Shown piece after piece: positions 1 through 64,000 of a stretch of 64,000 nucleotides of DNA. A program made the translations under genes and the position numbers. Under the pieces are notes generated by a model. That model searched no databases. It saw nothing but the letters and a program-made list of their open reading frames with translations, and was not told where the DNA came from. The first letter of the stretch is position 1. Every line of letters starts with the position of its first letter. The stretch covers positions 1-64,000 of the forward strand of contig NZ_WOTO01000024.1 in the NCBI RefSeq assembly GCF_010993775.1, read 5' to 3'. Source of the stretch: Fodinicola feengrottensis. GTDB lineage: Bacteria; Actinomycetota; Actinomycetes; Mycobacteriales; HKI-0501.

Positions 1-1
1 G

Positions 2-307
2 AGCACACCAGCCCGGTTCGACTGGCAGGCGGTGGTGGACGCCCAGCCGGACGTTGTTTTGTTGCTGCCATGCGGGTTTCCGCCGGAGCGTACGCTTGCC
101 GAGTTGTCGCTCCTCACCGACCGGCCCGGCTGGTTGGACCTGCCCGCCGTCCGGAACGGCCGAGTGTGGGTGCTGGACGGACCCGCCTACTTCAACCGGC
201 CCGGACCTCGCGTCGTGCGCGGGGCCGAGGTGCTGGCGCACGTCCTGCACGGGATCGCGCTCGACCCACCGGTCACTGATTCCGAGGCGCTGCGGATCAG
301 GATGTGA
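2..307 (+). CDS. ABC transporter substrate-binding protein, C-terminal fragment (BtuF/FecB-like)
   Basis: The gene enters from the left edge, so only about 101 C-terminal residues are visible. The reading frame is open from base 2. The run '[14 protein letters not shown]', then '[14 protein letters not shown]' and '[19 protein letters not shown]', is the C-terminal lobe signature of the helical-backbone binding proteins for cobalamin or ferric siderophores: a 'what is seen in the site' strand followed by the R-P-G-P-R helix. In this family the protein captures a metal complex outside the membrane for an importer. No transporter subunits are visible here, so the ligand is not determined. It converges with the ABC exporter, overlapping by about 10 bp. 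Confidence 0.7.
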
Positions 308-2089
308 GTTGGCGAGCCGCCAGCTCCGCGTACCGGCCGCCGAGTGCCTGCAACTCGGTGTGGGTGCCGCGTTCGACGATCTCGCCGGCTTCCAACACCA
401 GGATCTGCTCCGCGGTTTCCACTGTGGACAGTCGGTGTGCGATGGCGATCGTCGTACGGCCGCGGGAAAGCTCGTCCAGTGCTTGCTGGACGGCTCGCTC
501 GTCTTGTTGTCCAGGGCGCTGGTCGCCTCGTCGAGAATGAGCACGGGTGGGTTGCGCAGCAGGACCCTGGCGATCGCGATGCGCTGTCTTTCCCCGCCGG
601 AGAACCGATAACCGCGCTCGCCGACGATCGTTTCGTACCCATCGGGCAGCGACGCGATCAGGTCGTGAATGTGCGCGGCCTGAGTCGCCCGCTCGATGTC
701 CTCATCGGTCGCATCCGGTTGGGCGAATCGCAGATTCTCCCTGATGGAAGTGTGCAGAAGCATGGTCTCCTGGGCGACCAGGCCGACCGAGTCGGCGAGC
801 GAGTCCAGTGTGACATCCTTGATGTCGACGCCATCGATGCGTACGGATCCTTCCGCTGGCTCATAAAGTCTGGCCACCAGATAGGCGAGAGTCGTCTTGC
901 CCGAGCCGGTGGCACCGACGATCGCGGTGGTGGTGCCGGCGGGGATCCTCGCCGACACGTTTTTCAGTGTCCAGGCGGCATCGGGCTCGTACCGGAACGA
1001 GATGTCCCGCAGCTCCACATCGCCGCTGGCCACCGCCAGTTTGGTGGCGCTTGGCCGGTCGGCGATCTCGATCGGCAAATCCAGAACTTCGAAGACCCGG
1101 CCGAAAAGCGCCAGCGAGGTGGAGACATTCGCGCCAACGGCCTGCAAAGTGCTCGCCGGCGACACGAACCTGTTGGTCATGCTGGTGAAAGCGACCACCG
1201 TGCCGAGCGAAATGGTGGTCGCCGCGCCGTGCGCGAACTCCACGCCGGCGAGCCAGTAAACCAGCGCCGGGATGATGGTCAGGCTCATGCCGCGGGTCGC
1301 GCCGCGCCACCGGCCGGCCATGGTGGCCTGCACCTCCAGGTCGGAGATCTGCCGGGACTCGGCCGCGAACCGGTCCGCCAGCGCCTGCCGCTGGCCCATC
1401 GTTTTGGCCAGCAGCACCCCGGAAACCGAGATGGACTCGGAGATCAGCGTGGTCATCGCGGCGAACCGGTGCGCCCGGCCGCGGATCAGCTTGCGCCGCT
1501 CCCGGCCCACCCGCAGCGTGATGAGCAAAAAAAGCGGCACCACCAGCAGGGCGAGCAGCGCCAATCGCCAATCCAGCACGAAAAGGGCGACCGCGACCGC
1601 GATCGCGGTGGTGCCGCTCTGCACCGCGGAGGTGGCCGTCGTGGTGATGACGTTGTTGATGCCGCCGATGTCGTTGGCGATCCGGGACTGGATCTCGCCG
1701 GTCCGGGTACGCGTGAAGAAGGCCAGCGAAAGGCGCTGGAGGTGCTCGTAAACCGAGACGCGTACGTCGTGCATGACTTTCTGCCCGACGGTGTTGGAGA
1801 GCCGGGTGGTGGCCACGCCGAGCGCGCCGCTGGTCACCGACGCCACGATCATGCCGCCGGCGAACAGGCTGACCAGGGCGAGGTCGCGGGCCGGCAGCGC
1901 CCGGTCCAGGATCTCCCGGAGCAGGAACGGCGACGCGATGCCGGCCAGCGCCTGCAGCACCACCACCAGCACCAACAGGACCATCTGGGGCACACATATG
2001 GCCGGAAGAGCAACAGGATCCGCCGCAGCGGGACCTGTGTGGTCCTTCTCGTCGTCCTTCTGCTCGGCGCGCAGGACCGCCGTCGTCAT
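298..2089 (-). CDS. ABC exporter, fused permease/ATPase (frameshifted in this sequence)
   Basis: About 597 residues once two or three shifts are repaired (near 1995-2035 and near 497). The N-terminal half is a six-helix exporter domain with coupling-helix-like segments ('[16 protein letters not shown]', '[14 protein letters not shown]'). The C-terminal ATPase has Walker A 'GATGSGKTT' at about residue 385, Q-loop 'VAQET', signature 'FSGGERQR', Walker B '[12 protein letters not shown]' and H-loop 'IAHRLST'. This is a half-transporter of the lipid/multidrug exporter type, working as a homodimer in the membrane. Its ATG overlaps the stop of the upstream MarR gene (ATGA), so the two are co-transcribed and probably translationally coupled; MarR likely represses the pair. 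Substrate unknown. Confidence 0.85.
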
Positions 2090-2535
2090 GACGCCTGCCG
2101 CAGCGACATGGCCGCCGTGCTGTCCGCGAGCCGCTCCAGCAGCGGCGCCGCGATCCGCAGCAGGGCGATCTCGGTCTCGTTGAGCTCCGCACTCATTGTC
2201 ATCGCCAGCCACGCCTCTCGTTGCGCGATATCCCGCCTCAGCACCGCAGCTCCAGCTTCGGTGAGGCGTACGACAGTTCTGCGCCGGTCGTGCTCGCTCG
2301 TCTCCCGGTTGATCAAGCCGTCCTCCTCCAACGCGGCGAGGATCCGGGTCAGCGCCTGCGGCTGCAGTCGCTCGGCGGCGGCCAGCTCGCCCACAGTCAG
2401 CGGCCCGCGAACAGCCAGTTGGCCCATCGCGCTGATCTTCGACGGGCTGACCGAGCGGTCCGGTCGCTCCCGCCGCAACCGCTTGGCCAACTTGCCAGTG
2501 GCCCGCCGGACCGCCGTCACCGTTTCCGCATCCAT
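2086..2535 (-). CDS. MarR family transcriptional regulator
   Basis: Intact 149-residue protein of normal MarR length. A winged helix-turn-helix covers roughly residues 35-100: 'GPLTVGELAAAERLQPQALT' gives the recognition helix region and 'DRRRTVVRLTEAG' the wing with the family's D-x-R-x-x-x-V-x-L-T pattern. Such proteins bind palindromic operators as dimers and release DNA on binding small phenolic or lipophilic ligands. It is the first gene of a two-gene operon with the ABC exporter, so autorepression together with control of the exporter is the natural inference. The 25-bp inverted repeat just upstream (2567-2623) lies where an operator or promoter should be. Confidence 0.9.
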   Translation of the reverse strand: MDAETVTAVRRATGKLAKRLRRERPDRSVSPSKISAMGQLAVRGPLTVGELAAAERLQPQALTRILAALEEDGLINRETSEHDRRRTVVRLTEAGAAVLRRDIAQREAWLAMTMSAELNETEIALLRIAAPLLERLADSTAAMSLRQAS

Positions 2536-2566
2536 AAGTAGCAGCTTACAAACTCCCGCAACTCAT

Positions 2567-2623
2567 TTGGCCGCATCGACGCGATGCGTGCATCCAGCGC
2601 ACGCATCGCGTCGATGCGGCCAA
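2567..2623. repeat. Perfect 25-bp inverted repeat, hairpin family C, copy 1
   Basis: Arms 2567-2591 and 2599-2623 are exact reverse complements with a 7-base loop (ATCCAGC). The inner part GATGCGTGC / GCACGCATC is shared with the hairpin at 8834-8886, while outer bases differ but remain paired in both. It lies between the divergent MarR and ABC-F genes, 32 bp from the MarR start. There is no T tract, so a simple terminator is unlikely. Confidence 0.85.
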
Positions 2624-2683
2624 GAAAGTAGTAAGTAGGTGGTAAGTAAATGCGCGTACGCGTGCGTGAGGCAGGATTGAGGG

Positions 2684-4475
2684 GTGGCTAACCTCGTCAA
2701 CCTGGAGCGCGTCGGCAAGACCTACGGCACCACGGTGCCCCTCGACGGCGTCTCGCTCGGCATCGCGGCCGGGGGACCGGGTCGGCGTCGTCGGCCTGAA
2801 CGGTGCCGGCAAGTCGACCCTGCTGCGGATGGTGACCGGCGCCGAGCCGCCGGACTCCGGCCGGGCGTCCCAGCGCGGCGGGCTGCGACTGGGCAACCTC
2901 GACCAGCAGTTGGTGCTTCCGAAGGGCGTCACCGTCAGAGACGTCGTGCTGGGCAACGCCTGGCTGTCCGACGACCTCGGCGCCGAACACGAGTGGGCGT
3001 CGGACGCGCGCGTACGGGAGATTCTCGACGGCCTCGGGCTGGACCGGATCGGCTTGGACACGGTCGTCGACCCGCTGTCCGGTGGCGAGCGCCGCCGGGT
3101 CGGCCTGGCCGCGTTGCTCGTACGAGACCTCGATCTGCTGGTTCTCGACGAGCCGACGAACCACCTGGACGTTGAGGGTGTCGCGTGGCTGGCCGGGCAT
3201 CTGAACGCGCGCGCCAAGATCGCGGTCCTGGTCGTCACACACGACCGGTGGTTCCTCGACGAGGTGTGTACGACCACGTGGGAAGTGGTCGACGCGAACG
3301 TGCAGAGCTACGAGGGTGGCTACTCTCGGCGTGGGTGCTGGCGCGGGCCGAGCGGGCCCGGCAGTCGGCGGCGTCCGAGGCGCGGCGGCAGAACCTGATG
3401 CGCAAGGAGCTGGCGTGGCTGCGACGCGGTCCGCCGGCTCGTACGAGCAAGCCGAAGTTCCGGATCGACGCGGCCAACGCGCTGGATCGCCGACGAGCCG
3501 CCGGTTCGGGACACCGTTGAGCTGCGCCGGTTCGCGACCGCGCGGCTGGGGCGCAGCGTGTACGACGCCGAGCACCTGCGGCTGGCCACGCCCGAAGGCC
3601 GTGAGCTGCTCGGCGACACGACCTGGCGGATCGGCCCTGGCGACCGCGTCGCCGTCCTTGGTCCGAACGGTTCCGGCAAGACGACGCTGCTGCGTACGCT
3701 CGCCGGCCAGCGCGAGCCCGATGGCGGCACCGTCGAGGTCGGCAAGACGGTGAAGGTCGCGTACCTGTCGCAGGAAGCCGTCGAGTTGCCCAACCACCTG
3801 CGCGTCTTGGAGGCGATCCAGGAGGTCGCCGGCCGGCTGCAGGTCGGCAAGCGGGAGATGACCGCCGGTCAGCTGGCGGAGCTCTTCGGCTTCGGCTCGT
3901 CGTCGCAGTGGACCCCGGTTGGTGACCTTTCCGGTGGTCAGCGCCGCCGGTTGCAGCTGCTCCGGCTGCTGATGGGCGAGCCGAACGTGCTGCTCCTGGA
4001 CGAGCCGACCAACGACCTCGACACCGACACGCTGGCTGGCCTGGAGGATTTGCTCGACTCTTGGCCGGGCACGCTGATTGTGGTCAGCCACGACCGGTAT
4101 CTGATCGAGCGAGTCTGCGAAACCGTGTACGCGCTGCTCGGCGACGGTCGGCTGACCATGCTGATCGGCGGCGTCGGGGAGTATGTCCAGCGTCGGGAGA
4201 AGATCGAGTCGGCCGCTGTCGCTCCCAGTTCGGTCGCTTCTGTCAGTGGCAAGTCGGCCGGTGAGCAGCGGGCCGCCCGCAAGGAACTGTCGCGGCTAGA
4301 GCGCGATCTGTCCAAGCTCGCCGAGTCGGAGAAACGCCTGCTCGCCGACCTGGCCGCCAACGCCACCGACCACGAGAAGGTCAGCGAACTGGACGCGAAG
4401 CTCCGGGACGTACGAGCGCAGGTCGAGGCCGCCGAGGAACGCTGGCTCGCCCTCGGCGAGCAAATCGAAGGCTGA
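2684..4475 (+). CDS. ABC-F family ATPase (Uup/EttA-like), frameshifted in this sequence
   Basis: About 597 residues with two ABC cassettes and no membrane domain, the ABC-F layout of ribosome-associated ATPases that relieve stalled translation or protect against antibiotics. First cassette: Walker A 'GLNGAGKST', signature 'LSGGERRR', Walker B 'LLVLDEPTNHLD'. Second cassette: 'GPNGSGKTT', 'LSGGQRRR', 'VLLLDEPTNDLD'. The last 80 residues are a charged heptad-like segment, the coiled-coil tail of Uup proteins. Reading needs frame changes near 2773 (in a G run), 3330 and 3490; motifs on both sides are intact, so sequence error is likelier than decay. Start is GTG at 2684. Confidence 0.88.
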
Positions 4476-4490
4476 CCCGCCGCCCCCGCC

Positions 4491-4908
4491 AAAACTGTCG
4501 CCCCCGACCGGAAGACTCGGATTCGGGGGCGGCATTTTTCGTCGCCAAAGAAGCCGCCCCCGAATCGAGTCTTCGCCGCGGGTGTGACGTTTCCGCCGGC
4601 CAGGCCTTTGAGCTGTTGGGGCGGCGTCGAGTGCGGTACAAAATCCCGCAGTCGACGCCGAGTGCGGGATAAAGTCCGCCACTCGACGCTGACCGACCAC
4701 TCCCGGAAAGTCCGCCACGCCCCGTTGCTTGCAGTACGCCTGGGTCCACCGAGCTTTGAAATCAGGCAAGCGACTGGCAGCCGGCAGCGTACGAGTGAGG
4801 GGCGCGAAAGTGTCAGGGCGATGCGGCAGGCTGGTTTCGGGGGCGGCTCGTACGGACGCCGAAAAGCCGCCCCCGAAGTCGAGTCTTCCCGGTGGGGACG
4901 ACAGTTTC
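4491..4908. repeat. Composite palindromic repeat, AAACTGTCG family (family A), in a 587-bp gene-free stretch
   Basis: The interval 4476-5062 has no convincing gene. Its outer arms, 4491-4539 and 4862-4908, are imperfect inverted copies about 47 bp long; each starts AAACTGTCG, runs through an AAGACTCG block and ends in CGGGGGCGGC. A third partial copy lies at 4551-4574 and another GGGGGCGGC arm at 4835-4848, so the region can fold into nested hairpins. Inside, 4625-4692 holds a second palindrome of the CGTCGAGTG type. The same AAACTGTCG termini recur at the elements near 43.5 and 56.5 kb. Confidence 0.75.
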
Positions 4909-5062
4909 AGGGGCCCGGCGACCGGCGGTGGTGTGATGTCGGCGCGGACTGGTGTGCCCGGTGCGGCGCGGGGGCGGGTCAGCGGATACCGTGATCCCTG
5001 AGGAAGTCCGACCGTACGTAGAAGGTCGGCGAGGGCATTGCCGCTGAGGGAGTGATGGATCG

Positions 5063-5548
5063 ATGTCCGAGCACGAGTCCGAGTTCCCGGTCGACCACCG
5101 GTTGGGTGCGGTCTATCGGGTCGGTGGCGGGCTGGTCGGCCTGGCGCTGGTGATCTTCGGCGTGATCGGGCTGGTCGAGAAGCTGCCGCTGTTCGCGCTG
5201 GTCGGGCAGCGGGTGTTGGGCCTGCCGTCCAACGGGCTGCTCTCGATCATCTCGGTGGTGATCGGCGCACTGCTGTTGATCTCCGCGCTGATCGGCCGCA
5301 ACTTGGCGCCGGTCGCGAACGTGACCTTCGGCATCCTGTTCCTGCTCAGCGGGCTGATCAACATTTGCCTGCTGCGGACCCAGCTGAACTATTTCGGCTT
5401 CCAGATGGAAAAAAACGTCATCTTCAGCTTCGTGGTCGGCTTGATCCTGCTGACCTTCGGCTTCTACGGCCGGGTGTCGAGCAGGGTCCGGGACGCCGCC
5501 CGGACCCCGCCCGAATCCGTGCAAGAAGCCGAGTCAGCTCAGGCCTGA
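5063..5548 (+). CDS. DUF4383 family four-helix membrane protein
   Basis: Intact 161-residue integral membrane protein. Four hydrophobic segments can be seen at about residues 22-42, 65-83, 88-108 and 117-138. 'HRLGAVYRVGGGLVGLALVIFG' opens the conserved N-terminal part and 'PVANVTFGILFLLSGLINI' the third helix with its small-residue pattern, both features of the DUF4383 family, whose function is unknown. The tail after the last helix is polar and cytoplasmic by the positive-inside rule. GGAG lies 12-15 bases before the ATG. It stands alone between the repeat region and a convergent esterase gene. Confidence 0.75.
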   Translation: MSEHESEFPVDHRLGAVYRVGGGLVGLALVIFGVIGLVEKLPLFALVGQRVLGLPSNGLLSIISVVIGALLLISALIGRNLAPVANVTFGILFLLSGLINICLLRTQLNYFGFQMEKNVIFSFVVGLILLTFGFYGRVSSRVRDAARTPPESVQEAESAQA

Positions 5549-5557
5549 GCAGAGCTG

Positions 5558-6583
5558 CTAAGGGGCGAGCCGCTCCGCGAGCCACCCGAGCGCCATCGGA
5601 TAGCGGTAGTCGATGCGCATGTGGGTGCCCTCGAAGAGCTCGAAATGTACGACCTCGTCACGTACCCCTACGTCGGTCAGCGCGTCCCGGAACGCCAGCG
5701 AGCCCAGGTCGAGCGCGAACTCGTCGTTCTTGCCCGCGTCGATCCATATCGCCTTCAGCCCGCGAAGCGCGTCGGCGTATTTGGGTGCCATCAGCACCGG
5801 ATCCCAGTCCAGCCACCGCTGCCACAGCTCCGGGATCAGCTCACCGCTGTGCGCCTTGAAAGGCAGCTGCGGCTTCCCGTCCTCAGACGCGGAGAAGGCG
5901 GCTGAGCAGCCGAGCGTCACCAGCAGCGGGATGTCGGCCGGTTTGGTGAACGGCGGCCGGCTCTGGAAATCCGCCCACCACTGGAAAATGTCGCCGTCGT
6001 AGTCGCGCAGGCTGCGGACCGCGCCAATGAACTCCGGAATGTACGACACCTCGTACAAGCTGTCGCCGGCATGGGTCGCGAGCGCACCGAAAAGGTCCGG
6101 CCGCAACATCGGCGTGATCATCGCGCCGAAGCCGCCGGACGACTTCCCGGCGATGCCGCGGTGCGCGGGATCGGCCAGCGTCCGGTAGTGGGCGTCCACA
6201 TAGGACACGACTTCTTCGCATAGGTACGAGTGATATTTGCCGGTGCCGGGGGAGTCCACGAACTGGCTGCCGCCGTACGCGGTCCAGGCGTCCACGAAGA
6301 CCACGACCATCGGCGGTGCCCCGTCGACGAAAAGCCGGTCAACCATCTCCGGATAGGGCTGGCTGTACGGGTTTCGGTTCTCCCACATCCCCAGATGGCC
6401 GGTGTAGCCCTGAATCACGTACACCGCCGGATAGCGCCGGTCGGTGTCCGCGTCGTAGCCGGGCGGTGTGTAGACCCACAGCGGACGCTCGGCCGGGTCG
6501 CCGAGAGGGTTGTCGCGCAGCAGTTCGCTGGTGATCGTCCGCTTGTCGAGCCGGCCGGCGAGTTCGGCTGACCATGGCAGCAT
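5558..6583 (-). CDS. Alpha/beta-hydrolase esterase (esterase D / enterochelin-esterase-like)
   Basis: Intact 341 residues. The fold follows the esterase D/IroE group: an N-terminal strand 'RPLWVYTPPGYD', 'YPAVYVIQGYTGH' forming the oxyanion region, nucleophile elbow 'GIAGKSSGGFGA' with the serine near residue 150, a late acid in 'IWIDAGKNDEFALD', and the catalytic histidine in 'FEGTHMRIDYRY' near residue 320. Relatives cleave small acyl esters, mycolyl-type esters or trilactone siderophores. There is no signal peptide, so it acts in the cytoplasm. The substrate cannot be told from sequence. It is transcribed alone, divergent from the nitronate monooxygenase. Confidence 0.85.
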   Translation of the reverse strand: MLPWSAELAGRLDKRTITSELLRDNPLGDPAERPLWVYTPPGYDADTDRRYPAVYVIQGYTGHLGMWENRNPYSQPYPEMVDRLFVDGAPPMVVVFVDAWTAYGGSQFVDSPGTGKYHSYLCEEVVSYVDAHYRTLADPAHRGIAGKSSGGFGAMITPMLRPDLFGALATHAGDSLYEVSYIPEFIGAVRSLRDYDGDIFQWWADFQSRPPFTKPADIPLLVTLGCSAAFSASEDGKPQLPFKAHSGELIPELWQRWLDWDPVLMAPKYADALRGLKAIWIDAGKNDEFALDLGSLAFRDALTDVGVRDEVVHFELFEGTHMRIDYRYPMALGWLAERLAP

Positions 6584-6632
6584 TTGCGGCTCCTTATAGC
6601 GTTCGTACGGGAGAACGCGCTAGAAAGTGGGC

Positions 6633-7616
6633 ATGATCGCCACCGAACTTACCCGCCGGCTCGGACTGCGACTGCCGATCATCGGCGCACCGATGGCCGG
6701 TCCCGGGCTCGGCGCGCTGACCCGCGCGGTGAGCGCCGCCGGTGGGCTCGGCATGCTGGGCGTCTCGAACCGCTCGGACGCCGCGTTCGTACGCGAGGAG
6801 GCGGCGATCGCGGCGGCCGGCGGCTCGCCGTTCGGGATCGGCCTGCAGCTGTGGGCGATGGACGGCCAGCCGGGCCTGTTCGACGAGGTCTGCGCCTCGG
6901 GAGCTGCCCTGGTGGCGGTCTCCTTCGGCGATCCCGTGTCGTACGTCAGGCCGCTGCACGAGGCGGGCGCGCTGGTCGCCTCGCAGGGTGAGTACGGCCG
7001 CCGCCGAAGCCGTCGCGGCCGCGCGTGCCGGCGTCGACGTGGTGATCGCGCAGGGCGCTGACGCGGGTGGGCACAGCGGTGCGGTCATCGGCACGTTGCC
7101 GCGCTGCTCCAGACGGTTCTGGAGGCGCTCGAGGGCAGCTCGGCAATGGTGGTGGCGGCCGGCGGGATCGGCACCGGCCGCGGCCTCGCCGCCGTGCTGG
7201 CCGCCGGTGCGCAGGCCGGCTTGGTCGGCACCCGGCTGTTGGCCGCCACCGAGGCCGCCGGCAAGCCTTCGGCGAAGCGGAAAGTGATCGAGGCTGACGC
7301 CGAGGACACCGTCCTGACCAGGGTTTTCGACATTGGCGCCGGCCTCGCGTGGCCGTCTCGCTATCCCGGCCGGGCGTTGCGCAACGACTTCGCCGACCGC
7401 TGGCACGGGCACGAGGAAGCGCTCTCAGTCGACCAGGCCGAGGCACGTACGACTCTCGCGCAGGCCGCTCGCGACGGCGACTACTCGCAGGCCGTCATCT
7501 ACGCCAGCTCGGCGGCCGAGTTCGTCCGGGCCGAGCAGCCGGTCGCGGAGATCCTCGACCAGCTGGCCGCCGACGCCGAACACCACTTGGCCGCGGTCCG
7601 GGACTTGCTCGCCTAA
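6633..7616 (+). CDS. Nitronate monooxygenase (2-nitropropane dioxygenase family), frameshifted
   Basis: About 328 residues, the usual size. N-terminal 'LRLPIIGAPMAGPG' is the FMN-barrel entry strand; 'GADAGGHSG' is the glycine-rich segment with the family's active-site histidine; 'VVAAGGIGTGRGLAAVLAAGAQ' is the phosphate-binding end of the barrel. Known members oxidise alkyl nitronates such as propionate-3-nitronate with FMN and oxygen. The frame must change near 6985 and near 7100 to join the three parts; the rest is conserved, so I treat it as one functional gene. ATG at 6633 chosen over GTG 6627. Divergent from the esterase, upstream of the epoxide hydrolase promoter. Confidence 0.85.
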
Positions 7617-7632
7617 GCCGGCTGGCTAGTCG

Positions 7633-7661
7633 TTGGACGTCCCAATGACCAGTGTTATTGT
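7633..7661 (+). promoter_or_regulatory. Predicted sigma-70-type promoter of the epoxide hydrolase
   Basis: A -35 box TTGGAC (7633-7638), a 17-base spacer and a -10 box TATTGT (7656-7661). The first operator palindrome begins at the end of the -10 box, so a bound repressor would block RNA polymerase. Confidence 0.5.
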
Positions 7662-7690
7662 TGGTGGCACCAACATTGGTGATACCAACG
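7660..7690. promoter_or_regulatory. Tandem palindromic operators TTGGTR-N-YACCAA
   Basis: Two adjacent 15-base palindromes, GTTGGTGGCACCAAC (7660-7674) and ATTGGTGATACCAAC (7675-7689), lie between the -10 box and the start at 7703. The spacing is one and a half helical turns. They look like sites for a dimeric TetR- or MarR-type repressor. The nearest TetR gene in the window (9800-10456) has a different palindrome upstream of its own start, so the cognate regulator is not known. Confidence 0.6.
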
Positions 7691-7702
7691 ATAGGGTACG
7701 CG

Positions 7703-8824
7703 ATGAGTGACGACATTCGGCCGTACGAGCTGCACGTCCCACAGGAGCGGCTGGACGATCTGCGCGACCGGCTGGATCGGACCCGCTGGCCGGATCAGCC
7801 GCGGGAAGCGGCGGACGACGGCCTTCCGCTGGACTACGTGAAAGACCTGGTGGAGCGCTGGCGGGTGTCCTACGACTGGCGGGAAAAAGAGGCGGAGATC
7901 AACAAATTTCCGCAGTTCACCACCGAAATCGACGGCACCACGGTGCATTTCCTGCACGTACGCTCGGTCGAACCGGATGCGCTGCCGCTGATTCTGACCC
8001 ACGGCTGGCCGGGTTCGTTCCTGGAGTTCCTCGACGTGATCGGCCCGCTGACCGACCCGCGTTCGGATGGCGGCGATCCAGCGGACGCTTTCCACCTGGT
8101 CATCCCGTCGCTGCCGGGCTACGGACCAGCCGGCCCGCTGCCCGACCGGGGCTGGACCGTCGAGCGGATCGCGCGGACCTGGGTGACGCTGATGAGCCGG
8201 CTCGGCTATCACCGTTACGGAGCCCAAGGCGGTGACTGGGGATCGCCGATCTCTCGGGTGGTCGGTCACCTGGCGCCGGCCGAGGTGGTCGGCGTCCACC
8301 TGAACTACCTGCCGACCGTGCCAACCGGAGACCAGGCCGGATTTTCCTTGCTCGACGCGGAAAGAGTGGCAGCGGTACGGAAATTCCTCGCGAACCCGTC
8401 CGGGCACACCGTCCAGCAGGCGACCCGGCCACAGACTCTGAGCTACGCACTTGTGGACTCGCCGGTGGGGCAGTTGGCGTGGCTCGCCGACAAGATGGTC
8501 AGCTGGGCCGACCCGACCACCCCGATCGATGTCGACCGGATCCTCACCAACGTCTCGCTCTACTGGCTGACCGGCACCGGCGCGTCGTCGTCCCGGCTGC
8601 ATTTCGACAATACGGGCATCCGCGGCCTGCCGATCCCATGCCCGGTGCCGATCGGCGTCGCGGTCTTCCCGCGAGATCTGGTGCCGTCGATCCGGCCGCT
8701 CGCCGAACGCTCGTACAAGATCGCGCGCTGGACCGAGTTCGACCGCGGCGGCCACTTCGCCGCGCTGGAGGTGCCGGACCTGCTCACCGCCGACATCCGC
8801 GCCTTCTTCCGTGACCTACGGTAA
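7703..8824 (+). CDS. Epoxide hydrolase (EHN-type, alpha/beta-hydrolase)
   Basis: Intact, about 373 residues from ATG 7703. The N-terminal 'RPYELHVPQERLDDLRDRL' and 'RTRWPDQP' are the EHN lid domain of microsomal-type epoxide hydrolases. The catalytic domain shows the oxyanion motif 'HGWPGSFLEF', nucleophile aspartate in 'GAQGGDWGSP', and histidine in 'RGGHFAALEVPD'. It opens epoxides to diols via an alkyl-enzyme ester. An in-frame upstream ATG at 7652 would put the -10 box and operators inside the coding region, so 7703 is preferred. No membrane anchor is seen. Monocistronic, probably induced by a substrate acting through the tandem operators. Confidence 0.92.
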   Translation: MSDDIRPYELHVPQERLDDLRDRLDRTRWPDQPREAADDGLPLDYVKDLVERWRVSYDWREKEAEINKFPQFTTEIDGTTVHFLHVRSVEPDALPLILTHGWPGSFLEFLDVIGPLTDPRSDGGDPADAFHLVIPSLPGYGPAGPLPDRGWTVERIARTWVTLMSRLGYHRYGAQGGDWGSPISRVVGHLAPAEVVGVHLNYLPTVPTGDQAGFSLLDAERVAAVRKFLANPSGHTVQQATRPQTLSYALVDSPVGQLAWLADKMVSWADPTTPIDVDRILTNVSLYWLTGTGASSSRLHFDNTGIRGLPIPCPVPIGVAVFPRDLVPSIRPLAERSYKIARWTEFDRGGHFAALEVPDLLTADIRAFFRDLR

Positions 8825-8833
8825 CCCTGTGAC

Positions 8834-8886
8834 GTCCGCAACGCCCCGATGCGTGCGCCAGATGCACGCATCGGGGCGTTGCGGAC
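8834..8886. repeat. Perfect 23-bp inverted repeat, hairpin family C, copy 2
   Basis: Arms 8834-8856 and 8864-8886 are exact reverse complements with a 7-base loop (GCCAGAT). It lies between convergent genes ending at 8824 and 8902, so it could serve as a bidirectional terminator, although no T run follows. The core and several outer bases match the hairpin at 2567-2623; the outer bases that differ are compensated in the other arm. Confidence 0.85.
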
Positions 8887-8901
8887 AAAGCTTGGTGACG
8901 G

Positions 8902-9708
8902 TTAGTTAGTGTGCGGCAGGCGCTCGGTGGGGTGGTCTCCATTGGTGCCGGCGTACGCACCGGCCATCGTGCCGTTCTCTGGGACGGTGCCGTTGCTGAC
9001 CGGGTGGGTCGGCGCAGCCGCGGCTGGCGGCGGAGTGGTCGCCTTGAGCTCCTGCTCCATGCGGTGCAGCCAGCCGTCCGTACGCTGCTGCATCGGCCGG
9101 ACCAGGCCGCCGCCAATACCGACGACCAGGATGCCGCCGATCGTGCCGAGCACGAAGATCAGCACCGGGGTGGTGACGGTGGTGGCGATGTCCAACTGGT
9201 TCAGCGCCGCGATGATGCCCAGCGCCACCAGGAAAACCTGGGTCAGGGTGCCCAGCAGCGGCGCGTACGCGCGATTGCCCAACGCGGACCTGATCAGGTC
9301 GCTGACCACCTTGCCGATCGCCGCCGCGACGACCACCAGCACGATCGCCACCACGATCCGCGGCAGGAACGCGATCACCTGGTTGAGCAGCGCGCTCACC
9401 GGGTTGTCGGTGCCGAACGGCAGCAGCGCGAGCTGCAGGGCCATCAGCAGGATGAAGTAGTAGACCAGCTTCACGATCAGCCCGGTGGCGTCGAAACTGG
9501 CCCGGCTCATCATCGCGCCCAGCCCGGACTTGTCAATCAGCTTGGGAAAGCCGGTCCGGGTGAGCAGCAGCTGTACGGCTTTGGACACGCCCTTGGCGAT
9601 CAGCCAACCGATCAGCAGAATGACCAGGAATCCGACCAGTTTCGGGACGAAGGTCGCGATCGACGTCCAGGCCGCGCCCAGTCCACCGATTAGTGCTTGA
9701 AGCATCAT
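8902..9708 (-). CDS. Mechanosensitive-channel-like protein with conserved TM-helix repeats
   Basis: Intact 268 residues. At least four or five hydrophobic helices: about residues 18-42, 78-102, 115-140, 158-176 and 185-205. The repeated pattern 'LVGFLVILLIGWLIAKGVSKAVQLLL' and 'AFLPRIVVAIVLVVVAAAIGKVVSDLI' is the 'conserved TM helix' module found in small MscS-related proteins. The MscS beta domain is absent; the C-terminal 60 residues are polar and rich in Pro, Ala and Thr. Function as an ion channel is inferred only from family. Start is one of two adjacent ATGs (9708 or 9705); a GGGGG tract precedes them. Confidence 0.75.
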   Translation of the reverse strand: MMLQALIGGLGAAWTSIATFVPKLVGFLVILLIGWLIAKGVSKAVQLLLTRTGFPKLIDKSGLGAMMSRASFDATGLIVKLVYYFILLMALQLALLPFGTDNPVSALLNQVIAFLPRIVVAIVLVVVAAAIGKVVSDLIRSALGNRAYAPLLGTLTQVFLVALGIIAALNQLDIATTVTTPVLIFVLGTIGGILVVGIGGGLVRPMQQRTDGWLHRMEQELKATTPPPAAAAPTHPVSNGTVPENGTMAGAYAGTNGDHPTERLPHTN

Positions 9709-9799
9709 TCCCCCTCATCTACGCATACGGGACATATGCATTGATAAGGCGATTCTCCCGCTGGCCCATACCGGCAGCAACTTGGCAGCGCGGAAAACC

Positions 9800-10456
9800 T
9801 CAGCGACGGCCGCGCAGCCGCGGTTTCTTCTCCAGGTTCGACAAGCCGTTCCACGCCAGGTTGACCAGATGCGCGGCCACTTCCTCTTTCTTGGGCCGGC
9901 GCGCCTCCAGCCACCACTGCCCGGTCAGCGCGACCATCCCGACCAGCGCGTGCGAATAGAGGGTGGCGAGCTTGGGATCGTCGTACGACTGAGCCTTGAA
10001 TTTGGCGGCGAGGATGTATTCCACCTGGCTCGCGATGTCCCCGATCAGGCTGGAGAAGTTGCCGGTCGCCGAGGTGACCGGCGAGTCTCTCACCAGAATG
10101 CGAAAGCCGTCGGTCTGGGTCTCGATATACGTCAGCAGGGCGAGCGCGGCCTGCTCCAACAGGATGCGCGGGTGGCCGGAGGTCAGCGCGCCGGTGACGG
10201 TGTCGAGCAGTTGGCGCATCTCCCGGTCGACGACGACGGCGTAGAGGCCCTCCTTACCGCCGAAGTGCTCGTAGACCACCGGTTTGCTGACGTTGGCTCG
10301 GGCCGCTATCTCCTCGATCGAGGTCGCCTCGTATCCCCGCTCGGCGAACAGGCTGCGCCCGATATCCAGCAACTGCTCGCGGCGCTGCTTGCCGGTCATC
10401 CGGACCCGGGGCACCCGAGACTCCGCTGCCACGGTTCTCCTGCGCTGCTCAGTCAC
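9800..10456 (-). CDS. TetR/AcrR family transcriptional regulator
   Basis: Intact 218 residues. The N-terminal helix-turn-helix spans about residues 22-68: 'REQLLDIGRSLFAERGYEAT', 'SIEEIAARANVSKPVVYEHF' and 'GGKEGLYAVVVD' match the TetR profile closely. The rest is a helical ligand-binding domain with 'FRILVRDSPV' and 'LVGMVALTGQWWLEARRPKK'. In mycobacteria a TetR gene (Rv1019) sits beside glmU in the same arrangement, so this is a conserved neighbour rather than a recent arrival. GTG start. It is divergent from tRNA-Gln and a partial palindrome lies between them. Confidence 0.92.
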   Translation of the reverse strand: MTEQRRRTVAAESRVPRVRMTGKQRREQLLDIGRSLFAERGYEATSIEEIAARANVSKPVVYEHFGGKEGLYAVVVDREMRQLLDTVTGALTSGHPRILLEQAALALLTYIETQTDGFRILVRDSPVTSATGNFSSLIGDIASQVEYILAAKFKAQSYDDPKLATLYSHALVGMVALTGQWWLEARRPKKEEVAAHLVNLAWNGLSNLEKKPRLRGRR

Positions 10457-10479
10457 TGCCCCATGGTGACAGGTGCCCC

Positions 10480-10493
10480 GACGTTAAAGCGTC
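10480..10493. promoter_or_regulatory. Imperfect palindrome in the TetR / tRNA-Gln intergenic region
   Basis: GACGTTAAAGCGTC lies 24 bases upstream of the TetR start and 36 before the tRNA. Ten of 14 positions are symmetric. It is placed where an autoregulatory TetR operator would lie, but there is only one copy and no other support. Confidence 0.3.
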
Positions 10494-10528
10494 TTGGCTG
10501 TGGGGGCGGTACGGTATGAACGCGTCAT

Positions 10529-10607
10529 TCCCGGGTTGCTCTGTTGGCAGGGGCCGCCAGACTTTGAATCTGGACTAGCGACGTAGGTTCGATTCCTACC
10601 CCGGGAG
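10529..10607 (+). tRNA. tRNA-Gln (anticodon TTG)
   Basis: A complete cloverleaf can be drawn: acceptor TCCCGGG (10529-10535) pairs with CCCGGGA (10600-10606), discriminator G at 10607; anticodon stem CCAGA/TCTGG with loop CTTTGAA and anticodon TTG at 10564-10566; T stem GTAGG/CCTAC with TTCGATT. The 3' CCA is not encoded (CAC follows). The U-G anticodon reads CAA and by wobble CAG. No integrase or duplicated tRNA end is seen nearby. Confidence 0.95.
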
Positions 10608-10615
10608 CACAACTG

Positions 10616-10960
10616 GTGGTCATCGAGGTGCCCTGGCCGGCCGCCGTGCCGGCGCCGGTCCGCGAGGACCTGGACCGGCTGCTGACCGACGCCGTTCGCC
10701 CGGCGGACCGGTCGATCCGATGGACGGGTCGCTTCCGTCCGTACGGCTACCAACTGTCCGCCTCTGGTGAGATCACGCCGCTCCCGGTCGACACCAAAGA
10801 CGTCGACGAAGCCCTCTCCATTCTCCGCGAGTCGGTGTCTTTGGAGGCCCATCGCGCGGTGGTGGTCTGCTACGACACCCGGCTGCGCGAGGAGACCATC
10901 GACGCGGTCGCGGTGGAACTCAGCCACCAGGACACCCCCCCCGCTGCTCCTGCTGCGGCG
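10616..10960 (+). CDS. Small unknown protein between tRNA-Gln and glmU (3' end undetermined)
   Basis: An open frame with strong high-GC codon bias begins 8 bases after the tRNA (GTG 10616) and reads 'VIEVPWPAAVPAPVREDLDR', then 'RWTGRFRPYGYQLSASGEIT' and 'HRAVVVCYDTRLREE'. I do not recognise the family. No stop separates it from glmU in this frame, but coding character fades after a run of C near 10926-10940, so a frameshift probably hides the true end. If the frame moves there, the protein would stop at 11174, overlapping a GTG at 11171 as GTGA, the coupling style common in this window. Either way it is likely co-transcribed with glmU. Confidence 0.5.
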
Positions 10961-11059
10961 ATATCGCCATCGCGGGATCCTGCGAGCGAGCAGTCTGGTA
11001 CGACACACCTGTCGTACACGCCCTCCGCCCCTCCCGCTGAGGCCGTCGACCTCCGCGCC

Positions 11060-11116
11060 CGAACTCGACGTTTTCGTCGTCAAACCGGCGTGTCGGGGAC
11101 GAAAACGTCGAGTTCG
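11060..11116. repeat. Perfect 19-bp inverted repeat upstream of glmU
   Basis: Arms 11060-11078 and 11098-11116 are exact reverse complements (CGAACTCGACGTTTTCGTC and its complement) with a 19-base loop. It shares an ACTCGACG core with the palindromes at 4625-4692 and 37835-37894. It lies about 80 bases before glmU; a regulatory hairpin or a dispersed repeat are both possible. Confidence 0.7.
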
Positions 11117-11197
11117 CGACGGGTACGCCCCACGGAAGGGCCGGCGTACGGGCTACTACCATGTGACCTGGTGAATACGCTGGAAGGGGAAACCCGC

Positions 11198-12645
11198 GTG
11201 AGGAGTGTCCGTCCGGCCGCCGTCGTCGTTCTCGCCGCTGGCCACGGCAAGCGGATGAGGTCGACGATTCCCAAGGCACTGCACGAGATCGGCGGACGTT
11301 CGCTGCTCGGGCACGTGCTGGCGGCGGCGGCCCCGCTCGGTGCTGACCGTACGGTGGTGGTCGTCGGCCACGGCCGCGACGAGGTGAAAGCGCATCTGGC
11401 CGAGATCGCGCCGGCCGCCGAGGCGGTGGTGCAGGCCGAGCAGCGCGGCACCGGCCATGCCGTGCGGGTGGCGCTGGAGGCGTTGGAGGCCAACGCCGGC
11501 ACGGTCGTCGTGCTCAACGCCGACGTGCCGTTGTTGCGCCAGGACACGCTGGCCGGGCTGGTCGCCGAGCACGCGTCCTCGGGCCGCGCGGGTACGGTGC
11601 TGACCGCGCGCGTCGAGGATCCGACGGGCCTTGGCCGGATCGTCCGTGACGGCGCCGGAGAGCTGGCCGAGATCGTCGAGGAAAGCGACTGCGACGACCT
11701 GCAGCGGACCATCCACGAGATCAACGCCGGCATCTACGTCTTCGACGCGGCCGCGGTGCGCGATGCGCTGTCCCGACTGTCGACCACCAACGCGCAGGGT
11801 GAGGAATACCTGACCGACGCGGTGGCAATGCTCGTACGCGAAGGCCGTGGCGTCGGGACCTATGCGGGAGCCGCTGAGGAGGCGCTGGGCTGCAACGACC
11901 GCATCGAGCTCGCGCGGCTCGGCGCGGCGCGCTGCTGCGCGACGCCGTGCTGCGCCGCTGGATGGCCGCCGGCGTGACGGTGATCCCCCGGCCACCACTG
12001 GGGGTGGACGTGACGGTGGAGCTGGCGGCGGACGCGGTGCTGCTGCCCGGCGTCCAGCTGCATGGCGAGACCAGCGTGGCCGCCGGCGCCGAGATCGGCC
12101 CGGACAGCACGCTCACCGACACCCTGGTCGGCCCGGGCGCGAAGGTCATCCGCGCGCACTGCATGGGCGCCCGGATCGGCGAGCGGGTCAGCGTCGGCCC
12201 GTTCGCCTACCTTCGGCCCGGTACGGTGCTGGACACGGCCGCCAAGATCGGCACGTTTGTCGAGGTCAAGGGCTCGCAGGTGGGCGCGGGCAGCAAAGTC
12301 CCGCACCTGTCGTACGTGGGTGACGCGACCATTGGCGAGCAGAGCAACATCGGCGCGGCGAGCGTTTTCGTGAACTACGACGGCGTGCACAAGCATCGGA
12401 CGGTGGTCGGCAGCCACTGCCGGATGGGGTCGGACAACATGTACGTGGCGCCGGTGACCATCGGCGACGGGGCGTATTCCGGCCCGGGACGGACGGTGAT
12501 CCTGGGCGATGTGCCAGCGGGGGCGCTGGCCATACCGGGTGCCAAGCCGCGGGTGATTGAGGGATGGGTCGAGCGCAAGCGGCCGGGGACCGCGGCGGCC
12601 GAGGCCGCCGCGCGTGCCGCGGCCGAGCAAAACCAGGGGGAGTAG
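11198..12645 (+). CDS. glmU: Bifunctional UDP-GlcNAc pyrophosphorylase / GlcN-1-P acetyltransferase (one frameshift)
   Basis: About 482 residues, normal for GlmU. The enzyme acetylates glucosamine-1-phosphate and adds UMP to give UDP-GlcNAc for the cell wall and polysaccharides. N-terminal uridylyltransferase: 'VVLAAGHGKRMRSTIPKALH', 'QRGTGHAV', 'LNADVPLL', 'EINAGIYVFD'. C-terminal left-handed beta-helix: 'FAYLRPGTVLDTAAKIGTFV', 'VKGSQVGAGSKVPHLSYVGD', 'NIGAASVFVNYDG' and 'GSDNMYVAPVTIGDGA'. The frame must change near 11925, between the domains; an essential enzyme is unlikely to be truly broken, so I call this an error. GTG 11198 has a good GGAAGGGG site upstream; GTG 11171 is the alternative. 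prs follows after 5 bases. Confidence 0.95.
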
Positions 12646-12650
12646 TCATC

Positions 12651-13633
12651 GTGAACAGCCTGCAAGCCGAAAACCGCAAGAGCCTGATGTTGTTCTCCGG
12701 CCGGGCCTATCCGGAGCTGGCGGACGAGATTGGCGCACACCTCGGGTTGCAGCCCACCCCGACCGCCGCGTACGACTTCGCCAACGGCGAGATCTTCGTC
12801 CGGTTCGAGGAGTCGGTACGCGGCTCGGACGCCTTTGTCGTGCAGTCCATGACCACGCCGATCAACCAGTGGCTGGTCGAGGCGTTGATCATGGTCGACG
12901 CCCTCAAACGCGGTTCGGCCAAGCGGATCACCGTCGTGCTGCCCTTCTTCCCGTACGCGCGCCAGGACAAGAAGCACCGCGGCCGGGAGAGCCGATCTCG
13001 GCTCGGCTGGTCGCCGACATGTTCAAGACCGCCGGCGCCGACCGGATCCTCACCGTCGACCTGCACACCGCGCAGATCTCCGGGTTCTTCGACGGCCCGG
13101 TGGATCACCTGTTCGCGCTGTCGATCCTCGCCGACTACGTGAAGCGGACGTACGAGGGCCGCCAGTTCGCGGTGGTCGCGCCGGACTCCGGCCGGGTCCG
13201 GGTGGCCGAGCGGTGGACCGACGAGCTGGGTGGCTGCCCGCTGGCCTTCATCCACAAGACCCGCGATCCGCTGATCCCCAACCAGGTGGTGGCGAACCGG
13301 GTCGTCGGCGAGGTCGAGGGCCGTACGTGCGTGCTGGTCGACGACATGATCGACACCGGCGGCACGATTTGCAAGGCGGCCGACGCGCTGTTCGACGCGG
13401 GCGCTGGTGACGTGATCGTGGCGGCCACCCACGGCGTGCTGTCCGACCCGGCCACCGAGCGGCTGAAGAACAGCCGGATCAGCGAGGTGGTGCTGACCAA
13501 CACGCTGCCGGTGCCGCCGGAGAAGAAGTTGGACAAACTGACGCTGCTGTCGATCGCGCCACTGATCGCGCGCGCTATCAGCGAGGTGTTTTCGGACGGA
13601 TCGGTCACCAGCCTGTTCGGCGGAGTCAGCTGA
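12651..13633 (+). CDS. prs: Ribose-phosphate pyrophosphokinase (PRPP synthetase), one frameshift
   Basis: About 327 residues, class I size. Makes PRPP from ribose-5-phosphate and ATP for nucleotides, His, Trp and, in actinomycetes, decaprenylphosphoryl arabinose. Seen: 'YDFANGEIFVRFEESVRGSD', flexible loop 'PYARQDKKHRGRE', 'VDLHTAQISGFFDGPVDHL', and the PRPP-binding loop 'VLVDDMIDTGGTI'. The frame changes near 12990 inside the flexible loop, where two extra bases seem to be present. GTG start at 12651 directly behind glmU. In mycobacteria rplY and pth follow closely; here about 28.7 kb of EPS genes lies between. Confidence 0.95.
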
Positions 13634-13966
13634 ATTTCTTTTTGTGATCTGGACCATCGAATTCCGTACTGGTTCATTACTTTTCTCGTACGTCCCGCGG
13701 AAAACTCTGTCACCGGCGAGAACACTGGTCGCTGTTCGGTAAGCGGACAGACCACAAATTAGCTGTCCGTGATGACGGTGATTGCCAGGTGTTACCAGGA
13801 ATTCATCCGATCAGTCATTGTTCCCGCTGCGTAAGTATGTTCCGGCACATGCTTTGTCCCCATAGGGTCAGGAAACAGGTCCCGCGATGGGGAGGGCGAT
13901 TGACCGGCGTGCTGTCTTGTGGTCTGGTTCGTCCAGATGTGCGCGTTCTGACGAAGGGCGCCGGGT
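13634..13966. other. Intergenic region between prs and the EPS island
   Basis: 333 bases without a convincing gene and visibly richer in A and T than the surroundings. It contains a GGACAG / CTGTCC inverted repeat around an AT-rich 12-base loop near 13740-13765. It probably holds the prs terminator and the promoter of the first EPS gene, but no box is clear enough to assign. No known riboswitch consensus was seen. Confidence 0.4.
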
Positions 13967-15577
13967 GTGACCACAGATCCCCAGACCACTGACCAGACCG
14001 TGACGCTCGCGGCTGTCCGCCCGCCGGAGCCGACCGGCCGGCGGCTCTCGCTGACCCACGCGCTCGCCCCGTCCCGGCGCAAAGGCCGAGGTCAGTTCGC
14101 TTTCAGCCAGGCCGTGCTGGCGCCGGACCCGGTCGCCGACGTGCACGAACTGCCGGCCTTGCCGGTACGAGTCGAAAAAAAACCGACTGGGAGCAGCGTT
14201 ATGTCAGCCTGCTGACGCTGGTCGACGTGGCCGCCGCGGTGGTCGCGGCCGGGCTCGGATTCTGGATCCGGTTCGGTTCGATTCCGCACCACGCCTGGGC
14301 TTACGTCATTGGCAGCGCGTTCTTCCCGGCGATCTGGTTGCTGGTCCTGATGTTCGCCCGGGCGTACGAGTCGCGTTATCTTTTCGTCGGCAACGAGGAA
14401 TACCGGCGCGTACTCAACGCAGGCCTGGTGCTGACCGCCGCGGTCGCCTTTGTCTCATACGTGGCGAGCATAGAGCTGGCGCGGTTACGTCGTCGTTGTT
14501 CTGCCCGCGGTTACCGTCGCAACTCTGGTTGGTCGCTATCTTTTGCGGCGCTGGCTCGTACGAGAGCGCGCCCACGGCCGCTGCATGCGCCGCGTCATTG
14601 TGGTGGGCGACGACACCACGGTCGGTGAGCTGCATCGTCAGTTGGCCCGGCATCAATATCACGGCATGCAGGTGGTCGGAGTTTGCGTGCCACCACAACG
14701 AGACGGCCGGAACAGCGTCGACGGCATCGAGGTGGTCGGCACTTTCGACACCATCACCCGCGCGGTCATCGACGTGGCCGCCGACACCGTCGCGATCCTG
14801 CCCTGTCCGGAGCTGAGCTCGGCGATGCTGCGCCGATTGGTGTGGTCGCTGGAAAGCACCGGCACCGACATCATCGTGGCCGGCGCGCTGCTGGATGTGG
14901 CCGGCCCGCGTACGTCCCTGCGCCCGATCGACGGGCTGCCGATGCTGCACCTGGACCACGCCGAGCTGGCCGGCAGCCGGTGGATGATCAAGCGCTTTTT
15001 TTTCGACGTCTTTTCCGCTTCGCTGCTGCTGATCCTGCTTTCCCCACTGCTGCTCGCGGTGGCGCTGGCGATCCGGGTCACCTCGTCCGGTCCGGCGTTT
15101 TTCCGGCAGACCCGGGTCGGCAAGGACGGCGAGAATTTCACCATTCTCAAACTGCGCACCATGTATCTGGACGCGGAAAGCCGGCTCGGCGAGCTGGCCG
15201 CGTTGAATGAGCACGACGGGCTGCTTTTCAAGATCCGGCACGATCCCCGGGTGACCCCGCTTGGCCGGTGGCTCCGTCGCTTCTCCATCGACGAGCTGCC
15301 CCAGCTTTTCAACGTGGTGGCCGGCCAGATGAGCCTGGTCGGACCGCGCCCGCCGCTGCCGTCCGAGGTCGCCGAATATCCCGACGACCTGATGCGCCGC
15401 CTGGTGGTGAAGCCGGGGGTGACCGGCCTGTGGCAGGTCAGCGGCCGCGCCGACCTGTCGTGGGAAGACTCGATGCGGCTCGACCTGCGCTATGTGGAGA
15501 ACTGGTCGCTGACCCTCGACCTGGTCGTCCTGTTGCGCACCGTCACCGCTGTCGTTCGCAGCGCGGGAGCGTATTGA
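13967..15577 (+). CDS. Polyprenyl glycosylphosphotransferase (EPS initiating sugar transferase), two frameshifts
   Basis: About 536 residues in the WbaP/WcaJ-like layout. A variable N-terminus precedes about four membrane helices ('LLTLVDVAAAVVAAGLGFWI', 'AFFPAIWLLVLMFARAYESR'), then a Rossmann-like domain ('CMRRVIVVGDDTTVGELHRQ') and the C-terminal bacterial sugar transferase domain with 'RQTRVGKDGENFTILKLRTM', 'RFSIDELPQLFNV', 'MSLVGPRPPLP', 'KPGVTGLWQVSGR'. It moves a sugar-1-phosphate onto undecaprenyl phosphate, the first step of EPS repeat-unit assembly. Frames change near 14175 (an A run) and 14480. A paralogue lies at 44607-46161. Confidence 0.92.
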
Positions 15578-15630
15578 TAGCCTTTTAGCATCCATTTTAC
15601 TTTTAGGGTGCGAAAGGACCATTTCCTCAC

Positions 15631-16449
15631 ATGCGTACTCTCCGGACCGGGGCCGGGCTCGCGCTCGCTGGCCTGCTGCTCACGCTGGCCGCACCCGGCG
15701 CGGCCACCGCCGCGCCGCCCATCATCCCGCCGCCGTTCGGCGCCGAGCTTCCTGACTCGTACGGGCAAACGCCGCGGGTCAGCGGCAACCTTGGCCCGAT
15801 GCCGCAGCTGCCGCCAGCGCCACGGCCGGTGCCGTTCAGCGCGGCCGCCGGCGGTGAGTACGCGCAGACCGTCCTGCGAGTCCCGGTCAACGGGAACGTC
15901 GTTTTCATTACCATCGACGACGGCGGTTACCAGCCGCCGGAGGCGGCCCGGGTGCTCGAAGAGGCACACATTCCGACCTCGCTTTTCCTGATCTCGTCAC
16001 CGGCCGTGCAGCACGCCGATTTCTTTCGCAGCCTGCAGCCCGAAGGCGCCACCATCGAGGCGCACACCCAGTCACACCGCAAACTCAAAGGGTTGCCCGA
16101 GGACGTACAACGCTTCGAGATTTGTGGCTCGGTCGACAAACTCCAGGGCGTCGCCGGCCGCCGGCCGACCCTGTTCCGTCCGCCGTACGGCGAATATGAC
16201 CTGACCACGCTGAAAGTCATCCAGAGCTGCGGTGGCATCGCCGCCAACACCCTCTGGGAGGGTTCGGTCATCGGCGGCACGCTCTACATCGCGCAACACG
16301 CCTTCGGCCCGCACAATCCGCTCTATCCCGGGATGATCCTGCTGATGCACTTCACGCCCGACTTCGAGCGTGACATGCACGTGCTGCTGGCCGCGGTCGC
16401 CGCCTCTCCCGGGTTTTCCGTCGGACGCCTCGAAGATTACATCCACTAA
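15631..16449 (+). CDS. Secreted polysaccharide deacetylase (NodB/CE4 family)
   Basis: Intact 272 residues. A signal peptide ('[20 protein letters not shown]', cleaved near ATA-A) is followed by a proline-rich stretch and a CE4 domain. Motif 1 is 'FITIDDGG' with the catalytic and metal aspartates, motif 2 'HTQSH' gives the two metal histidines, motif 3 is 'RPPYGEYD', and the last histidine lies in 'LLMHF'. It removes N-acetyl (or O-acetyl) groups from a polysaccharide outside the membrane. Its position directly after the initiating transferase suggests modification of the EPS, as with poly-GlcNAc deacetylases; cell wall glycan is the alternative. Confidence 0.9.
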
Positions 16450-16454
16450 GACAA

Positions 16455-16866
16455 CTAGCGGGCGATGAGAGCGCGCAGGGCGGTGCTGGAGGTGGGGGCG
16501 GTGTACGGAAAGTAGACGACGCGCACGCCGACGGAGGCCATGTCGGCCTCCAGTCGGCGGCCCTTTTCGGTGCCTTTCCAGTCGTCGCCCTTGAAAAGCA
16601 CGTCGAACTTGAGCAGCTCCCACATGACCCGCTTGTCGGTGGACAGATCGGTGACCGCGCGATCGACGAAGGCGATGGCGGACACGATCTCCAGCCGCTC
16701 CGCCAGCGGTACGACCGGCGGCTTTCCTTTTTGCTCGTACGACAGTCTCGTCGGTGACCACACCGGCGACCAGAACGTCACAGCCTTCGCGGGCCCGGCG
16801 CAGGATGTTCAGGTGGCCGACGTGGAACATGTCGTACGCGCCGGGGACATAGCCGACGACCGTCAC
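16455..16866 (-). CDS. Cytidylyltransferase (glycerol-3-phosphate cytidylyltransferase-like), one frameshift
   Basis: About 137 residues, TagD size. The N-terminus '[20 protein letters not shown]' has the intact HxGH nucleotide-transfer motif; '[20 protein letters not shown]' and '[16 protein letters not shown]' match the family's substrate loop; the C-terminal '[12 protein letters not shown]' takes the place of the ISTT motif. Members make CDP-glycerol or related CDP-alcohols. One base seems missing near 16745. The GTG start overlaps the stop of the CDP-alcohol phosphotransferase (GTGA), so the two enzymes are made together: this one can supply the CDP-alcohol donor used by its neighbour. 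Confidence 0.85.
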
Positions 16867-17734
16867 GGGTGCCGCCCGGGAATGGCGCTGCCGCCGATGC
16901 TTTTGGTGATGGCGTCGGCGTTGGGCGTACGGCCGGCGGGGATGTTGATGACGGTGTCGGCGATCAGCGGTTTGTGGACCACGTCGGCATTGGGCGCCGG
17001 CGCCTGCGCCGCGTCGGCGGCGGCGATCTCCCGGAACCACTTGATTCCGGCGGCGGCCAGGAAAAGTGCGTTGGTGACTAGCAGGAAACCGTAGATGCCC
17101 ACGAAAACCAGGCCAGTGCCGTAGAGCACGAAGACCAGGCACATCAAACCGTAGTCGGTGGGAATCACCAGCACCGATCGCACGATCGACGGCCGCCCGA
17201 CGGGTTTGGCCGTGACGCCCCGCCGGAGCAGGTCCTTCAAGATCATCCCCCGAAGAACAACACCGTTGCCACGCAACAGAAGACCAGCGGGATCAACAGA
17301 AGTGCCGGTGGCAGCGCGAAAAATCGGTAGAACGACACCAGGACGGCCGCGTGCAGCGTGACGATTTTCGCGCTGTCCACGAAATGGTCCAGCCACTCGC
17401 CGGCCCGCGAACCGCGGCCGGTGAGCCGGGCCAGCTGCCCGTCGGCGGAGTCCAACGCGTAGCCGATGACCAGCAGCAGCAGACAGACCGCGATGCCCAT
17501 CGGCAGCGACGGGCGTACCAGCGCGATCATCGCGATGGCGGCGAAACTGAACAGCGCGCTGATGATCGTCACCTGGTTGGGCGACATGCGTACGCGATAG
17601 GCGAAAGCGGCCAGATAGCGGCCGAGTTTGCGGTTCACAAAACGTGAATAGGCGGGCGCGCCTTTGGCGCTTTTCTGCGCCGCTGGCAGCCTGCGCAGCG
17701 CGTCCCGGAATCCAGTGCCCTCGCTGGTTGTCAT
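16863..17734 (-). CDS. CDP-alcohol phosphotransferase membrane protein, one frameshift
   Basis: About 290 residues with some six membrane helices. The signature D-G-x2-A-R-x8-G-x3-D-x3-D is complete in '[20 protein letters not shown]' followed by 'LDHFVDSAK'. It transfers a phospho-alcohol from a CDP-alcohol to a membrane acceptor. The stop at 17243 is created by a run of G (five where six are expected); adding one base joins the part that ends 'VLFFGG' to '[10 protein letters not shown]' with its last helices and a long polar tail. The ATG overlaps the previous stop (ATGA). Flanked on both sides by cytidylyltransferase-like genes, it probably decorates EPS or makes a special polar lipid. Confidence 0.87.
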
Positions 17735-18150
17735 GCCACCGCCGTCCAGTCCGCGTCCAATGCCTGTCGCAGGATCGGGCTGCCAGTTTCGGCCTTCGGC
17801 TCGATCGTGACAACCCCGATGCCGGTCAGTGACTGGCTCAGCTGGTCGGCGGTCGGCGTGCCGTCCCGGCCTGGACCGACCATCACCAGGTCGGCCGCGA
17901 CCGCCTCGGCGGCGGCCGGAATGTCCAGCGATGACAACGCGATCACGTCGTCGACGAAGCGCAGGTTGGCGAGAATGTCCAGCCTTTCGGCCAGCGGCAC
18001 GTACGGCGTGGACCGCCAGGTGTGCTCGGCCAGTTCGTCCGTGTACGCGCCGACCACCAGCCGGTCGCAGCGCGCGGCGGACTGCCGGAGCAGGTCCAGG
18101 TCGCCGACGTGGAAAAGATCGAAAAGCCCGAAGGTGAAGCCGGTCAGCAT
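17731..18150 (-). CDS. Cytidylyltransferase-like protein with altered HxGH motif
   Basis: Intact 139 residues and clearly a paralogue of the gene at 16455: 'FTFGLFDLFHVGDLDLLRQS' and 'VPLAERLDILANLRFVDDVI' align with it throughout. The second histidine of HxGH is aspartate (HVGD), and the C-terminal ISTT-like segment is replaced by 'SQSLTGIGVVTIE'. Both residues support catalysis in characterised nucleotidyltransferases, so activity is doubtful; it may be a regulatory partner of the intact copy or have a different substrate. ATG at 18150 follows the glycosyltransferase stop by 2 bases. Four genes from 19342 to 16455 form one operon. Confidence 0.8.
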   Translation of the reverse strand: MLTGFTFGLFDLFHVGDLDLLRQSAARCDRLVVGAYTDELAEHTWRSTPYVPLAERLDILANLRFVDDVIALSSLDIPAAAEAVAADLVMVGPGRDGTPTADQLSQSLTGIGVVTIEPKAETGSPILRQALDADWTAVA

Positions 18151-18152
18151 GC

Positions 18153-19342
18153 TCAGTCCTCCGTGCCGGTCGACGCGACCACGGCCGCCCGCAGCGGTGC
18201 GCGATGCGGGGCGCCGCGACGGCCGGACACCCGTGGTTGGCGGATGCCTCGGGCCAGCCGGTCGCACAGTTGCTCGTACTTCTCGGCCACCGCGTCCCAG
18301 TCGTAACGGTCCGCCCCGGCCCGGGATCCCCGGCCGCGCGACGCGGTGCCGTCCGGGTCCGCTTCGGCCTCGGTGATCTCGGTGGCCAGCGCGGTGGCGT
18401 CGGCGAAATAGCGGCCGGCCGAACCCAGCACCTCGCGGTTGAAGCGAACATCGAAAGCGATCGTCGGTGCGCCGGCGCCCATCGCGCGCAGCAGCGACGG
18501 ATTCGTACCGCCAACGGAATGGCCATGCAGGTATGTGTACGCGCCAGCGTAAAGCTGGTCGAGTTGTTCCTGGTCCCACACCGCGCCGAGGAACCGGACA
18601 CTGTCGTTGCCAGCGGCCAACTCCCGGATCCGCGCGGTGTGTTCCGCGCCATATGGCGCGGATCCAACCACCAGGAGCGGCCGTTTGGCGCCGGAGCGTA
18701 CATATCCGTCCACGGTCACGTCGACATGGTTTTCCGGCTCGAATCGGGCCACCACCAGGTGATAGCCACCGGGCTCGACTTCCAGTTCGGCCAGCTTGGC
18801 CGAGCCGATGCCGTCCAGAATCGGTGCGCCGTACGCGATGTAGTCCGAGCCGGCGCCGAACTCGTCCTGGTAGTACTCCTGAATGCCGATCGCGTCGGCG
18901 ATCAGGTCATCCGACCAGCGGACCGCCATCGCTTCGGCGGCCCGGTAGTAACGCCGGCCAGCGCGCCCCATTTCGCGCGTTTCCATTCCAGGCCGTCCAC
19001 GTGGGTGGCCACCGGAATGTGGCGCATCCGCAGCAGCGGCAAAAACAATGCGTTCGCTGCATTGAAAACAATGGCCGCGTCGACGCGTTGGGTCAGCAGG
19101 TGGGCGACCGACAACGCGGTGTGGCTGAGAGTTTCCAGCGCTTTGTGACGTACGGCTGGAAGATGCGTGAGCCGCATTCCGCGATAGCTGCTCAACCGGT
19201 CCGCGGGGTCGCCCGCACGCCGGGTGTAGACGAGAACATCGTGCCCGCGACCAGCCAACCGGGCGCCAACTTCTTCCACGCAGGTCTCAAAACCGCCGTA
19301 CCGGGCTGGCACCCCGCGGGTGCCGACCAGTGCTATCCGCAT
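18153..19342 (-). CDS. GT4-type glycosyltransferase with DUF1972 N-terminus (rhamnosyltransferase-like), one frameshift
   Basis: About 396 residues. The N-terminus 'IALVGTRGVPARYGGFETCV' is the DUF1972 motif found in rhamnosyl- and other GT4 transferases of EPS clusters. The C-terminal GT-B lobe has 'GYHLVVARFEPENHVD' (donor-binding strand), 'RFLGAVWDQEQLDQLYAGA' and 'HGHSVGGTNPSLLRAMGAGA', in which the glutamate of the usual E-x7-E motif is not obvious. It probably adds a sugar, plausibly rhamnose from RmlABCD, to the lipid-linked repeat unit. Frame change near 18975. First gene of the minus-strand operon; divergent from the O-antigen ligase gene. Confidence 0.85.
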
Positions 19343-19518
19343 AAAACTCCTGTCCGGACGGCCGCCGGCGAGACGATTCTTTGTTCACCCGATCGCCGCC
19401 CAGCCACTCTGGACAGCACCCCACCGACCGTATCCAGGTGCCGGTCCGAATGGATCGAATTACGGCTTCTCCTTATCGTCCATCCGGCTGATCGTTACGC
19501 TGCGCCCGGGAGGTTCTG

Positions 19519-20906
19519 ATGGCGACCGAAGGCACGCCGGCCCGGCGAGTGGTCGGCCGGGCCGCGGTCATCCGCACTGGTTTTCGCCTGCATCTGGTCC
19601 GTGACCAGGTCATTCAGCGCTGGGAACAGTGGGTTCCGGTGTGTTTGCTGGCGATGATCGTGGCCAGCGACTACAAAGTGCGCACCCGGTCGGTCGACGA
19701 TGCGGTGGGTGGTCAGGCAGATCCGTTTGTGTTACTGGAAATCGTCATATATCTGACAGTTGGGGCTTTTTGCGTTTTACGCTACGGCCGTCCGCCGCGC
19801 CCTCGCCGGGTCAGTCCGATGGTTTTCCTGCTGTACGCGTACGTAACTGTGATGGCCGTCTCAGCGCTTTATTCGCCGTACACGCAGCTCGCGCTCGTAC
19901 GCGCCGCGCAATTCGTCATTGTGTTGGTCGTCACTCGCTGTATTGCCAAACACGCCGGCCGTCGGGAGTTGCACAATTTCGCGCACGCCTTCCTCGTGCT
20001 GGTTGCCGGTTCTGTCGTCTTTGGTGCCATTATTCCGTTTCAACATGCCCAGCAGGAGGAAGGCCGGTTCAGCTGGCTGGCCATCCACCCGGTGACGGCC
20101 GGCATTTTTCTCGGCATCGCCACCATGATCGTGGTCGGCTATTTGTTGAGCCATCGCGGCGACCGGGAAGGGCCGCGCTGGCCGCTGAGTGTTTATCTCT
20201 TTTTTTGCTCGCGCTGGTCGGCGGCGGACTGATCGCGACCCAGACCCGCGCGCGCGGTGGTGGGTGCGGCGGCCGGTCTCGCGGTGCTCGGCTGGACGTT
20301 CTGGCGGGGCCGCCGCAAAATGGAGATCACCCTGGTGGCCGGGTTGGTGACCGGCCTGGTCGCGCTCGTCGCGGCGCCGGCGATCCTGGCCTTTTTCCAG
20401 CGCGGCGAATCGGTCGCCCGGCTGGAGACGCTGAATTCCCGTACCGACCTGTGGGCGCAGCGTGGGAGTTTTTTGTGCAAAAGCCCCTCTTTGGCTGGGG
20501 GCTGACCGCGACCCGCGGACTTTTCCTGCAGACCATTGGCCTTGGCGGCGGTCACAACGCGCTGGTGAATGTGCTGGTGGACGGCGGTTTGGTGGCCACG
20601 GTGGCCTGGGTGGGGCTGCTGGTGATGATGGTCTTCACGCTTTATCGCATTCGCCGGATTCCGCCCTCGATCGCCCCAGATAGGGCTATTCTGTTGGGAC
20701 TGGTCGCCTTCCTGGTGGTGGACGGCATGTTCGTGGAGAGCCTCGGGGCCGCCGCTAATGTCGCGAGCACCTGGCTTTTCGTGATGGTGGCCTGGACCGA
20801 ATTGCTGCGCGCAGACAGTGAACGGATCGCGCCTGTCGGACAGGCCGGCCCGCAGTCCCCCGCGGTGCCGATGACGCCCCGCCCGATGCCGGTGAGGCCG
20901 CGTTAA
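19519..20906 (+). CDS. O-antigen ligase/polymerase family membrane protein (Wzy-like), three frameshifts
   Basis: About 462 residues with ten or more hydrophobic helices. The Wzy_C region is recognisable: 'EEGRFSWLAIHPVTAGIFLG', 'LIATQTRA', and the large periplasmic-loop residues 'SRTDLWAQ', 'KPLFGWGLTATRGLF' and 'GGGHNALVNVLVDGG', where 'FGWG' and the H-N-x-x-L-N pattern are typical of the family. Such proteins polymerise repeat units or ligate glycans outside the membrane. Frames change near 20205 (T run), 20255 and 20465. The stop overlaps the next ATG (TAATG). A GGGAGG site precedes ATG 19519. Confidence 0.85.
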
Positions 20907-22052
20907 TGCGCAAAAGGGCAGTCCTGGTCGCAAATCCCTCCACCGATCTCTACGGCGCCCCCCGACAAAATGGCGATCGAAACCGTGGCCGCGCTGTGTG
21001 AGCGAGGCATCGAGGTCGTGGTGACCGTGCCGGCCGATGGGCCGTTAAGCGATCGGGTGAGAGAGCTTGGTGCGCGGGTTGTGGTGCTGCCGGTGCCGGT
21101 GCTGCGCCGCGGATATCTGTCCGCCGGCGGCATTTTGCGCATTCTGCGCGAGAGTGCGGTCGCGCTGCCGGCCTGCGTTCGGTTGGTACGCAAGGTCAAA
21201 CCAAGTGTCGTGTACGTGAACACCGTGACGATTCCGATTTGGGTGTTGGCTGGCCGGGTAGCCGGTCGCCCGGTGATCGGCCACGTGCACGAACTGGAAG
21301 CTGGCGTTGGCCGGTTGGTGAGACTCGGACTGACTGGTCCGTTGTGGGCGGCCCGCAAGGTGATCGCCAACAGCGCGGCCACCAAGGACTTCCTGTCCGC
21401 CGGCAGCCGCCGGCTGGCTCGCCGAACCGTGTTGATTTACAACGGGGTTCCAGGCCCGCCCCGGCCGCTGAAGGATCTTCCGGCCAGCCCCTCGACGCCG
21501 TTGGGGCTGCTGTATGTCGGCCGGCTGTCCGAGCGTAAAGGCACCGACGTCGCGATCGACGCGCTGAGTTTGCTTGTCGAGCGGGGGATTCCGGCCACCC
21601 TGGAGCTGGTGGGCTCGGTTTTTCCAGGGAACGAAGCATTCGAGGCCGCCCTACGCGATCGCGTACGCGACCGTGGCCTGTCTGATGCGGTGACTTTCGC
21701 TGGTTTCACCGACGATGTGTGGGGCGCGTACGAGCGAGCCGACATCGTGGTGGTGCCGTCCCGGCTGGAGCCGTTCGGACTGGTCGCGGTCGAGGCCCAA
21801 TTGGCCGTACGCCCGGTGGTCAGTTCCGACGCGCAAGGTCTGGTGGAGGCGGTGGCGGCCGGCGAAACCGGGCTGGTGGTGCCGGCCGGCGACCCGGCGG
21901 CGCTGGCCGACGCGGTGACCGGCCTGGTCAAGGACTGGCCGCGGGCCCGGGAAATGGCTCAACAAGGACAGGAAAGAGCGGTCCGACTCTTCTCGCCGGA
22001 CGGCTATCGCGCGGCTATCGCGGAGCTTCTGACGGAAGGACCTCAACGGTGA
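20906..22052 (+). CDS. GT4 family glycosyltransferase, one frameshift
   Basis: About 382 residues in the GT-B fold. The first codons 'RKRAVLVANPSTDLYGA' are a typical GT4 start, joined to 'MAIETVAALCERGIEVVVTV' after a shift in a C run near 20955. The C-terminal domain has 'GLLYVGRLSERKGTDVAIDA', 'VTFAGFTDDVWGAYERADIV' and the E-x7-E donor-binding motif in 'PSRLEPFGLVAVEAQ'. It extends the EPS repeat unit in the cytoplasm. It overlaps the upstream gene (TAATG) and the downstream propeller gene (GTGA), tying the secreted propeller protein to EPS synthesis by transcription and probably translation. Confidence 0.9.
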
Positions 22053-24419
22053 GACTCGGATATTTCGCCAGACACAGACCGAAAATGCTTGTCCTCGCGG
22101 TGGCCGCGGTGTTGGTCGCCGGCATCGGCGCGGCCGGGCCGGTGGCCGCCGACACCGCCCCGCCGGCCGGCACCCTGGAAACCGCGACCGCGGACCCGCA
22201 GCCGACCTGGCAGACCGACGGGATCGTGTGGGCGCTGGCACGGTCCGGCTCCACGGTTATCGCGGGCGGCGACTTCGGTTCGATCCGGCCGCCGGGCACC
22301 TCGGTGGGCGACTCCCATCAGCAGGTCCGGCACGGCGTCGCGGCTTTCGACATCGCGACCGGCAACCCGACCGCCTTCCAGCCGGACATCGGCGGAACGC
22401 CGTTCGCAGCGGCCAGCAATCCGTCTCCCGGCGAGTGCGACGCGGCCGGTACCGGCACGTACGTGTGCAAGGAAGTGTTGCGGGTCAAGACATCCCCGGA
22501 CGGCAAGACGATCTACCTGGGTGGCGACTTCGATCACGCCGAAGGGCAGGTGCGGCAGAAACTCGCCGCGTACGACCTCGCGACCGGTGCCTTGGTGACG
22601 AACCTCGCGCCAAGTATCAACAGTCGCGTACGCGCCATCGCGGTTTCCAACACGACTGTCTACATTGGTGGCGATTTCACCAGCGTCAACGGGCAGCCTC
22701 GGACCCGGCTGGCCGCTTTTGACCGCGCCACCGGTGCTTTGCTGCCGTGGGCCCCGACCGCCGATCACACGGTCTACACCATGGCGTTGAGTACAGACGG
22801 ATCGCACGTCATCGTCGGCGGCGTTTTCGACCACATCAACAGCACCACGATCAACGGCATCGCGACGGTGGACGCCACCTCCGGTGCGACGATGCCCTGG
22901 AGCAGCCGGCCGGTGCCGCCGCGGAACACCGCCGCCGACACGTATTCGACCGTCTGGGACCTGGTGGTGGACGGGAAAACACCGTCTACGCGGGCGCGAA
23001 CGGCCACGGTCCGAACATTTTCGACGGCCGCTTTGCCGCGGACGTGAACACCGGCAACCTGATCTGGAAAGACAACTGTTACGGCGCGACCTCGGCGATC
23101 GCGCTGATGAAGGGCGTTCTTTACAGCGCCTCGCACGCGCACGACTGCAGCGATTTGGGCGCTTTCGGGGAAGTGACCCCGCGCCGCTATCAGCGATTGC
23201 TGGCCGAGACCGCGGATTCCCACGGTGCGGCCAAACCGACGCTGCTGCATTGGTTCCCCACCGTGAATCCGGGCCCGCCGAACTCGTACTATCTGCAGGG
23301 ACCGTGGGCGATGGCCAACGATGACACCGATTTGTGGGTCGGCGGCGAGTTCACCACCGCGAACGGCCAGCCACAGCAGGGCCTCACTCGGTACGTTTAC
23401 AAGGCCACCGCGCCGGACGTCAACCCGCCGGAGCCGATGCTGGCGCCGATGGTGACCCCGCGCGGCACACGACTTCGTTGGGCGTCAACTGGCAGGCCAC
23501 CTGGGACCGGGACAACGCGAACCTGACCTATTCGCTTTACCGCGATGGTGGCAGCACGCCGATCTACACCGTCTCGGCGAACTCGAATTTCTGGACGCTG
23601 CCAGTGCTCAGATATGTGGACAATGGCCTCGCCGCCGGCAGTTCGCATACGTACACCGTGAAAGTCACCGATCCGTTCGGTAATTCGCGTACGTCACCAG
23701 CCTCGGCCGCGGTGGCCGGGTCGGTCAGCCCGCTGGGCAGGTACGGCGGTGCGGTCGCCGCGTCCGGGCCCAGTCCTTACTGGCAACTGAACGAAAAGAG
23801 TGGCACCACGGCGGCCGACGCGACCGGCTCCAAGACCGGCAGATTCGGCAGCGGGATCCAGCTGAACCAGTCCGGTGCGCCGGGAGTGCTGCCGAACGCG
23901 GCCATTCGTACGAACGGGACCTCGAACGGCATTCTGACCACCCCGTCCGCCGCTGCGGCACCCACCACGTACTCCATCGAGTTCTGGTTTGGTACGGCCT
24001 ATCCGACCGGTGGGAAACTGGTCGGTTTTGGGAACGCGGCCACCGGTAACAGCACCAACTACGACCGGCAGATATATATCAACAACGCTGGGAAACTGGT
24101 GTTCGGTGTGTGGAATAACGGGCCGCAGACCATCACGTCGCCGGGTTCGTACCAGAGTGGTGGATGGCATCACGTGGTGGCGACTCAGGGCGCGACCGGA
24201 ATGGCGCTCTACGTCGATGGTGCGCTGGTGGGGACCAACCCGACGACGACCGCGCAGGCCATTACCGGTTATTGGCGGCTGGGTGGCGACAATCTCGCGT
24301 ACTGGCCGGGCGTGCCGGCGAGCAACTGGTTCCACGGTGGCATTGACGATGTGGCCTTCTATCCGACCGCATTGACCGCACTTCAGGTCGGTACGCACTA
24401 CTCGGCCGGTAACAACTAG
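22049..24419 (+). CDS. Secreted beta-propeller protein A with Fn3 and LamG-like domains, two frameshifts
   Basis: About 790 residues. Signal peptide ('MLVLAVAAVLVAGIGAAGPV'), then about seven repeats of 45-65 residues built on 'VYIGGDFTSVNGQPRTRLAA' plus 'FDRATGALLPW', best read as a seven-bladed propeller (residues about 45-420). An Fn3-like domain follows ('WDRDNANLTYSLYRDGGSTP'). Unlike its three paralogues it ends in a LamG/concanavalin-like domain ('YSIEFWFGTAYPTGGKLVGF', 'GGWHHVVATQGATGMALYVD', 'GGIDDVAFYPTALT'), which binds glycans in many secreted proteins. Frames change near 22978 and 23465. GTG start overlaps the GT4 stop. Likely extracellular, acting on or binding the polymer; no catalytic motif was recognised. 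Confidence 0.8.
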
Positions 24420-24460
24420 TTCAGGCTAAAAGCAGCGCCGCTCCATTTTGGGGGGGCTGT

Positions 24461-25087
24461 TCACCGGCCGGCCACCGCCTCGGCGAGGGCCCGGAAGATC
24501 AGCGCGGTCGAAGTGGCGCCCGGGTCCTGGTGGCCGACACTGCGCTGGCCGAGATAGGACGCGCGGCCTTTGCGGGCGACCAGCGGCGCGGTCGCCCGCA
24601 TGCCTTTCTCGGCCGCTTCCGCTGCCCGCGAGGTGGCGCAAACGAGGTCGCCGCCGGCCGCCAGCTCATCTTCGAAGGCGGCCAGCGCCGGCGCGTACGC
24701 ATCGACGATCGTCTTGTCGCCGGGCGCCGCCGCGCCTAGCCGCTGGATCGCGGCGAGACCGTCGGTCAAGCCCACCAGCAGCTGTTTCGGGTCGGCGTTG
24801 GGGTCAGGGAGGGCCTTGCCGATGGCCCGGAAAGCGCTGCCGAACAGCGGTCCGGCGGCGCCGCCGACGCTGCTGATCAAGGTCATGCCGGTGGTCACGA
24901 GGAGGTCCCCGACCGTGGCCACCTCGCGGCCTTCGAGCGCGGCCACGACGGCGGCGAACCCGCGGTGCATATTCGCGCCGTGGTCGGCGTCGCCGATCGC
25001 CGAGTCGAGTTGGGTCAGCAGGTCGGTGTGCTCGTCGATGGCCGCGGCGATGCCGTGCACCCAGTCGCGCGTGGCGGCTACGTCCAT
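24461..25087 (-). CDS. dhaL: Dihydroxyacetone kinase L-subunit (DAK phosphatase domain)
   Basis: Intact 208 residues. 'DSAIGDADHGANMHRGF' carries the aspartates that hold Mg-nucleotide, 'SSVGGAAGPLFGSAFRAIGK' the helix-barrel core, and 'RKGRASYLGQRSVGHQDPGA' the C-terminal signature of DhaL. In the phosphotransferase-dependent system DhaL carries ADP/ATP and phosphorylates dihydroxyacetone bound to DhaK. No DhaK or DhaM is present in the window, so this is an orphan, either a partner of genes elsewhere or a relic. A GGAGGAG ribosome site precedes the ATG. It lies convergent to propeller gene A, inside the EPS island, and interrupts the propeller array. Confidence 0.88.
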   Translation of the reverse strand: MDVAATRDWVHGIAAAIDEHTDLLTQLDSAIGDADHGANMHRGFAAVVAALEGREVATVGDLLVTTGMTLISSVGGAAGPLFGSAFRAIGKALPDPNADPKQLLVGLTDGLAAIQRLGAAAPGDKTIVDAYAPALAAFEDELAAGGDLVCATSRAAEAAEKGMRATAPLVARKGRASYLGQRSVGHQDPGATSTALIFRALAEAVAGR

Positions 25088-25596
25088 CGTTTTCTCCTCC
25101 AGATAACACCGATTCCGACCAGCGTACGGGCGATCGCGATCCCGTCGCCGACCAATGCGGGCACGACCCCGCCGAAACCATGGATAGCTCTATCGATGGA
25201 TATGCCGATCGTACGATTAGCAGCGGCCAGGTGTCACCGCTGACCATCGCCGCAGAGGGTTGGACGCGCGAGAGGCCGTCCGGGCGCTCGCGGACACCTT
25301 CGACGCGCTGCCGACTGACAGGGCACTCTTTTCTGACTAGAAGGACGAGTCTGGCCGGAAGGACGAGTCGAGCCGTAAGGTGCCATTAGTTTTTTGACGA
25401 GAATGATGGCGTAATGTCCGGTTGTCGGTCAGGGTTTCTTTTGCTGCCGCCGTTTTGTTTGCCGCGAACATCGTTCGTACCGCCGGCCACCGTATTTCGG
25501 CCGGTCGAGCGGCGCTACATTGTGCTTCGACCGATCGCTTTCGAGCAGCCCGACGGCGCGCTGCTGGCAGGTCCTGGACAGCAAAGGTGCTGCGCA
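25088..25596. other. Intergenic region between dhaL and propeller gene B, with possible gene remnants
   Basis: 509 bases. On the minus strand a short frame (about 25190-25078) reads 'GFGGVVPALVGDGIAIA' then 'RTLVGIGVIWRRKR' and runs into the dhaL start; it could be a relic of an upstream partner such as dhaK or a membrane protein tail. On the plus strand 'LDAREAVRALADTFDALPTD' plus 'RALFSD' ends at a TAG near 25341 and has coding-like codon use but no beginning. AAGGACGAGTC occurs twice at about 25341-25368. From 25380 the DNA turns AT-richer and leads to gene B. Confidence 0.3.
25529..25542 (+). promoter_or_regulatory. Leader motif shared by propeller genes B and C (copy 1)
   Basis: GACCGATCGCTTTC lies 68 bases before the ATG of gene B and is identical to 27473-27486, which lies 66 bases before the ATG of gene C. 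A TAnnnT box (TACATT) sits 7 bases upstream, so the motif may mark the transcript start region. Confidence 0.4.
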
Positions 25597-27247
25597 ATGT
25601 CAGGTGCCCGAAAGCGGCTCTGGAAGCCACTGGCCGTCGCCGCCGGCTCGATCGCCGTGGTGACCGTCGCGTCCGTGCTCGCCACCGCCTGGGGCGACAC
25701 CTCGCCCAAGGCTGGCACGCCGGAAACCGTCACCGCCGATCCACTGTCGACCTGGCAGACCGATGGCATCGTGTGGAGTTTGGCGCAGGCCGGCTCGACG
25801 GTTTTCGCCGGCGGCAATTTCGACTTCGTACGACCGCCCGGCACCACGCCTGGCGACTACGCTCAGCTCAGCCGTAGCAATCTCGCCGCTTTCGATGTGG
25901 CGACTGGAAAACCGACCACCTTCGCGCACGCGGTGACCGGCACGGCTTACGTCTCCAACCGGCTCGGAATGCCAGACGATCGGCACCGACGAATACCTCT
26001 GTGACGCGGTCTTTCGGGCCAAGACCTCGCCAGACGGCAAGGCGCTCTATATCGGTGGCGATTTCACCCACGTGGATGGCCAGGCCCGCAGCCGGCTCGC
26101 CGGTTTCGACCTGACCACCGGAAAGCTCGACGCCAAGATGAGCGCGCTGGTGAACAACCGGATCCGCGGCATCGCGGTTTCGGCCACCACGGTCTACATC
26201 GGTGGTGACTTCACCACGGTTAACGGGCAGCCGCGTACGAGGCTGGCCGCGCTCGACCGGGCCACCGGCGCGTTGTTGCCGTGGGCGCCGACCGCGACCG
26301 ACACCGTACGGGCGCTGGCCCTGTCCGCCGACGGCGGCCGGGTCATCGTCGGCGGCGATTTCGCAAAACTCAATGGCAGCAACGAAAACAGCGTTGGCGC
26401 GGTGAGTGCGACCGGCACCGGCGCGCTGACGCAGTGGAACAGTCGGCCGGGCCGGCGCCGTCCGGCAGCAAATACTCCGGGGTGACAGACCTGGTGGTGG
26501 CCGGCTCGACCGTCTACGGCGGAGCGCACGGCGAGGGTGGCGGCGTTTTCGACGGCCGGTTCGCGGTCGACACGAATACCGGCAACACCCTGTGGACGGA
26601 CACGTGTCTTGGCGCCACCACAGCGATTGCGGTGCAGGGCAGTGTTGTCTACAGCGGATCGCATGGGCACGACTGCAGCTCGATGGGTGGCTGGCCGCAG
26701 ACGAATCCGTCGACTTATCAGCGGCTGGTAGCCGAAACCGCCGGCAGTGGCAGCAAGAGCACGCTGCTGCACTGGTTCCCGTATGTCAACTACGGCCCGG
26801 AAACCTCGTATTACAAGCAGGGTCCGTGGGCACTGGTCGCGGACAGCAACTACCTGTGGGTCGGCGGTGAATTCACCAGGGCCGGCGACGCCGATCAGCA
26901 GGGCCTCACCCGGTTCGCGACCAAGAGCGTGGCGCCGGACACCAACCCGCCCGGAAACGCCGTTCGCAGCCGCCACCGTCGGCGCGGTCGGCAGCACCGC
27001 GCTGAAGGTCACCTGGAAGGCTACCTGGGACCGGGATAACGCGGACCTGACCTATCAGGTCTTCCGTGACAACGGCACGACCCCGATCTACACGACGACG
27101 GCAACGTCCAACTTCTGGACCCTGCCGACGCTGACTTTCACCGACTCGGGCCTGGCCGCCGGAAGTTCTCACTACTACCGGGTAAAAGTGAGCGATCCGT
27201 ATCACAACACCCGATCAAACCCCAATTCCGTCACGGTGCCGGCATAG
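25597..27247 (+). CDS. Secreted beta-propeller/Fn3 protein B, three frameshifts
   Basis: About 550 residues, paralogous to its neighbours. Signal peptide or anchor 'LAVAAGSIAVVTVASVLATA', then the propeller: first blade 'DPLSTWQTDGIVWSLAQAGS' and 'TVFAGGNFDFVRPPG', later blades 'TTVYIGGDFTTVNGQPRTRL' and 'SADGGRVIVGGDFAKLNGSN', and the conserved Cys/His segment 'SGSHGHDCSSMGGWPQTNP'. Ends in an Fn3-like domain ('WDRDNADLTYQVFRDNGTTP', 'GSSHYYRVKVSDPY') with no LamG. Frames change near 25970, 26445 and 26950. It has its own leader, and a strong terminator follows, so it may be a single-gene transcript. Confidence 0.8.
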
Positions 27248-27277
27248 CCATCAGCAAGTAAAAAAGAATCTTCCGTA

Positions 27278-27320
27278 CGCTCCGGGAGTTGCCCTTAGGG
27301 GCGGCTCCCGGAGCGTTTTT
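27278..27320 (+). terminator. Rho-independent terminator after propeller gene B
   Basis: Stem CGCTCCGGGAG / CTCCCGGAGCG (27278-27288 with 27305-27315) with a 16-base loop, followed by TTTTT. It ends 73 bases after the gene B stop and separates it from gene C. Confidence 0.88.
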
Positions 27321-27472
27321 GTGCCCGTTTTGCTGGCTGTTGCGGGGATTTTCGGCACTTCATTAACGCGCACAATTGGCCGTCGAAAGAGTCATAAAGA
27401 ATAGCGGTCCGGCTATCTGGAGTGGACGAACAGACTATTCGCGCCATGGTGGGAAAGAGTTAGCGTGGCGCG

Positions 27473-27486
27473 GACCGATCGCTTTC
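27473..27486 (+). promoter_or_regulatory. Leader motif shared by propeller genes B and C (copy 2)
   Basis: GACCGATCGCTTTC, identical to 25529-25542 and at nearly the same distance (66 bases) from the start codon. TAGCGT lies 6 bases upstream as a possible -10 box. Confidence 0.4.
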
Positions 27487-27538
27487 CGTGAGCGGCTCTT
27501 TCGCTGCCGTCGCGGGCCCTTTCCAGCAAGGACCACAG

Positions 27539-29253
27539 ATGCCAGCTGCGTTATCGTCGCCCGCGTCCCCGTCACCAAAGGCCAGGTTCCGACGAGGTCT
27601 GATCGTCGCGGCTGGCGCTGCCCTGACCTTGATCGCCAGCCTCGCGCTGGCGCCGCTCGCGCACGCGGACACCGCGCCGCCGGCCGGTACGCCCGAGACG
27701 GTCACCGCCGACAACCTGCCGACCTGGCAGACCAACGGCATTGTCTGGAGCCTCACCCAGAGCGGCGGAACGGTTTACGCCGGTGGGAATTTCGACCACA
27801 TTCGCCCGCCCGGCACGGCTGACGGCGATCCCAGCCAGCTGACCAGGTCCAACCTCGCGGCCTTCAATGTGGCCACTGGGCAACCGACCGGTTTCGACCA
27901 CGCGGTGACCGGCACGGCGTATAGCTCGACCACCAACCCGGGCCCCGAATGACTCGGTGGGCACCAACGAATGGCTCTGCCAGGCAATTTTCCGGGTCAA
28001 GGCGGCGCCGGACGGCAGCGCGCTGTATTTCGGCGGCGATTTCACCCACGTCGACGGCGAGCCGCGCAGCCGGCTGGCCGGTGTCAGTCTTTCCACCGGG
28101 CAGCTGGACCCGGCGATGACCCCGGACATCAACGGGCGGGTGCGAGGAATCGCCGTCTCGGCGACGACCGTCTACATTGGCGGCGATTTCACCCAGGTGG
28201 ACGGACAAACCAGGACTCGGCTGGCCGCGTTGGACCGGGCCACCGGAGCGTTGCTGCCGTGGGCACCGGCCGCGGATGACACCGTGCGTACGCTCGCGCT
28301 CAGCTCGGACGGCAGCCGGGTCATCGTCGGTGGAGACTTCCCGCATCTCAATGGCAGCAACGAAAACGCGATCGGCGCGGTGGACGCCAGCACTGGCGCA
28401 CTGACCACCTGGAACAGCCGGCCGATCCAGTCGCCCAACGGCAGCCAGTTCTCTGGCGTGACCGAGCTGGTCGTCGTCGGACCGACGGTTTTCGGTGGCG
28501 CACACGGTGAAGGCGGCGGTGTTTTCGACGGCCGGTTCGCGGTGGACACCAACACTGGTACGACCCAATGGAAAGACACCTGCCTGGGCGCCACCACGAC
28601 GATCGCGGTGCAAGGCGGCATTGTCTACAGCGGCTCCCATGCGCATGACTGCAGCTCGATGGGTGGCTGGTCGCAGACCAACCCGGCGACCTACCAGCGG
28701 CTGCTGGCCGAGACCGCGGATTCCGGCGGTGCCTCGAAAAACAAGCTGCTGCACTGGTTTCCCCTCGGTGAACACCGGCCCGGCGGACTCGTACTACAAA
28801 CAGGGCCCGTGGGCGATGGCCAACGACGACACGTATTTGTGGGTCGCCGGCGAATTCACCAAGGTCGGCGGCGTCGACCAGCAGGGCTTGACCCGGTTCG
28901 CGCCCAAGAGCGTGGCACCGGACATCAACCCGCCCGAAGCGCCCTTCGCCGCGCCGGTCGCCACCAATGCCAGCAAAACCTCGCTGAAGGTCAGCTGGGA
29001 CGCGACCTGGGACCGGGACAACACGGCCACCACGTACCAGCTTTTCCGAGACGACGGAACCACGCCGATCTACACCACGACGGTGAACACGAATTTCTGG
29101 ACGCTGCCCACGCTTTCCTTCACGGACACGGGTCTGGTCACCGGCAGCTCGCACTACTACCGGGTGAAGGTCGCGGATCCGTTCAACAACAAGCGTTCCT
29201 CGCCGTACGGCGACGCGGTAACCGTCAAATGCCCGTGGTTCATCTGCTTGTAA
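27539..29253 (+). CDS. Secreted beta-propeller/Fn3 protein C, two frameshifts
   Basis: About 571 residues. ATG 27539 has AAGGA 9 bases ahead, so it is preferred over the upstream GTG 27488. Signal peptide 'LIVAAGAALTLIASLALAPL' with a clear A-x-A site. Blades include 'NLPTWQTNGIVWSLTQSGGT', 'VGTNEWLCQAIFRVKAAPDG', 'TTVYIGGDFTQVDGQTRTRL', 'SSDGSRVIVGGDFPHLNGSN' and 'SGSHAHDCSSMGGWSQTNP'. The Fn3-like end ('FRDDGTTPIYTTTVNTNFWT') stops at 'CPWFICL', adding two cysteines absent from B and D. Frames change near 27948 and 28765. Gene D follows after 42 bases, so C and D form a pair. Confidence 0.8.
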
Positions 29254-29295
29254 GCGCACAGGCCGCGGCTTGTCAACAATAGGAAGTGATTCCCA

Positions 29296-30962
29296 GTGTC
29301 CTGGAAATTTCGTGCCCTGACAGCCGCGGTCGCGCTGTCGGCCGGTCTCGCGCTGGCGGTGCCGGCTGCGGTGCCGGCCAATGCCGACACCGCGCCACCG
29401 GCCGGCACCCCGGCCACCGTGACCGCCGATCCGCTGTCGACGTGGCAGACGGACGGCATCTGGGTCTGGGCGCTGGCACGGTCCGGGTCGACCGTTTTTT
29501 CGCCGGCGGGAACTTCAACGATATCCGGCCGCCGGGCGCGGCGGCCGGCGCGTCCAGCCAGCAGTCCCGGTCGAACCTGGCCGCGTTTGACATCGCTTCC
29601 GGCGCGCCGACCACCTTCAATCACCCGGTGACCGGAACGGCGTACACGTCGACGACCAACCCCGGCCCGGAATGCGACTCGGTGGGTACGAACAAGTGGC
29701 TCTGCGACGCGATTTTCGGCGTCGCGGCGGCGCCGGACGGCAAAGCCGTCTACTTCGGTGGCGATTTCACCGCGGTGGACGGGCATGCCCGCAGCCGGTT
29801 CGCCGGCATCAACCTGAGCACCGGCGCGCTGGAGCCGATTTCGGCGACCATCAACAGTCGCGTACGAGCAGTCGCCGTCTCGGCGACGACGGTCTACATC
29901 GGCGGCAACTTCACCACCGTCAACGGCCAGCCGCGGACTCGGCTGGCCGCCTTCGACCGGGCCACCGGCGCTTTGCTGCCGTGGAACCCGTCGACGGACA
30001 ACACCGTTCGTACGATGGCGCTCAGCACCGACGGCAGTCGGGTCATCGTCGGCGGCGACTTCGACCATCTCAACGGCAGCAACGAAAACAGCATCGGCGC
30101 GGTCAGCTCCACTGGCACCGGCGCGCTCACCCCATGGAGCACCCCCCGCGGCCGATCCCGCCGCGCAACGGCACCCAGTATTCCGGTGTCACCGATGTGG
30201 TCGTGGTCGGTCCGACGGTTTTCGCCGGCGCGCATGGTGAAGGCGGCGGAGTTTTCGACGGTCGGCTGGCGGTCGACACGGCCACCGGAAAGCTGTTATG
30301 GAAGGACACCTGCCTCGGCGCCACGACGACGATCGCGGTGCAGAACGGCGTTGTCTACAGTGGATCGCACGCGCATGACTGCAGTTCGATGGGCGGTTGG
30401 GGACAGACCAACCCGGCGACGTACCAGCGGTTGCTGGCCGAGACCGCGGATTCCGGCGGCGCCTCGAAAAACCAGCTGCTGCACTGGTTCCCGCAGATCA
30501 ACTACGGCCCGACCAGCTCGTATTACAAGCAGGGCCCGTGGTCGATGGCGAACGACGACAAATATCTCTGGGTGGGCGGCGAGTTCACTCAGGTCGGGGG
30601 GGGTCGCGCAGCAGGGCCTGACGCATTTCGCGACGACCGCGGTGAAGCCGGACATCAACGCGCCGGAGGTGCCGTTCGCGGCCCCCACGGTGGCCACCGC
30701 TGGCAGCAAGACGCTGAAGGTGACCTGGAAGACCACGTGGGACCGCGACAACGCGAAACTCACGTACGAGGTGATCCGCGACAACGGGTCGACGCCGGTT
30801 TACACCACCACCGCGTCGACGAATTTCTGGACGCTGCCATCGCTGTCGTTCACCGACACCGGCCTCGCCAGCGGCAGTTCGCATTACTACCGGATCAGGG
30901 TCTCCGATCCGTACGGGAACGCCCGCTCCTCACCGAACTCCACAGCAGTGGTCGCCAGTTGA
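29296..30962 (+). CDS. Secreted beta-propeller/Fn3 protein D, three frameshifts
   Basis: About 555 residues. GTG 29296 has AGGAAG upstream. Signal peptide 'ALTAAVALSAGLALAVPAAV'. The propeller repeats match B and C closely ('FAGGNFNDIRPPGAAAGASS', 'VGTNKWLCDAIFGVAAAPDG', 'TTVYIGGNFTTVNGQPRTRL', 'STDGSRVIVGGDFDHLNGSN', 'SGSHAHDCSSMGGWGQTNP'), then an Fn3-like domain. The cysteines 'GPECDSV..WLC' and 'KDTC..HDC' are conserved in C and D and probably form disulfides. Frames change near 29500, 30145 and 30598 (a run of G). The next gene, an FkbM methyltransferase, starts 14 bases on, so C-D-FkbM look like one transcript. Confidence 0.8.
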
Positions 30963-30976
30963 ATTAGCATGGTGGC

Positions 30977-31936
30977 ATGACACTGCCATTAAGTACGCGG
31001 CTCCGGGTACGGGCTCGACAGGGCCTGTCGCGGGGCCTTCGTGCGGTGCCACCGGGAGTGGTCGCACAGGTGCACCGGCGGTTCGCTGGATCCTCCGGCG
31101 TCCAGCAGCGGTTGTGGGCGCCGGCGGTTTCGCTGCTGCGGCACCGGCCGTTGGCGCCGATGCGCGACTTCGCGCTTCCCGACAACCCGGGGCTGCGGCT
31201 CACCGCGGTCGAGTCGCGGCTGGCCCGATTGCTTTACTGGTACGGGGAATCCGGCTATGAGGGCTGCGAAACGTTGTGGTGGCGGCGATTGTGTGAGCGG
31301 GCCACCGGGATCCTGGAGCTCGGCGCCAATATCGGTTACTACACCGTGCAGGGCGCGGCGGCCGCGCCGGACGCGAAATATGTGGCGGTGGAGGCGAATC
31401 CGGAGTCGGCGGACATCGTACGGGCGAACGTACGGCTGAATGCACTACGGAATGTGGACATCGTGCAGGCCGCCGTGGTGGGTGACGACGCTCCGGAAAC
31501 GATGGAGCTTTCGCTGCCGGACCAGGAACAGTATTCGGCGCCTACTGGGGCTTATCTGTCGGCCGGAAACGAGGGCGTCGGCAACCGGCCGTCCACTCGT
31601 GCGGTCACGGTCCCGACCGTCCGCATGTCGTCCCTTGTGGACGGTGTGGACCTGCTGAAGCTGGACATCGAGGGCTATGAGGCCCAGGTGCTGGAGTCGG
31701 TACGGTCGAGGATCGCCGAGACCCGCCCCACGATCGTGGTGGAGGTGCTGAAAAAGGTGCCGCGGCTGCGAGCAGTGATCAGCGACCTGCACGCCACCGG
31801 ATATCTGGTTTTCGCTATTGGCGACGACTCGCTGCACCTGCTGACCGCCGACGAGCTGGCCAACCCGGCGCCCCTTCCGCGCTATGGCAGCCGCGATGTG
31901 GTGCTCGTACCAGCCGAACGCGCGAAAGAACTTTAG
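30977..31936 (+). CDS. FkbM family methyltransferase
   Basis: Intact 319 residues. The SAM-binding domain begins at about residue 110 with motif I 'ILELGANIGYYTVQGAAAA', continues 'YVAVEANPESADIVRANVRL' and reaches 'GVDLLKLDIEGYEAQVLESV' and 'RPTIVVEVLKK', the FkbM signature. The first 100 residues are basic and unlike other families I know. Members put O-methyl groups on sugars or polyketides. Within this island methylation of an EPS sugar is the best reading. It follows propeller gene D by 14 bases and overlaps the convergent beta-helix gene by 4 bases. Confidence 0.9.
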   Translation: MTLPLSTRLRVRARQGLSRGLRAVPPGVVAQVHRRFAGSSGVQQRLWAPAVSLLRHRPLAPMRDFALPDNPGLRLTAVESRLARLLYWYGESGYEGCETLWWRRLCERATGILELGANIGYYTVQGAAAAPDAKYVAVEANPESADIVRANVRLNALRNVDIVQAAVVGDDAPETMELSLPDQEQYSAPTGAYLSAGNEGVGNRPSTRAVTVPTVRMSSLVDGVDLLKLDIEGYEAQVLESVRSRIAETRPTIVVEVLKKVPRLRAVISDLHATGYLVFAIGDDSLHLLTADELANPAPLPRYGSRDVVLVPAERAKEL

Positions 31937-33801
31937 TCGACGCCCGGCCCGACCCAGAGCACCGCGAGCTGGGCTGGCCGTCGTCGTCAGGCCAAGCGCG
32001 GATGCCACCTCGGACGGCAGTGGCTGACCGCCGTGCGCGGCCGGGGAACTGGGTTGTGGGCGGAAATTCAGCGCGCCCGGATTGACGAAGACATCGCCCG
32101 GCCCACCGGTCAGTTCCTGGCCGTGTGCCTCCAAGCCGGTGGCCTGTCGCCATTGCGCCAGCGATCCGTACGCGTCCACATCGGACGGTGAATTCCACCA
32201 GGAAACCAGCACGCTGGGAAGGTGGGCGTTGGCGCGTACGTAACAACCGCCGTCACTGGCCACGATCATCTGGGCGGCACTGGTCCGCGGTGGGTTCTTG
32301 TAGTCCGCGGTGATCACGAACGGCTGGTCGGAATCCACGTCACCGACCATCAAGTTGTTCAGCAGCCGGGTGTTGCGGCTGTCCCAGACCTGGCCCATGC
32401 CGTTGGAGTACGGGTCGCTGTCCGGTCCGCGCGGATCGTTGTAGACGCCGAGGTTGCTCTGGTTGCCGACCATCGTGTTGTTGACCACCCGAACGTTGTC
32501 CGAGCTGGAGATTTTCAGGCCCAGCTTGGCATTGCCCGCCATCACGTTGGACGCGACCAAGGCCCGTGCGGAAATCTCGTAGAACAGGCCGTTGACCTGG
32601 TTGCCGCTCGCGAGGTTCCCGATCACCACCGCGTCGCTGCAGCCCAGGTCGCACCACCAGCCGTTGGAGTGGTTGTCCCGAAAGATGTTCCTGGCGATGT
32701 ACGGCCGTTTGGTACGGGTGATCTTGGTGCCGGCGGCCCCCACCGAATCACCGGAGATGGCGAAATGCTCGGCGTTGTTGCCGACCATGGTGTTGCCGAC
32801 GATCCTGATGTTGTCGGCTTTGTTGGCGACGATGCCGGCGAGGCCGTTGCGGTCGAAGAGGCTGCTACTGATGGTCGCGTCCGGCTGCGCGATCAGCAGC
32901 CCGGTGGCGGCGGAGCCGAGGAAAACATCCTTTTCGAAAGTGACCTTCCGAGCATTGACCGAGACCATCGCCGGATGGTCTTTGTAGTCCTGGTTGGACG
33001 CGAAAGAACGGAATCCGACGCCCCGGATGACCGCGCCGGCGGCGCCGGAGTCCAGCACCGCGAACTGGGTGCGTACGGCCGATTCCACCGTCTTGCCGGC
33101 TGGCGAGGTGCCGACGTACAGGACATGGCGGCTTTGGTCGACGAAGAACGTGCCGGCCTGCACCTTGTCGCGGCTGCCGACCTGGCGCAATGGCTGGCCG
33201 TTTATCAGCACCATGTCAGGGAAACCGGCCTGCGGGTAGGCCGGATCGATGATGTTCGGCAGGAAACAGCTGTGGCACAGCTGGACATCCCAGTTGTCGT
33301 GCCGCCAGGTCGACCCGTCGGCGACCCAGCCGGTGACCACGTCGGCGCCGGATATCCACGCCTGCTCGCCCGGATACGGCTGCAGGATGAACGGTTTTCC
33401 CAGCCCGTCCACGGATTCCCGGTAGACGCCGGCGCGGAGCACCACGGTGCGCCGGAGGGCACCCGGTCCAGGGCGGCGCCGACCGTACGCAGGGGGGTGT
33501 CCTTGCCGCCGTCCGCGCTGTCATTCCCGGCGGGGGAGACGTAGAGGCTGCCCGGTGGGATCGGGTAGTCGGTGGTCGGAATCGCTACCGGAACAGTGTT
33601 CGCACGGTCCGCCCGGGAGGTGTCCACTCCCGGCGGCTCCGAGCTCTCCGAACTCATCGCCCGGGGCAGGTCGACCAGCAGGAGCCGGCCGCCGACCACA
33701 ATGGTGACCGCGCCGACCAGCACCACCACGGCCCATACCGCCAACCGCCGACGCCAGTGGGCGTCCGGTGGCGCGTCTCTTTGGACCGGTCTGGAGGGCA
33801 T
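31933..33801 (-). CDS. Membrane-anchored right-handed parallel beta-helix protein, two frameshifts
   Basis: About 623 residues. One membrane segment near residues 22-43 ('VWAVVVLVGAVTIVVGG') acts as anchor or uncleaved signal. The extracellular part starts 'SLYVSPAGNDSADGGKDTPL' with 'RTVGAALDRVPSGA', the usual entry of pectate-lyase-like beta-helices, followed by Asn-rich rungs such as 'DNIRIVGNTMVGNNAEHF' and 'SDNVRVVNNTMVGNQSNLGV'. This fold is used by polysaccharide lyases, epimerases and glycan-binding proteins; no catalytic set can be assigned. Frames change near 33450 and 31975; the corrected end reads 'AVLWVGPGVD'. Possible EPS lyase or epimerase. Confidence 0.8.
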
Positions 33802-34057
33802 CGGTGGGATGCTACGCCCAAACCACCCGTATCACCGCTTGGCCGACGCCGGCTCGCCATCCGCCCGTCGCCCGGTGGATGTTCGGCCGACGTTTGTCGC
33901 CGTTCGGAGCGGCGCACTCGTACGGCCGCATCGAATACCCTGGTCTGGGCACCGGTTTCGTCCGTTTCGGCCGTGACGGCCAGTGGTGGACGTAGCCTTA
34001 AAGGGCTAAGTACCTGGGGTCGGGAATGGGCGGTGGCTGTGAGCCGGAGTGAGCGCG

Positions 34058-35578
34058 ATGGATGAGCGCTCCGCGCCGGGCATCCTGGAGGCGTTCTGGC
34101 GCTACCGGGCGACCTCGGCCGCGATCGTGCTGCTGGCGGTGGCGCTGAGCGTCGGCGTGACTTTCGTGCTGAAAGGGCAGGCCACCGCTAAGGCGGTGAT
34201 GACGCTGTCGACCCCCGGCCCGGACAACGTCATTGGCGTGAACATCAACAGCGAGGCCGCTTTCGTCCGGTATGTGAAGCAGCGCGCGATCTACGTGACC
34301 TCGGACAAGGTGCTGCAGCAGGCCGCGAAGTCGCTCGGCGACACCAGCGTGGCGGACCTTCGTACGAGCGTGACCGCGACCGCCAGCGACACCGGCGAGG
34401 ACATCGCGGTGACCGCCACCGCGCTGAGCGCGACGACCGCGGCGCGGAACGCGCGAACGCCGTGGTGAAGGCGTATCAGGACGAGACCCAGGCAGACGTC
34501 ACGGACGCGACCACGTCCGCGCTGGCCGCGATCTCGGCCGCTCGGTCCAAAGTGGTGTCGCAGCTGTCTGGCGGCGACGCCGGCACCCCCAAGACGGCGA
34601 CCAGCAGCATCGACAAGGCCGACCAGAGCTCGGCCACCCAGACGCTGTCCGCGCTCGACGTGCAGGCCAGCCACATCCGGCTCTGGTCCACGCTGTTCAA
34701 CAACGGCGTCTCGCTGGTGAACCCGGCGAGCGCGGACAGTGCGGCCGGCGGCGGCCTGCCGTACAAGGAGGCGGGCATCGGCTTGCTGCTTGGCCTGCTG
34801 CTGGCCGGCGCACTCGCCTGGCTGCGGGCCGACCGGGACCGGCGGGCCCGGGCCGCCGAGGACGCCGGCGAGATCATCGGCGCGCCGCTGCTCGGCGAGG
34901 TTCCCGAGGTCACCCGCGCGGAGGCGGTCACCCTCGACCACGTGGCGAACATGCCGTCCGAGAGCTACCAGCTGGTCGCGTCCGGCCTGCAGGCCACCAT
35001 GGGCGGCGGGGGTTCTGCTGGTCACCGGCGCGACCCGCGGCGAGGGGCGTACGACCACCGCCCTGCACCTCGCGGCCGCGGCGGCTCGCGATGGCGCGCG
35101 CGTACTGATCGTCGACGGCGACATCCGGGTGCAGCGGCTGTCCGAGTTGTTCGGGCTGGCCCGGGAGGCCCGCGGGCTGACCGCACTGGCCGCCCAGCAC
35201 GCGACCGTCGACGAATGCACGTATTCGGTGGACCTCGGCGGCGACAACGCGCTGTGGCTGATGCCGGCCGGTGCCGCTGTCGGCAACGTGCCGGGCGTCT
35301 TCGGGTCGGCCGCGATGGCCAAGGCGCTGGTGGAGATGCGGACCAAGTACGACATGGTCATCGTCGACTCGTCGCCGCTGGTCAGCTCCCCGGACGCGGC
35401 CGCGATGGCCCGGCACTGCGGGGCCGCCCTGGTGGTCACCCGGCGGGGTACGACGCTCGGCCCGCTCCGCCGGCTGGTGCAGCAGCTTGACCTCTACTCG
35501 GTGACGGTCGTCGGTCACGTCTTCACCTTCAGCGGCACGTCCCGGCCGGCTCGCCGCGCCGCCGCGCCGCAGGCGTGA
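34058..35578 (+). CDS. Polysaccharide co-polymerase fused to BY-kinase-like ATPase (Wzc/CapAB type), two frameshifts
   Basis: About 507 residues. N-terminal Wzz part: helix 1 'SAAIVLLAVALSVGVTFVL', an extracytoplasmic segment, helix 2 'AGIGLLLGLLLAGALAWL'. The C-terminal ATPase has 'LLVTGATRGEGRTTTALHLA' in the Walker A place, 'RVLIVDGDIRVQRLSELFG' as Walker A', and 'YDMVIVDSSPL' as Walker B. Two oddities: the P-loop lysine is arginine (GEGRTT), and the tail 'GTSRPARRAAAPQA' lacks the tyrosine cluster of bacterial tyrosine kinases. It probably sets EPS chain length; kinase activity is doubtful. Frames change near 34447 and 35010. Its stop overlaps the flippase GTG (GTGA). Confidence 0.85.
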
Positions 35579-36866
35579 GCCCACCGGGCCGCGGGCTGCT
35601 GGCCCGGCGGGCCAGCTCGGCGCTGGTCTCGCAGGGGATCACCGCGTTCGCGAGCCTGGTGTTGCAGCTGGTCGCGGCACGTACGCTCGGCGCCGCCGGC
35701 CTCGGTTTGTACGCGCTGTGCGTCTCGGTGTTGATCACCGCGACCGCGCTCTACACCGGCTGGGTCGGCGACAGCGTGACCGTGTTGGACCGCTTCGAAC
35801 CCCAGATCCGGGCGGCGATTTCGGTCAGCGTGATCATCGGCGCCGCCGGCGGATTCCTGGCCGGGCTGGCATATCTGCTGTTCTTTGGCGGCGGCACGTT
35901 GTCGGCCGCTTTCCTGCTGGGTGTCCTCATCACTTGTTGGCTGCTGGAGAGGAGACCGGCCGGCGGACGCTGATGGCGCGGCAGGAATTCGGCAAGCTGG
36001 TCGCGAACGACGGCACGTACTTCGCCGTCACGCTGCTGGCGTTGGCCGTCGGCTGGCTGCTCGGCGTGCCCTGGTCGCTGACCGAGCTGCTCGGCGCGAT
36101 GACCGTCGGCGCGGTCGCCGCCATCTTGTTGGCTGTCATTCAGTTGCCCCGTGCGGAACTGTCCGCGCTCCGACCGGGTTTCGCCGGCCTGCGTACGGTG
36201 GCCGCCTTCGCCGCCTGGCGATCCGGGCAGGCCACCATGCGACCGGCGACGTTGCTGGTGGCGCGGCTGATGGTGCAGATTTTCGGCTCGCTGGCCGCGG
36301 TCGGCGCGATGGAAGCCGCGCGGCTGCTGTTGGCGCCCGCGCAGACGGTCATCAGCGGCGCCGGCAGCTTCCTGCTGTCCACGTTCGTGTCCGCCGAAAA
36401 GTCCGGCGAGCGCGGCCGTACCCAGAAGAAGCTGGCGAACCGTGCGGTCTGGGCGCTGGTGGTGGCGGTGGTGATCATGGTCGGCGTGGTGGCGGCTGCG
36501 CTGCGCGGCCCACTCGGGTGGCTGGTCACCGGCGGGAAGTACGAGCTGTCCGCGATCGCGGTCGTCGGCTGGGCCGTCTACCTGGCCACCTGGGCGGCGA
36601 CCCTGCCGTATGTCACGGAGATCGTCGCCCGGCAGCGTTCGCGCGATGTTTTCGTCGTAAGGCTGGTGGACTCGGTCCTGGGCGTGGTCGCCACGCTCGT
36701 TGTGCTGGCCGCGGGGCTCGGATATCCGTGGGTGCCGTGGGGGATGTCGGTCGGCGGCCTGGTGGCGGCGGTGTGGCTGCGTCAGATCGCGGTGCGTACG
36801 CGACCCGACGCCCGCATCGGCGGCCGCCACCGGATGAGCCGCCGGCGTACCGGCGTCGCCGCCTGA
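35575..36866 (+). CDS. Oligosaccharide flippase (Wzx/MATE-like), one frameshift
   Basis: About 430 residues with 11-12 hydrophobic helices. The N-terminus 'LVSQGITAFASLVLQLVAAR' followed by 'TLGAAGLGLYALCVSVLITA' is the usual first part of polysaccharide flippases, and the segment 'AAWRSGQATMRPATLLVARL' near the middle is the expected domain boundary. It moves the undecaprenyl-linked repeat unit to the outer face of the membrane. The frame changes near 35950. GTG start overlaps the co-polymerase stop, giving a Wzz-Wzx pair. A polar, Arg-rich tail ends the protein. Confidence 0.85.
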
Positions 36867-36899
36867 CCCAGCGTTCGCGCCGGGCCAGGCGGGAATCGC

Positions 36900-37310
36900 T
36901 CAGGCCCGGCGGGCGTCCATGCTGAAGGTCAGCACGTTGCCGGACCCGGTCTCGGTCTCGGTCTGCCCGTAAAGCACTCCGGTGCCGCCATTGGTGTAAG
37001 CGCAACCGACCGTGCCGCTGGCCCGGCCGTTGCCATCGAGCTGCAGAACGTTGGGGGAAGTGGCGGTGTGGCAGATGGTCGCGCCGTTGACCGAGAGCTC
37101 GGCGTAGACCAGGGCTCCGGCCGGGCCACTGACGTCGTAGTCCAGGTAGTAGTTCCCAGCCGAGACCGGACTGGACAGGGACTGGCAGTGGTCGGACTGC
37201 GCGGTGGTGTGGCAGACCGCGCTGAACGCGGGTTGGGCTGTGGTGGCTGAGGCCGCGGACGGCACGGCCAGGAGTACCAGCGCGCCGGCGACCGCTGCTA
37301 TTTTCCTCAC
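36900..37310 (-). CDS. Small secreted protein, second of a tandem pair
   Basis: About 136 residues. Signal peptide 'KIAAVAGALVLLAVPSAASA' from GTG 37310. The mature part has 'AVCHTTAQSDHCQSLSSPVS', 'GNYYLDYDVSGPAGALVYAE' and 'LDGNGRASGTVGCAYTNGGT', with four cysteines that could form two disulfides. I do not recognise a family. It is homologous to the gene before it: the GNYYLDYD block, the cysteine spacing and the 'ASGT.GC' segment align. The GTG overlaps the upstream stop (GTGA), so the two are translated together. They lie between the Wzx gene and rmlC and may be matrix or surface proteins. Confidence 0.6.
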   Translation of the reverse strand: MRKIAAVAGALVLLAVPSAASATTAQPAFSAVCHTTAQSDHCQSLSSPVSAGNYYLDYDVSGPAGALVYAELSVNGATICHTATSPNVLQLDGNGRASGTVGCAYTNGGTGVLYGQTETETGSGNVLTFSMDARRA

Positions 37311-37699
37311 TGGTGCCGCCAATCGAGGGAGATGTCGCTGGCCTGGTTCGAAGTGGCGCTGAGCTGCGCATCGCCGGCTGGCAGCTCGCACCCAATCGTG
37401 CCGCTCGCATGTCCACGCGCGGGTATTTCGATCGGCGCCACCGTGAGGCAGATCGAGAACCCGACGGCAAGTCTGGCGGTCGCTTCCGCGGGCGTCTTGG
37501 TGTCGTTGGTGATGTCGTAGTCCAGGTAGTAGTTCCCGGCATCGACGTGCTGCGGCAGCCCCTGACAGTCCCGCACACTCGCGCAGAAGACACTCGCTGC
37601 CGGTTGCAACGTCGCGGCCGACGCCGCTGCTGGCGCCGCCGCGACCATCGCCAGGCCGGCGGTGACCATTCCAGCTCTTCGGACCCACTCGCTGATCAC
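37307..37699 (-). CDS. Small secreted protein, first of a tandem pair
   Basis: About 130 residues from GTG 37699, chosen for the AGGGAG site 6 bases ahead and a proper signal peptide ('MVTAGLAMVAAAPAAASA'). Mature protein: 'SVFCASVRDCQGLPQHVDAG', 'GNYYLDYDITNDTKTPAEAT' and 'ARGHASGTIGCELPAGDAQL', again with four cysteines. No family is recognised. The resemblance to the next gene shows a tandem duplication that has since diverged. The longer frame starting at 37765 would put non-hydrophobic residues before the signal and is rejected. Confidence 0.6.
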   Translation of the reverse strand: MISEWVRRAGMVTAGLAMVAAAPAAASAATLQPAASVFCASVRDCQGLPQHVDAGNYYLDYDITNDTKTPAEATARLAVGFSICLTVAPIEIPARGHASGTIGCELPAGDAQLSATSNQASDISLDWRHQ

Positions 37700-37834
37700 G
37701 CGTAACTCCCTGTTGAGGTGATTTGGGGTACGCCCGATCTTGCTGTTCAAATGTCCGGAAAACAATCGATAAATGTCATAAGTAGTGGTTATCAGATGTC
37801 ATTACCACCTTCCCCGCCAGTGACAGGCCCGACC

Positions 37835-37894
37835 TCGAGTGCGGGACTTTAACCCACACTCGACGCCGAGAGAGGCACAAAGTCCCACACTCGA
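37835..37894. repeat. Palindromic repeat of the CGTCGAGTG family (family B)
   Basis: Arms TCGAGTGCGGGACTTT (37835-37850) and 37879-37894 pair with one mismatch; the loop contains another CACTCGACG. The same GAGTGCGGGA and CACTCGACG blocks occur at 4625-4692. It lies between the secreted pair and rmlC, 23 bases after the rmlC stop on the minus strand, and might terminate that transcript. Confidence 0.65.
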
Positions 37895-37916
37895 CGAAAA
37901 CCCAGCCCCACCGGGG

Positions 37917-38507
37917 TTAGCGCAGGTCGATGGTGGGTGGCGCCAGGTAGCGGGGGGAGGGTGCCGGCGGCGAGTGCCTCCGCCAGACTCGGCGCGTCCG
38001 CGTCCTTGGGGGACAGGATCGGCCGGTCGGTGGGCCAGTCGATGGCGAGTTCGGAGTCGAGCGGGTTGACGGCGTGCTCGAACTGCGGTGCGTACGTCTG
38101 CGAGCAAAGGTAGACGACGGTCGCGTTGTCGGTCAGGGAGCAGAAAGAATGGCCCAGTCCCTCGGAAAGGTAGACCGCTCGGCGCTCGGTGTCGTCCAGC
38201 CTTACGGCTTCCCATTTCCCGTACGTCGGTGAGCCAACCCGCACGTCGACGACGACATCAAGCACCGCGCCGGACACGCAGGAGACGTATTTTGCCTGTC
38301 CTGGAGGAACATCGGCGAAATGAATGCCGCGGACCACCCCGAGCGCGGACGTGGAAAGGTTGGCCTGGGCCAGTTCCAGCGGGTGACCGACCACATCGGA
38401 CAGTTGGTCGAAGCGATACCACTCGGCGAAACTGCCGCGGTTGTGTCGGTGTGCTGGTCGGGAAGGATCTGATAAGCCCCGGGAATGCCGAGCTCGACGA
38501 TCTTCAC
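37917..38507 (-). CDS. rmlC: dTDP-4-dehydrorhamnose 3,5-epimerase, two frameshifts
   Basis: About 196 residues, normal for RmlC. It epimerises C3 and C5 of dTDP-4-keto-6-deoxyglucose. '[14 protein letters not shown]', '[20 protein letters not shown]' with the catalytic His in R-G-I-H, '[20 protein letters not shown]', '[14 protein letters not shown]' and '[15 protein letters not shown]' follow the cupin profile. Frames change near 38445 and in a run near 37953; the corrected end reads 'LAPPTIDLR'. GTG 38507 overlaps the rmlA stop (GTGA), so rmlA-rmlC are one minus-strand operon, divergent from rmlB-rmlD. Confidence 0.92.
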
Positions 38508-39409
38508 CGGGACAGCACCTCCGCCGACGGCCGGGTCTCGCGGTCGTCCGCGGCCAGCAGTTCATAAAGATAGTCGCCATAACCGCTCTTGCGCAGCGGC
38601 TCGGCCAGTGCCCGCAACTGGTCGTCGTCGATCAGGCCGGCCCGCCACGCGACCTCTTCCAGGCAGCCGATCTTCAGGCCCTGCCGCTCGGAGACCACCC
38701 GGACATATTCCGAAGCCTGCACCATCGCCTCGAACGTACCGGTGTCCAGCCAGGCCGTGCCGCGGTCCAACACCGAGACCCGCAACCGGCCCGCGCGCCG
38801 ATAAATCTCGTTCACCGCGGTGATTTCCAGCTCGCCGCGGGCACTGGGCCGCAGCTCGCGGGCGATGTCGACCACGTCACGGTCGTAGAAATACAGGCCT
38901 GGCACGACATAGCGGGACCGTGGCCGGGCCGGCTTCTCCTCGATGGAGACGACCTGGCCGTCCTGGTCGAATTCGACCACGCCGTAGTCCTGCGGATTCG
39001 CCACCGGATACGCGAAAATCTGGCCGCCGTCGACCTCGGAATAGGCAGCTAACTGGGATCCGAGACCGACGCCGTGGAAAATGTTGTCGCCCAGAATCAG
39101 CGCGACCGGCTCGCCGGCGAGGAAATTGGCGCCCAGCACGAACGCCTGCGCGATGCCCTCCGGACGACTCTGCTCCGCATACTCCAGCCGTAGCCCGAAC
39201 TGGCTGCCGTCACCCAGCAACCGGCTGAACAGCGGACGGTCGTCGGGGGTGGTGATGATCAGGATCTCCGAAATTCCGGCGGCGACCAGAACCGAGAGCG
39301 GATAATAAATCATCGGCTTGTCGAACACCGGCAGCAGTTGTTTGGAGACCGCACGTGTCACCGGCCACAGTCGGCTCCCGGTTCCGCCGGCCAGCACTAT
39401 TCCACGCAT
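38504..39409 (-). CDS. rmlA: Glucose-1-phosphate thymidylyltransferase
   Basis: Intact, 301 residues from ATG 39409. Makes dTDP-glucose from dTTP and glucose-1-phosphate, the entry step to dTDP-rhamnose. '[20 protein letters not shown]' followed by '[18 protein letters not shown]' is the nucleotide and sugar-phosphate loop; '[15 protein letters not shown]', '[10 protein letters not shown]' with the Mg-binding aspartate, '[20 protein letters not shown]' and '[14 protein letters not shown]' complete the RmlA pattern. A start farther upstream (39460) is rejected because family members begin with M-R-G-I. Shares a 124-base divergent promoter region with rmlB. Confidence 0.96.
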
Positions 39410-39533
39410 CTTCGCGACATTAGTTGTCGAATCGGGATCGGTGATCCGCCGAACGGGCACGGTTACCCGCTCGTACGGCCAGCACCCCCGGTGTCGGCGC
39501 GAGCGCGGTCATCGGCGTGGCTACTCTCGACAG

Positions 39534-40526
39534 GTGCGACTAGTTGTCACCGGCGGCGCCGGATTCATTGGTTCGGAGTTCGTCCGGGCAGCTCTGACGG
39601 GTCAGTTGGAGTTCGGGTCGACGGCCGGCGACCTCGACCTGGTCGTCCTGGACGCGCTCACATATTCCGGCAACCGCGCCAATCTGGCGAATGTCGCGGA
39701 CGATCCGCGGCTGCATTTCGTGACCGGTGACATCTGCGATCCAGTGGTGGTTGCGCAAGTCATGTACGGCGCGGACGCGGTCGTGCATTTCGCCGCCGAA
39801 TCGCACGTTGACCGCTCCATCGCCGATCCGGCGGCATTCGTGCGTACGAACGCGGTCGGTACCCAGACCCTGTTGGAATCGGCCCGCCGGGCCGGCGTCG
39901 GCCGTTTCGTCCATGTCTCCACCGACGAGGTGTACGGCTCGATCGGCACCGGATCCTGGACACCGGACCAGCCGCTCGCGCCGAATTCCCCTTATGCCGC
40001 TTCGAAAGCGGCCGGCGACCTGATGGCCTTGGCGTATTTCCGGACGTACGGCATGGATGTCGTGGTGACCCGTGGCTCCAACACCTACGGCCCTTTCCAG
40101 TTCCCGGAGAAGATCATTCCGCTGTTCGTGACGAATCTCATGGACGGTGGCACAGTGCCGCTTTATGGCGATGGTGCGAATGTCCGTGACTGGCTGCATG
40201 TCACCGACCACTGTCAGGGTGTGGCCGCGGCGCTGCGACACGGTCGGGCTGGTGGCGTCTATCACCTCGGCGGCGGCGGCACCGAGCTCAGCAACCGGGA
40301 GCTGACCGGGCGGCTGCTGGAGCTGTGCGGCGCCGGCTGGGACAGCGTCCGGCACGTCGAGGACCGCAAGGGACACGACCTGCGCTACTCGCTGGACATC
40401 GCGGCCAGCCGCGCTGAGCTGGGCTACCAGCCGTCCGTCGATATCGACGCCGGGCTGGCCGCGACTGTCGACTGGTATCGCACCCACCGCGCCTGGTGGG
40501 AGCCGCTGCGCGCCACCGCGTCTTGA
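39534..40526 (+). CDS. rmlB: dTDP-glucose 4,6-dehydratase
   Basis: Intact, 330 residues from GTG 39534. Extended short-chain dehydrogenase: NAD motif 'VTGGAGFIGSEFV', 'HFAAESHVDRSI', 'HVSTDEVYGSIGTGSW' with the catalytic Thr-Asp-Glu, 'YAASKAAGDLMALAYF' with Tyr-x3-Lys, and 'RGSNTYGPFQFPEKIIPLFV'. It dehydrates dTDP-glucose to the 4-keto-6-deoxy sugar. Upstream ATGs in frame (39318) would overlap rmlA and are rejected because the family starts at 'RLVVTGGAGF'. rmlD follows after 83 bases. Confidence 0.96.
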   Translation: MRLVVTGGAGFIGSEFVRAALTGQLEFGSTAGDLDLVVLDALTYSGNRANLANVADDPRLHFVTGDICDPVVVAQVMYGADAVVHFAAESHVDRSIADPAAFVRTNAVGTQTLLESARRAGVGRFVHVSTDEVYGSIGTGSWTPDQPLAPNSPYAASKAAGDLMALAYFRTYGMDVVVTRGSNTYGPFQFPEKIIPLFVTNLMDGGTVPLYGDGANVRDWLHVTDHCQGVAAALRHGRAGGVYHLGGGGTELSNRELTGRLLELCGAGWDSVRHVEDRKGHDLRYSLDIAASRAELGYQPSVDIDAGLAATVDWYRTHRAWWEPLRATAS

Positions 40527-40609
40527 TCACTTGGACCTCAGGTGCGGCCGGACCGGCCCTGCTGGCATCCTCCGGAGTTGAGCGAAGCAGGGAAAGAAGG
40601 AGTCGCACC

Positions 40610-41480
40610 GTGACCCGATGGCTGATCGCCGGCGGCGGCGGGATGCTCGGCCGCGAGTTGGAGCAGTTGCTGGCCCAGTCGCGGCTGGATGACATCGTGG
40701 TCGCGCTACCACACGCCGACCTGGACATCACCGACCCGTCGGAGGTCGGCGCGGCCGTACGGCAGAACGTCGGACCCGGGGACGTGGTGGTCAACTCCGC
40801 CGCGTACACGAACGTCGACGCCGCCGAGGCCGACCAGGCCACCGCGTACGCGGTGAACGCCGAGGGGCCGGCGGCGCTGGCCGGCGCGTGCGGCCAGGTG
40901 GGCGCCCGGCTCGTACACATCTCCACCGACTACGTCTTCGACGGCAAGGCCACTCGGCCGTACGAAGAGGACGCCAACACCGGGCCGGTCAACGCGTACG
41001 GGGCGAGCAAGCTGGCCGGCGAACGGGCCGTACTTATGGCGTTGCCCAACGGCGGTTATGTGGTGCGTACGTGCTGGCTCTACGGCCGTTATGGGGCGAA
41101 CTTCGTGTCGACCGTGCTGGCCGCCGGCCGGGCCGGCAAGCAGCTGACGCTGCCGACGACCCAGGTCGGCCAGCCGACCTGGACCCGGCCGGTGGCCGAG
41201 CAGATCCTGGCGCTGGTCGAGTCGGACGCGATGCCCGGGCTTTACCACGGCTCAGCGTCCGGGGCGGCCAGCCGCTACGAGCAGGCCTTCGCCGCCTTCG
41301 AAGCCGCCGGACTCGACACCTCGCTGCTGACCCCCACCGTCACCCCGTCACTGCGCGCCCGCCGCCCGCCCGTCGTACACCGCGCTGGCCCACACCCGCT
41401 GGATCCGCGCCGGTCTGCCGCGCTGGCCCCAGTGGCGGACCATGCTCGACACCGCCATCCGCACCGGCACCTTCGACTGA
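40610..41480 (+). CDS. rmlD: dTDP-4-dehydrorhamnose reductase, one frameshift
   Basis: About 290 residues. Final step, reducing the epimerised keto sugar to dTDP-L-rhamnose. 'WLIAGGGGMLGRELEQLL' binds NAD(P)H; 'VVNSAAYTNVDAAEADQATA', 'HISTDYVFDGKATRPYEED' and 'YGASKLAGERAVL' with Tyr-x3-Lys are all standard. 'VVRTCWLYGRYGANFVSTV' and 'TWTRPVAEQILALV' form the substrate side. The frame changes near 41368; the corrected tail is 'ALAHTRWIRAGLPRWPQWRT' and ends 'RTGTFD'. AAGGAG precedes the GTG start. Completes the full rmlABCD set in the island. Confidence 0.94.
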
Positions 41481-41509
41481 CCTCCTCCGCTTCCTCGCGC
41501 GGAGGGAGA

Positions 41510-41985
41510 TCAGGAGCCGATCGGGCCGGCGGGGAAGAGGTCGGCGAGGTAACCGGCGAGGTCCGGGATCTCGGGTTTGAGCAGGTGGCGGACCCACGAG
41601 GAGCGCTCGTGCTCCAACGGCGGCAGCTCCCACACGCAGCCGATCCAGGGCTTCCGGACGGGTACGAAGTTCGTCGGGTCCTCGTCCGGGCAGCCCAGGA
41701 ACGGGATGCCGGCGGCCACGTTGTGGTATTCGATGACGTTGTCCCAGACCCACGAGTAGACATTGAGGTAGGCAGCGTTCGAGCTGCGGTGCAGCACGGT
41801 GAACGCGGCCGGCGGGGTCTCGTCCACGTCGGCCAGCAGCTGGGGTAGGCAAGCGTAGGCGGCCTCTTCGACGGCCGGCTCGAGGGCGACACCCTCGGCC
41901 CGTACGTGGTACCGCTTGATGATGGACCGCCCGGCGACCACGACAACGCCCGGGGGCTGGTCAGGTTCTTCTCGATGAACGACAT
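41510..41985 (-). CDS. Conserved hypothetical protein, one frameshift
   Basis: About 158 residues. From ATG 41985 it begins 'SFIEKNLTSPG', then after an extra C in a run near 41950 continues 'VVVVAGRSIIKRYHVRAEGV', 'TVLHRSSNAAYLNVYSWVWD', 'IPFLGCPDEDPTNFVPVRKP' and 'VWELPPLEHERSSWVRHLLK'. The many aromatic and Asn/Asp residues suggest a soluble globular protein; there is no signal peptide or helix long enough to cross the membrane. I do not recognise the family. It converges on rmlD with 29 bases between the stops, a stretch that contains a CTCCGC / GCGGAG hairpin. Confidence 0.6.
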
Positions 41986-42047
41986 GGCCGAAAGGTAGCC
42001 GCGTACGCCTGACATCTTCTGTCAGTCGGCCCCGCGCGTACCTGATG

Positions 42048-42076
42048 GGGACATCTCCCAGAGGGTCGTCTAGACT
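42048..42076 (+). promoter_or_regulatory. Predicted promoter of the rplY-pth operon, with a 230-base leader
   Basis: A -35-like GGGACA (42048-42053), 17-base spacer and -10 TAGACT (42071-42076). The transcript would have a leader of about 227 bases before rplY (42310), long for an actinomycete. The leader contains several GC-rich inverted stretches and no gene; a structured leader controlling L25 is possible but unproven. Confidence 0.4.
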
Positions 42077-42309
42077 TGCGAGGTTGCCCGGCGAGGGACG
42101 CCCAATGACGGCTCCGTTATCGACGCGCAGGTGAGCTGCTGCGTTGTCACTGATGCGGCGGTCGGCGTTGGCGTACCGAGGATGGACGACAGCTGACCGG
42201 GTGGGTGACGGACGTGGCTGACCCCGTCGGTGCCTCCCAGTCCACTACCAGACCAGCAGTGCAGGCGCGCCCGAGCGCCGCATACCGCAGCTTGTAAGGA
42301 GCATCAGTC

Positions 42310-42915
42310 GTGTCCGAGGTCCTCATCACCGCCGAGCCGCGCACCGAGTTCGGGAAGGGCGGCGCCCGCCGCACCCGCCGCGCGGGCAAGATCCCGGCCG
42401 TGCTGTACGGCCACGGCACCGCTCCCCGGCACGTGGCGCTGCCGGCCCGCGAGTTTCACCATGGTCATGCGCGGCGCGGGGGGTGTGAACCCCTGCTGAC
42501 CGTCGAGATCGACGGCACGAAGGAGCTGGCGCTGCCCAAGGCCATCCAGCGTGACCCGATCAAGGGCACCTTCGAGCACGTCGACCTGCTGCTGGTCCGC
42601 AGCGGCGAGAAGGTCACCGTCGACATCCCGATCAGCATCGTCGGCGACCCGTTCCCCGGCGGCATGATCAACCAGGAGCTCGACCGGCTGACCGTGGAGG
42701 CCGAGGCGACCCACCTGCCCGACGGCGTCGAGGTGTCGGTCGAGGGCTTCGAGGTCGGCAGCACCATCACCGCCGGGCAGATCACGCTGCCCACCGGCAC
42801 CACGCTGTCGATCGACCCGGAGGCGTACGTCGTCGGCATCGTCGCCGCGCAGGAGACCTCCACCGAGCCCACCGCGGAGGCGACCGCTGACGCCGGTTCC
42901 GGGGACGACGCCTGA
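42310..42915 (+). CDS. rplY: 50S ribosomal protein L25 (CTC family), with a compensated out-of-frame patch
   Basis: 201 residues, the long CTC form of L25 that binds 5S rRNA. The N-terminal 'LITAEPRTEFGKGGARRTRR' plus 'AGKIPAVLYGHGTAPRHVAL' is the RNA-binding domain; the C-terminal beta domain has 'HVDLLLVRSGEKVTVDIPIS' and 'EVSVEGFEVGSTITAGQITL'; the tail is acidic. Residues about 51-61 ('FHHGHARRGGCE') do not fit the family. Reading that stretch in the next frame gives 'MVMRGAGGVNP', the expected sequence, so one extra and one missing base near 42450 and 42495 cancel out. GTG/TTG choice is not an issue: 'GTGTCCGAGG' at 42310 follows AAGGAG. Confidence 0.95.
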   Translation: MSEVLITAEPRTEFGKGGARRTRRAGKIPAVLYGHGTAPRHVALPAREFHHGHARRGGCEPLLTVEIDGTKELALPKAIQRDPIKGTFEHVDLLLVRSGEKVTVDIPISIVGDPFPGGMINQELDRLTVEAEATHLPDGVEVSVEGFEVGSTITAGQITLPTGTTLSIDPEAYVVGIVAAQETSTEPTAEATADAGSGDDA

Positions 42916-43513
42916 CCGGCGCCGGCTCGCCTGACGGCGCCGCACTGATCGTCGGCTCGGGAACCCCGGGCCCGAGTACGCCGGCAACCGGCACAACGTC
43001 GGCGCCATGGTGCTGGACGTGCTGTCCGCCCGAGTGGGCGGCAAGTTCAAGGTGGCCCGCAAGGGTCGTGCTCACGTAGTAGAAGGCCGGCTGGGCCCGT
43101 TGCCCGGCCGGCGAGTGGTGTTGGCCAAGCCGCTGTCGTACATGAACGTCTCCGGCGGTCCGGTCGCCGCGCTCCGCCAGTTCTATCGCGTGGAGCCGGC
43201 CGCGATCGTGGTCGTCCACGACGAACTCGACCTGCCCTTTGGCGTCGTACGCCTCAAACAGGGCGGCGGCGAAGGTGGCCACAACGGCCTGCGCTCCATC
43301 AGCCAGTCGATCGGGACGAAGGACTACGTCCGCGTCCGCGTCGGCATCGGCCGCCCACCCGGCCGCCAGGACCCGGCCGACTTCGTACTCCGCGACTTCT
43401 CGTCGACCGAGCGCAAGGAACTCGACCTCCTCACCGACCTCGCCGCCGACGCCACCGAGGCGATCATCACCGAGGGACTGCTCGCCGCCCAGAATTCCTT
43501 CCACGCCTCCTGA
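42912..43513 (+). CDS. pth: Peptidyl-tRNA hydrolase, one frameshift
   Basis: About 200 residues. Recycles peptidyl-tRNA released from stalled ribosomes. The N-terminal 'ALIVG' must be joined across a missing C at about 42957 to '[20 protein letters not shown]', the substrate-binding motif with the catalytic histidine. Further blocks are '[20 protein letters not shown]', '[20 protein letters not shown]', '[12 protein letters not shown]' and '[20 protein letters not shown]'. The true start is not clear: the only start-like codon upstream is CTG 42912, overlapping the rplY stop as CTGA, and an error there may hide a GTG. Co-transcribed with rplY. Confidence 0.93.
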
Positions 43514-43525
43514 CACTTTTCACCC

Positions 43526-43995
43526 GGTGCGGCTCGAAACTGTCGTAGGTGTCTGTTTTTCTTTCCCCCTCCCTTTGAACGGGGGGGGGGGGGTGGGTCG
43601 AGAGGTGGACCTTAATTTTTAGTTGAATATTGGTCCTCGAACCCCCCCCCCCCACCCGTCACTGGGGGGGGTGATTTTTGGGGGTGGGTACGACAGTTTT
43701 GGGCCGCACCCTGTGTAGAGCTGCACAATCGGATTCCGATTGTGCAGTGGGGTGGTTCAGGACCCGTGTGGGTGCGGCTTTTGGCTGTGGGTGAGCGGGT
43801 ACTGGGTGGGGGACATAGGTGGCGGCGTTATTTGCGGAATCCGGTTACTGGCGGTGAAAGTTGATCCCACCAGTCCCAATAAGAACAGCGGAATGTGCCT
43901 GACTGGATTCTGGTCCACATCTTGGGATTGGCGTCCCGTACCCTGGACCGCCGGTTACCCCTTGCGACTCAAGTGATTCCTGCGCACTCAAGCGC
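43526..43995. repeat. MITE-like inverted-repeat element plus conserved flank, copy 1
   Basis: The core (43526-43710) has inverted ends: GGTGCGGC then AAACTGTCGTA at the left, and the complement of GGTGCGGC-CCAAAACTGTCGTACCC at the right. Between them are paired runs of G (about 43578-43591) and C (about 43644-43656) around AATTTTTAGTTGAA. Next come a 12-bp palindrome CTGCACAATCGG with a 3-base centre (43721-43747) and a block with AGTCCCAATAAGAACAGCGG (about 43881-43900). All of these recur in the same order at 56483-57070. No protein is encoded. It lies between pth and the YunG-like gene. Confidence 0.8.
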
Positions 43996-44000
43996 GGGGG

Positions 44001-44396
44001 CTAGGCGGGGTCAGTCAAGGCGGCCTCGGTCAGCTTGGTCAGCACTCGGTCGCGCAATGTCTCGTACTGCTCTCGGCAGCGTCGGGGCGGTCCGTCGGGG
44101 CGTACGACGGCATGGCCGGCGCTCACGTGTTCGTCCGGTCGGAACTGCTCGCGGGTGAGGTCGACTTCCATTCTGCCGCCGAACCGGTTCCAGTAGTGGT
44201 AGCCGACCTTCGCGCTCTCGACCAGCACCTCGCCGAGCATCAGGTCGCCGCCGAAGAAATCGTGCAGCACCAGGGCCGTCACGCCGCATTGACCCCTGGA
44301 CGGGTTCTCCGGATGCCAGTCGGCGAGATCGGCGGGATCGCAGGTGTCGGCGCCCCAACTCGCCCGGACCAGACTTTCGAACTGGGCGAGGGTCAT
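44001..44396 (-). CDS. YunG-like conserved protein
   Basis: Intact 131 residues. 'QFESLVRASWGADTCDPADL', 'WHPENPSRGQCGVTALVLHD', 'FFGGDLMLGEVL', 'GYHYWNRFGGRMEVDLTREQ' and 'FRPDE' match the pattern I associate with the Bacillus YunG family: an N-P-S-x-G-Q-C segment and an H-Y-W-N-R segment, which together suggest a Cys/His papain-like site. Biochemical role unknown. No signal peptide. It converges on nothing: its 3' end abuts the repeat copy at 43526-43995, and it is divergent from the second sugar transferase. Confidence 0.65.
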   Translation of the reverse strand: MTLAQFESLVRASWGADTCDPADLADWHPENPSRGQCGVTALVLHDFFGGDLMLGEVLVESAKVGYHYWNRFGGRMEVDLTREQFRPDEHVSAGHAVVRPDGPPRRCREQYETLRDRVLTKLTEAALTDPA

Positions 44397-44606
44397 CGCC
44401 CGCAGTCTGCCAGCGAGGTCTGACGATTTGCGTGGTCACCAACCGCGGATTGTGCAGTGCGCACAGGTCTGGACGTCCCAGGTCTGTCCTACATGGACAC
44501 TCGAGCCGCGAAACACCTGCCTACAAGCGATACCAGCGTTCGACAGCTGTACTATGCCGCTCTATCACGGTATTGGCTGATATTTCGGACATTGGAGGGC
44601 GGTCAG

Positions 44607-46161
44607 GTGTCGATCGTTGACTACGCCGACTCAGCGTCGGAGGACGTCGACGGTCGGCCGATGGCCGCGCCACCCAAGGACGATCTGCGGATCATCTTTC
44701 CCGACCAGCCGGAGAAGAAGGCCACCTGGCCCGCGCCGGGGAACTGGGCGCGCCGGTACGTGCACCGGTTGGTCGTGCTCGACGCCAGCGTCGGGCTGCT
44801 GGCCGGTGGGGTCGCTTTCGCCGTACGGTTCGGAAAATTCCGCGACTTCACGGTGCCGTATTTGATCTTCTCGGCCGCCCTGCCGCTGCTGTGGCTGGCC
44901 GCGCTCGCCCTCGGTCGGGCGTACGAACAGCGGTTCCTCTTCGACGGCAACGACGACGTACCGCAGGGTGCTCAACGCCGTCACCGGCCTCACCGCGACG
45001 CTCGCGTTGTTCTCGTACGCCACTGGGACGGAGGTGGCTCGCGGGTACGTTTTGATAGCGCTGCCATTGCTCACCGCCGCTGACATCACCGCCCGCTACG
45101 CGATGCGGCTGTGGCTGGTCCGCAGCCGGGCCCGCGGCCAGAGCATGCGCAAGGTCGTGGTCGTCGGGTACGAGCGCGCGGTGCTGGACCTGTGTCGGGA
45201 ACTGCGCCGCAACTTCCACCACGGCTTGTCGGTGGTCGGCGCGTGCGTGCCGTTCGCGCCGGTCACCGGGCCGGCCGACACACCACCCGGCTGCTCGACC
45301 AGGGCCGGGTCGCGGTGCTGGGCAGCTTCGACGATGTCGAGACCGCGGTACGCCGGACCGGTGCCGACATCGTCGCGGTGCTGGCGTGCCCGGAGATGGA
45401 CGCGCCGGCGATGCGGCGGCTGTCCTGGCGACTGGAACGCACCGGCACCGACCTGATGGTGGCCGGCGCGCGCTGCTCGACGTGGCCGGCCCCCGTACGA
45501 CCATCCGGCCGGTCGACGGGCTGCCGATGATGCACCTCGAGCACGCCGAGCTCTCCGGGGTGCGAAGGCTGGTCAAGGGCATCTTCGACCGGGTACTGGC
45601 GGCCGCCGGGCTGGTCGTGCTGGCGCCGGCGCTGTTGCTGATCGGGGCCGCCATCCGGCTCACCAGCCCGGGGCCGATGCTGTTTCGGCAGGTCCGGGTC
45701 GGCCACAACGGCACCGAGTTCGTGGTGCTGAAGCTGCGGACCATGGTCGCCGACGCGGAGCAGCAGTTGGCGGACCTGCGGGATCGTACGGACACCGACG
45801 GCGCGATGTTCAAGATGCGGCTGGACCCCCGGGTGACCCCGGTCGGCCGGTTCCTTCGCCGGTTCTCCATCGACGAGTTGCCGCAGCTGGTGAACGTTCT
45901 GCGCGGCGAGATGTCGCTGGTCGGCCCGCGGCCGCTGCCGGCTCGCGAGATGGGCCACCGCTACGAGGAGTTCCGCCGCCGGATGGTCGTTAAACCCGGC
46001 ATCACCGGCTTGTGGCAGGTCGGCGGCCGGTCCGACCTGTCGTGGGAGGACGCCGTACGGCTCGACCTGCGGTACGTGGAGAACTGGTCCCTCAGCCTCG
46101 ACCTGGTGATCCTGCTGCGTACGGTCACCGCGCGGTCATCCGGCACGCCGGCGCGTACTGA
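44607..46161 (+). CDS. Second polyprenyl glycosylphosphotransferase (initiating sugar transferase), four frameshifts
   Basis: About 518 residues, colinear with the gene at 13967. Membrane helices 'YVHRLVVLDASVGLLAGGVA', 'YLIFSAALPLLWLAALALGR' and 'GYVLIALPLLTAADITARYA', a Rossmann-like segment 'SMRKVVVVGYERAVLDLCRE', then the catalytic domain: 'RQVRVGHNGTEFVVLKLRTM', 'RFSIDELPQLVNV', 'MSLVGPRPLPA', 'KPGITGLWQVGGR'. Frames change near 44958, 45280, 45470 and 46130; corrected end 'AVIRHAGAY'. GTG 44607 has GGAGG 9-13 bases upstream. Having two such enzymes suggests two polymers, or two choices of first sugar. Confidence 0.9.
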
Positions 46162-46227
46162 CGGGCTCATGAGCGAACGTCCGAATAGCGGAAAATGCCT
46201 GTTGATCATGTGTTTCACTAGATAGGT

Positions 46228-46614
46228 ATGACTGACAACCAGGTGTTGCCCGAGCCAACAGACCTCGTCGCCGCGTTCGTGACCGCTTTCAACAGCGGTT
46301 CAGCGGAGGCCGTGGACGAGTTGTACGAGGACGCGGCCGTCCTCGTGCCAGCACCTGGTCAGCCGATGTCCGGCCCGGCCCGATCGGCCGCCAATCGGCA
46401 CCTGCTGGACTTCGGCCTTCCCATGGAGGTCGCCGTGCAGCATGTCTATGTCGTCGGCGATCTCGCGTTGCTGCTGGTGGACTGGTCCATCGACGGCACC
46501 ACCACGGCGGGCATCGAGATCCACCTGAAAGCCACCGCGACCGATGTGGCCCGGCGTGGCGCCGACGGGATGTGGCGCTATGTGATCGACAACCCCTTCG
46601 GCGTCGGCCGGTAG
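46228..46614 (+). CDS. SnoaL/DUF4440-like NTF2-fold protein
   Basis: Intact 128 residues. The N-terminal helix 'PTDLVAAFVTAFNSGSAEAV' followed by 'DELYEDAAVLVPAPGQPMSG' is the usual start of NTF2-like small proteins, and the strands 'VAVQHVYVVGDLALLLVDWS', 'IEIHLKATATDVARRGADG' and 'MWRYVIDNPFG' fit the cone fold. Family members include isomerases, dehydratases and binding proteins; the pocket residues do not point to one. No signal peptide. It stands 66 bases after the sugar transferase and 89 before the lipoprotein gene, same direction, so it may be part of either transcript. Confidence 0.7.
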   Translation: MTDNQVLPEPTDLVAAFVTAFNSGSAEAVDELYEDAAVLVPAPGQPMSGPARSAANRHLLDFGLPMEVAVQHVYVVGDLALLLVDWSIDGTTTAGIEIHLKATATDVARRGADGMWRYVIDNPFGVGR

Positions 46615-46703
46615 CCGCCGGCCGATGGGGCCGTACCGGCTTGCCTGCTCGACTGCCTCTTCGGACGCAGAGATCCTGGGCAGGGTCGGACAATCCCCCA
46701 GTC

Positions 46704-48389
46704 ATGACAAGAAAAGCCATCGTCAGTTGGTTGGCCGCCGTGGTCGGGCTGGTGCTGCTCGGGAGTGGCTGCACCACCGCTGGCGGATCCGCCAGCGGAT
46801 CTGCCGCCGCGACGGGGCACCGCGGCGGCATTCTGCATTTGTTGATGGCGAGCGACTTGGAACACCTCGACCCGGCCCGAGCCAACACCGAAACCCAGCT
46901 GCAGCTGCAGACGCTTTACAGCCCCACGCTCACTTCGTACGTCAACGCCGCCGGGACCGCGGGCACGGCGATCGGGCCGGATGCGGCGACCGGCACCGGC
47001 CGGTCGAACGCCGACAGGACCAAGTGGAGTTTCACCGTCCGGCCGAACCTGCGGTGGCAGGACGGCAAACCGGTCACCTGCGAGGACTTCCGGTACGGCG
47101 TCAACAGATCGTTCTCCGACCTGTTGACCGACGGACCCAGCTATCAGAAGGCACTCCTGAAAGGCGGTCAGACGTACCGCGGGATTTACCTTGATCCGCA
47201 CGGAATCCCGTCCGTCACCTGCGTCGGTGACACGATCACCTACGAGCTGGCCCAGCCGCTTGCCGATTTCCCGTACGCGGTGACGATGAGCAGTTTTCGC
47301 CGCCGTACGCCAGGACCGCGACGCCAGGACCGGCTATGACGCGATGCCTTTTTCTTACGGGCCGTACGAATTCGCCAGTCATGTTCGAGACAAGAGTATC
47401 CGGATGGTACGTAACCCGCACTGGGACCAGAGCGCCGATCACATTCGTCTCAACCTTCCTGACGAGCTGGATTTCGAGCTCAGCGTGGAAGGATCCGTGA
47501 TCACCGACCGGCTGGTCCGTGGCCAGGGCACCGACCAGCAGGCGGTCTCGTTCGGCAGCAGCGCGATCGCACCCGAACAAGCCGCACAGATCCTCGCGAG
47601 TCCCGCGCTCAAACAGCGTACGATCACCGGGTTTTTGGCGGGTCGACGACGTTTATCGCTATCAACACGAAGAAAGTCCCGGACCTCGCCTGCCGGCGAG
47701 CGTACGTCTATGCGATGAACAAGAAAACCTACCTCACGGTCCAGGGCGGGCCGACTTTTGGCGACTACGCCACCACAATCGCGGCGCCGACAGTCAAGGC
47801 GTACCGCAAAATCGACCCGTACGGGTTGGCTGGAAAACCGGAAGGCGATCCGGCGAAAGCGCGAGAACTCCTCGCGCAGTCACGCAACTGCCCGCAGGAC
47901 ATCAAGCTCGACTATTCGCAGTCTGCCACCGGCGACCGGATCGCCGCCGCCATCGCGGACGCGTTCGCTCGCGTGGGCCTCGCCGTGCATCCCAATCCGT
48001 TGCCGCGCAAGTCGTTTCACACCATCGTTGGGCGCCCCGCCGCGCAAAACGAACTCCTGCTGACCAGTTGGATCGCGGACTGGCCGTCCGGCGAGGCGAT
48101 CTTCCCGCCGCAGTTCAGCGGCGACCGCATCCGGCCCGACGGCAACGTCAACTTCTCCCAACTGAACGACCCGAAAATCAACCAGGCGATCAAGGCCGCC
48201 GAAGCCGTCCCCGACACCGACAGCGCGCAGGCAAGCTGGGCAACCGTCGACCAGCTGATCCAGGAAGACGCCGCGGCGATCCCCATCCGCTACAACAAGC
48301 AGGTCCTGATTGTCGGCCCGAGGGTCACCGGCGCGCGAATCAGCTCCCAGTATCTCGACGTGAGCCTGCAAAACGTGGGTGTCGAGTAG
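46704..48389 (+). CDS. ABC transporter substrate-binding lipoprotein, family 5 (oligopeptide/nickel type), two frameshifts
   Basis: About 561 residues. Lipobox 'LVLLGSGC' near residue 24 marks a lipoprotein. 'GGILHLLMASDLEHLDPAR' opens the SBP_bac_5 domain, 'TKWSFTVRPNLRWQDGKPVT' carries the diagnostic strand, and 'MPFSYGPYEF', 'RRAYVYAMNKKTYL' and 'LDYSQSATGDRIAAAIADAF' continue it. It captures oligopeptides, sugars or metal chelates outside the membrane for an importer. No permease or ATPase genes adjoin it. Frames change near 47300 and 47640. Confidence 0.87.
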
Positions 48390-48419
48390 CGCCCGTACGA
48401 GGACCAACTGCGCTCGAAT

Positions 48420-48455
48420 GTAACGATAAGGCGAGGCTTTGTCCCGTTTCGTTAC
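48420..48455. promoter_or_regulatory. Inverted repeat GTAACGA-N22-TCGTTAC upstream of the sulfate operon
   Basis: Seven-base arms at 48420-48426 and 48449-48455, in the 200-base gap between the binding-protein stop and cysQ. It could be a regulator site for the cys operon or a weak terminator for the upstream gene; arms this short are compatible with chance. Confidence 0.3.
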
Positions 48456-48589
48456 CTTCGCGGGTGGCGTAGAGGTATCCGTACCAAGGCCCATCCGGGC
48501 CGGGTGGGGAAGGTATTCGGGGTGGGCGCGTTGTGACGTACGTGACCCCGGCGACCGGGGTGGCCGGTGAAGGGGAAGATAGACAACCG

Positions 48590-49337
48590 ATGAACGACGA
48601 TGAGCTGGCGCGGCGGTTGGCCGACGAAGCGGGTGCGGAGCTGGTGGCGCTGCGGGAGCGGCGCGGCTTCGGGGACCCGAAGGCGTTGCGGGACGAAGCG
48701 GACGCGATGTCGCACCGCCTCCTGATGAAGCGGCTGGCGGAGACTCGCCCAGCGGACGCCGTGCTGTCGGAGGAGGGCCACGACGACCAGACCCGGCTGG
48801 CGTCTGACCGGGTGTGGATCGTGGACCCGCTGGACGGCACGCGGGAGTACGGCGAGGCCGGCCGCACTGACTGGGCCGTGCATGTCGCGCTCTGGCAGCG
48901 GGGACAGCTGGTCGCCGGCGCGGTCGCGCTGCCGGCTCAGGGCGTCACGTTGGCCACCGACGACCCCGCCGCCGCCGCCGCCGAAGCCGCACGACGGCCC
49001 GATCCGGCTGGCGGTCAGCCGCAGCCGGGCCACCGCGATGGTGACGGCGGTGGGCCAGCGCCTCGCCGCCGAGCTGGTGCCGATGGGCTCGGCCGGCGCG
49101 AAGGCGGCCGCGGTCATCCGCGGTGAGGCTGATGCGTACGTCCACGCCGGCGGTCAGTACGAGTGGGACTCCGCGGCGCCGGTCGTTGTGGCGAATGCCG
49201 CATCCGTCTTCACCTCGCGGATCGATGGCTCACCATTGACCTACAACCACGCTGACCCGTGGCTGCCGGACCTGGTGGTGTGCCGTGCCGACCTGGCCAC
49301 GGCGGTGCTGGCGGCGATCGCCGAAGCGGGCGAGTGA
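48590..49337 (+). CDS. cysQ: 3'(2'),5'-bisphosphate nucleotidase / inositol monophosphatase family, one frameshift
   Basis: About 249 residues. 'AMSHRLLMKRLAETRPADAV' and 'LSEEGHDD' with the metal-binding glutamate, then 'RVWIVDPLDGTREYGEAGRT' with the D-P-L-D-G-T metal motif, 'DWAVHVALWQRGQLVAGAVA' and 'GGQYEWDSAAPVVVANAA' with the W-D-x2-A motif, all as in actinobacterial CysQ. It removes 3'-phosphoadenosine-5'-phosphate or inositol phosphate. One frame change near 48985. ATG 48590 is preferred by comparison with mycobacterial CysQ; GTG 48533 is possible. First gene of cysQ-cysD-cysN. Confidence 0.9.
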
Positions 49338-49350
49338 GGGAGACGAGAGA

Positions 49351-50256
49351 GTGCGTGCGGACTACCGGCTGAGCCAGCTCGACGTCCTGGAAGCGGAGTC
49401 GATCCACATCATCCGCGAGGTGGCGGCGGTGATGCAGCGGCCCTGCCTGCTGTTCTCCGGCGGCAAGGACTCGATCACCATGCTCCGGCTCGCGCAGAAG
49501 GCGTTCTGGCCGGCGCCGGTGCCGTTCCCGGTGATGCACATCGACACCGGCCACAACTTCAGCGAGGTCATCGACTACCGCGACCGCCGGGTCGCCGAAC
49601 TGGGCATCCAGCTGATCGTGGCCAGCGTGCAGGACGGCATCGACCGCGGCCTCGCGGTCGAGGAGCCCAACGGCTCGCGTAACCGGGCGCAGACGCCAGT
49701 TCTGTTGGATGCGGTGGAAAAACACAAGTTCGACGCACTTTTCGGCGGCGCCCGCCGGGACGAGGAAAAGGCCCGCGCGAAAGAACGGGTTTTCTCGTTC
49801 CGCGACGATTTCGGTCAGTGGGACCCGAAAAACCAGCGGCCGGAGGTCTGGAGTCTCTACAACGGCCGGGTGCATCAGGGCGAGAGCATCCGGGTTTTCC
49901 CGCTCTCCAACTGGACCGAGCTCGACATCTGGCAGTACATCGCGCGCGAGAACATTCCGTTGCCGGAGATCTACTACGCGGCGCCGCGGCAGGTTTTCGA
50001 CCGGGACGGCATGCTTTTCCAGGTGAACGAGTTCTGCCAGCCGCGCGACGGTGAGGTCGTACGCACCGAGACCGTCCGCTACCGCACGGTCGGCGACGCG
50101 ACTCTGACCGCCGCCGTACGGTCGGACGCCACCACCGTCACGGCGATCATCGACGAGATCGCGATCACCCGGATCACCGAGCGGGGCGCCACCCGCGGCG
50201 ACGACAAGTTCTCCGAATCAGCCATGGAAGACCGCAAGCGCGAGGGGTATTTCTAA
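49351..50256 (+). CDS. cysD: Sulfate adenylyltransferase subunit 2
   Basis: Intact, 301 residues from GTG 49351, 13 bases after cysQ. N-type ATP pyrophosphatase with PP-loop 'LLFSGGKDSITMLRLAQKAF', then 'MHIDTGHNFSEVIDYRDRRV', 'ALFGGARRDEEKARAKERVF', 'FRDDFGQWDPKNQRPEVWSL' and 'VFPLSNWTELDIWQYIAREN', all standard CysD. It adenylates sulfate to APS together with the GTPase CysN. The C-terminal 'GDATLTAAVRSDATTVTAI' is normal. The start farther upstream in the frame (49285) overlaps cysQ and is rejected. Confidence 0.96.
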   Translation: MRADYRLSQLDVLEAESIHIIREVAAVMQRPCLLFSGGKDSITMLRLAQKAFWPAPVPFPVMHIDTGHNFSEVIDYRDRRVAELGIQLIVASVQDGIDRGLAVEEPNGSRNRAQTPVLLDAVEKHKFDALFGGARRDEEKARAKERVFSFRDDFGQWDPKNQRPEVWSLYNGRVHQGESIRVFPLSNWTELDIWQYIARENIPLPEIYYAAPRQVFDRDGMLFQVNEFCQPRDGEVVRTETVRYRTVGDATLTAAVRSDATTVTAIIDEIAITRITERGATRGDDKFSESAMEDRKREGYF

Positions 50257-50259
50257 GCC

Positions 50260-51555
50260 ATGACTTCCACAGTCGAGGAATCTTCGCGTACGCAGCTGCC
50301 CGGCAAGGAGCTGCTCCGGTTCGCCACCGCCGGGTCGGTCGACGACGGCAAGTCGACCCTGATCGGCCGGCTGTTGTACGACTCGAAGGCGATCTTCTCC
50401 GACCAGCTGGAAGCGGTCGAGCGCACCAGCCGCGACCGCGGCGACGAATACACCAACCTGGCGCTGCTCACCGACGGCCTGCGAGCCGAGCGCGAGCAGG
50501 GCATCACGATCGACGTGGCCTATCGCTATTTCGCCACCCCGCGGCGGACTTTCATTATCGCGGACACCCCCGGACACATCCAGTACACCCGGAACATGGT
50601 CACCGGCGCCTCCACCGCGGACCTCGCGATCATTCTGGTCGACGCCCGCAAAGGCCTGCTGGAGCAGAGCCGTCGGCATGCTTTCCTGGCCAGCCTGCTT
50701 CGGGTGCCACATTTGGTGTTGGCGGTCAACAAAATGGACCTCGTCGACTACGACGAGCAGATTTTCAACCGGATCAAGGACGAGTTCACCTCGTTCGCGG
50801 CGAAACTGGAGGTCACCGACCTCACCGCGATCCCGATTTCGGCGCTGCGCGGCGACAATATCGTCAGCCGGTCGGAGAACACCCCGTGGTACGAGGGAAG
50901 TTCGCTGCTGCATCACCTTGAGCACGTCCACGTCGCCAGTGACCGCAACCTGGTGGACGTACGTTTCCCCGTCCAGTATGTGATCCGCCCGCAGTCCAGC
51001 GCATATCCGGACTACCGTGGTTATGCCGGTACGGTCGCCGGCGGCGTCATCAAACCCGGCGACGAGGTGCTCGTACTGCCCAGCGGATTCTCCACCACCG
51101 TCGCCGGGATCGACACCGCCGACGGGCCGGTCAGCGAGGCTTTCGCGCCGATGTCCGTGGTGCTCCGGCTGGCCGATGACCTGGACGTGTCCCGCGGCGA
51201 CCTGATTTGCCGGCCCAACAACGCGCCGAGCGTCACCCAGGACCTGGACGCGATGGTCTGCTGGATGGATGACCGGCATCCGCTGGAGGTCGGCCGCAAG
51301 TACGTCGTCGCGCACACCACCCGATCCGTGCGAGCCGTGGTTCGCGAGATGCGCTATCGGTTGGACGTGAATACACTCCATCGCGACGAGTCGGCGACGG
51401 AATTGAGGTTGAACGACATCGGCCGGCTGCGGCTGCGTACTACCCTGCCGCTGCTGTGTGACGACTACGGCCGGAACCGCACCACGGGTTCTTTCATTCT
51501 GATCGACGAGGCCAGCAACGTCACGGTCGGTGCCGGCACTCTGCTGCGTCCGTAA
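50260..51555 (+). CDS. cysN: Sulfate adenylyltransferase subunit 1 (GTPase), no kinase fusion
   Basis: Intact 431 residues. G1 'ATAGSVDDGKSTLIGRLLYD', G2 region 'EREQGITIDVAYRYFATPRR', G3 'IADTPGHIQYTRNMVTGAST', G4 'AVNKMDLVDYD', then two beta-barrel domains ('YAGTVAGGVIKPGDEVLVLP'). It uses GTP hydrolysis to drive APS formation by CysD. It ends after the barrels, so unlike mycobacterial CysNC it lacks the APS kinase domain; no separate cysC is in the window. Reduction genes (cysH, cysI) are also absent, so the product may feed pathways encoded elsewhere. ATG follows cysD by 3 bases. Confidence 0.96.
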   Translation: MTSTVEESSRTQLPGKELLRFATAGSVDDGKSTLIGRLLYDSKAIFSDQLEAVERTSRDRGDEYTNLALLTDGLRAEREQGITIDVAYRYFATPRRTFIIADTPGHIQYTRNMVTGASTADLAIILVDARKGLLEQSRRHAFLASLLRVPHLVLAVNKMDLVDYDEQIFNRIKDEFTSFAAKLEVTDLTAIPISALRGDNIVSRSENTPWYEGSSLLHHLEHVHVASDRNLVDVRFPVQYVIRPQSSAYPDYRGYAGTVAGGVIKPGDEVLVLPSGFSTTVAGIDTADGPVSEAFAPMSVVLRLADDLDVSRGDLICRPNNAPSVTQDLDAMVCWMDDRHPLEVGRKYVVAHTTRSVRAVVREMRYRLDVNTLHRDESATELRLNDIGRLRLRTTLPLLCDDYGRNRTTGSFILIDEASNVTVGAGTLLRP

Positions 51556-51749
51556 TATTGCCCCTATGGACGTGCCGGTAATTTTCCGGTTGCGGAATGT
51601 TATAACACAGGGTAATGGCCGCTATTCGCCGTCTCACCTGCTGGCATGTCATCTTCCGGTCAGCTCTTTCGAGTTGACGTATTGCTCCTTTACTCACACC
51701 ATGGCATTTGTTCTTCCGTGCTGACCAGGGCCGGAACAGATAACGGGCG

Positions 51750-53583
51750 ATGGATGTGGGAATGCATTCCAGCGGGATCGGAAAGACGCACCGACGCGCC
51801 GATGGAATGCGCGCGCGGTGGTCTTGGGTTCCGCGAAGGCGTTCATTACGCCTAGTAGCGATCTGTTCCGCGGTGTTGGTGCCGCTCGGTGCCTCCGGCG
51901 TGGTGCTCGCGAATGTGGCCACCACCGATCCGGCGCCCGACGCGGTGATTAACGCGGTCGCCGATTCCTATGTGGACCATGACCACCCGACTGTCAACTT
52001 TGGACAGTCGCGTCAGCTGATGGTCGGCGGCGGGTCCTGGTCGATGTCGTACATTCGTTTTCAGCTCCCGGCCGAACCCGCCGGCCTCGCTTTGACCGCC
52101 CACCTGGTGCTGACATACGCCGACCGTTCGTCGGCCAGCGACTTTTCCGCCGGGCTGGCCGGATCCTGGTGGTCCGAGAATGGTGTCGACGCCGCCAACG
52201 GACCGACTCCCGGTTTCGCGGTCGGGCGGGCATCTGGCGCGGCCCATTCGTCCACGGTGAGTATTGACGTAAGCCACGCGATCCACGGCGGCGGCGCGGT
52301 CACGCTCGCAGTCTGGGGCAGTGGCCCGGCCAGCGCGTTCGACTCCCGGGAAAGTGGCTCCGCGCCGGTGCTGCAACTGTGGTCGAACGGCCAGGTCGGC
52401 ACCGTTGACACCACCGCCAGCCCGTTCGTCGGGACTTCGGTGTCTCCCGGCCCCACCGGCTCCGCCAGCCCTGCTGGCGCACCGTCGCCCTCTGGTACGC
52501 CCTCGCCGAGCGGTTCCCCTACTCCCAGCGGTTCTCCGGCACCCAGCGGTTCTCCGTCGCCGAGCGGATCTCCGGCACCACCCAGCGGGTCTCCGGCGCC
52601 AGGTGGGTCACCGCCACCGAGCCAGTCGCCCTGCCCGGTCTCGGCCACCCTGGTGCCGTCCTGCGGTGCCTGGTGGGGAGTGGCCGCCAACCCGCTCGAC
52701 GACGAGAGCTGGGACCAGGCGCTGTCCAACTTCGAGAACCAGATCGGCCGCTCGGTCGACATCGCGCACTATTATCACAAGGCGCCGGAACTTTTCCCGC
52801 CAGCGGGCGAAATCGCCCGGGCGCACCAGAAGGACCACGAGCGGATCCTTTACCTGAACTGGAAACCGGAAATGGGCCGCAGCTGGGCGCAGGTAGCGGC
52901 CGGCGATCCCCAGGTCGACGCGTATATCGACAAAGAAGCGGCCTATCTCAAGCAGAAGTTCACTGACAAGTTCTCTACTTGGCGATTCACCACGAGCCTG
53001 AGCTGAATGTCAAAAACCCGCCGCCGGTTCCGGATTCACTGCCAAGGACTATGCCGCCATGTTCCGGCACGTGGTCCTGCGGTTGCGGGCCGACGGCGTG
53101 CAGAACGCGGTTTTCGTGGTCAACTACCTGGGCACTCCGCCGTGGGGCAGTCAGCCGTGGTTCAACGATCTCTACCCAGGCGATGACGTGGTCGACTGGG
53201 TCGCCGAAGATCCGTATGTCATCAGCGGATCCGGCGCTTGGTGGGCCACCACTTTCGGTGCCACCGTGGACCGCAAGCTCAGTAATTACCCGAACTGGCC
53301 GGGATTTTACAGCTGGGCCAAGCAGTTCCACCCGGACAAGCCGATCATGCTGGGCGAGTGGGGCGTCGACGAGGAGCCGAATCTGCCGAACGGGAAAGCC
53401 GCCCTTTTCCTCGCGGACATGAGCGGCATGCAGGAATACCCGAACGTCAAGGCGTTGGTCTACTGGAATTCGGTGCCGATGATGCCCCCGGTCGGGATTA
53501 CCCGCATCGACTCGTCGCAGGCCGCGTTGCAAGCGTACCGCCAGCTTTCCGATGTCCCGCTGGTCAATCAGCCCGTCGACTAG
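51750..53583 (+). CDS. Secreted glycoside hydrolase (GH26-like) with DNRLRE/CBM96-type N-terminal module, two frameshifts
   Basis: About 611 residues. Signal peptide 'LVAICSAVLVPLGASGVVLA'; a DNRLRE/CBM96-type module ('ADSYVDHDHPTVNFGQSRQL', 'SYIRFQLPAEPAGLAL'); a linker of repeated P-S-G-S-P units (residues about 240-295); then a catalytic domain with 'SWDQALSNFENQIGRSVDIA' and 'AIHHEPELN', where the second glutamate fits the acid/base of GH26 enzymes, and 'KPIMLGEWGVDEEP', where the glutamate of G-E-W fits the nucleophile. It probably cuts a beta-mannan or related backbone. Frames change near 52977 and 53035. Start could also be ATG 51807. Confidence 0.8.
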
Positions 53584-53585
53584 TT

Positions 53586-55654
53586 CTATGTCGGCGTGAG
53601 GGCCACATCGTCGACCTGGATCCAGGAATCCGCGCCGGGCGACCAATATCCGGCATAGATCGTCATCGTCGTGTTGGATCCGGAGGTGAACGGGACGGTC
53701 AGCTGCCCGTACGAGGGCTGGCTGCCGTAGTGAGTTTTTCGGCGAGGACACTGGAGGTCGTGCCAGCCCGTACGCCGAAATAGCCGCCGCGCTGACGTTG
53801 GCGGTGTCGCGGATCCAACCGGTCAGCCGGTAGCTGGTGTTCGGTTTCACCGGCACCACCTGGGTCACCGCATTCCAATTCTTGCTGCTCGTACGGATCC
53901 ATGCGTTGTTCGTCCCGCTGTGCTGCTGGCCACCGCGGTCGATGCCGTGCTGGTCCGGCCCTTCGACGGTCCAGGGCGCGGAAACCGTGCTGGTCGGCTG
54001 CTTCTCGAAGCCGGGATCGGTGACCGCGCCGCCGTAATAGACCTGCAATTCAGCGATTGAGGTAAATGTCCGCGTACCGCCGGCGCCGCCGATGATTCGT
54101 ACGCCATCGGCGGTCGTCGGATCGAAGGAAAACACATAGGTCTTGTTGGGGCCGGCGGTGTTGTTCGTCGGGTAGGCCGGTGTCGACTGTTGGCCGGTGA
54201 CGGTGGTCCACACCCCGTTCACCCGGACCTGGACTGTCGGCGCGGTGCCGAACCAGCCGCCGTCGCTGAACATGTTTCCAGTGGTGTAGGCGACTTTGTT
54301 GACGGTGTAAGACCGCGGCCAGGTGTAACCCCACCAACTGGTGGACTTGTTCTCGTCGTTCCAGTCATCGTCGGTCTGCGCCAGAACACCGTCGTTGTAA
54401 TAGGCCACATTGCCGTAATGCAGGGATTTCTCGATGGGTACGGTGCCGGGTTCCTGAGCCAGGTTGCGGCCGTCGTCCGGCGCGTTGGTCGGGGTGGTCG
54501 GTGCGTACGGACTGACCGTCATTCGACGCAACGAGTAGTTGTAGACGCTGGTGACTCCGGCGCTCGCGCAAGGGCAGACATTGGACTGCAGCCACATGTT
54601 CGTGCCGTCCGCGCTGATGAACTTGGACGGGATCGTGACGCCGTAGCCGCCGTGTTTCGCCGTGGTCCAGGGATATCCGCCGAAGTCCTTGGTGAGGAAA
54701 TGCTGCCACGGCCCGTACGGCGTCGGGGAATCGTAGAACTCGAAGGTGAATTCGGTCCAGGAAGTGTAGATGTAACGGTTGAGCGGCTTGTCGTAGACGA
54801 CTCCGCCCTGGCCGATCACGCTGTAGCCGCCGGGCGGGGGCGTCCCGGTGTACATCGCCGAATAGCGCCGGCTGGTGTCCGTCAGCACCGGCACCCGGGC
54901 ATTGATGTCCGAGGACCAGGTCGGCGCGCTGGCGGAGGTGCCCGCGTAGAACTGCCAGGCCGCGCGGTTTTGCACACTGTCCTTGGGAACCCCGACCCAG
55001 ATACATGTCCTGCGGGTCGGCGACAACACCGCTGTAGGAGTCGCGCCAGTTGTTGTCCAGCCCGTACGCGTACACATATCCGTCGGTGTTGTTGGCGCCG
55101 CTTTTCCCGTAATCCAGGAACATGATCGTGGTGAACGCGAAGTTGCCGAACATGGGCGCCGAATGATCCCAGGTCCACGTATGTCCGTGGTCGGTGGATT
55201 TGGAAATCGAAGCGGCGTCGGCCTCGTCGAAGGCGTTCGTGTCCTTCTTGAGATCCTGCACCGCGAGGTAGATCGTGCCGTCGACGCAGACCATGCCGGT
55301 CGGTTTGCGGTTGTAAGCCGAATTCCAGACCGAGCCGACCGCGTCACCGCCGGCGATGGTGGCGCCGGTCAGGTTGCCGGGCGTGCCACTGATCCGGCTG
55401 ACCGCGGTGTCATAGCCGGTGCTGCCGCTGAACCCCTTCCCGTCGCCATTGGCCGCGTAGAGGTTGTCGTCGTCGGACCAACACGACGGCCAGAGGTCGC
55501 CGTCGCTCGCCGTGTTGGCGGTGCCGTGTTCCTCGACGCCGGCGGTCGCGAAGAAGGTGCTCTCCGGCGGCGCGGTCGCACTGGCCGGCGGGCTGGCGGC
55601 GACCAGGCCGCCGGCGACTGTCACGAGCGTGACCAGGCACGTACCGATCCGCAT
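53586..55654 (-). CDS. Secreted DUF4185-like protein with discoidin and C-terminal carbohydrate-binding modules, two frameshifts
   Basis: About 689 residues. Signal peptide 'RIGTCLVTLVTVAGGLVAAS'; an N-terminal propeller-like domain ('WPSCWSDDDNLYAANGDGKG', 'SISKSTDHGHTWTWD', 'KFISADGTNMWLQSNVC') that resembles DUF4185/sialidase-type proteins; an F5/8-C discoidin domain ('TSWWGYTWPRSYTVNKVAYT', 'RTFTSIAELQVYY'); and a jelly-roll module ('TSYRLTGWIRDTANVSAAAI', then 'GADSWIQVDDVALTPT'). Frames change near 54990 and 53740. It converges on the GH26-like gene, with the stops 2 bases apart, and both look like secreted polysaccharide-active proteins. The exact activity is not known. Confidence 0.75.
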
Positions 55655-55760
55655 CCGGGCCTCTTTCCGGCGGCAGGAAATCGGTTTCCCGCAGTGCGTC
55701 GCACGCTAACCGGGGTGGATTTGTGCGTCAAGAGGCGGGCGCGGATGGCAGACTGGCTTC

Positions 55761-56273
55761 ATGGCGTACGAACTCGCACAGGTGAACTTCTCCCGGCTGC
55801 TCGCCCCACTGGAAAGCCCGCAGCTCGCGGACTTCGTCGCAGGGCTGGAGCCGGTCAACGCGCTGGCGGACGCGGCGCCCGGCTTCCTCTGGCGGATGCA
55901 GACCGAGGACGGCGACGCGACCGCGATCCGCGCCTTCCAATGGGACGTGGGCGACAGCGCCGGCATCATCGTCAACATGTCCGTGTGGACCTCGGTCGAG
56001 GCGCTGGCCGACTTCGTCTACTCCGGCGACCACCTCGCCGCGCTGCGTCGCCGCCGCGAATGGTTCGCGAAGATTCCGGTCCCCGCGACCGCCCTCTGGT
56101 GGGTCCCCACCGGCCACCGCCCCACCACCGACGATGCCGAGGACCGCGTCCGGCACCTGCGCCTGCACGGCCCCACCGCGTACACCTTCACCCTCAAACA
56201 GCACTTCCCGACCCCTGAAGCCGCGCCCGCGGTCGTACGGGAAGGCGACCCGGGGTGGCTCTGCCCCGCCTGA
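55761..56273 (+). CDS. DUF3291 domain protein
   Basis: Intact 170 residues. 'YELAQVNFSRLLAPLESPQL', 'VNALADAAPGFLWRMQTEDG', 'VNMSVWTSVEALADFVYSGD', 'HLAALRRRREWFAKI' and 'ALWWVPTGHRPTTDDAEDRV' match the DUF3291 family closely. The fold is related to dimeric alpha-beta barrels that include monooxygenases of the antibiotic-biosynthesis type, but no function is established. It is cytoplasmic and stands alone, divergent from the DUF4185-like gene and followed by almost 1 kb of non-coding repeat DNA. Confidence 0.8.
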   Translation: MAYELAQVNFSRLLAPLESPQLADFVAGLEPVNALADAAPGFLWRMQTEDGDATAIRAFQWDVGDSAGIIVNMSVWTSVEALADFVYSGDHLAALRRRREWFAKIPVPATALWWVPTGHRPTTDDAEDRVRHLRLHGPTAYTFTLKQHFPTPEAAPAVVREGDPGWLCPA

Positions 56274-56374
56274 CGAGTTGATGGCCGCAGTGCTGAGTTG
56301 TTGGCCGCAGTTCCTGCGGCGGCGCATCCGGTTCGCGTCGCCGAGGCGCCCAAAAACCGGGCACCCCACCGCCA

Positions 56375-56430
56375 CGAACCTGGGCGACCTCCGGTCGCCG
56401 CGCGAACCTGGGCGGCCTCCGGTCGCCGCG
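56375..56430. repeat. Two tandem 28-bp units
   Basis: Units 56375-56402 and 56403-56430 start CGAACCTGGGCG and differ at one base. The first contains the palindrome GCGACC-TCC-GGTCGC. They lie in the gene-free stretch after DUF3291 and just before the MITE-like copy 2. Confidence 0.75.
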
Positions 56431-56482
56431 CGGGCGGGGTCGGGATGGAAACCCGTGGGGCTGGTTTAGCCGCGACAAGCCG

Positions 56483-57075
56483 TAGCGGCGCGAAATTGTC
56501 GTAGGTGTCTGTTTTTTTCTTTCCCCCTCCCTTTGAACGGCGGGGGGGGGTGGGTTGAGAGGTGGACCTTAATTTTTAGTTGAACATTGGCCCTCGAACC
56601 CCCCCCCCCACCCGTTCTTGGGTGGGGGTGATTTTTCGGGGTGGGTACGACAGTTTTTCGCGCCGCACCCAGTGGAGAGGGCTGCACAATCGGATTCCGA
56701 TTGTGCAGTGGGTGGGGTGCCCTTCGGACGGAGCCTCAAGGAAGAACGGGGTCGACGGGTGGGATGGGGTTTGGGTGCGGGGAGAACGAACCAGCGTTAC
56801 GTTTGCGGGTGGGAAGACCGGTGGCCGTGCGGTTTTGACTGTGAGCGAGTGGGTACTGGGTGGGGGTATGTCCGATTGTGACGTTGTTGCCGATTCTGGG
56901 GCCGCTATTCGCGGAACCCGGTTACTGGCGGTGAAAGTTGATCCCATCAGTCCCAATAAGAACAGCGGAATGTGCCTGCCGGATTCTGGCCCACATCTTG
57001 GGATTAGTGTCCTGCACTCCGGACCCGTCGGTTACCTCTGCGGCTCAAGTGATTCCTGCACACTCGACCAATCGT
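56483..57075. repeat. MITE-like inverted-repeat element plus conserved flank, copy 2
   Basis: The gap 56274-57262 (989 bases) has no convincing gene. Its core (56483-56669) repeats copy 1: GCGGCGCGAAATTGTCGTA at the left end, complementary GCGGCGCGAAAAACTGTCGT at the right end, paired G and C runs and AATTTTTAGTTGAA between. CTGCACAATCGG palindrome at 56682-56708 and the AGTCCCAATAAGAACAGCGG block at about 56950-56969 follow in the same order. About 120 extra bases separate these last two blocks relative to copy 1. After 57075 nothing recognisable is seen up to the permease gene. Confidence 0.8.
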
Positions 57076-57262
57076 AAACGTAACAAAAAGGGACAAAGTC
57101 GAGCGTTCGCGAAGCGGTGCAAGGGCGTGGTGACGACCGAGGCCTGGACGTGGTAGTCCCCACCGACCACGGGGGGAGTCGGTGGGGACTGGGTCAAGCC
57201 TGACACGTCGCGCCGGGTTCGTTCAACTGGTCATTTGGGCAGCCCGGGCAGGGTCGAAAGTC

Positions 57263-58053
57263 TCAGCGGTAGCTGGCGCGGGTGCGCACAGCGGACAATC
57301 CGACCAATACCAGCAGGGTGGTCACCAGCAGGACGACGGCGACGGCGCTTGCTTGCAGGACGCTGCCGCGGCCGGTCAGGGCCCCGATGGTGACTGGCAG
57401 GGTCTGCCAGGTCGGCGGGTAGACGAACGAGGTGGCGCCGAGTTCGCCCATGCTGAGCGCGAAAGCCAGCCCACCGGAGGCGAGCAGGGACGGCGCGAGC
57501 AGCGGCAGCGTGATGCGGCGCAGGATCGTCGCCGGGCCGGCGCCGAGGCTGGCCGCGACGTGCGCCAGCAGCGGGTCGAGGCGGTCCAGGCCAGCGCTGA
57601 CCGACGCGTACGTGAAGGGCAGCACCAGCGCGACGTGGGCGACGATCACGATGACGGCGGTGCCGGACAGGACGGTGTTGAAGGCCGCCAGCACGCCGAG
57701 TCCCATCACCACCGACGGCACCGCGATCGGCAGCAGGAAGGCCGCGTCGAGGACGCCGCGGGCACCGCGCGGCAACGCTCGTACGGACATCGCCGCCCAG
57801 CTGCCCCCACCACGATCGACACCGCGCTCGCCGCCGCCGCGGTCTGCACGCTGACCGAAAGCGACGCGAGATCGTTGCCCGATAACGCGTCCACGAGGCG
57901 CCCGAGGGTGAGCCCGGTGGGCAACGCGCCGCTCCACTGACGGGAAAATCCGGCCACCGCGATGGTGGCCAGCGGCAGCCCGAAAACCACCGCGGCGATG
58001 AGGACGGTGCTGCCCCAGACCAACCAGCGGCCCCGCCTAGACCACACCAGCAC
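57263..58053 (-). CDS. ABC transporter permease (second) of a phosphonate-type uptake system, one frameshift
   Basis: About 263 residues, six predicted helices. 'GRWLVWGSTVLIAAVVFGLP' is helix 1; after a shift near 57805 comes 'VLDAAFLLPIAVPSVVMGLG', 'ALVLPFTYASVSAGLDRLDP' and the cytoplasmic EAA loop 'HVAASLGAGPATILRRITLP', which docks the ATPase. Final helices 'AFALSMGELGATSFVY' and 'AVAVVLLVTTLLVLVG'. The layout matches PhnV-like permeases for 2-aminoethylphosphonate. It overlaps the first permease gene by 17 bases and is the last gene of the operon. Confidence 0.83.
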
Positions 58054-58937
58054 GACGACCTCCGATCCGCGCCAAAGCCGCTCGGTAGACCAGATAAAGC
58101 GCCAGCGACAGGAGGGTGTTGATCACCGCGACCGCGGCTGCTGTGCCGGCCTGCGCGGACGAGCCGAGCACAGCGTACGAGTAGACCAGCACCGGCAGTG
58201 TCTGTACGCCTTTGACGCCAAGGAAAAGCACGATCCCAAATTCGTTCAGCGTGAGCAGCAGACAAAGACTCCCCCGCCGGCCAGCAGCGCTGGCAGCGCC
58301 TCCGGCAGCACCACCCGGCGCAACACCCGGCCCGGCCGTGCGCCCAAACTCGCTGCTACTTCTAACAAAGCCGGGTCGAGCTGGCTGAAAGCGGCAAGCA
58401 GTGGACGTACGACAAAAGGCGTATAGAAAGTGATTTCGGCGACGACCAAAGCCCACCAACTGCCGGTCAGGTCGGGCAGTCCGAGCGGCCCGGTCAGCAA
58501 TCCCGCGCCACCGTAGAGAAAAGCCAGCGAGAGGGTGATCAGGAAGGACGGGAAAGCGACCACGGTGTCGATAATCCGGGCCACCGCGCTGGCGCCGGGA
58601 AAAGGTACGAGCGACACCACGATCGCGCGATCGCGGCGCCGAGCACCAGGCAGCCGATGGTGGCTGTCACCGCGACTTTCACAGTGGTGAAAAGCGCGTC
58701 CACGAAGGTGCTGGACGACAGCAGACCGGTGTAGCCGGCGGCCGTCACGGTGCCGGCCGCGAGCGGCCCGTCGCGGTGCAGGAACGACTCCCGTACGACC
58801 ATGACCAGCGGATATCCGACGACGCCGAGCAGGATCAGCAGTGGTGGGAGCACCCACAGCAGCGGCCCGGGAGCCGCGGTCCTGCGCGGGCTCGGCCGCG
58901 TCGCGGGCCGAGCCATCGAGGTCGCAACCGCGGTCAT
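58037..58937 (-). CDS. ABC transporter permease (first) of a phosphonate-type uptake system, two frameshifts
   Basis: About 300 residues with six helices. 'LLWVLPPLLILLGVVGYPLV' is helix 1 after an Arg/Pro-rich start, followed by 'FTTVKVAVTATIGCLVLGAA', then (after a shift near 58625) 'IIDTVVAFPSFLITLSLAFL' and the EAA loop 'EVAASLGARPGRVLRRVVLP'. After a second shift near 58265, 'LCLLLTLNEFGIVLFLGV' and 'VAVINTLLSLALYLVYR' end the protein. PhnU-like. Its ATG overlaps the stop of the ATPase gene (ATGA). Confidence 0.83.
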
Positions 58938-60026
58938 GACGCGACCAGCTCGGCCGGTACGACGACACCGTCGGTGGGGTCGAAGACAAGGACGGCTCGC
59001 TCGCCGGCGGTCGGTGCGGATCCGGTCGCCGGCGACTCGACGACCACCTCGCCGCCGCCGTCCAGGGCCACTGTCGTACGGAAACTCGAGCCGCGCCACT
59101 GTACGGCGCTGATCCGGCCGGGCAGCCGATTGGTGCCGTCGCTGTGGTCCGTCTCGATCCGCAGCCGGTGCGGCCGGATCGCCAGCTGTGCGGCGCCCGG
59201 CCGATGGTCGGCTGGCCCGGCCGCGGTCAGGATGTGCTCACCGAGCTGGATGCGCAGCACATTCGTACGCTCAGCGCCCAAAACCTGCACCGGCAGCACG
59301 TTCGCGGCGCCCAGGAAACTCGCGGTGAACGCGGACGGCGGCCGGAGGTAGAGATCCTGCGCGGTGCCCACGTCGACCAGTTTTCCGGCGGCCAACACGG
59401 CGATGCGGTCGGCCAGCGTCAACGCCTCGGTCTGGTCGTGGGTGACGTAAAGGATCGACACCGCCGGCAGGGCCCGGTGCAGCCGGTCGATCTCGGCGGT
59501 CATTTCCGACCGCAGGGCCGCGTCCAATGCGGACAGTGGTTCGTCCAGCAGCAGGACTTTTGGCTTCACCGCTAGTGCCCTGGCGATCGCCACTCGCTGC
59601 GCTGCTGCTGGCCGCCCGACAGCTGCCGGGGAGCCCGGTCAGCGAAGCTGGCCATGCCGACCATGGCCAGCGACTCGCGGACTCTCTCGGCGATGTCGAC
59701 TTTCCGTACGCCTCGGGATTTTGGCCCGAACGCGACGTTTTTTCCGCGACGCTCATGTGCGGGAACAGTGCGTACGACTGCACCACGAGGCCGAGGTCGC
59801 GGCGGTGCGGTGGCATCCCGGTGACGTCTCGGCCGGACAACCGTACGGTGCCGGACGCCAGCGGGACGAAGCCGGCCACCGCTCGCAGCGCGGTCGTCTT
59901 CCCCGAGCCGCTAGGCCCCAGGACCGCCACCAGCTCGCCCGCGTCGACGGTCAGGCTGAAGCCATCCAGAACGGTGTTTCGTTGGTACGTAACGGTTGCC
60001 TGATCGAGCTCGATGCCGGGAGTCAT
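58934..60026 (-). CDS. ABC transporter ATPase of a phosphonate-type uptake system, two frameshifts
   Basis: About 364 residues. Walker A '[20 protein letters not shown]', Q-loop '[16 protein letters not shown]', Walker B '[20 protein letters not shown]' and H-loop '[20 protein letters not shown]' are clear; the signature region lies between the shifts near 59735 and 59600 and is best read 'LSGGQQQRV'. The C-terminal 110 residues ('[14 protein letters not shown]', '[15 protein letters not shown]') are a TOBE regulatory domain. It is of the PotA/PhnT type for polyamine, iron or phosphonate import. The start ATG lies 1 base after the binding-protein stop. Confidence 0.87.
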
Positions 60027-60027
60027 C

Positions 60028-61083
60028 TCAGGCCTGGCCGGTGGCGGTGTTGTACGCGGCGACGTCCTGGTCCAGCGACGCGAGCACCGCGTTCCAGTCC
60101 GGGTGGTAGATCTGCACACCGTCCATCGTCGTTTGCAGCTTGCCCAGCGCTGGATCGGCCGGCAGCCCGGTCAGCACCGGTACGCCGAACGCGGTCTTGG
60201 CCACAGTGGACTGTGCGTCTTTTGAGAGCAGGTAGGACAGAAGCTGTTTTCCAGCGTCGCCGTGCGGTGCCTTGGTGACCAGCCCGGCCGCGTACGGCAG
60301 TGCCAAGGTCTCCGGTTTTCCGGTGCTGTTCCGCGGGAACCAGAGGTCCAAGCCCGCTTTTTCGTTGGCGATCAAGGCCAGATCCATCTGCACGTCCCCG
60401 TTGGCCACGTAAAGCTCACCCTTGGTGACCAGCGGCTGCAACTTGCCGGTGGAGGCGGACGGCCCTTGTTGTTGTTGGTCTGCAGCTTCTTCAGATACTG
60501 CAGGGCGGCCGGGGTGCCACCCAGCTGATGGCTCGCCAACACCAGGACCGCGGTGCCGTCCCCGGCCTGGCCGGGCGTCGAATACTGCAGCTTGCCGGCC
60601 AGTTTCGGGCTCAGCAGGTCGTTCCAGCCGGTCGGCTTGGCCAGGTATTTGGGGTTGTAGACGAAACACAGATAGTTGTTGACCACCGAAGTCCACAGAC
60701 CTTTCGGGTCGCGGTCGGCGGCCGGCACCGCGCTCACCCCGTCCACTGTGGACAGGTCGGTCACCACACCGGCCTTCGCGGCCTTCTGAATGAAGGGTGG
60801 GAGGGTGATCAGCAGGTCGGCCTGCGGGTTGTGGGCCTCCTTTTCCACCCGGGATTCCACCACTCCGGAACCGTCTTCGACGATCTGCACCTTGATGCCG
60901 GTCTTCTTGGTGAAGGCAGCGAAAGTCGGGGTGTACCAGTCGGCGAGACCATCGGCTGTGTAAAACGGTCACAGTGGTGGCATTCGTGGTGGCACCGGCG
61001 GTGCCACCGCAGCCGGCGGTCAGTCCGAGCAGCACGCAGCCAGCCGCGACGGCCAGCGTACGAGCACGGGAGAAGCGACTCAT
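60028..61083 (-). CDS. Phosphonate-type (2-aminoethylphosphonate) ABC substrate-binding lipoprotein, two frameshifts
   Basis: About 352 residues. Lipobox 'LLGLTAGC' near residue 25. After a shift near 60975 the mature part reads 'TPTFAAFTKKTGIKVQIVED' (a type 2 extracellular binding-protein opening), then 'ESRVEKEAHNPQADLLITLP', 'SVVNNYLCFVYNPKYLAKPT' and, after a shift near 60462, 'GELYVANGDVQMDLALIANE' and 'LALPYAAGLVTKAPHGDAGK'. It resembles PhnS and iron(III)-type proteins; the hydrolase and FAD enzyme beside it favour 2-aminoethylphosphonate. ATG 61083 has GGAAGGG upstream. Confidence 0.82.
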   Translation of the reverse strand: MSRFSRARTLAVAAGCVLLGLTAGCGGTAGATTNATTVTVLHSRWSRRLVHPDFRCLHQEDRHQGADRRRRFRSGGIPGGKGGPQPAGRPADHPPTLHSEGREGRCGDRPVHSGRGERGAGRRPRPERSVDFGGQQLSVFRLQPQIPGQADRLERPAEPETGRQAAVFDARPGRGRHRGPGVGEPSAGWHPGRPAVSEEAADQQQQGPSASTGKLQPLVTKGELYVANGDVQMDLALIANEKAGLDLWFPRNSTGKPETLALPYAAGLVTKAPHGDAGKQLLSYLLSKDAQSTVAKTAFGVPVLTGLPADPALGKLQTTMDGVQIYHPDWNAVLASLDQDVAAYNTATGQA

Positions 61084-61105
61084 GGCGAAACCCTTCCAGA
61101 TTCTT

Positions 61106-61784
61106 TTAGGCATTCTCGGTGAGCAACGGAACGAGGTCGTGAACGCTGGGCAGAATGTGGGTGTGCGGTGCGTGGGTCAACTGGTCGGCGGTGTGCGCGC
61201 CGGTGGTCACGCCGGCCACCAGAGCGGCGCCGGCCCGGGTGCCGGCCAAGAGGTCGGAAACCGTGTCGCCGGCGACGGCGACCGTGCGTACGTCGTCAAT
61301 GGCGAGCCGCAGGACGGCCGTGAGGATCATGTCGGGAAAGGGCCGGCCGCGACCGGCGTCGGCCGGCGACAGTGCCAGGTCGACCAGCGAGGTCCACTGC
61401 AGGACTTCGAGGATAGCTTCCCTCGTGGCGGGCGAAAATCCGGTGGTGAGACAGATCTTCAACCCCACCTTCGCGCAGTTCGGCAAAGGTTTCGACCGCG
61501 CCCGGCAGAGCAGTCACCTGACCGGACGCGATCGCCGCGGTCATGTCCTTTTCGAAGATCTGAACGGCGTTCTCGGCTCGGTCGGCGCCGAACAGATGGG
61601 TGAACACGTCGATCTTGCTTTGCCCCATCGTCTCGCGTACGTACGACAGAGCCTCATCGAACGCCGAGGTGCCCTGGGCTAGGCCGAGAGCTTGCGCGGC
61701 GCCCGCGAACGCCGTTTCCACCACCCCGTCGTCGCGTACGGTGGTGCCAGCCATGTCCAGGCATACCAACGAAAATCCGGTCAC
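61106..61784 (-). CDS. Phosphonatase-like HAD hydrolase (PhnX-related), one frameshift
   Basis: About 226 residues. 'SLVCLDMAGTTVRDDGVVET' is the HAD nucleophile motif in the D-M-A-G-T-T form typical of phosphonoacetaldehyde-hydrolase relatives; 'ICLTTGFSPATREAILE' is motif II with Thr; 'GRGRPFPDMILTAVLRLAID' and 'VAVAGDTVSDLLAGTRAGAA' supply the Lys/Arg and acidic motifs III-IV. The Schiff-base lysine of true PhnX is not visible in the cap ('VRETMGQSKIDVF' contains one candidate). One frame change near 61470. It likely acts on the phosphonate or phosphate product of the FAD enzyme upstream. Confidence 0.85.
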
Positions 61785-61788
61785 CAGT

Positions 61789-62887
61789 TCAGCTCCTTCG
61801 CGGTTGTTTTTCGGCGACCGCTGGCGACGCGGTCATGCCGCGGCCGCCCAGCCCGGTGATCAGGTGGACCCCGGCGGTGAGGACGTGCCGGGATTCCACC
61901 GCTGCCACCGGTTCGGGTTGCTGGGAGTAGACACCGGCCCAGCGGGTCACGGTTTTCGGGATCGTACGGCCGAGAATCCGTTCGGCCCGGCCGCGCAGCT
62001 CGTCGTACGCCTCCTCGGCGACACCAACGTCGAACGGTTCGTCGTACGCGTGCGTGTCGCCGATCGTCAGCCCGCCATCGGCCCGCTGGACACACAGCAA
62101 CTGCATCCGCCAGCGGTCCGTGGCTGGACTCGGAGCTGGCAGGTTTTTCCGTGCTGGTACGTCGAAAACGGGGTAGTAGCGGAGCGAGTCGCCATCTGCG
62201 AGCGCTGTTCGCAGTGGGATGTCCAACGGCGCGGTCTGCATCATCTGCAGCCGGCAGCGGTGCAGCCCCGACAGTGCTTTTCCGCCCAGGATCGAATGTT
62301 CGGCGCCCGGGCAGATCACCACCGCGTCGCCGTGGTGGGTGTCGCCGAGGTGATCACGAACGATCCCGGTGTCGGCATCCACGACCGTACGCCCCGGCAG
62401 GAACTGATAGCGCCCGGAAGCCGCTAGCGCCTGGCGGAGGGCGCCAGGCACCAGTCGTGGTCACGATGGCGTCCCGTCCGCACCAGAGCGCGGCCCGAAG
62501 GTCCGCGCCCAACGCCGGCTCCAGGGCTCGCGCCTCGCCCGCGTCGAGCAGCTTCAGCTCTCGATCGGCGGCGTCCGGCAACGCCATCACCTGTTCCAGC
62601 ACGGCTACTTCGGCGTCTGTGTTGACAATTGTCAGAGATCCGGCGGCGCGGAATTTCAGCCCTCGGGCGGCTTTCCCGATCTCCTCCCAGAGCTCTCGCG
62701 CCCGCAGTGCCACCGTGGTCTCGGCACCAGGGGCGCGGCCGGACACCCATACCAGTCCGAAGTTGCGGACGGTTGCCGCCCGCGGACCCGCGTCACGTTC
62801 GAGTTGGACGACCTGGTGGCCGCGGCGGACCGCATGCCACGCATGCATGGTGCCGAGCACTCCGCCGCCCACGATGAGTATTCGCAT
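61789..62887 (-). CDS. FAD-dependent oxidoreductase (DAO family, phosphonate-associated), one frameshift
   Basis: About 366 residues. 'ILIVGGGVLGTMHAWHAVRR' followed by 'GHQVVQLERDAGP' is the FAD-binding start of glycine/D-amino-acid oxidases; 'ATVRNFGLVWVSGR' and the C-terminal 'AGVHLITGLGGRGMTASPAV' are features of the subgroup found with phosphonatase-like hydrolases (TIGR03364-type). Related enzymes oxidise aminoalkylphosphonates or their N-methyl forms at the C-N bond. One frame change near 62440. First gene of the six-gene operon; the hydrolase starts 4 bases after its stop. Confidence 0.85.
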
Positions 62888-62962
62888 GTCCAAGAGGGTG
62901 CCCGGCGCGGCTGACCCCAACTGGACACCTGGTCGCCATCGGGATGACCTAGAGGTGAACAG

Positions 62963-62974
62963 TTGTCTAGACCT
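62963..62974. promoter_or_regulatory. GntR/HutC-type operator (dre/PhnF-like) at the phosphonate operon promoter
   Basis: TTGTCTAGACCT contains the full palindrome GTCTAGAC and matches 10 of 12 bases of TGGTCTAGACCA, the core bound by HutC-subfamily GntR regulators such as DasR and PhnF. It sits at the predicted transcript start of the minus-strand operon, a repression position. No gntR gene is in the window. A second palindrome GTCAGT-CA-ACTGAC (62992-63005) overlaps the -35 box. Confidence 0.55.
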
Positions 62975-63000
62975 GTTATTATCTCGTTATAGTCAGTCAA
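62973..63000 (-). promoter_or_regulatory. Predicted promoter of the phosphonate operon
   Basis: On the minus strand, -35 TTGACT (63000-62995), a 16-base spacer and -10-like TAACAG (62978-62973). The operator palindrome begins directly after it. The leader to the FAD oxidoreductase ATG would be about 80 bases. Confidence 0.4.
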
Positions 63001-63005
63001 CTGAC

Positions 63006-63370
63006 CTATTCCTGGCATCTGCCCTGCGGTCAGGAAAGTTTCCGGGAAACGAAATTCGCTGGTACGGCGAATCCTGCCTTGACAACGGACATTTCTCGCT
63101 GATACGTATATGCGGCCCATTTGGCGGGCGAGCCACGCCGCTCTTGACAATCGTCACCATGTCACGCGTTCACTCTTTCAGCGAAGCCGGAAACATTCCT
63201 GTCCGCAGCACGAAAGGACCGGTGTTTGTTGAGGTCAGCGACATCCCTCGAGAAAATCGAGAATAACTTCGCGAAACATTGAACCGTTCCGACCGGCCAC
63301 TCGTGTATTGCGCTGACGACCATCGGCGTGGCTCGTTTGCATCCCTGTCCTCACAAAGATTGGTGATCCC
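63006..63370. other. Intergenic region before the right-end secreted gene
   Basis: No convincing gene. A plus-strand TTGACA (63079-63084) with TACGTA 18 bases on (63103-63108) is a fair promoter; a second TTGACA at 63144-63149 lacks a good -10. Either could drive the gene at 63371. CTCGAGAAAATCGAG at about 63249-63263 is a short inverted repeat. Confidence 0.35.
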
Positions 63371-64000
63371 TTGTCTGTTCGGCGAAAGATGACAACGTTC
63401 GCAGTCGCCGCGACCGCTGCCGTGTCCGCGCTCGTCCTCGCCTCCACTGCGCCGGCCGCCGCCGACCCGCCGCCGCTGGCCACCGTCCCGCTGCCGTTGC
63501 AGCAGGTCGCGCTGGTCAACCCGGAGCTTCCCTACAGCGCCAGCTACACGTTGAACCCGGTGGTGCCTTTCGACCAGGCCCCGGCCGGGACGGTGCCAGC
63601 GTGCTGGCACCCCAGCAGGCCACTGGGCGACCTCGACGGTGTCTACGGTTCCGGGATCATCGAGGATCCGCTGCTGCCCGACCTGCCTTACCTGGTCGAG
63701 TCGAACATCGTCCTGCGCTACCCGAACGCGGCCGCCGCTTCGGCCGTGGCCGCCCAGTGGAACACCGACCTCGCCGGATGTTCGGCGCCGCCGGCCCGGA
63801 TCAATGTTCACAAGGTCACCACGATCCAGAACATTCCAGTCTGGGCGTACGAGCAGACACTCCCCGGCAGGACCGTCACCGGCTACCGGCAGTTCGCGTT
63901 GGTCCAGGACGACAACGTGCTCGACTTCCTGGCGGTGCAGGACACCGTCACCCAGGCGCCGTCCGCTGATGCCTTTCACCACCTCGATCACGGCGATGAA
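63371..64000 (+). CDS. Secreted protein, N-terminal part (runs off the right edge)
   Basis: At least 210 residues, open to the end of the window. TTG 63371 gives 'SVRRKMTTFAVAATAAVSAL' with a basic n-region and a good signal peptide ('VLASTAPAAA-DPP'); ATG 63389 is the alternative but lacks the positive charges. The mature part is Pro/Ala-rich at first, then 'GTVPACWHPSRPLGDLDGVY', 'VESNIVLRYPNAAAASAVAA', 'QWNTDLAGCSAPPARI' and 'PVWAYEQTLPGRTVTGYRQF'. Two cysteines 60 residues apart may pair. The alternating pattern faintly recalls extracellular PknH/LpqN-like sensor domains, but I cannot assign a family. Confidence 0.65.
   Translation, partial: MSVRRKMTTFAVAATAAVSALVLASTAPAAADPPPLATVPLPLQQVALVNPELPYSASYTLNPVVPFDQAPAGTVPACWHPSRPLGDLDGVYGSGIIEDPLLPDLPYLVESNIVLRYPNAAAASAVAAQWNTDLAGCSAPPARINVHKVTTIQNIPVWAYEQTLPGRTVTGYRQFALVQDDNVLDFLAVQDTVTQAPSADAFHHLDHGDE

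Follow-up and report, generated by a model that had tools for sequence, protein, structure and literature searches.

Four secreted propeller/Fn3 paralogues in an actinobacterial exopolysaccharide locus: a lineage-specific expansion within a widespread, seemingly uncharacterised family

Gene content and organisation of the locus

The window, i.e., the entire stretch of 64,000 nucleotides from Fodinicola feengrottensis that was analysed, contains an exopolysaccharide (EPS) locus of the Wzx/Wzy type. The host is a soil-type actinobacterium. A whole-genome search recovers, at positions 22049-30962 of the window, all four paralogues (A to D) that the initial annotation had proposed there, and the genome holds only one other match to this family, a weak one located a further 50 kb along. 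Once the reading frames are corrected, pairwise identity among B, C and D is 71-73%, whereas A shares 59-61% identity with them. Signal peptides are visible in the sequences of all four, and the predicted make-up of a signal peptide, about seven repeats and one Fn3-like domain is borne out in each of the four copies. The features of the locus are as follows.

14188..15577, plus strand: priming glycosylphosphotransferase (Bac_transf) with one frame break (Pfam PF02397, E 7e-66; sister ortholog 80-84%)
15631..16449, plus strand: secreted polysaccharide deacetylase of the NodB type (Pfam PF01522, E 2.6e-23)
18153..19342, minus strand: glycosyltransferase, frame-broken (tblastn, 55-65% identity to ten loci)
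19519..20870, plus strand: Wzy-like polymerase/ligase, frame-broken (tblastn to Wzy-type proteins of nine loci; the counterpart in locus L008 carries Pfam Wzy_C)
20970..22052, plus strand: group 1 glycosyltransferase (Pfam PF00534, E 1.9e-35)
22049..24419, plus strand: copy A, with signal peptide, seven-repeat propeller, Fn3 and a lectin-like Laminin_G_3 domain (intact 778-aa ortholog in the sister genome; AF2 model of the C-terminal part)
24461..25087, minus strand: dhaL, DAK2 domain (Pfam PF02734, E 2e-50)
25597..27247, plus strand: copy B, with signal peptide, propeller and Fn3; frame-broken
27277..27316, plus strand: intrinsic terminator, 18-bp stem and T run (-53.7 kcal/mol for 101 nt, z -6.8)
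27539..29253, plus strand: copy C, with signal peptide, propeller and Fn3; frame-broken
29296..30962, plus strand: copy D, with signal peptide, propeller and Fn3; frame-broken (clusters with the sister genome's second copy)
30977..31936, plus strand: FkbM methyltransferase (Pfam PF05050, E 8.5e-15)
31939..33699, minus strand: right-handed beta-helix protein (Pfam PF13229, E 2.3e-20; eight homologous loci)
34058..35542, plus strand: Wzz/chain-length type protein, frame-broken, assigned by resemblance to Wzz-type sequences and with no Pfam match (tblastn with the sister protein, 73-89%)
35718..36925, plus strand: Wzx-type flippase (tblastn, 36-45% to Wzx-type proteins in eight loci)
37849..41474: dTDP-L-rhamnose genes, rmlC-like and rmlA on the minus strand, rmlB and rmlD on the plus strand (Pfam NTP_transferase, GDP_Man_Dehyd/Epimerase and RmlD_sub_bind; rmlC by sequence reading)

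The cassette of glycosyltransferase, Wzy, propeller, beta-helix and Wzx genes is conserved into the Streptosporangiales, where the beta-helix gene is a recurrent neighbour of the propeller genes. The glycosyltransferase gene at 18153..19342 is conserved in homologous EPS loci of the Streptosporangiales and in Blastococcus.

With respect to expression, the reported 4-bp overlap (GTGA) between the stop codon of the upstream glycosyltransferase gene and the start of A is confirmed and recurs in the genome of the sister species. A continuous four-gene operon is, however, ruled out: because the opposite-strand dhaL gene lies between A and B and the very strong terminator between B and C, the array does not form one expression unit. 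The dhaL gene lies outside the propeller/EPS system, and its position is taken in the sister genome by an open reading frame named SecDF-like from its sequence. At the other end, D indeed stops 14 bp upstream of the FkbM gene, as had been described. However, since the sister genome lacks FkbM at this position and none of 79 homologous loci yields a match to it, the proposed coupling is not conserved, the linkage is lineage-specific and FkbM can be dismissed as a general functional partner of D.

Domain architecture, fold and an invariant face

The seven propeller repeats of copy C are centred on VYAGGNF, LYFGGDFT, VYIGGDFT, VIVGGDFP, VFGGAHGEGGGVF, VYSGSHAHDC and LWVAGEFT. The conserved Cys/His segment pointed out earlier is thus present, but it is blade 6 of the propeller and not a separate module. 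The window copies being frame-broken, the fold was modelled on an intact homologue of 553 aa (L001:9926-11584) that is 45-49% identical to them. For this protein AF2 predicts, with confidence (pLDDT 89, pTM 0.88), a seven-bladed propeller followed by an Fn3 domain, the blades being assigned from strand order, so that the propeller suspected from the repeats is supported by the structure prediction. Among solved structures it comes closest to seven-bladed WD40 propellers (TM by target up to 0.75), and a search of viral structures returned generic propeller matches and nothing more specific.

Among the Pfam models, DUF5122 (PF17164) matches copy A with 33.2 bits and copy C with 41.2 bits (cut-off 27), and Rax2 (PF12768) matches A with 36.1 bits but C with 25.5 bits, i.e., below its cut-off of 28.8. 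Rax2 is a fungal cortical protein, and the DUF5122 entry gives no function. Both models span parts of the propeller only, and the HxHxC blade and the EPS context fall outside both. The Fn3 domain of copy C scores 16.6 bits against a curated cut-off of 25; at this position the model of L001 shows a confident beta-sandwich, and the family profile finds Fn3-type domains of known structure.

The four copies had been regarded as alike, which holds for B to D but not for A, the only one with an additional C-terminal Laminin_G_3 domain (77.5 bits, cut-off 27.6; Pfam E 1.6e-21). In A, which is spread over three reading frames with breaks near 22978 and 23467, the Fn3 domain occupies about 23469-23702 and the Laminin_G_3 domain about 23916-24389. 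The AF2 model of this C-terminal part (pLDDT 79) matches glycan-binding jelly rolls, among them domain 4 of AbnA, sialidase lectin domains and pentraxin. Other family members bear LamG, CBM96 (a carbohydrate-binding module family) or PKD domains; no catalytic domain was found in the members scanned, and neither a cell-wall anchor nor a membrane segment was seen at the C-termini.

Seven residues (Q54, R79, C336, H355, H357, C359 and W397 in L001 numbering) do not vary among the 50 sequences spanning these positions, most of which are only 35-50% identical to the reference, and B to D retain the conserved residues as well. According to the strand order of the AF2 model, and not to measured distances, they lie in the loops of one face, with blades 6, 7 and 1 at its centre. 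The loci that encode propellers with these invariant residues make different polymers: the sugar genes are rml genes here, of the GDP-fucose type in Streptomyces, and accompanied by sulfotransferases in the Streptosporangiales.

Association with EPS loci and copy number

The homologous EPS loci sampled include those of Streptomyces, Streptosporangiaceae, Actinomadura and the genus of the window. Wzx, Wzy, Wzz or a priming transferase (Bac_transf) is encoded in 64 of 71 such loci, and any EPS gene in 67. In 13 of 14 genomes of relatives a priming transferase gene lies at most 22 kb from a family gene, as compared to 0.39 genomes expected. The anticipated co-occurrence with wzx and wzy genes is thus found, and the linkage of the propeller family to EPS loci is strong and general, even though in some genomes (G018 and G032) family members are encoded far from any priming transferase.

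By contrast, the notion of an EPS system built around a four-copy array does not hold, as most homologous loci have a single copy and the sister species has two. Tandem pairs or triples (two to three copies) occur in about a third of the loci (21/71), and eight of the pairs overlap by 4 bp. In the sister genome copy A is intact and 71-81% identical to A of the window, and the D-type copy is shorter by about one repeat and its reading frame is disrupted. An old duplication into an A type and a B/C/D type would predate the genus split, and later duplications may have given rise to B, C and D. A to D are therefore the product of lineage-specific expansion in an EPS-locus family that is widespread and apparently uncharacterised. 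In agreement with the initial annotation, no functional study of it was found in the literature searched, whose coverage left out most subscription papers, and the family is probably a widespread, unstudied protein partner of the sugar coat.

Possible roles in the exopolysaccharide matrix

Little is known of how actinobacteria retain EPS on their hyphae, spores and sporangia, and a matrix protein is unmentioned in the published studies of actinobacterial EPS clusters compared here. The wps, gsf and imp clusters of Actinoplanes missouriensis are likewise Wzx/Wzy-type loci and are required for the sporangium matrix, but the main text of that paper mentions no propeller, LamG or fibronectin-type protein (PMC13390465). 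The Ebosin (ste) cluster of Streptomyces sp. 139 also encodes a priming transferase, together with a fucosyltransferase, but the list of functions given for it contains no matrix or propeller protein (PMC11078827). The present secreted family, which the vast majority of the sampled homologous EPS loci encode, offers a direct handle on the question of whether a dedicated protein is needed to bind or process EPS.

EPS loci encoding matrix proteins with propeller and FnIII domains are already known from Vibrio cholerae, i.e., RbmC/Bap1 and RbmA, respectively (PMC10102183). The rbmC gene lies between the VPS biogenesis clusters and its propeller binds VPS directly (PMC10102183), while Bap1 causes clumping of VPS (PMC11695861). 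Like A to D, RbmC and Bap1 are secreted multi-domain paralogues that arose by gene duplication and combine a beta-propeller with sugar-binding domains, and the FnIII domains of RbmA recall the Fn3-like domains here (PMC10102183). However, the Vibrio propellers have eight blades and beta-prism lectins instead of seven blades and Fn3/LamG domains, and polymer binding, shown in Vibrio, is a proposal for A to D. Neither a search of PDB sequences nor the 50 top fold matches returned RbmC or Bap1, and membership of A to D in that family was rejected in view of the seven blades and the missing sequence match.

We consider the chances about even that A to D are secreted EPS-binding matrix or anchoring proteins of the surrounding locus. 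The homologue's fold, the secretion signals, the domain make-up, the linkage to EPS genes and the recurrent tandem duplication are directly supported, and the LamG, CBM96 and PKD domains, the conserved cassette, the tandem copies and the Vibrio precedent all speak for this reading. The propeller would bind the polymer, or some conserved portion thereof, via the face at blades 6, 7 and 1, and the Fn3 domain, in A together with LamG, would bind a second glycan or chain, so that the polymer might be crosslinked or held at the cell surface as by RbmC/Bap1 with VPS. As to the individual copies, we infer, beyond polymer binding itself, bridging and a division of labour, in which the long, lectin-bearing A may be the bridging form and the bare propeller/Fn3 proteins B to D simple polymer binders.

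The invariant face counts against this proposal, as residues identical in 50 of 50 sequences would not be required of a protein that simply binds polymers differing between loci. The family members of G018 and G032 encoded away from priming transferases count against it as well. Conceivably, albeit tentatively, the family might instead act via its His/Arg/Gln/Trp face on a step shared by many Wzx/Wzy exopolysaccharides, e.g., extracellular attachment or processing, and be a general but so far missing part of EPS assembly in actinobacteria rather than a polymer-specific matrix lectin. Seven-bladed propeller lyases exist, and it is possible, though doubtful, that the propeller is itself an extracellular enzyme of, e.g., the lyase or transferase type that trims, cleaves or transfers EPS. 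The invariant Gln, Arg, His, His and Trp, gathered on one face in mostly distant sequences, would then form the active site, and Fn3, LamG and CBM96 would be usual carbohydrate-binding appendages, CBM96 and LamG indeed looking like enzyme accessory modules. However, homology to a propeller lyase or hydrolase was rejected, as Pfam, the PDB sequence search and the top fold matches gave no propeller enzyme, and the only NCBIfam match, to quinohemoprotein amine dehydrogenase, was weak and below cut-off. Moreover, C336 and C359 may form a disulfide fixing the same loops, the His residues may be structural, and the beta-helix protein is the better enzyme candidate of the locus.

It is unlikely that the propeller recognises a conserved surface acceptor (peptidoglycan, teichoic acid, a membrane lipid or the secretion machinery) rather than the polymer, retaining EPS on the envelope or assisting Wzx/Wzy/Wzz assembly from outside. 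A constant ligand would account for an invariant site next to sugar-precursor genes that vary, and the propeller genes are interleaved with glycosyltransferase and wzy genes and overlap a glycosyltransferase stop codon; yet the C-termini show neither anchor nor membrane segment, and LamG and CBM96 suggest glycan ligands.

Finally, all four copies are frame-broken as assembled. Because two essential genes of the window, glmU and prs, are likewise broken and the assembly is 74.6% complete (sister genome: 100%), these breaks are taken as sequencing errors, and programmed frameshifts as well as pseudogene decay were rejected for the window on the same grounds. That one or two copies work and the rest are redundant duplicates or pseudogenes is quite improbable: the broken frames, the defective D-type copy of the sister genome and the differing copy number of the two species would agree with it, but glmU and prs are equally affected, copy A is intact in the sister and B to D have kept the conserved residues. 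The four copies here as opposed to two in the sister species represent a natural change in copy number, useful for asking whether it affects the properties of the matrix.

Gene order and reading frames of the four copies

The four secreted paralogues A to D proposed in the initial annotation are indeed present in the window at 22049-30962:

22049-24419, copy A, joined in-phase stretches
25597-27247, copy B, joined in-phase stretches
27539-29253, copy C, joined in-phase stretches
29296-30962, copy D, joined in-phase stretches

None of them forms one open frame, but each yields a readable protein once three or four in-phase stretches are combined. By alignment of reliable proteins from a sister genome of the same genus (G001, 100% complete), frame switches were also found in the essential genes glmU (11156-12591) and prs (12651-13630) as well as in the priming transferase and Wzz genes, and frameshifts occur all along the window. 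Since glmU and prs are equally broken and the genome is 74.6% complete according to marker genes, the breaks in A to D are attributed to assembly errors rather than to the propeller family itself, and sequencing error should be the first assumption for any 'broken gene' in this assembly. The sister's copy A has an intact frame of 778 aa; its second copy, which is about one repeat short and not in frame, may therefore be a genuine pseudogene or reflect a local error.

Once the frames are corrected, B, C and D share 71-73% identity with one another, and A shares 59-61% with each of them. The sole other family match in the genome is weak and distant; it is located on the same contig, 50 kb beyond the array. 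The distant Rax2-type propeller gene of this contig (L110:16532-18545, i.e. C26:80532-82545), which is frame-broken, adjoins a gene for a membrane protein resembling O-antigen polymerase; this suggests an EPS link for more distant propellers as well.

With respect to the proposed coupling to EPS expression, the start of copy A overlaps the stop codon of a glycosyltransferase gene (GTGA), an arrangement that is kept in the sister genome. The four-copy array is not one transcription unit: it is split by dhaL on the opposite strand (24461-25087, minus) between A and B and by a terminator after B (27277-27316, an 18-bp stem and a T run, the strongest in the stretch), which is followed by the closely spaced C, D and FkbM genes, and FkbM is absent from the corresponding stretch of the sister genome. 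The latter holds only one copy besides A, with a SecDF-like ORF and no dhaL in between; the EPS island is variable at this site.

Linkage to polysaccharide synthesis and duplication history

A single genome scan revealed 204 stretches encoding relatives, and 79 loci, all from Actinomycetota, were retrieved; copy numbers and neighbours were counted in the 71 loci of 14 kb or more, neighbours being identified by neighbour clustering and seed searches. Wzy-like proteins are encoded in 59 of these 71, GT4 in 54, the priming transferase in 52, Wzx in 40 and Wzz in 32, and at least one of Wzx, Wzy, Wzz and priming transferase in 64; GDP-mannose dehydratase and GDP-fucose synthase types were found in 48 and 45, respectively. 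The window locus itself has a priming transferase, a deacetylase, glycosyltransferases, Wzy, Wzz, Wzx and a dTDP-rhamnose set. When the propeller family and the priming transferase (Bac_transf) were searched for separately in 41 related genomes, 14 genomes proved to have a strong family member, and in 13 of them one such member lay no more than 22 kb from a Bac_transf gene (chance expectation 0.39), a limit chosen after the distances were known; in 12 of the 14 the distance was within 15 kb. Two related genomes, G018 and G032, carry family members unlinked to Bac_transf.

Most loci (50 of 71) carry a single propeller gene, 20 carry two and one carries three; in eight tandem pairs the genes share an overlap of exactly 4 bp. 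All four copies of the window and both copies of the sister fall into a single clade (100/99) in a tree of 57 propellers. Within this clade, the sister's A is the partner of A (100/100) and its second copy that of D (100/96); B and C group together (96/90). One duplication is therefore older than the split of the two species, and the B/C line was either gained in the window's species or lost in the sister. Outside this genus, both copies of one Blastococcus locus cluster together and both propeller types of Actinomadura fall inside one clade of that genus, so that tandem copies there arose independently; the two Streptosporangiaceae types, one of about 550 aa and the other of about 1400 aa, are distinct and of old origin. 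By itself, the four-copy array is a lineage-specific expansion and no new kind of system.

A further gene of the window is the following:

31939-33699, minus strand, right-handed beta-helix (NosD-like) protein

Such a protein also adjoins propeller genes in eight EPS loci of Streptosporangiales, and in Herbidospora its gene sits between the two propeller genes. It is possibly an EPS-modifying enzyme and belongs in any account of the propeller system.

Fold, conserved face and proposed function

In the window copies, Pfam detects propeller repeats of the Rax2 and DUF5122 families, an Fn3 match below the cut-off and, in copy A only, Laminin_G_3. The AlphaFold2 model of the intact Planobispora homologue (L001:9926-11584, 553 aa; 52 alignment rows including window pieces; pLDDT 89, pTM 0.88) has seven strand groups followed by a beta-sandwich at 464-543, and its closest solved structures are seven-bladed WD40 propellers, e.g. 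Cdc20, WDR5 and a Thermomonospora WD40 domain. The Fn3-LamG part of copy A, which is in frame in the window, was modelled at pLDDT 79; for the LamG half, the matches are glycan-binding jelly rolls, among them domain 4 of an arabinanase. The Cys/His segment described initially does exist, but as the b-c loop of blade 6 and hence as part of the propeller. Q54, R79, C336, H355, H357, C359 and W397 (Planobispora numbering) are identical in all 50 covering sequences of alignment A2; they lie in or beside d-a or b-c loops of blades 6, 7 and 1 and, judged by strand order and not by distances, would share one propeller face.

The best-supported reading is that the protein would act as a secreted EPS binder or anchor, a propeller with carbohydrate-binding appendages encoded in the locus of the polymer to be bound. 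There is precedent in Vibrio cholerae, where the propeller common to RbmC and Bap1 binds VPS directly, rbmC is located between the VPS clusters and RbmA binds VPS via FnIII domains (PMC10102183), and Bap1 causes VPS clumping (PMC11695861). It is plausible that A to D work like RbmC/Bap1; membership in that family is not claimed, because the blade number differs and RbmC/Bap1 gave no sequence match and were not among the top fold matches. The invariant face is the weak point of the EPS-binder reading: sugar-precursor genes vary between lineages, yet the seven residues never change, and an enzymatic role and the binding of a constant cell-surface ligand are therefore retained as serious rivals.

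The domains are already known and the fold is an ordinary one, and there is precedent for the EPS-propeller idea; new, within the literature searched, are how large this actinobacterial family is and how consistently it occurs in EPS loci, the invariance of its blade-6 segment, and the repeated tandem duplication including the four-copy case.

PAPS_reduct (CysD-like) and GTP_EFTU (CysN-like) genes (49285-51555, plus strand) adjoin the EPS region and might supply sulfation of the polymer; sulfotransferase-like proteins are encoded in seven of the homologous loci. Near a second priming transferase (45386-46225), a CBM96 protein is followed by glycoside hydrolase-like sequence in another frame (51750-53583, plus strand), by eye possibly GH26-like.
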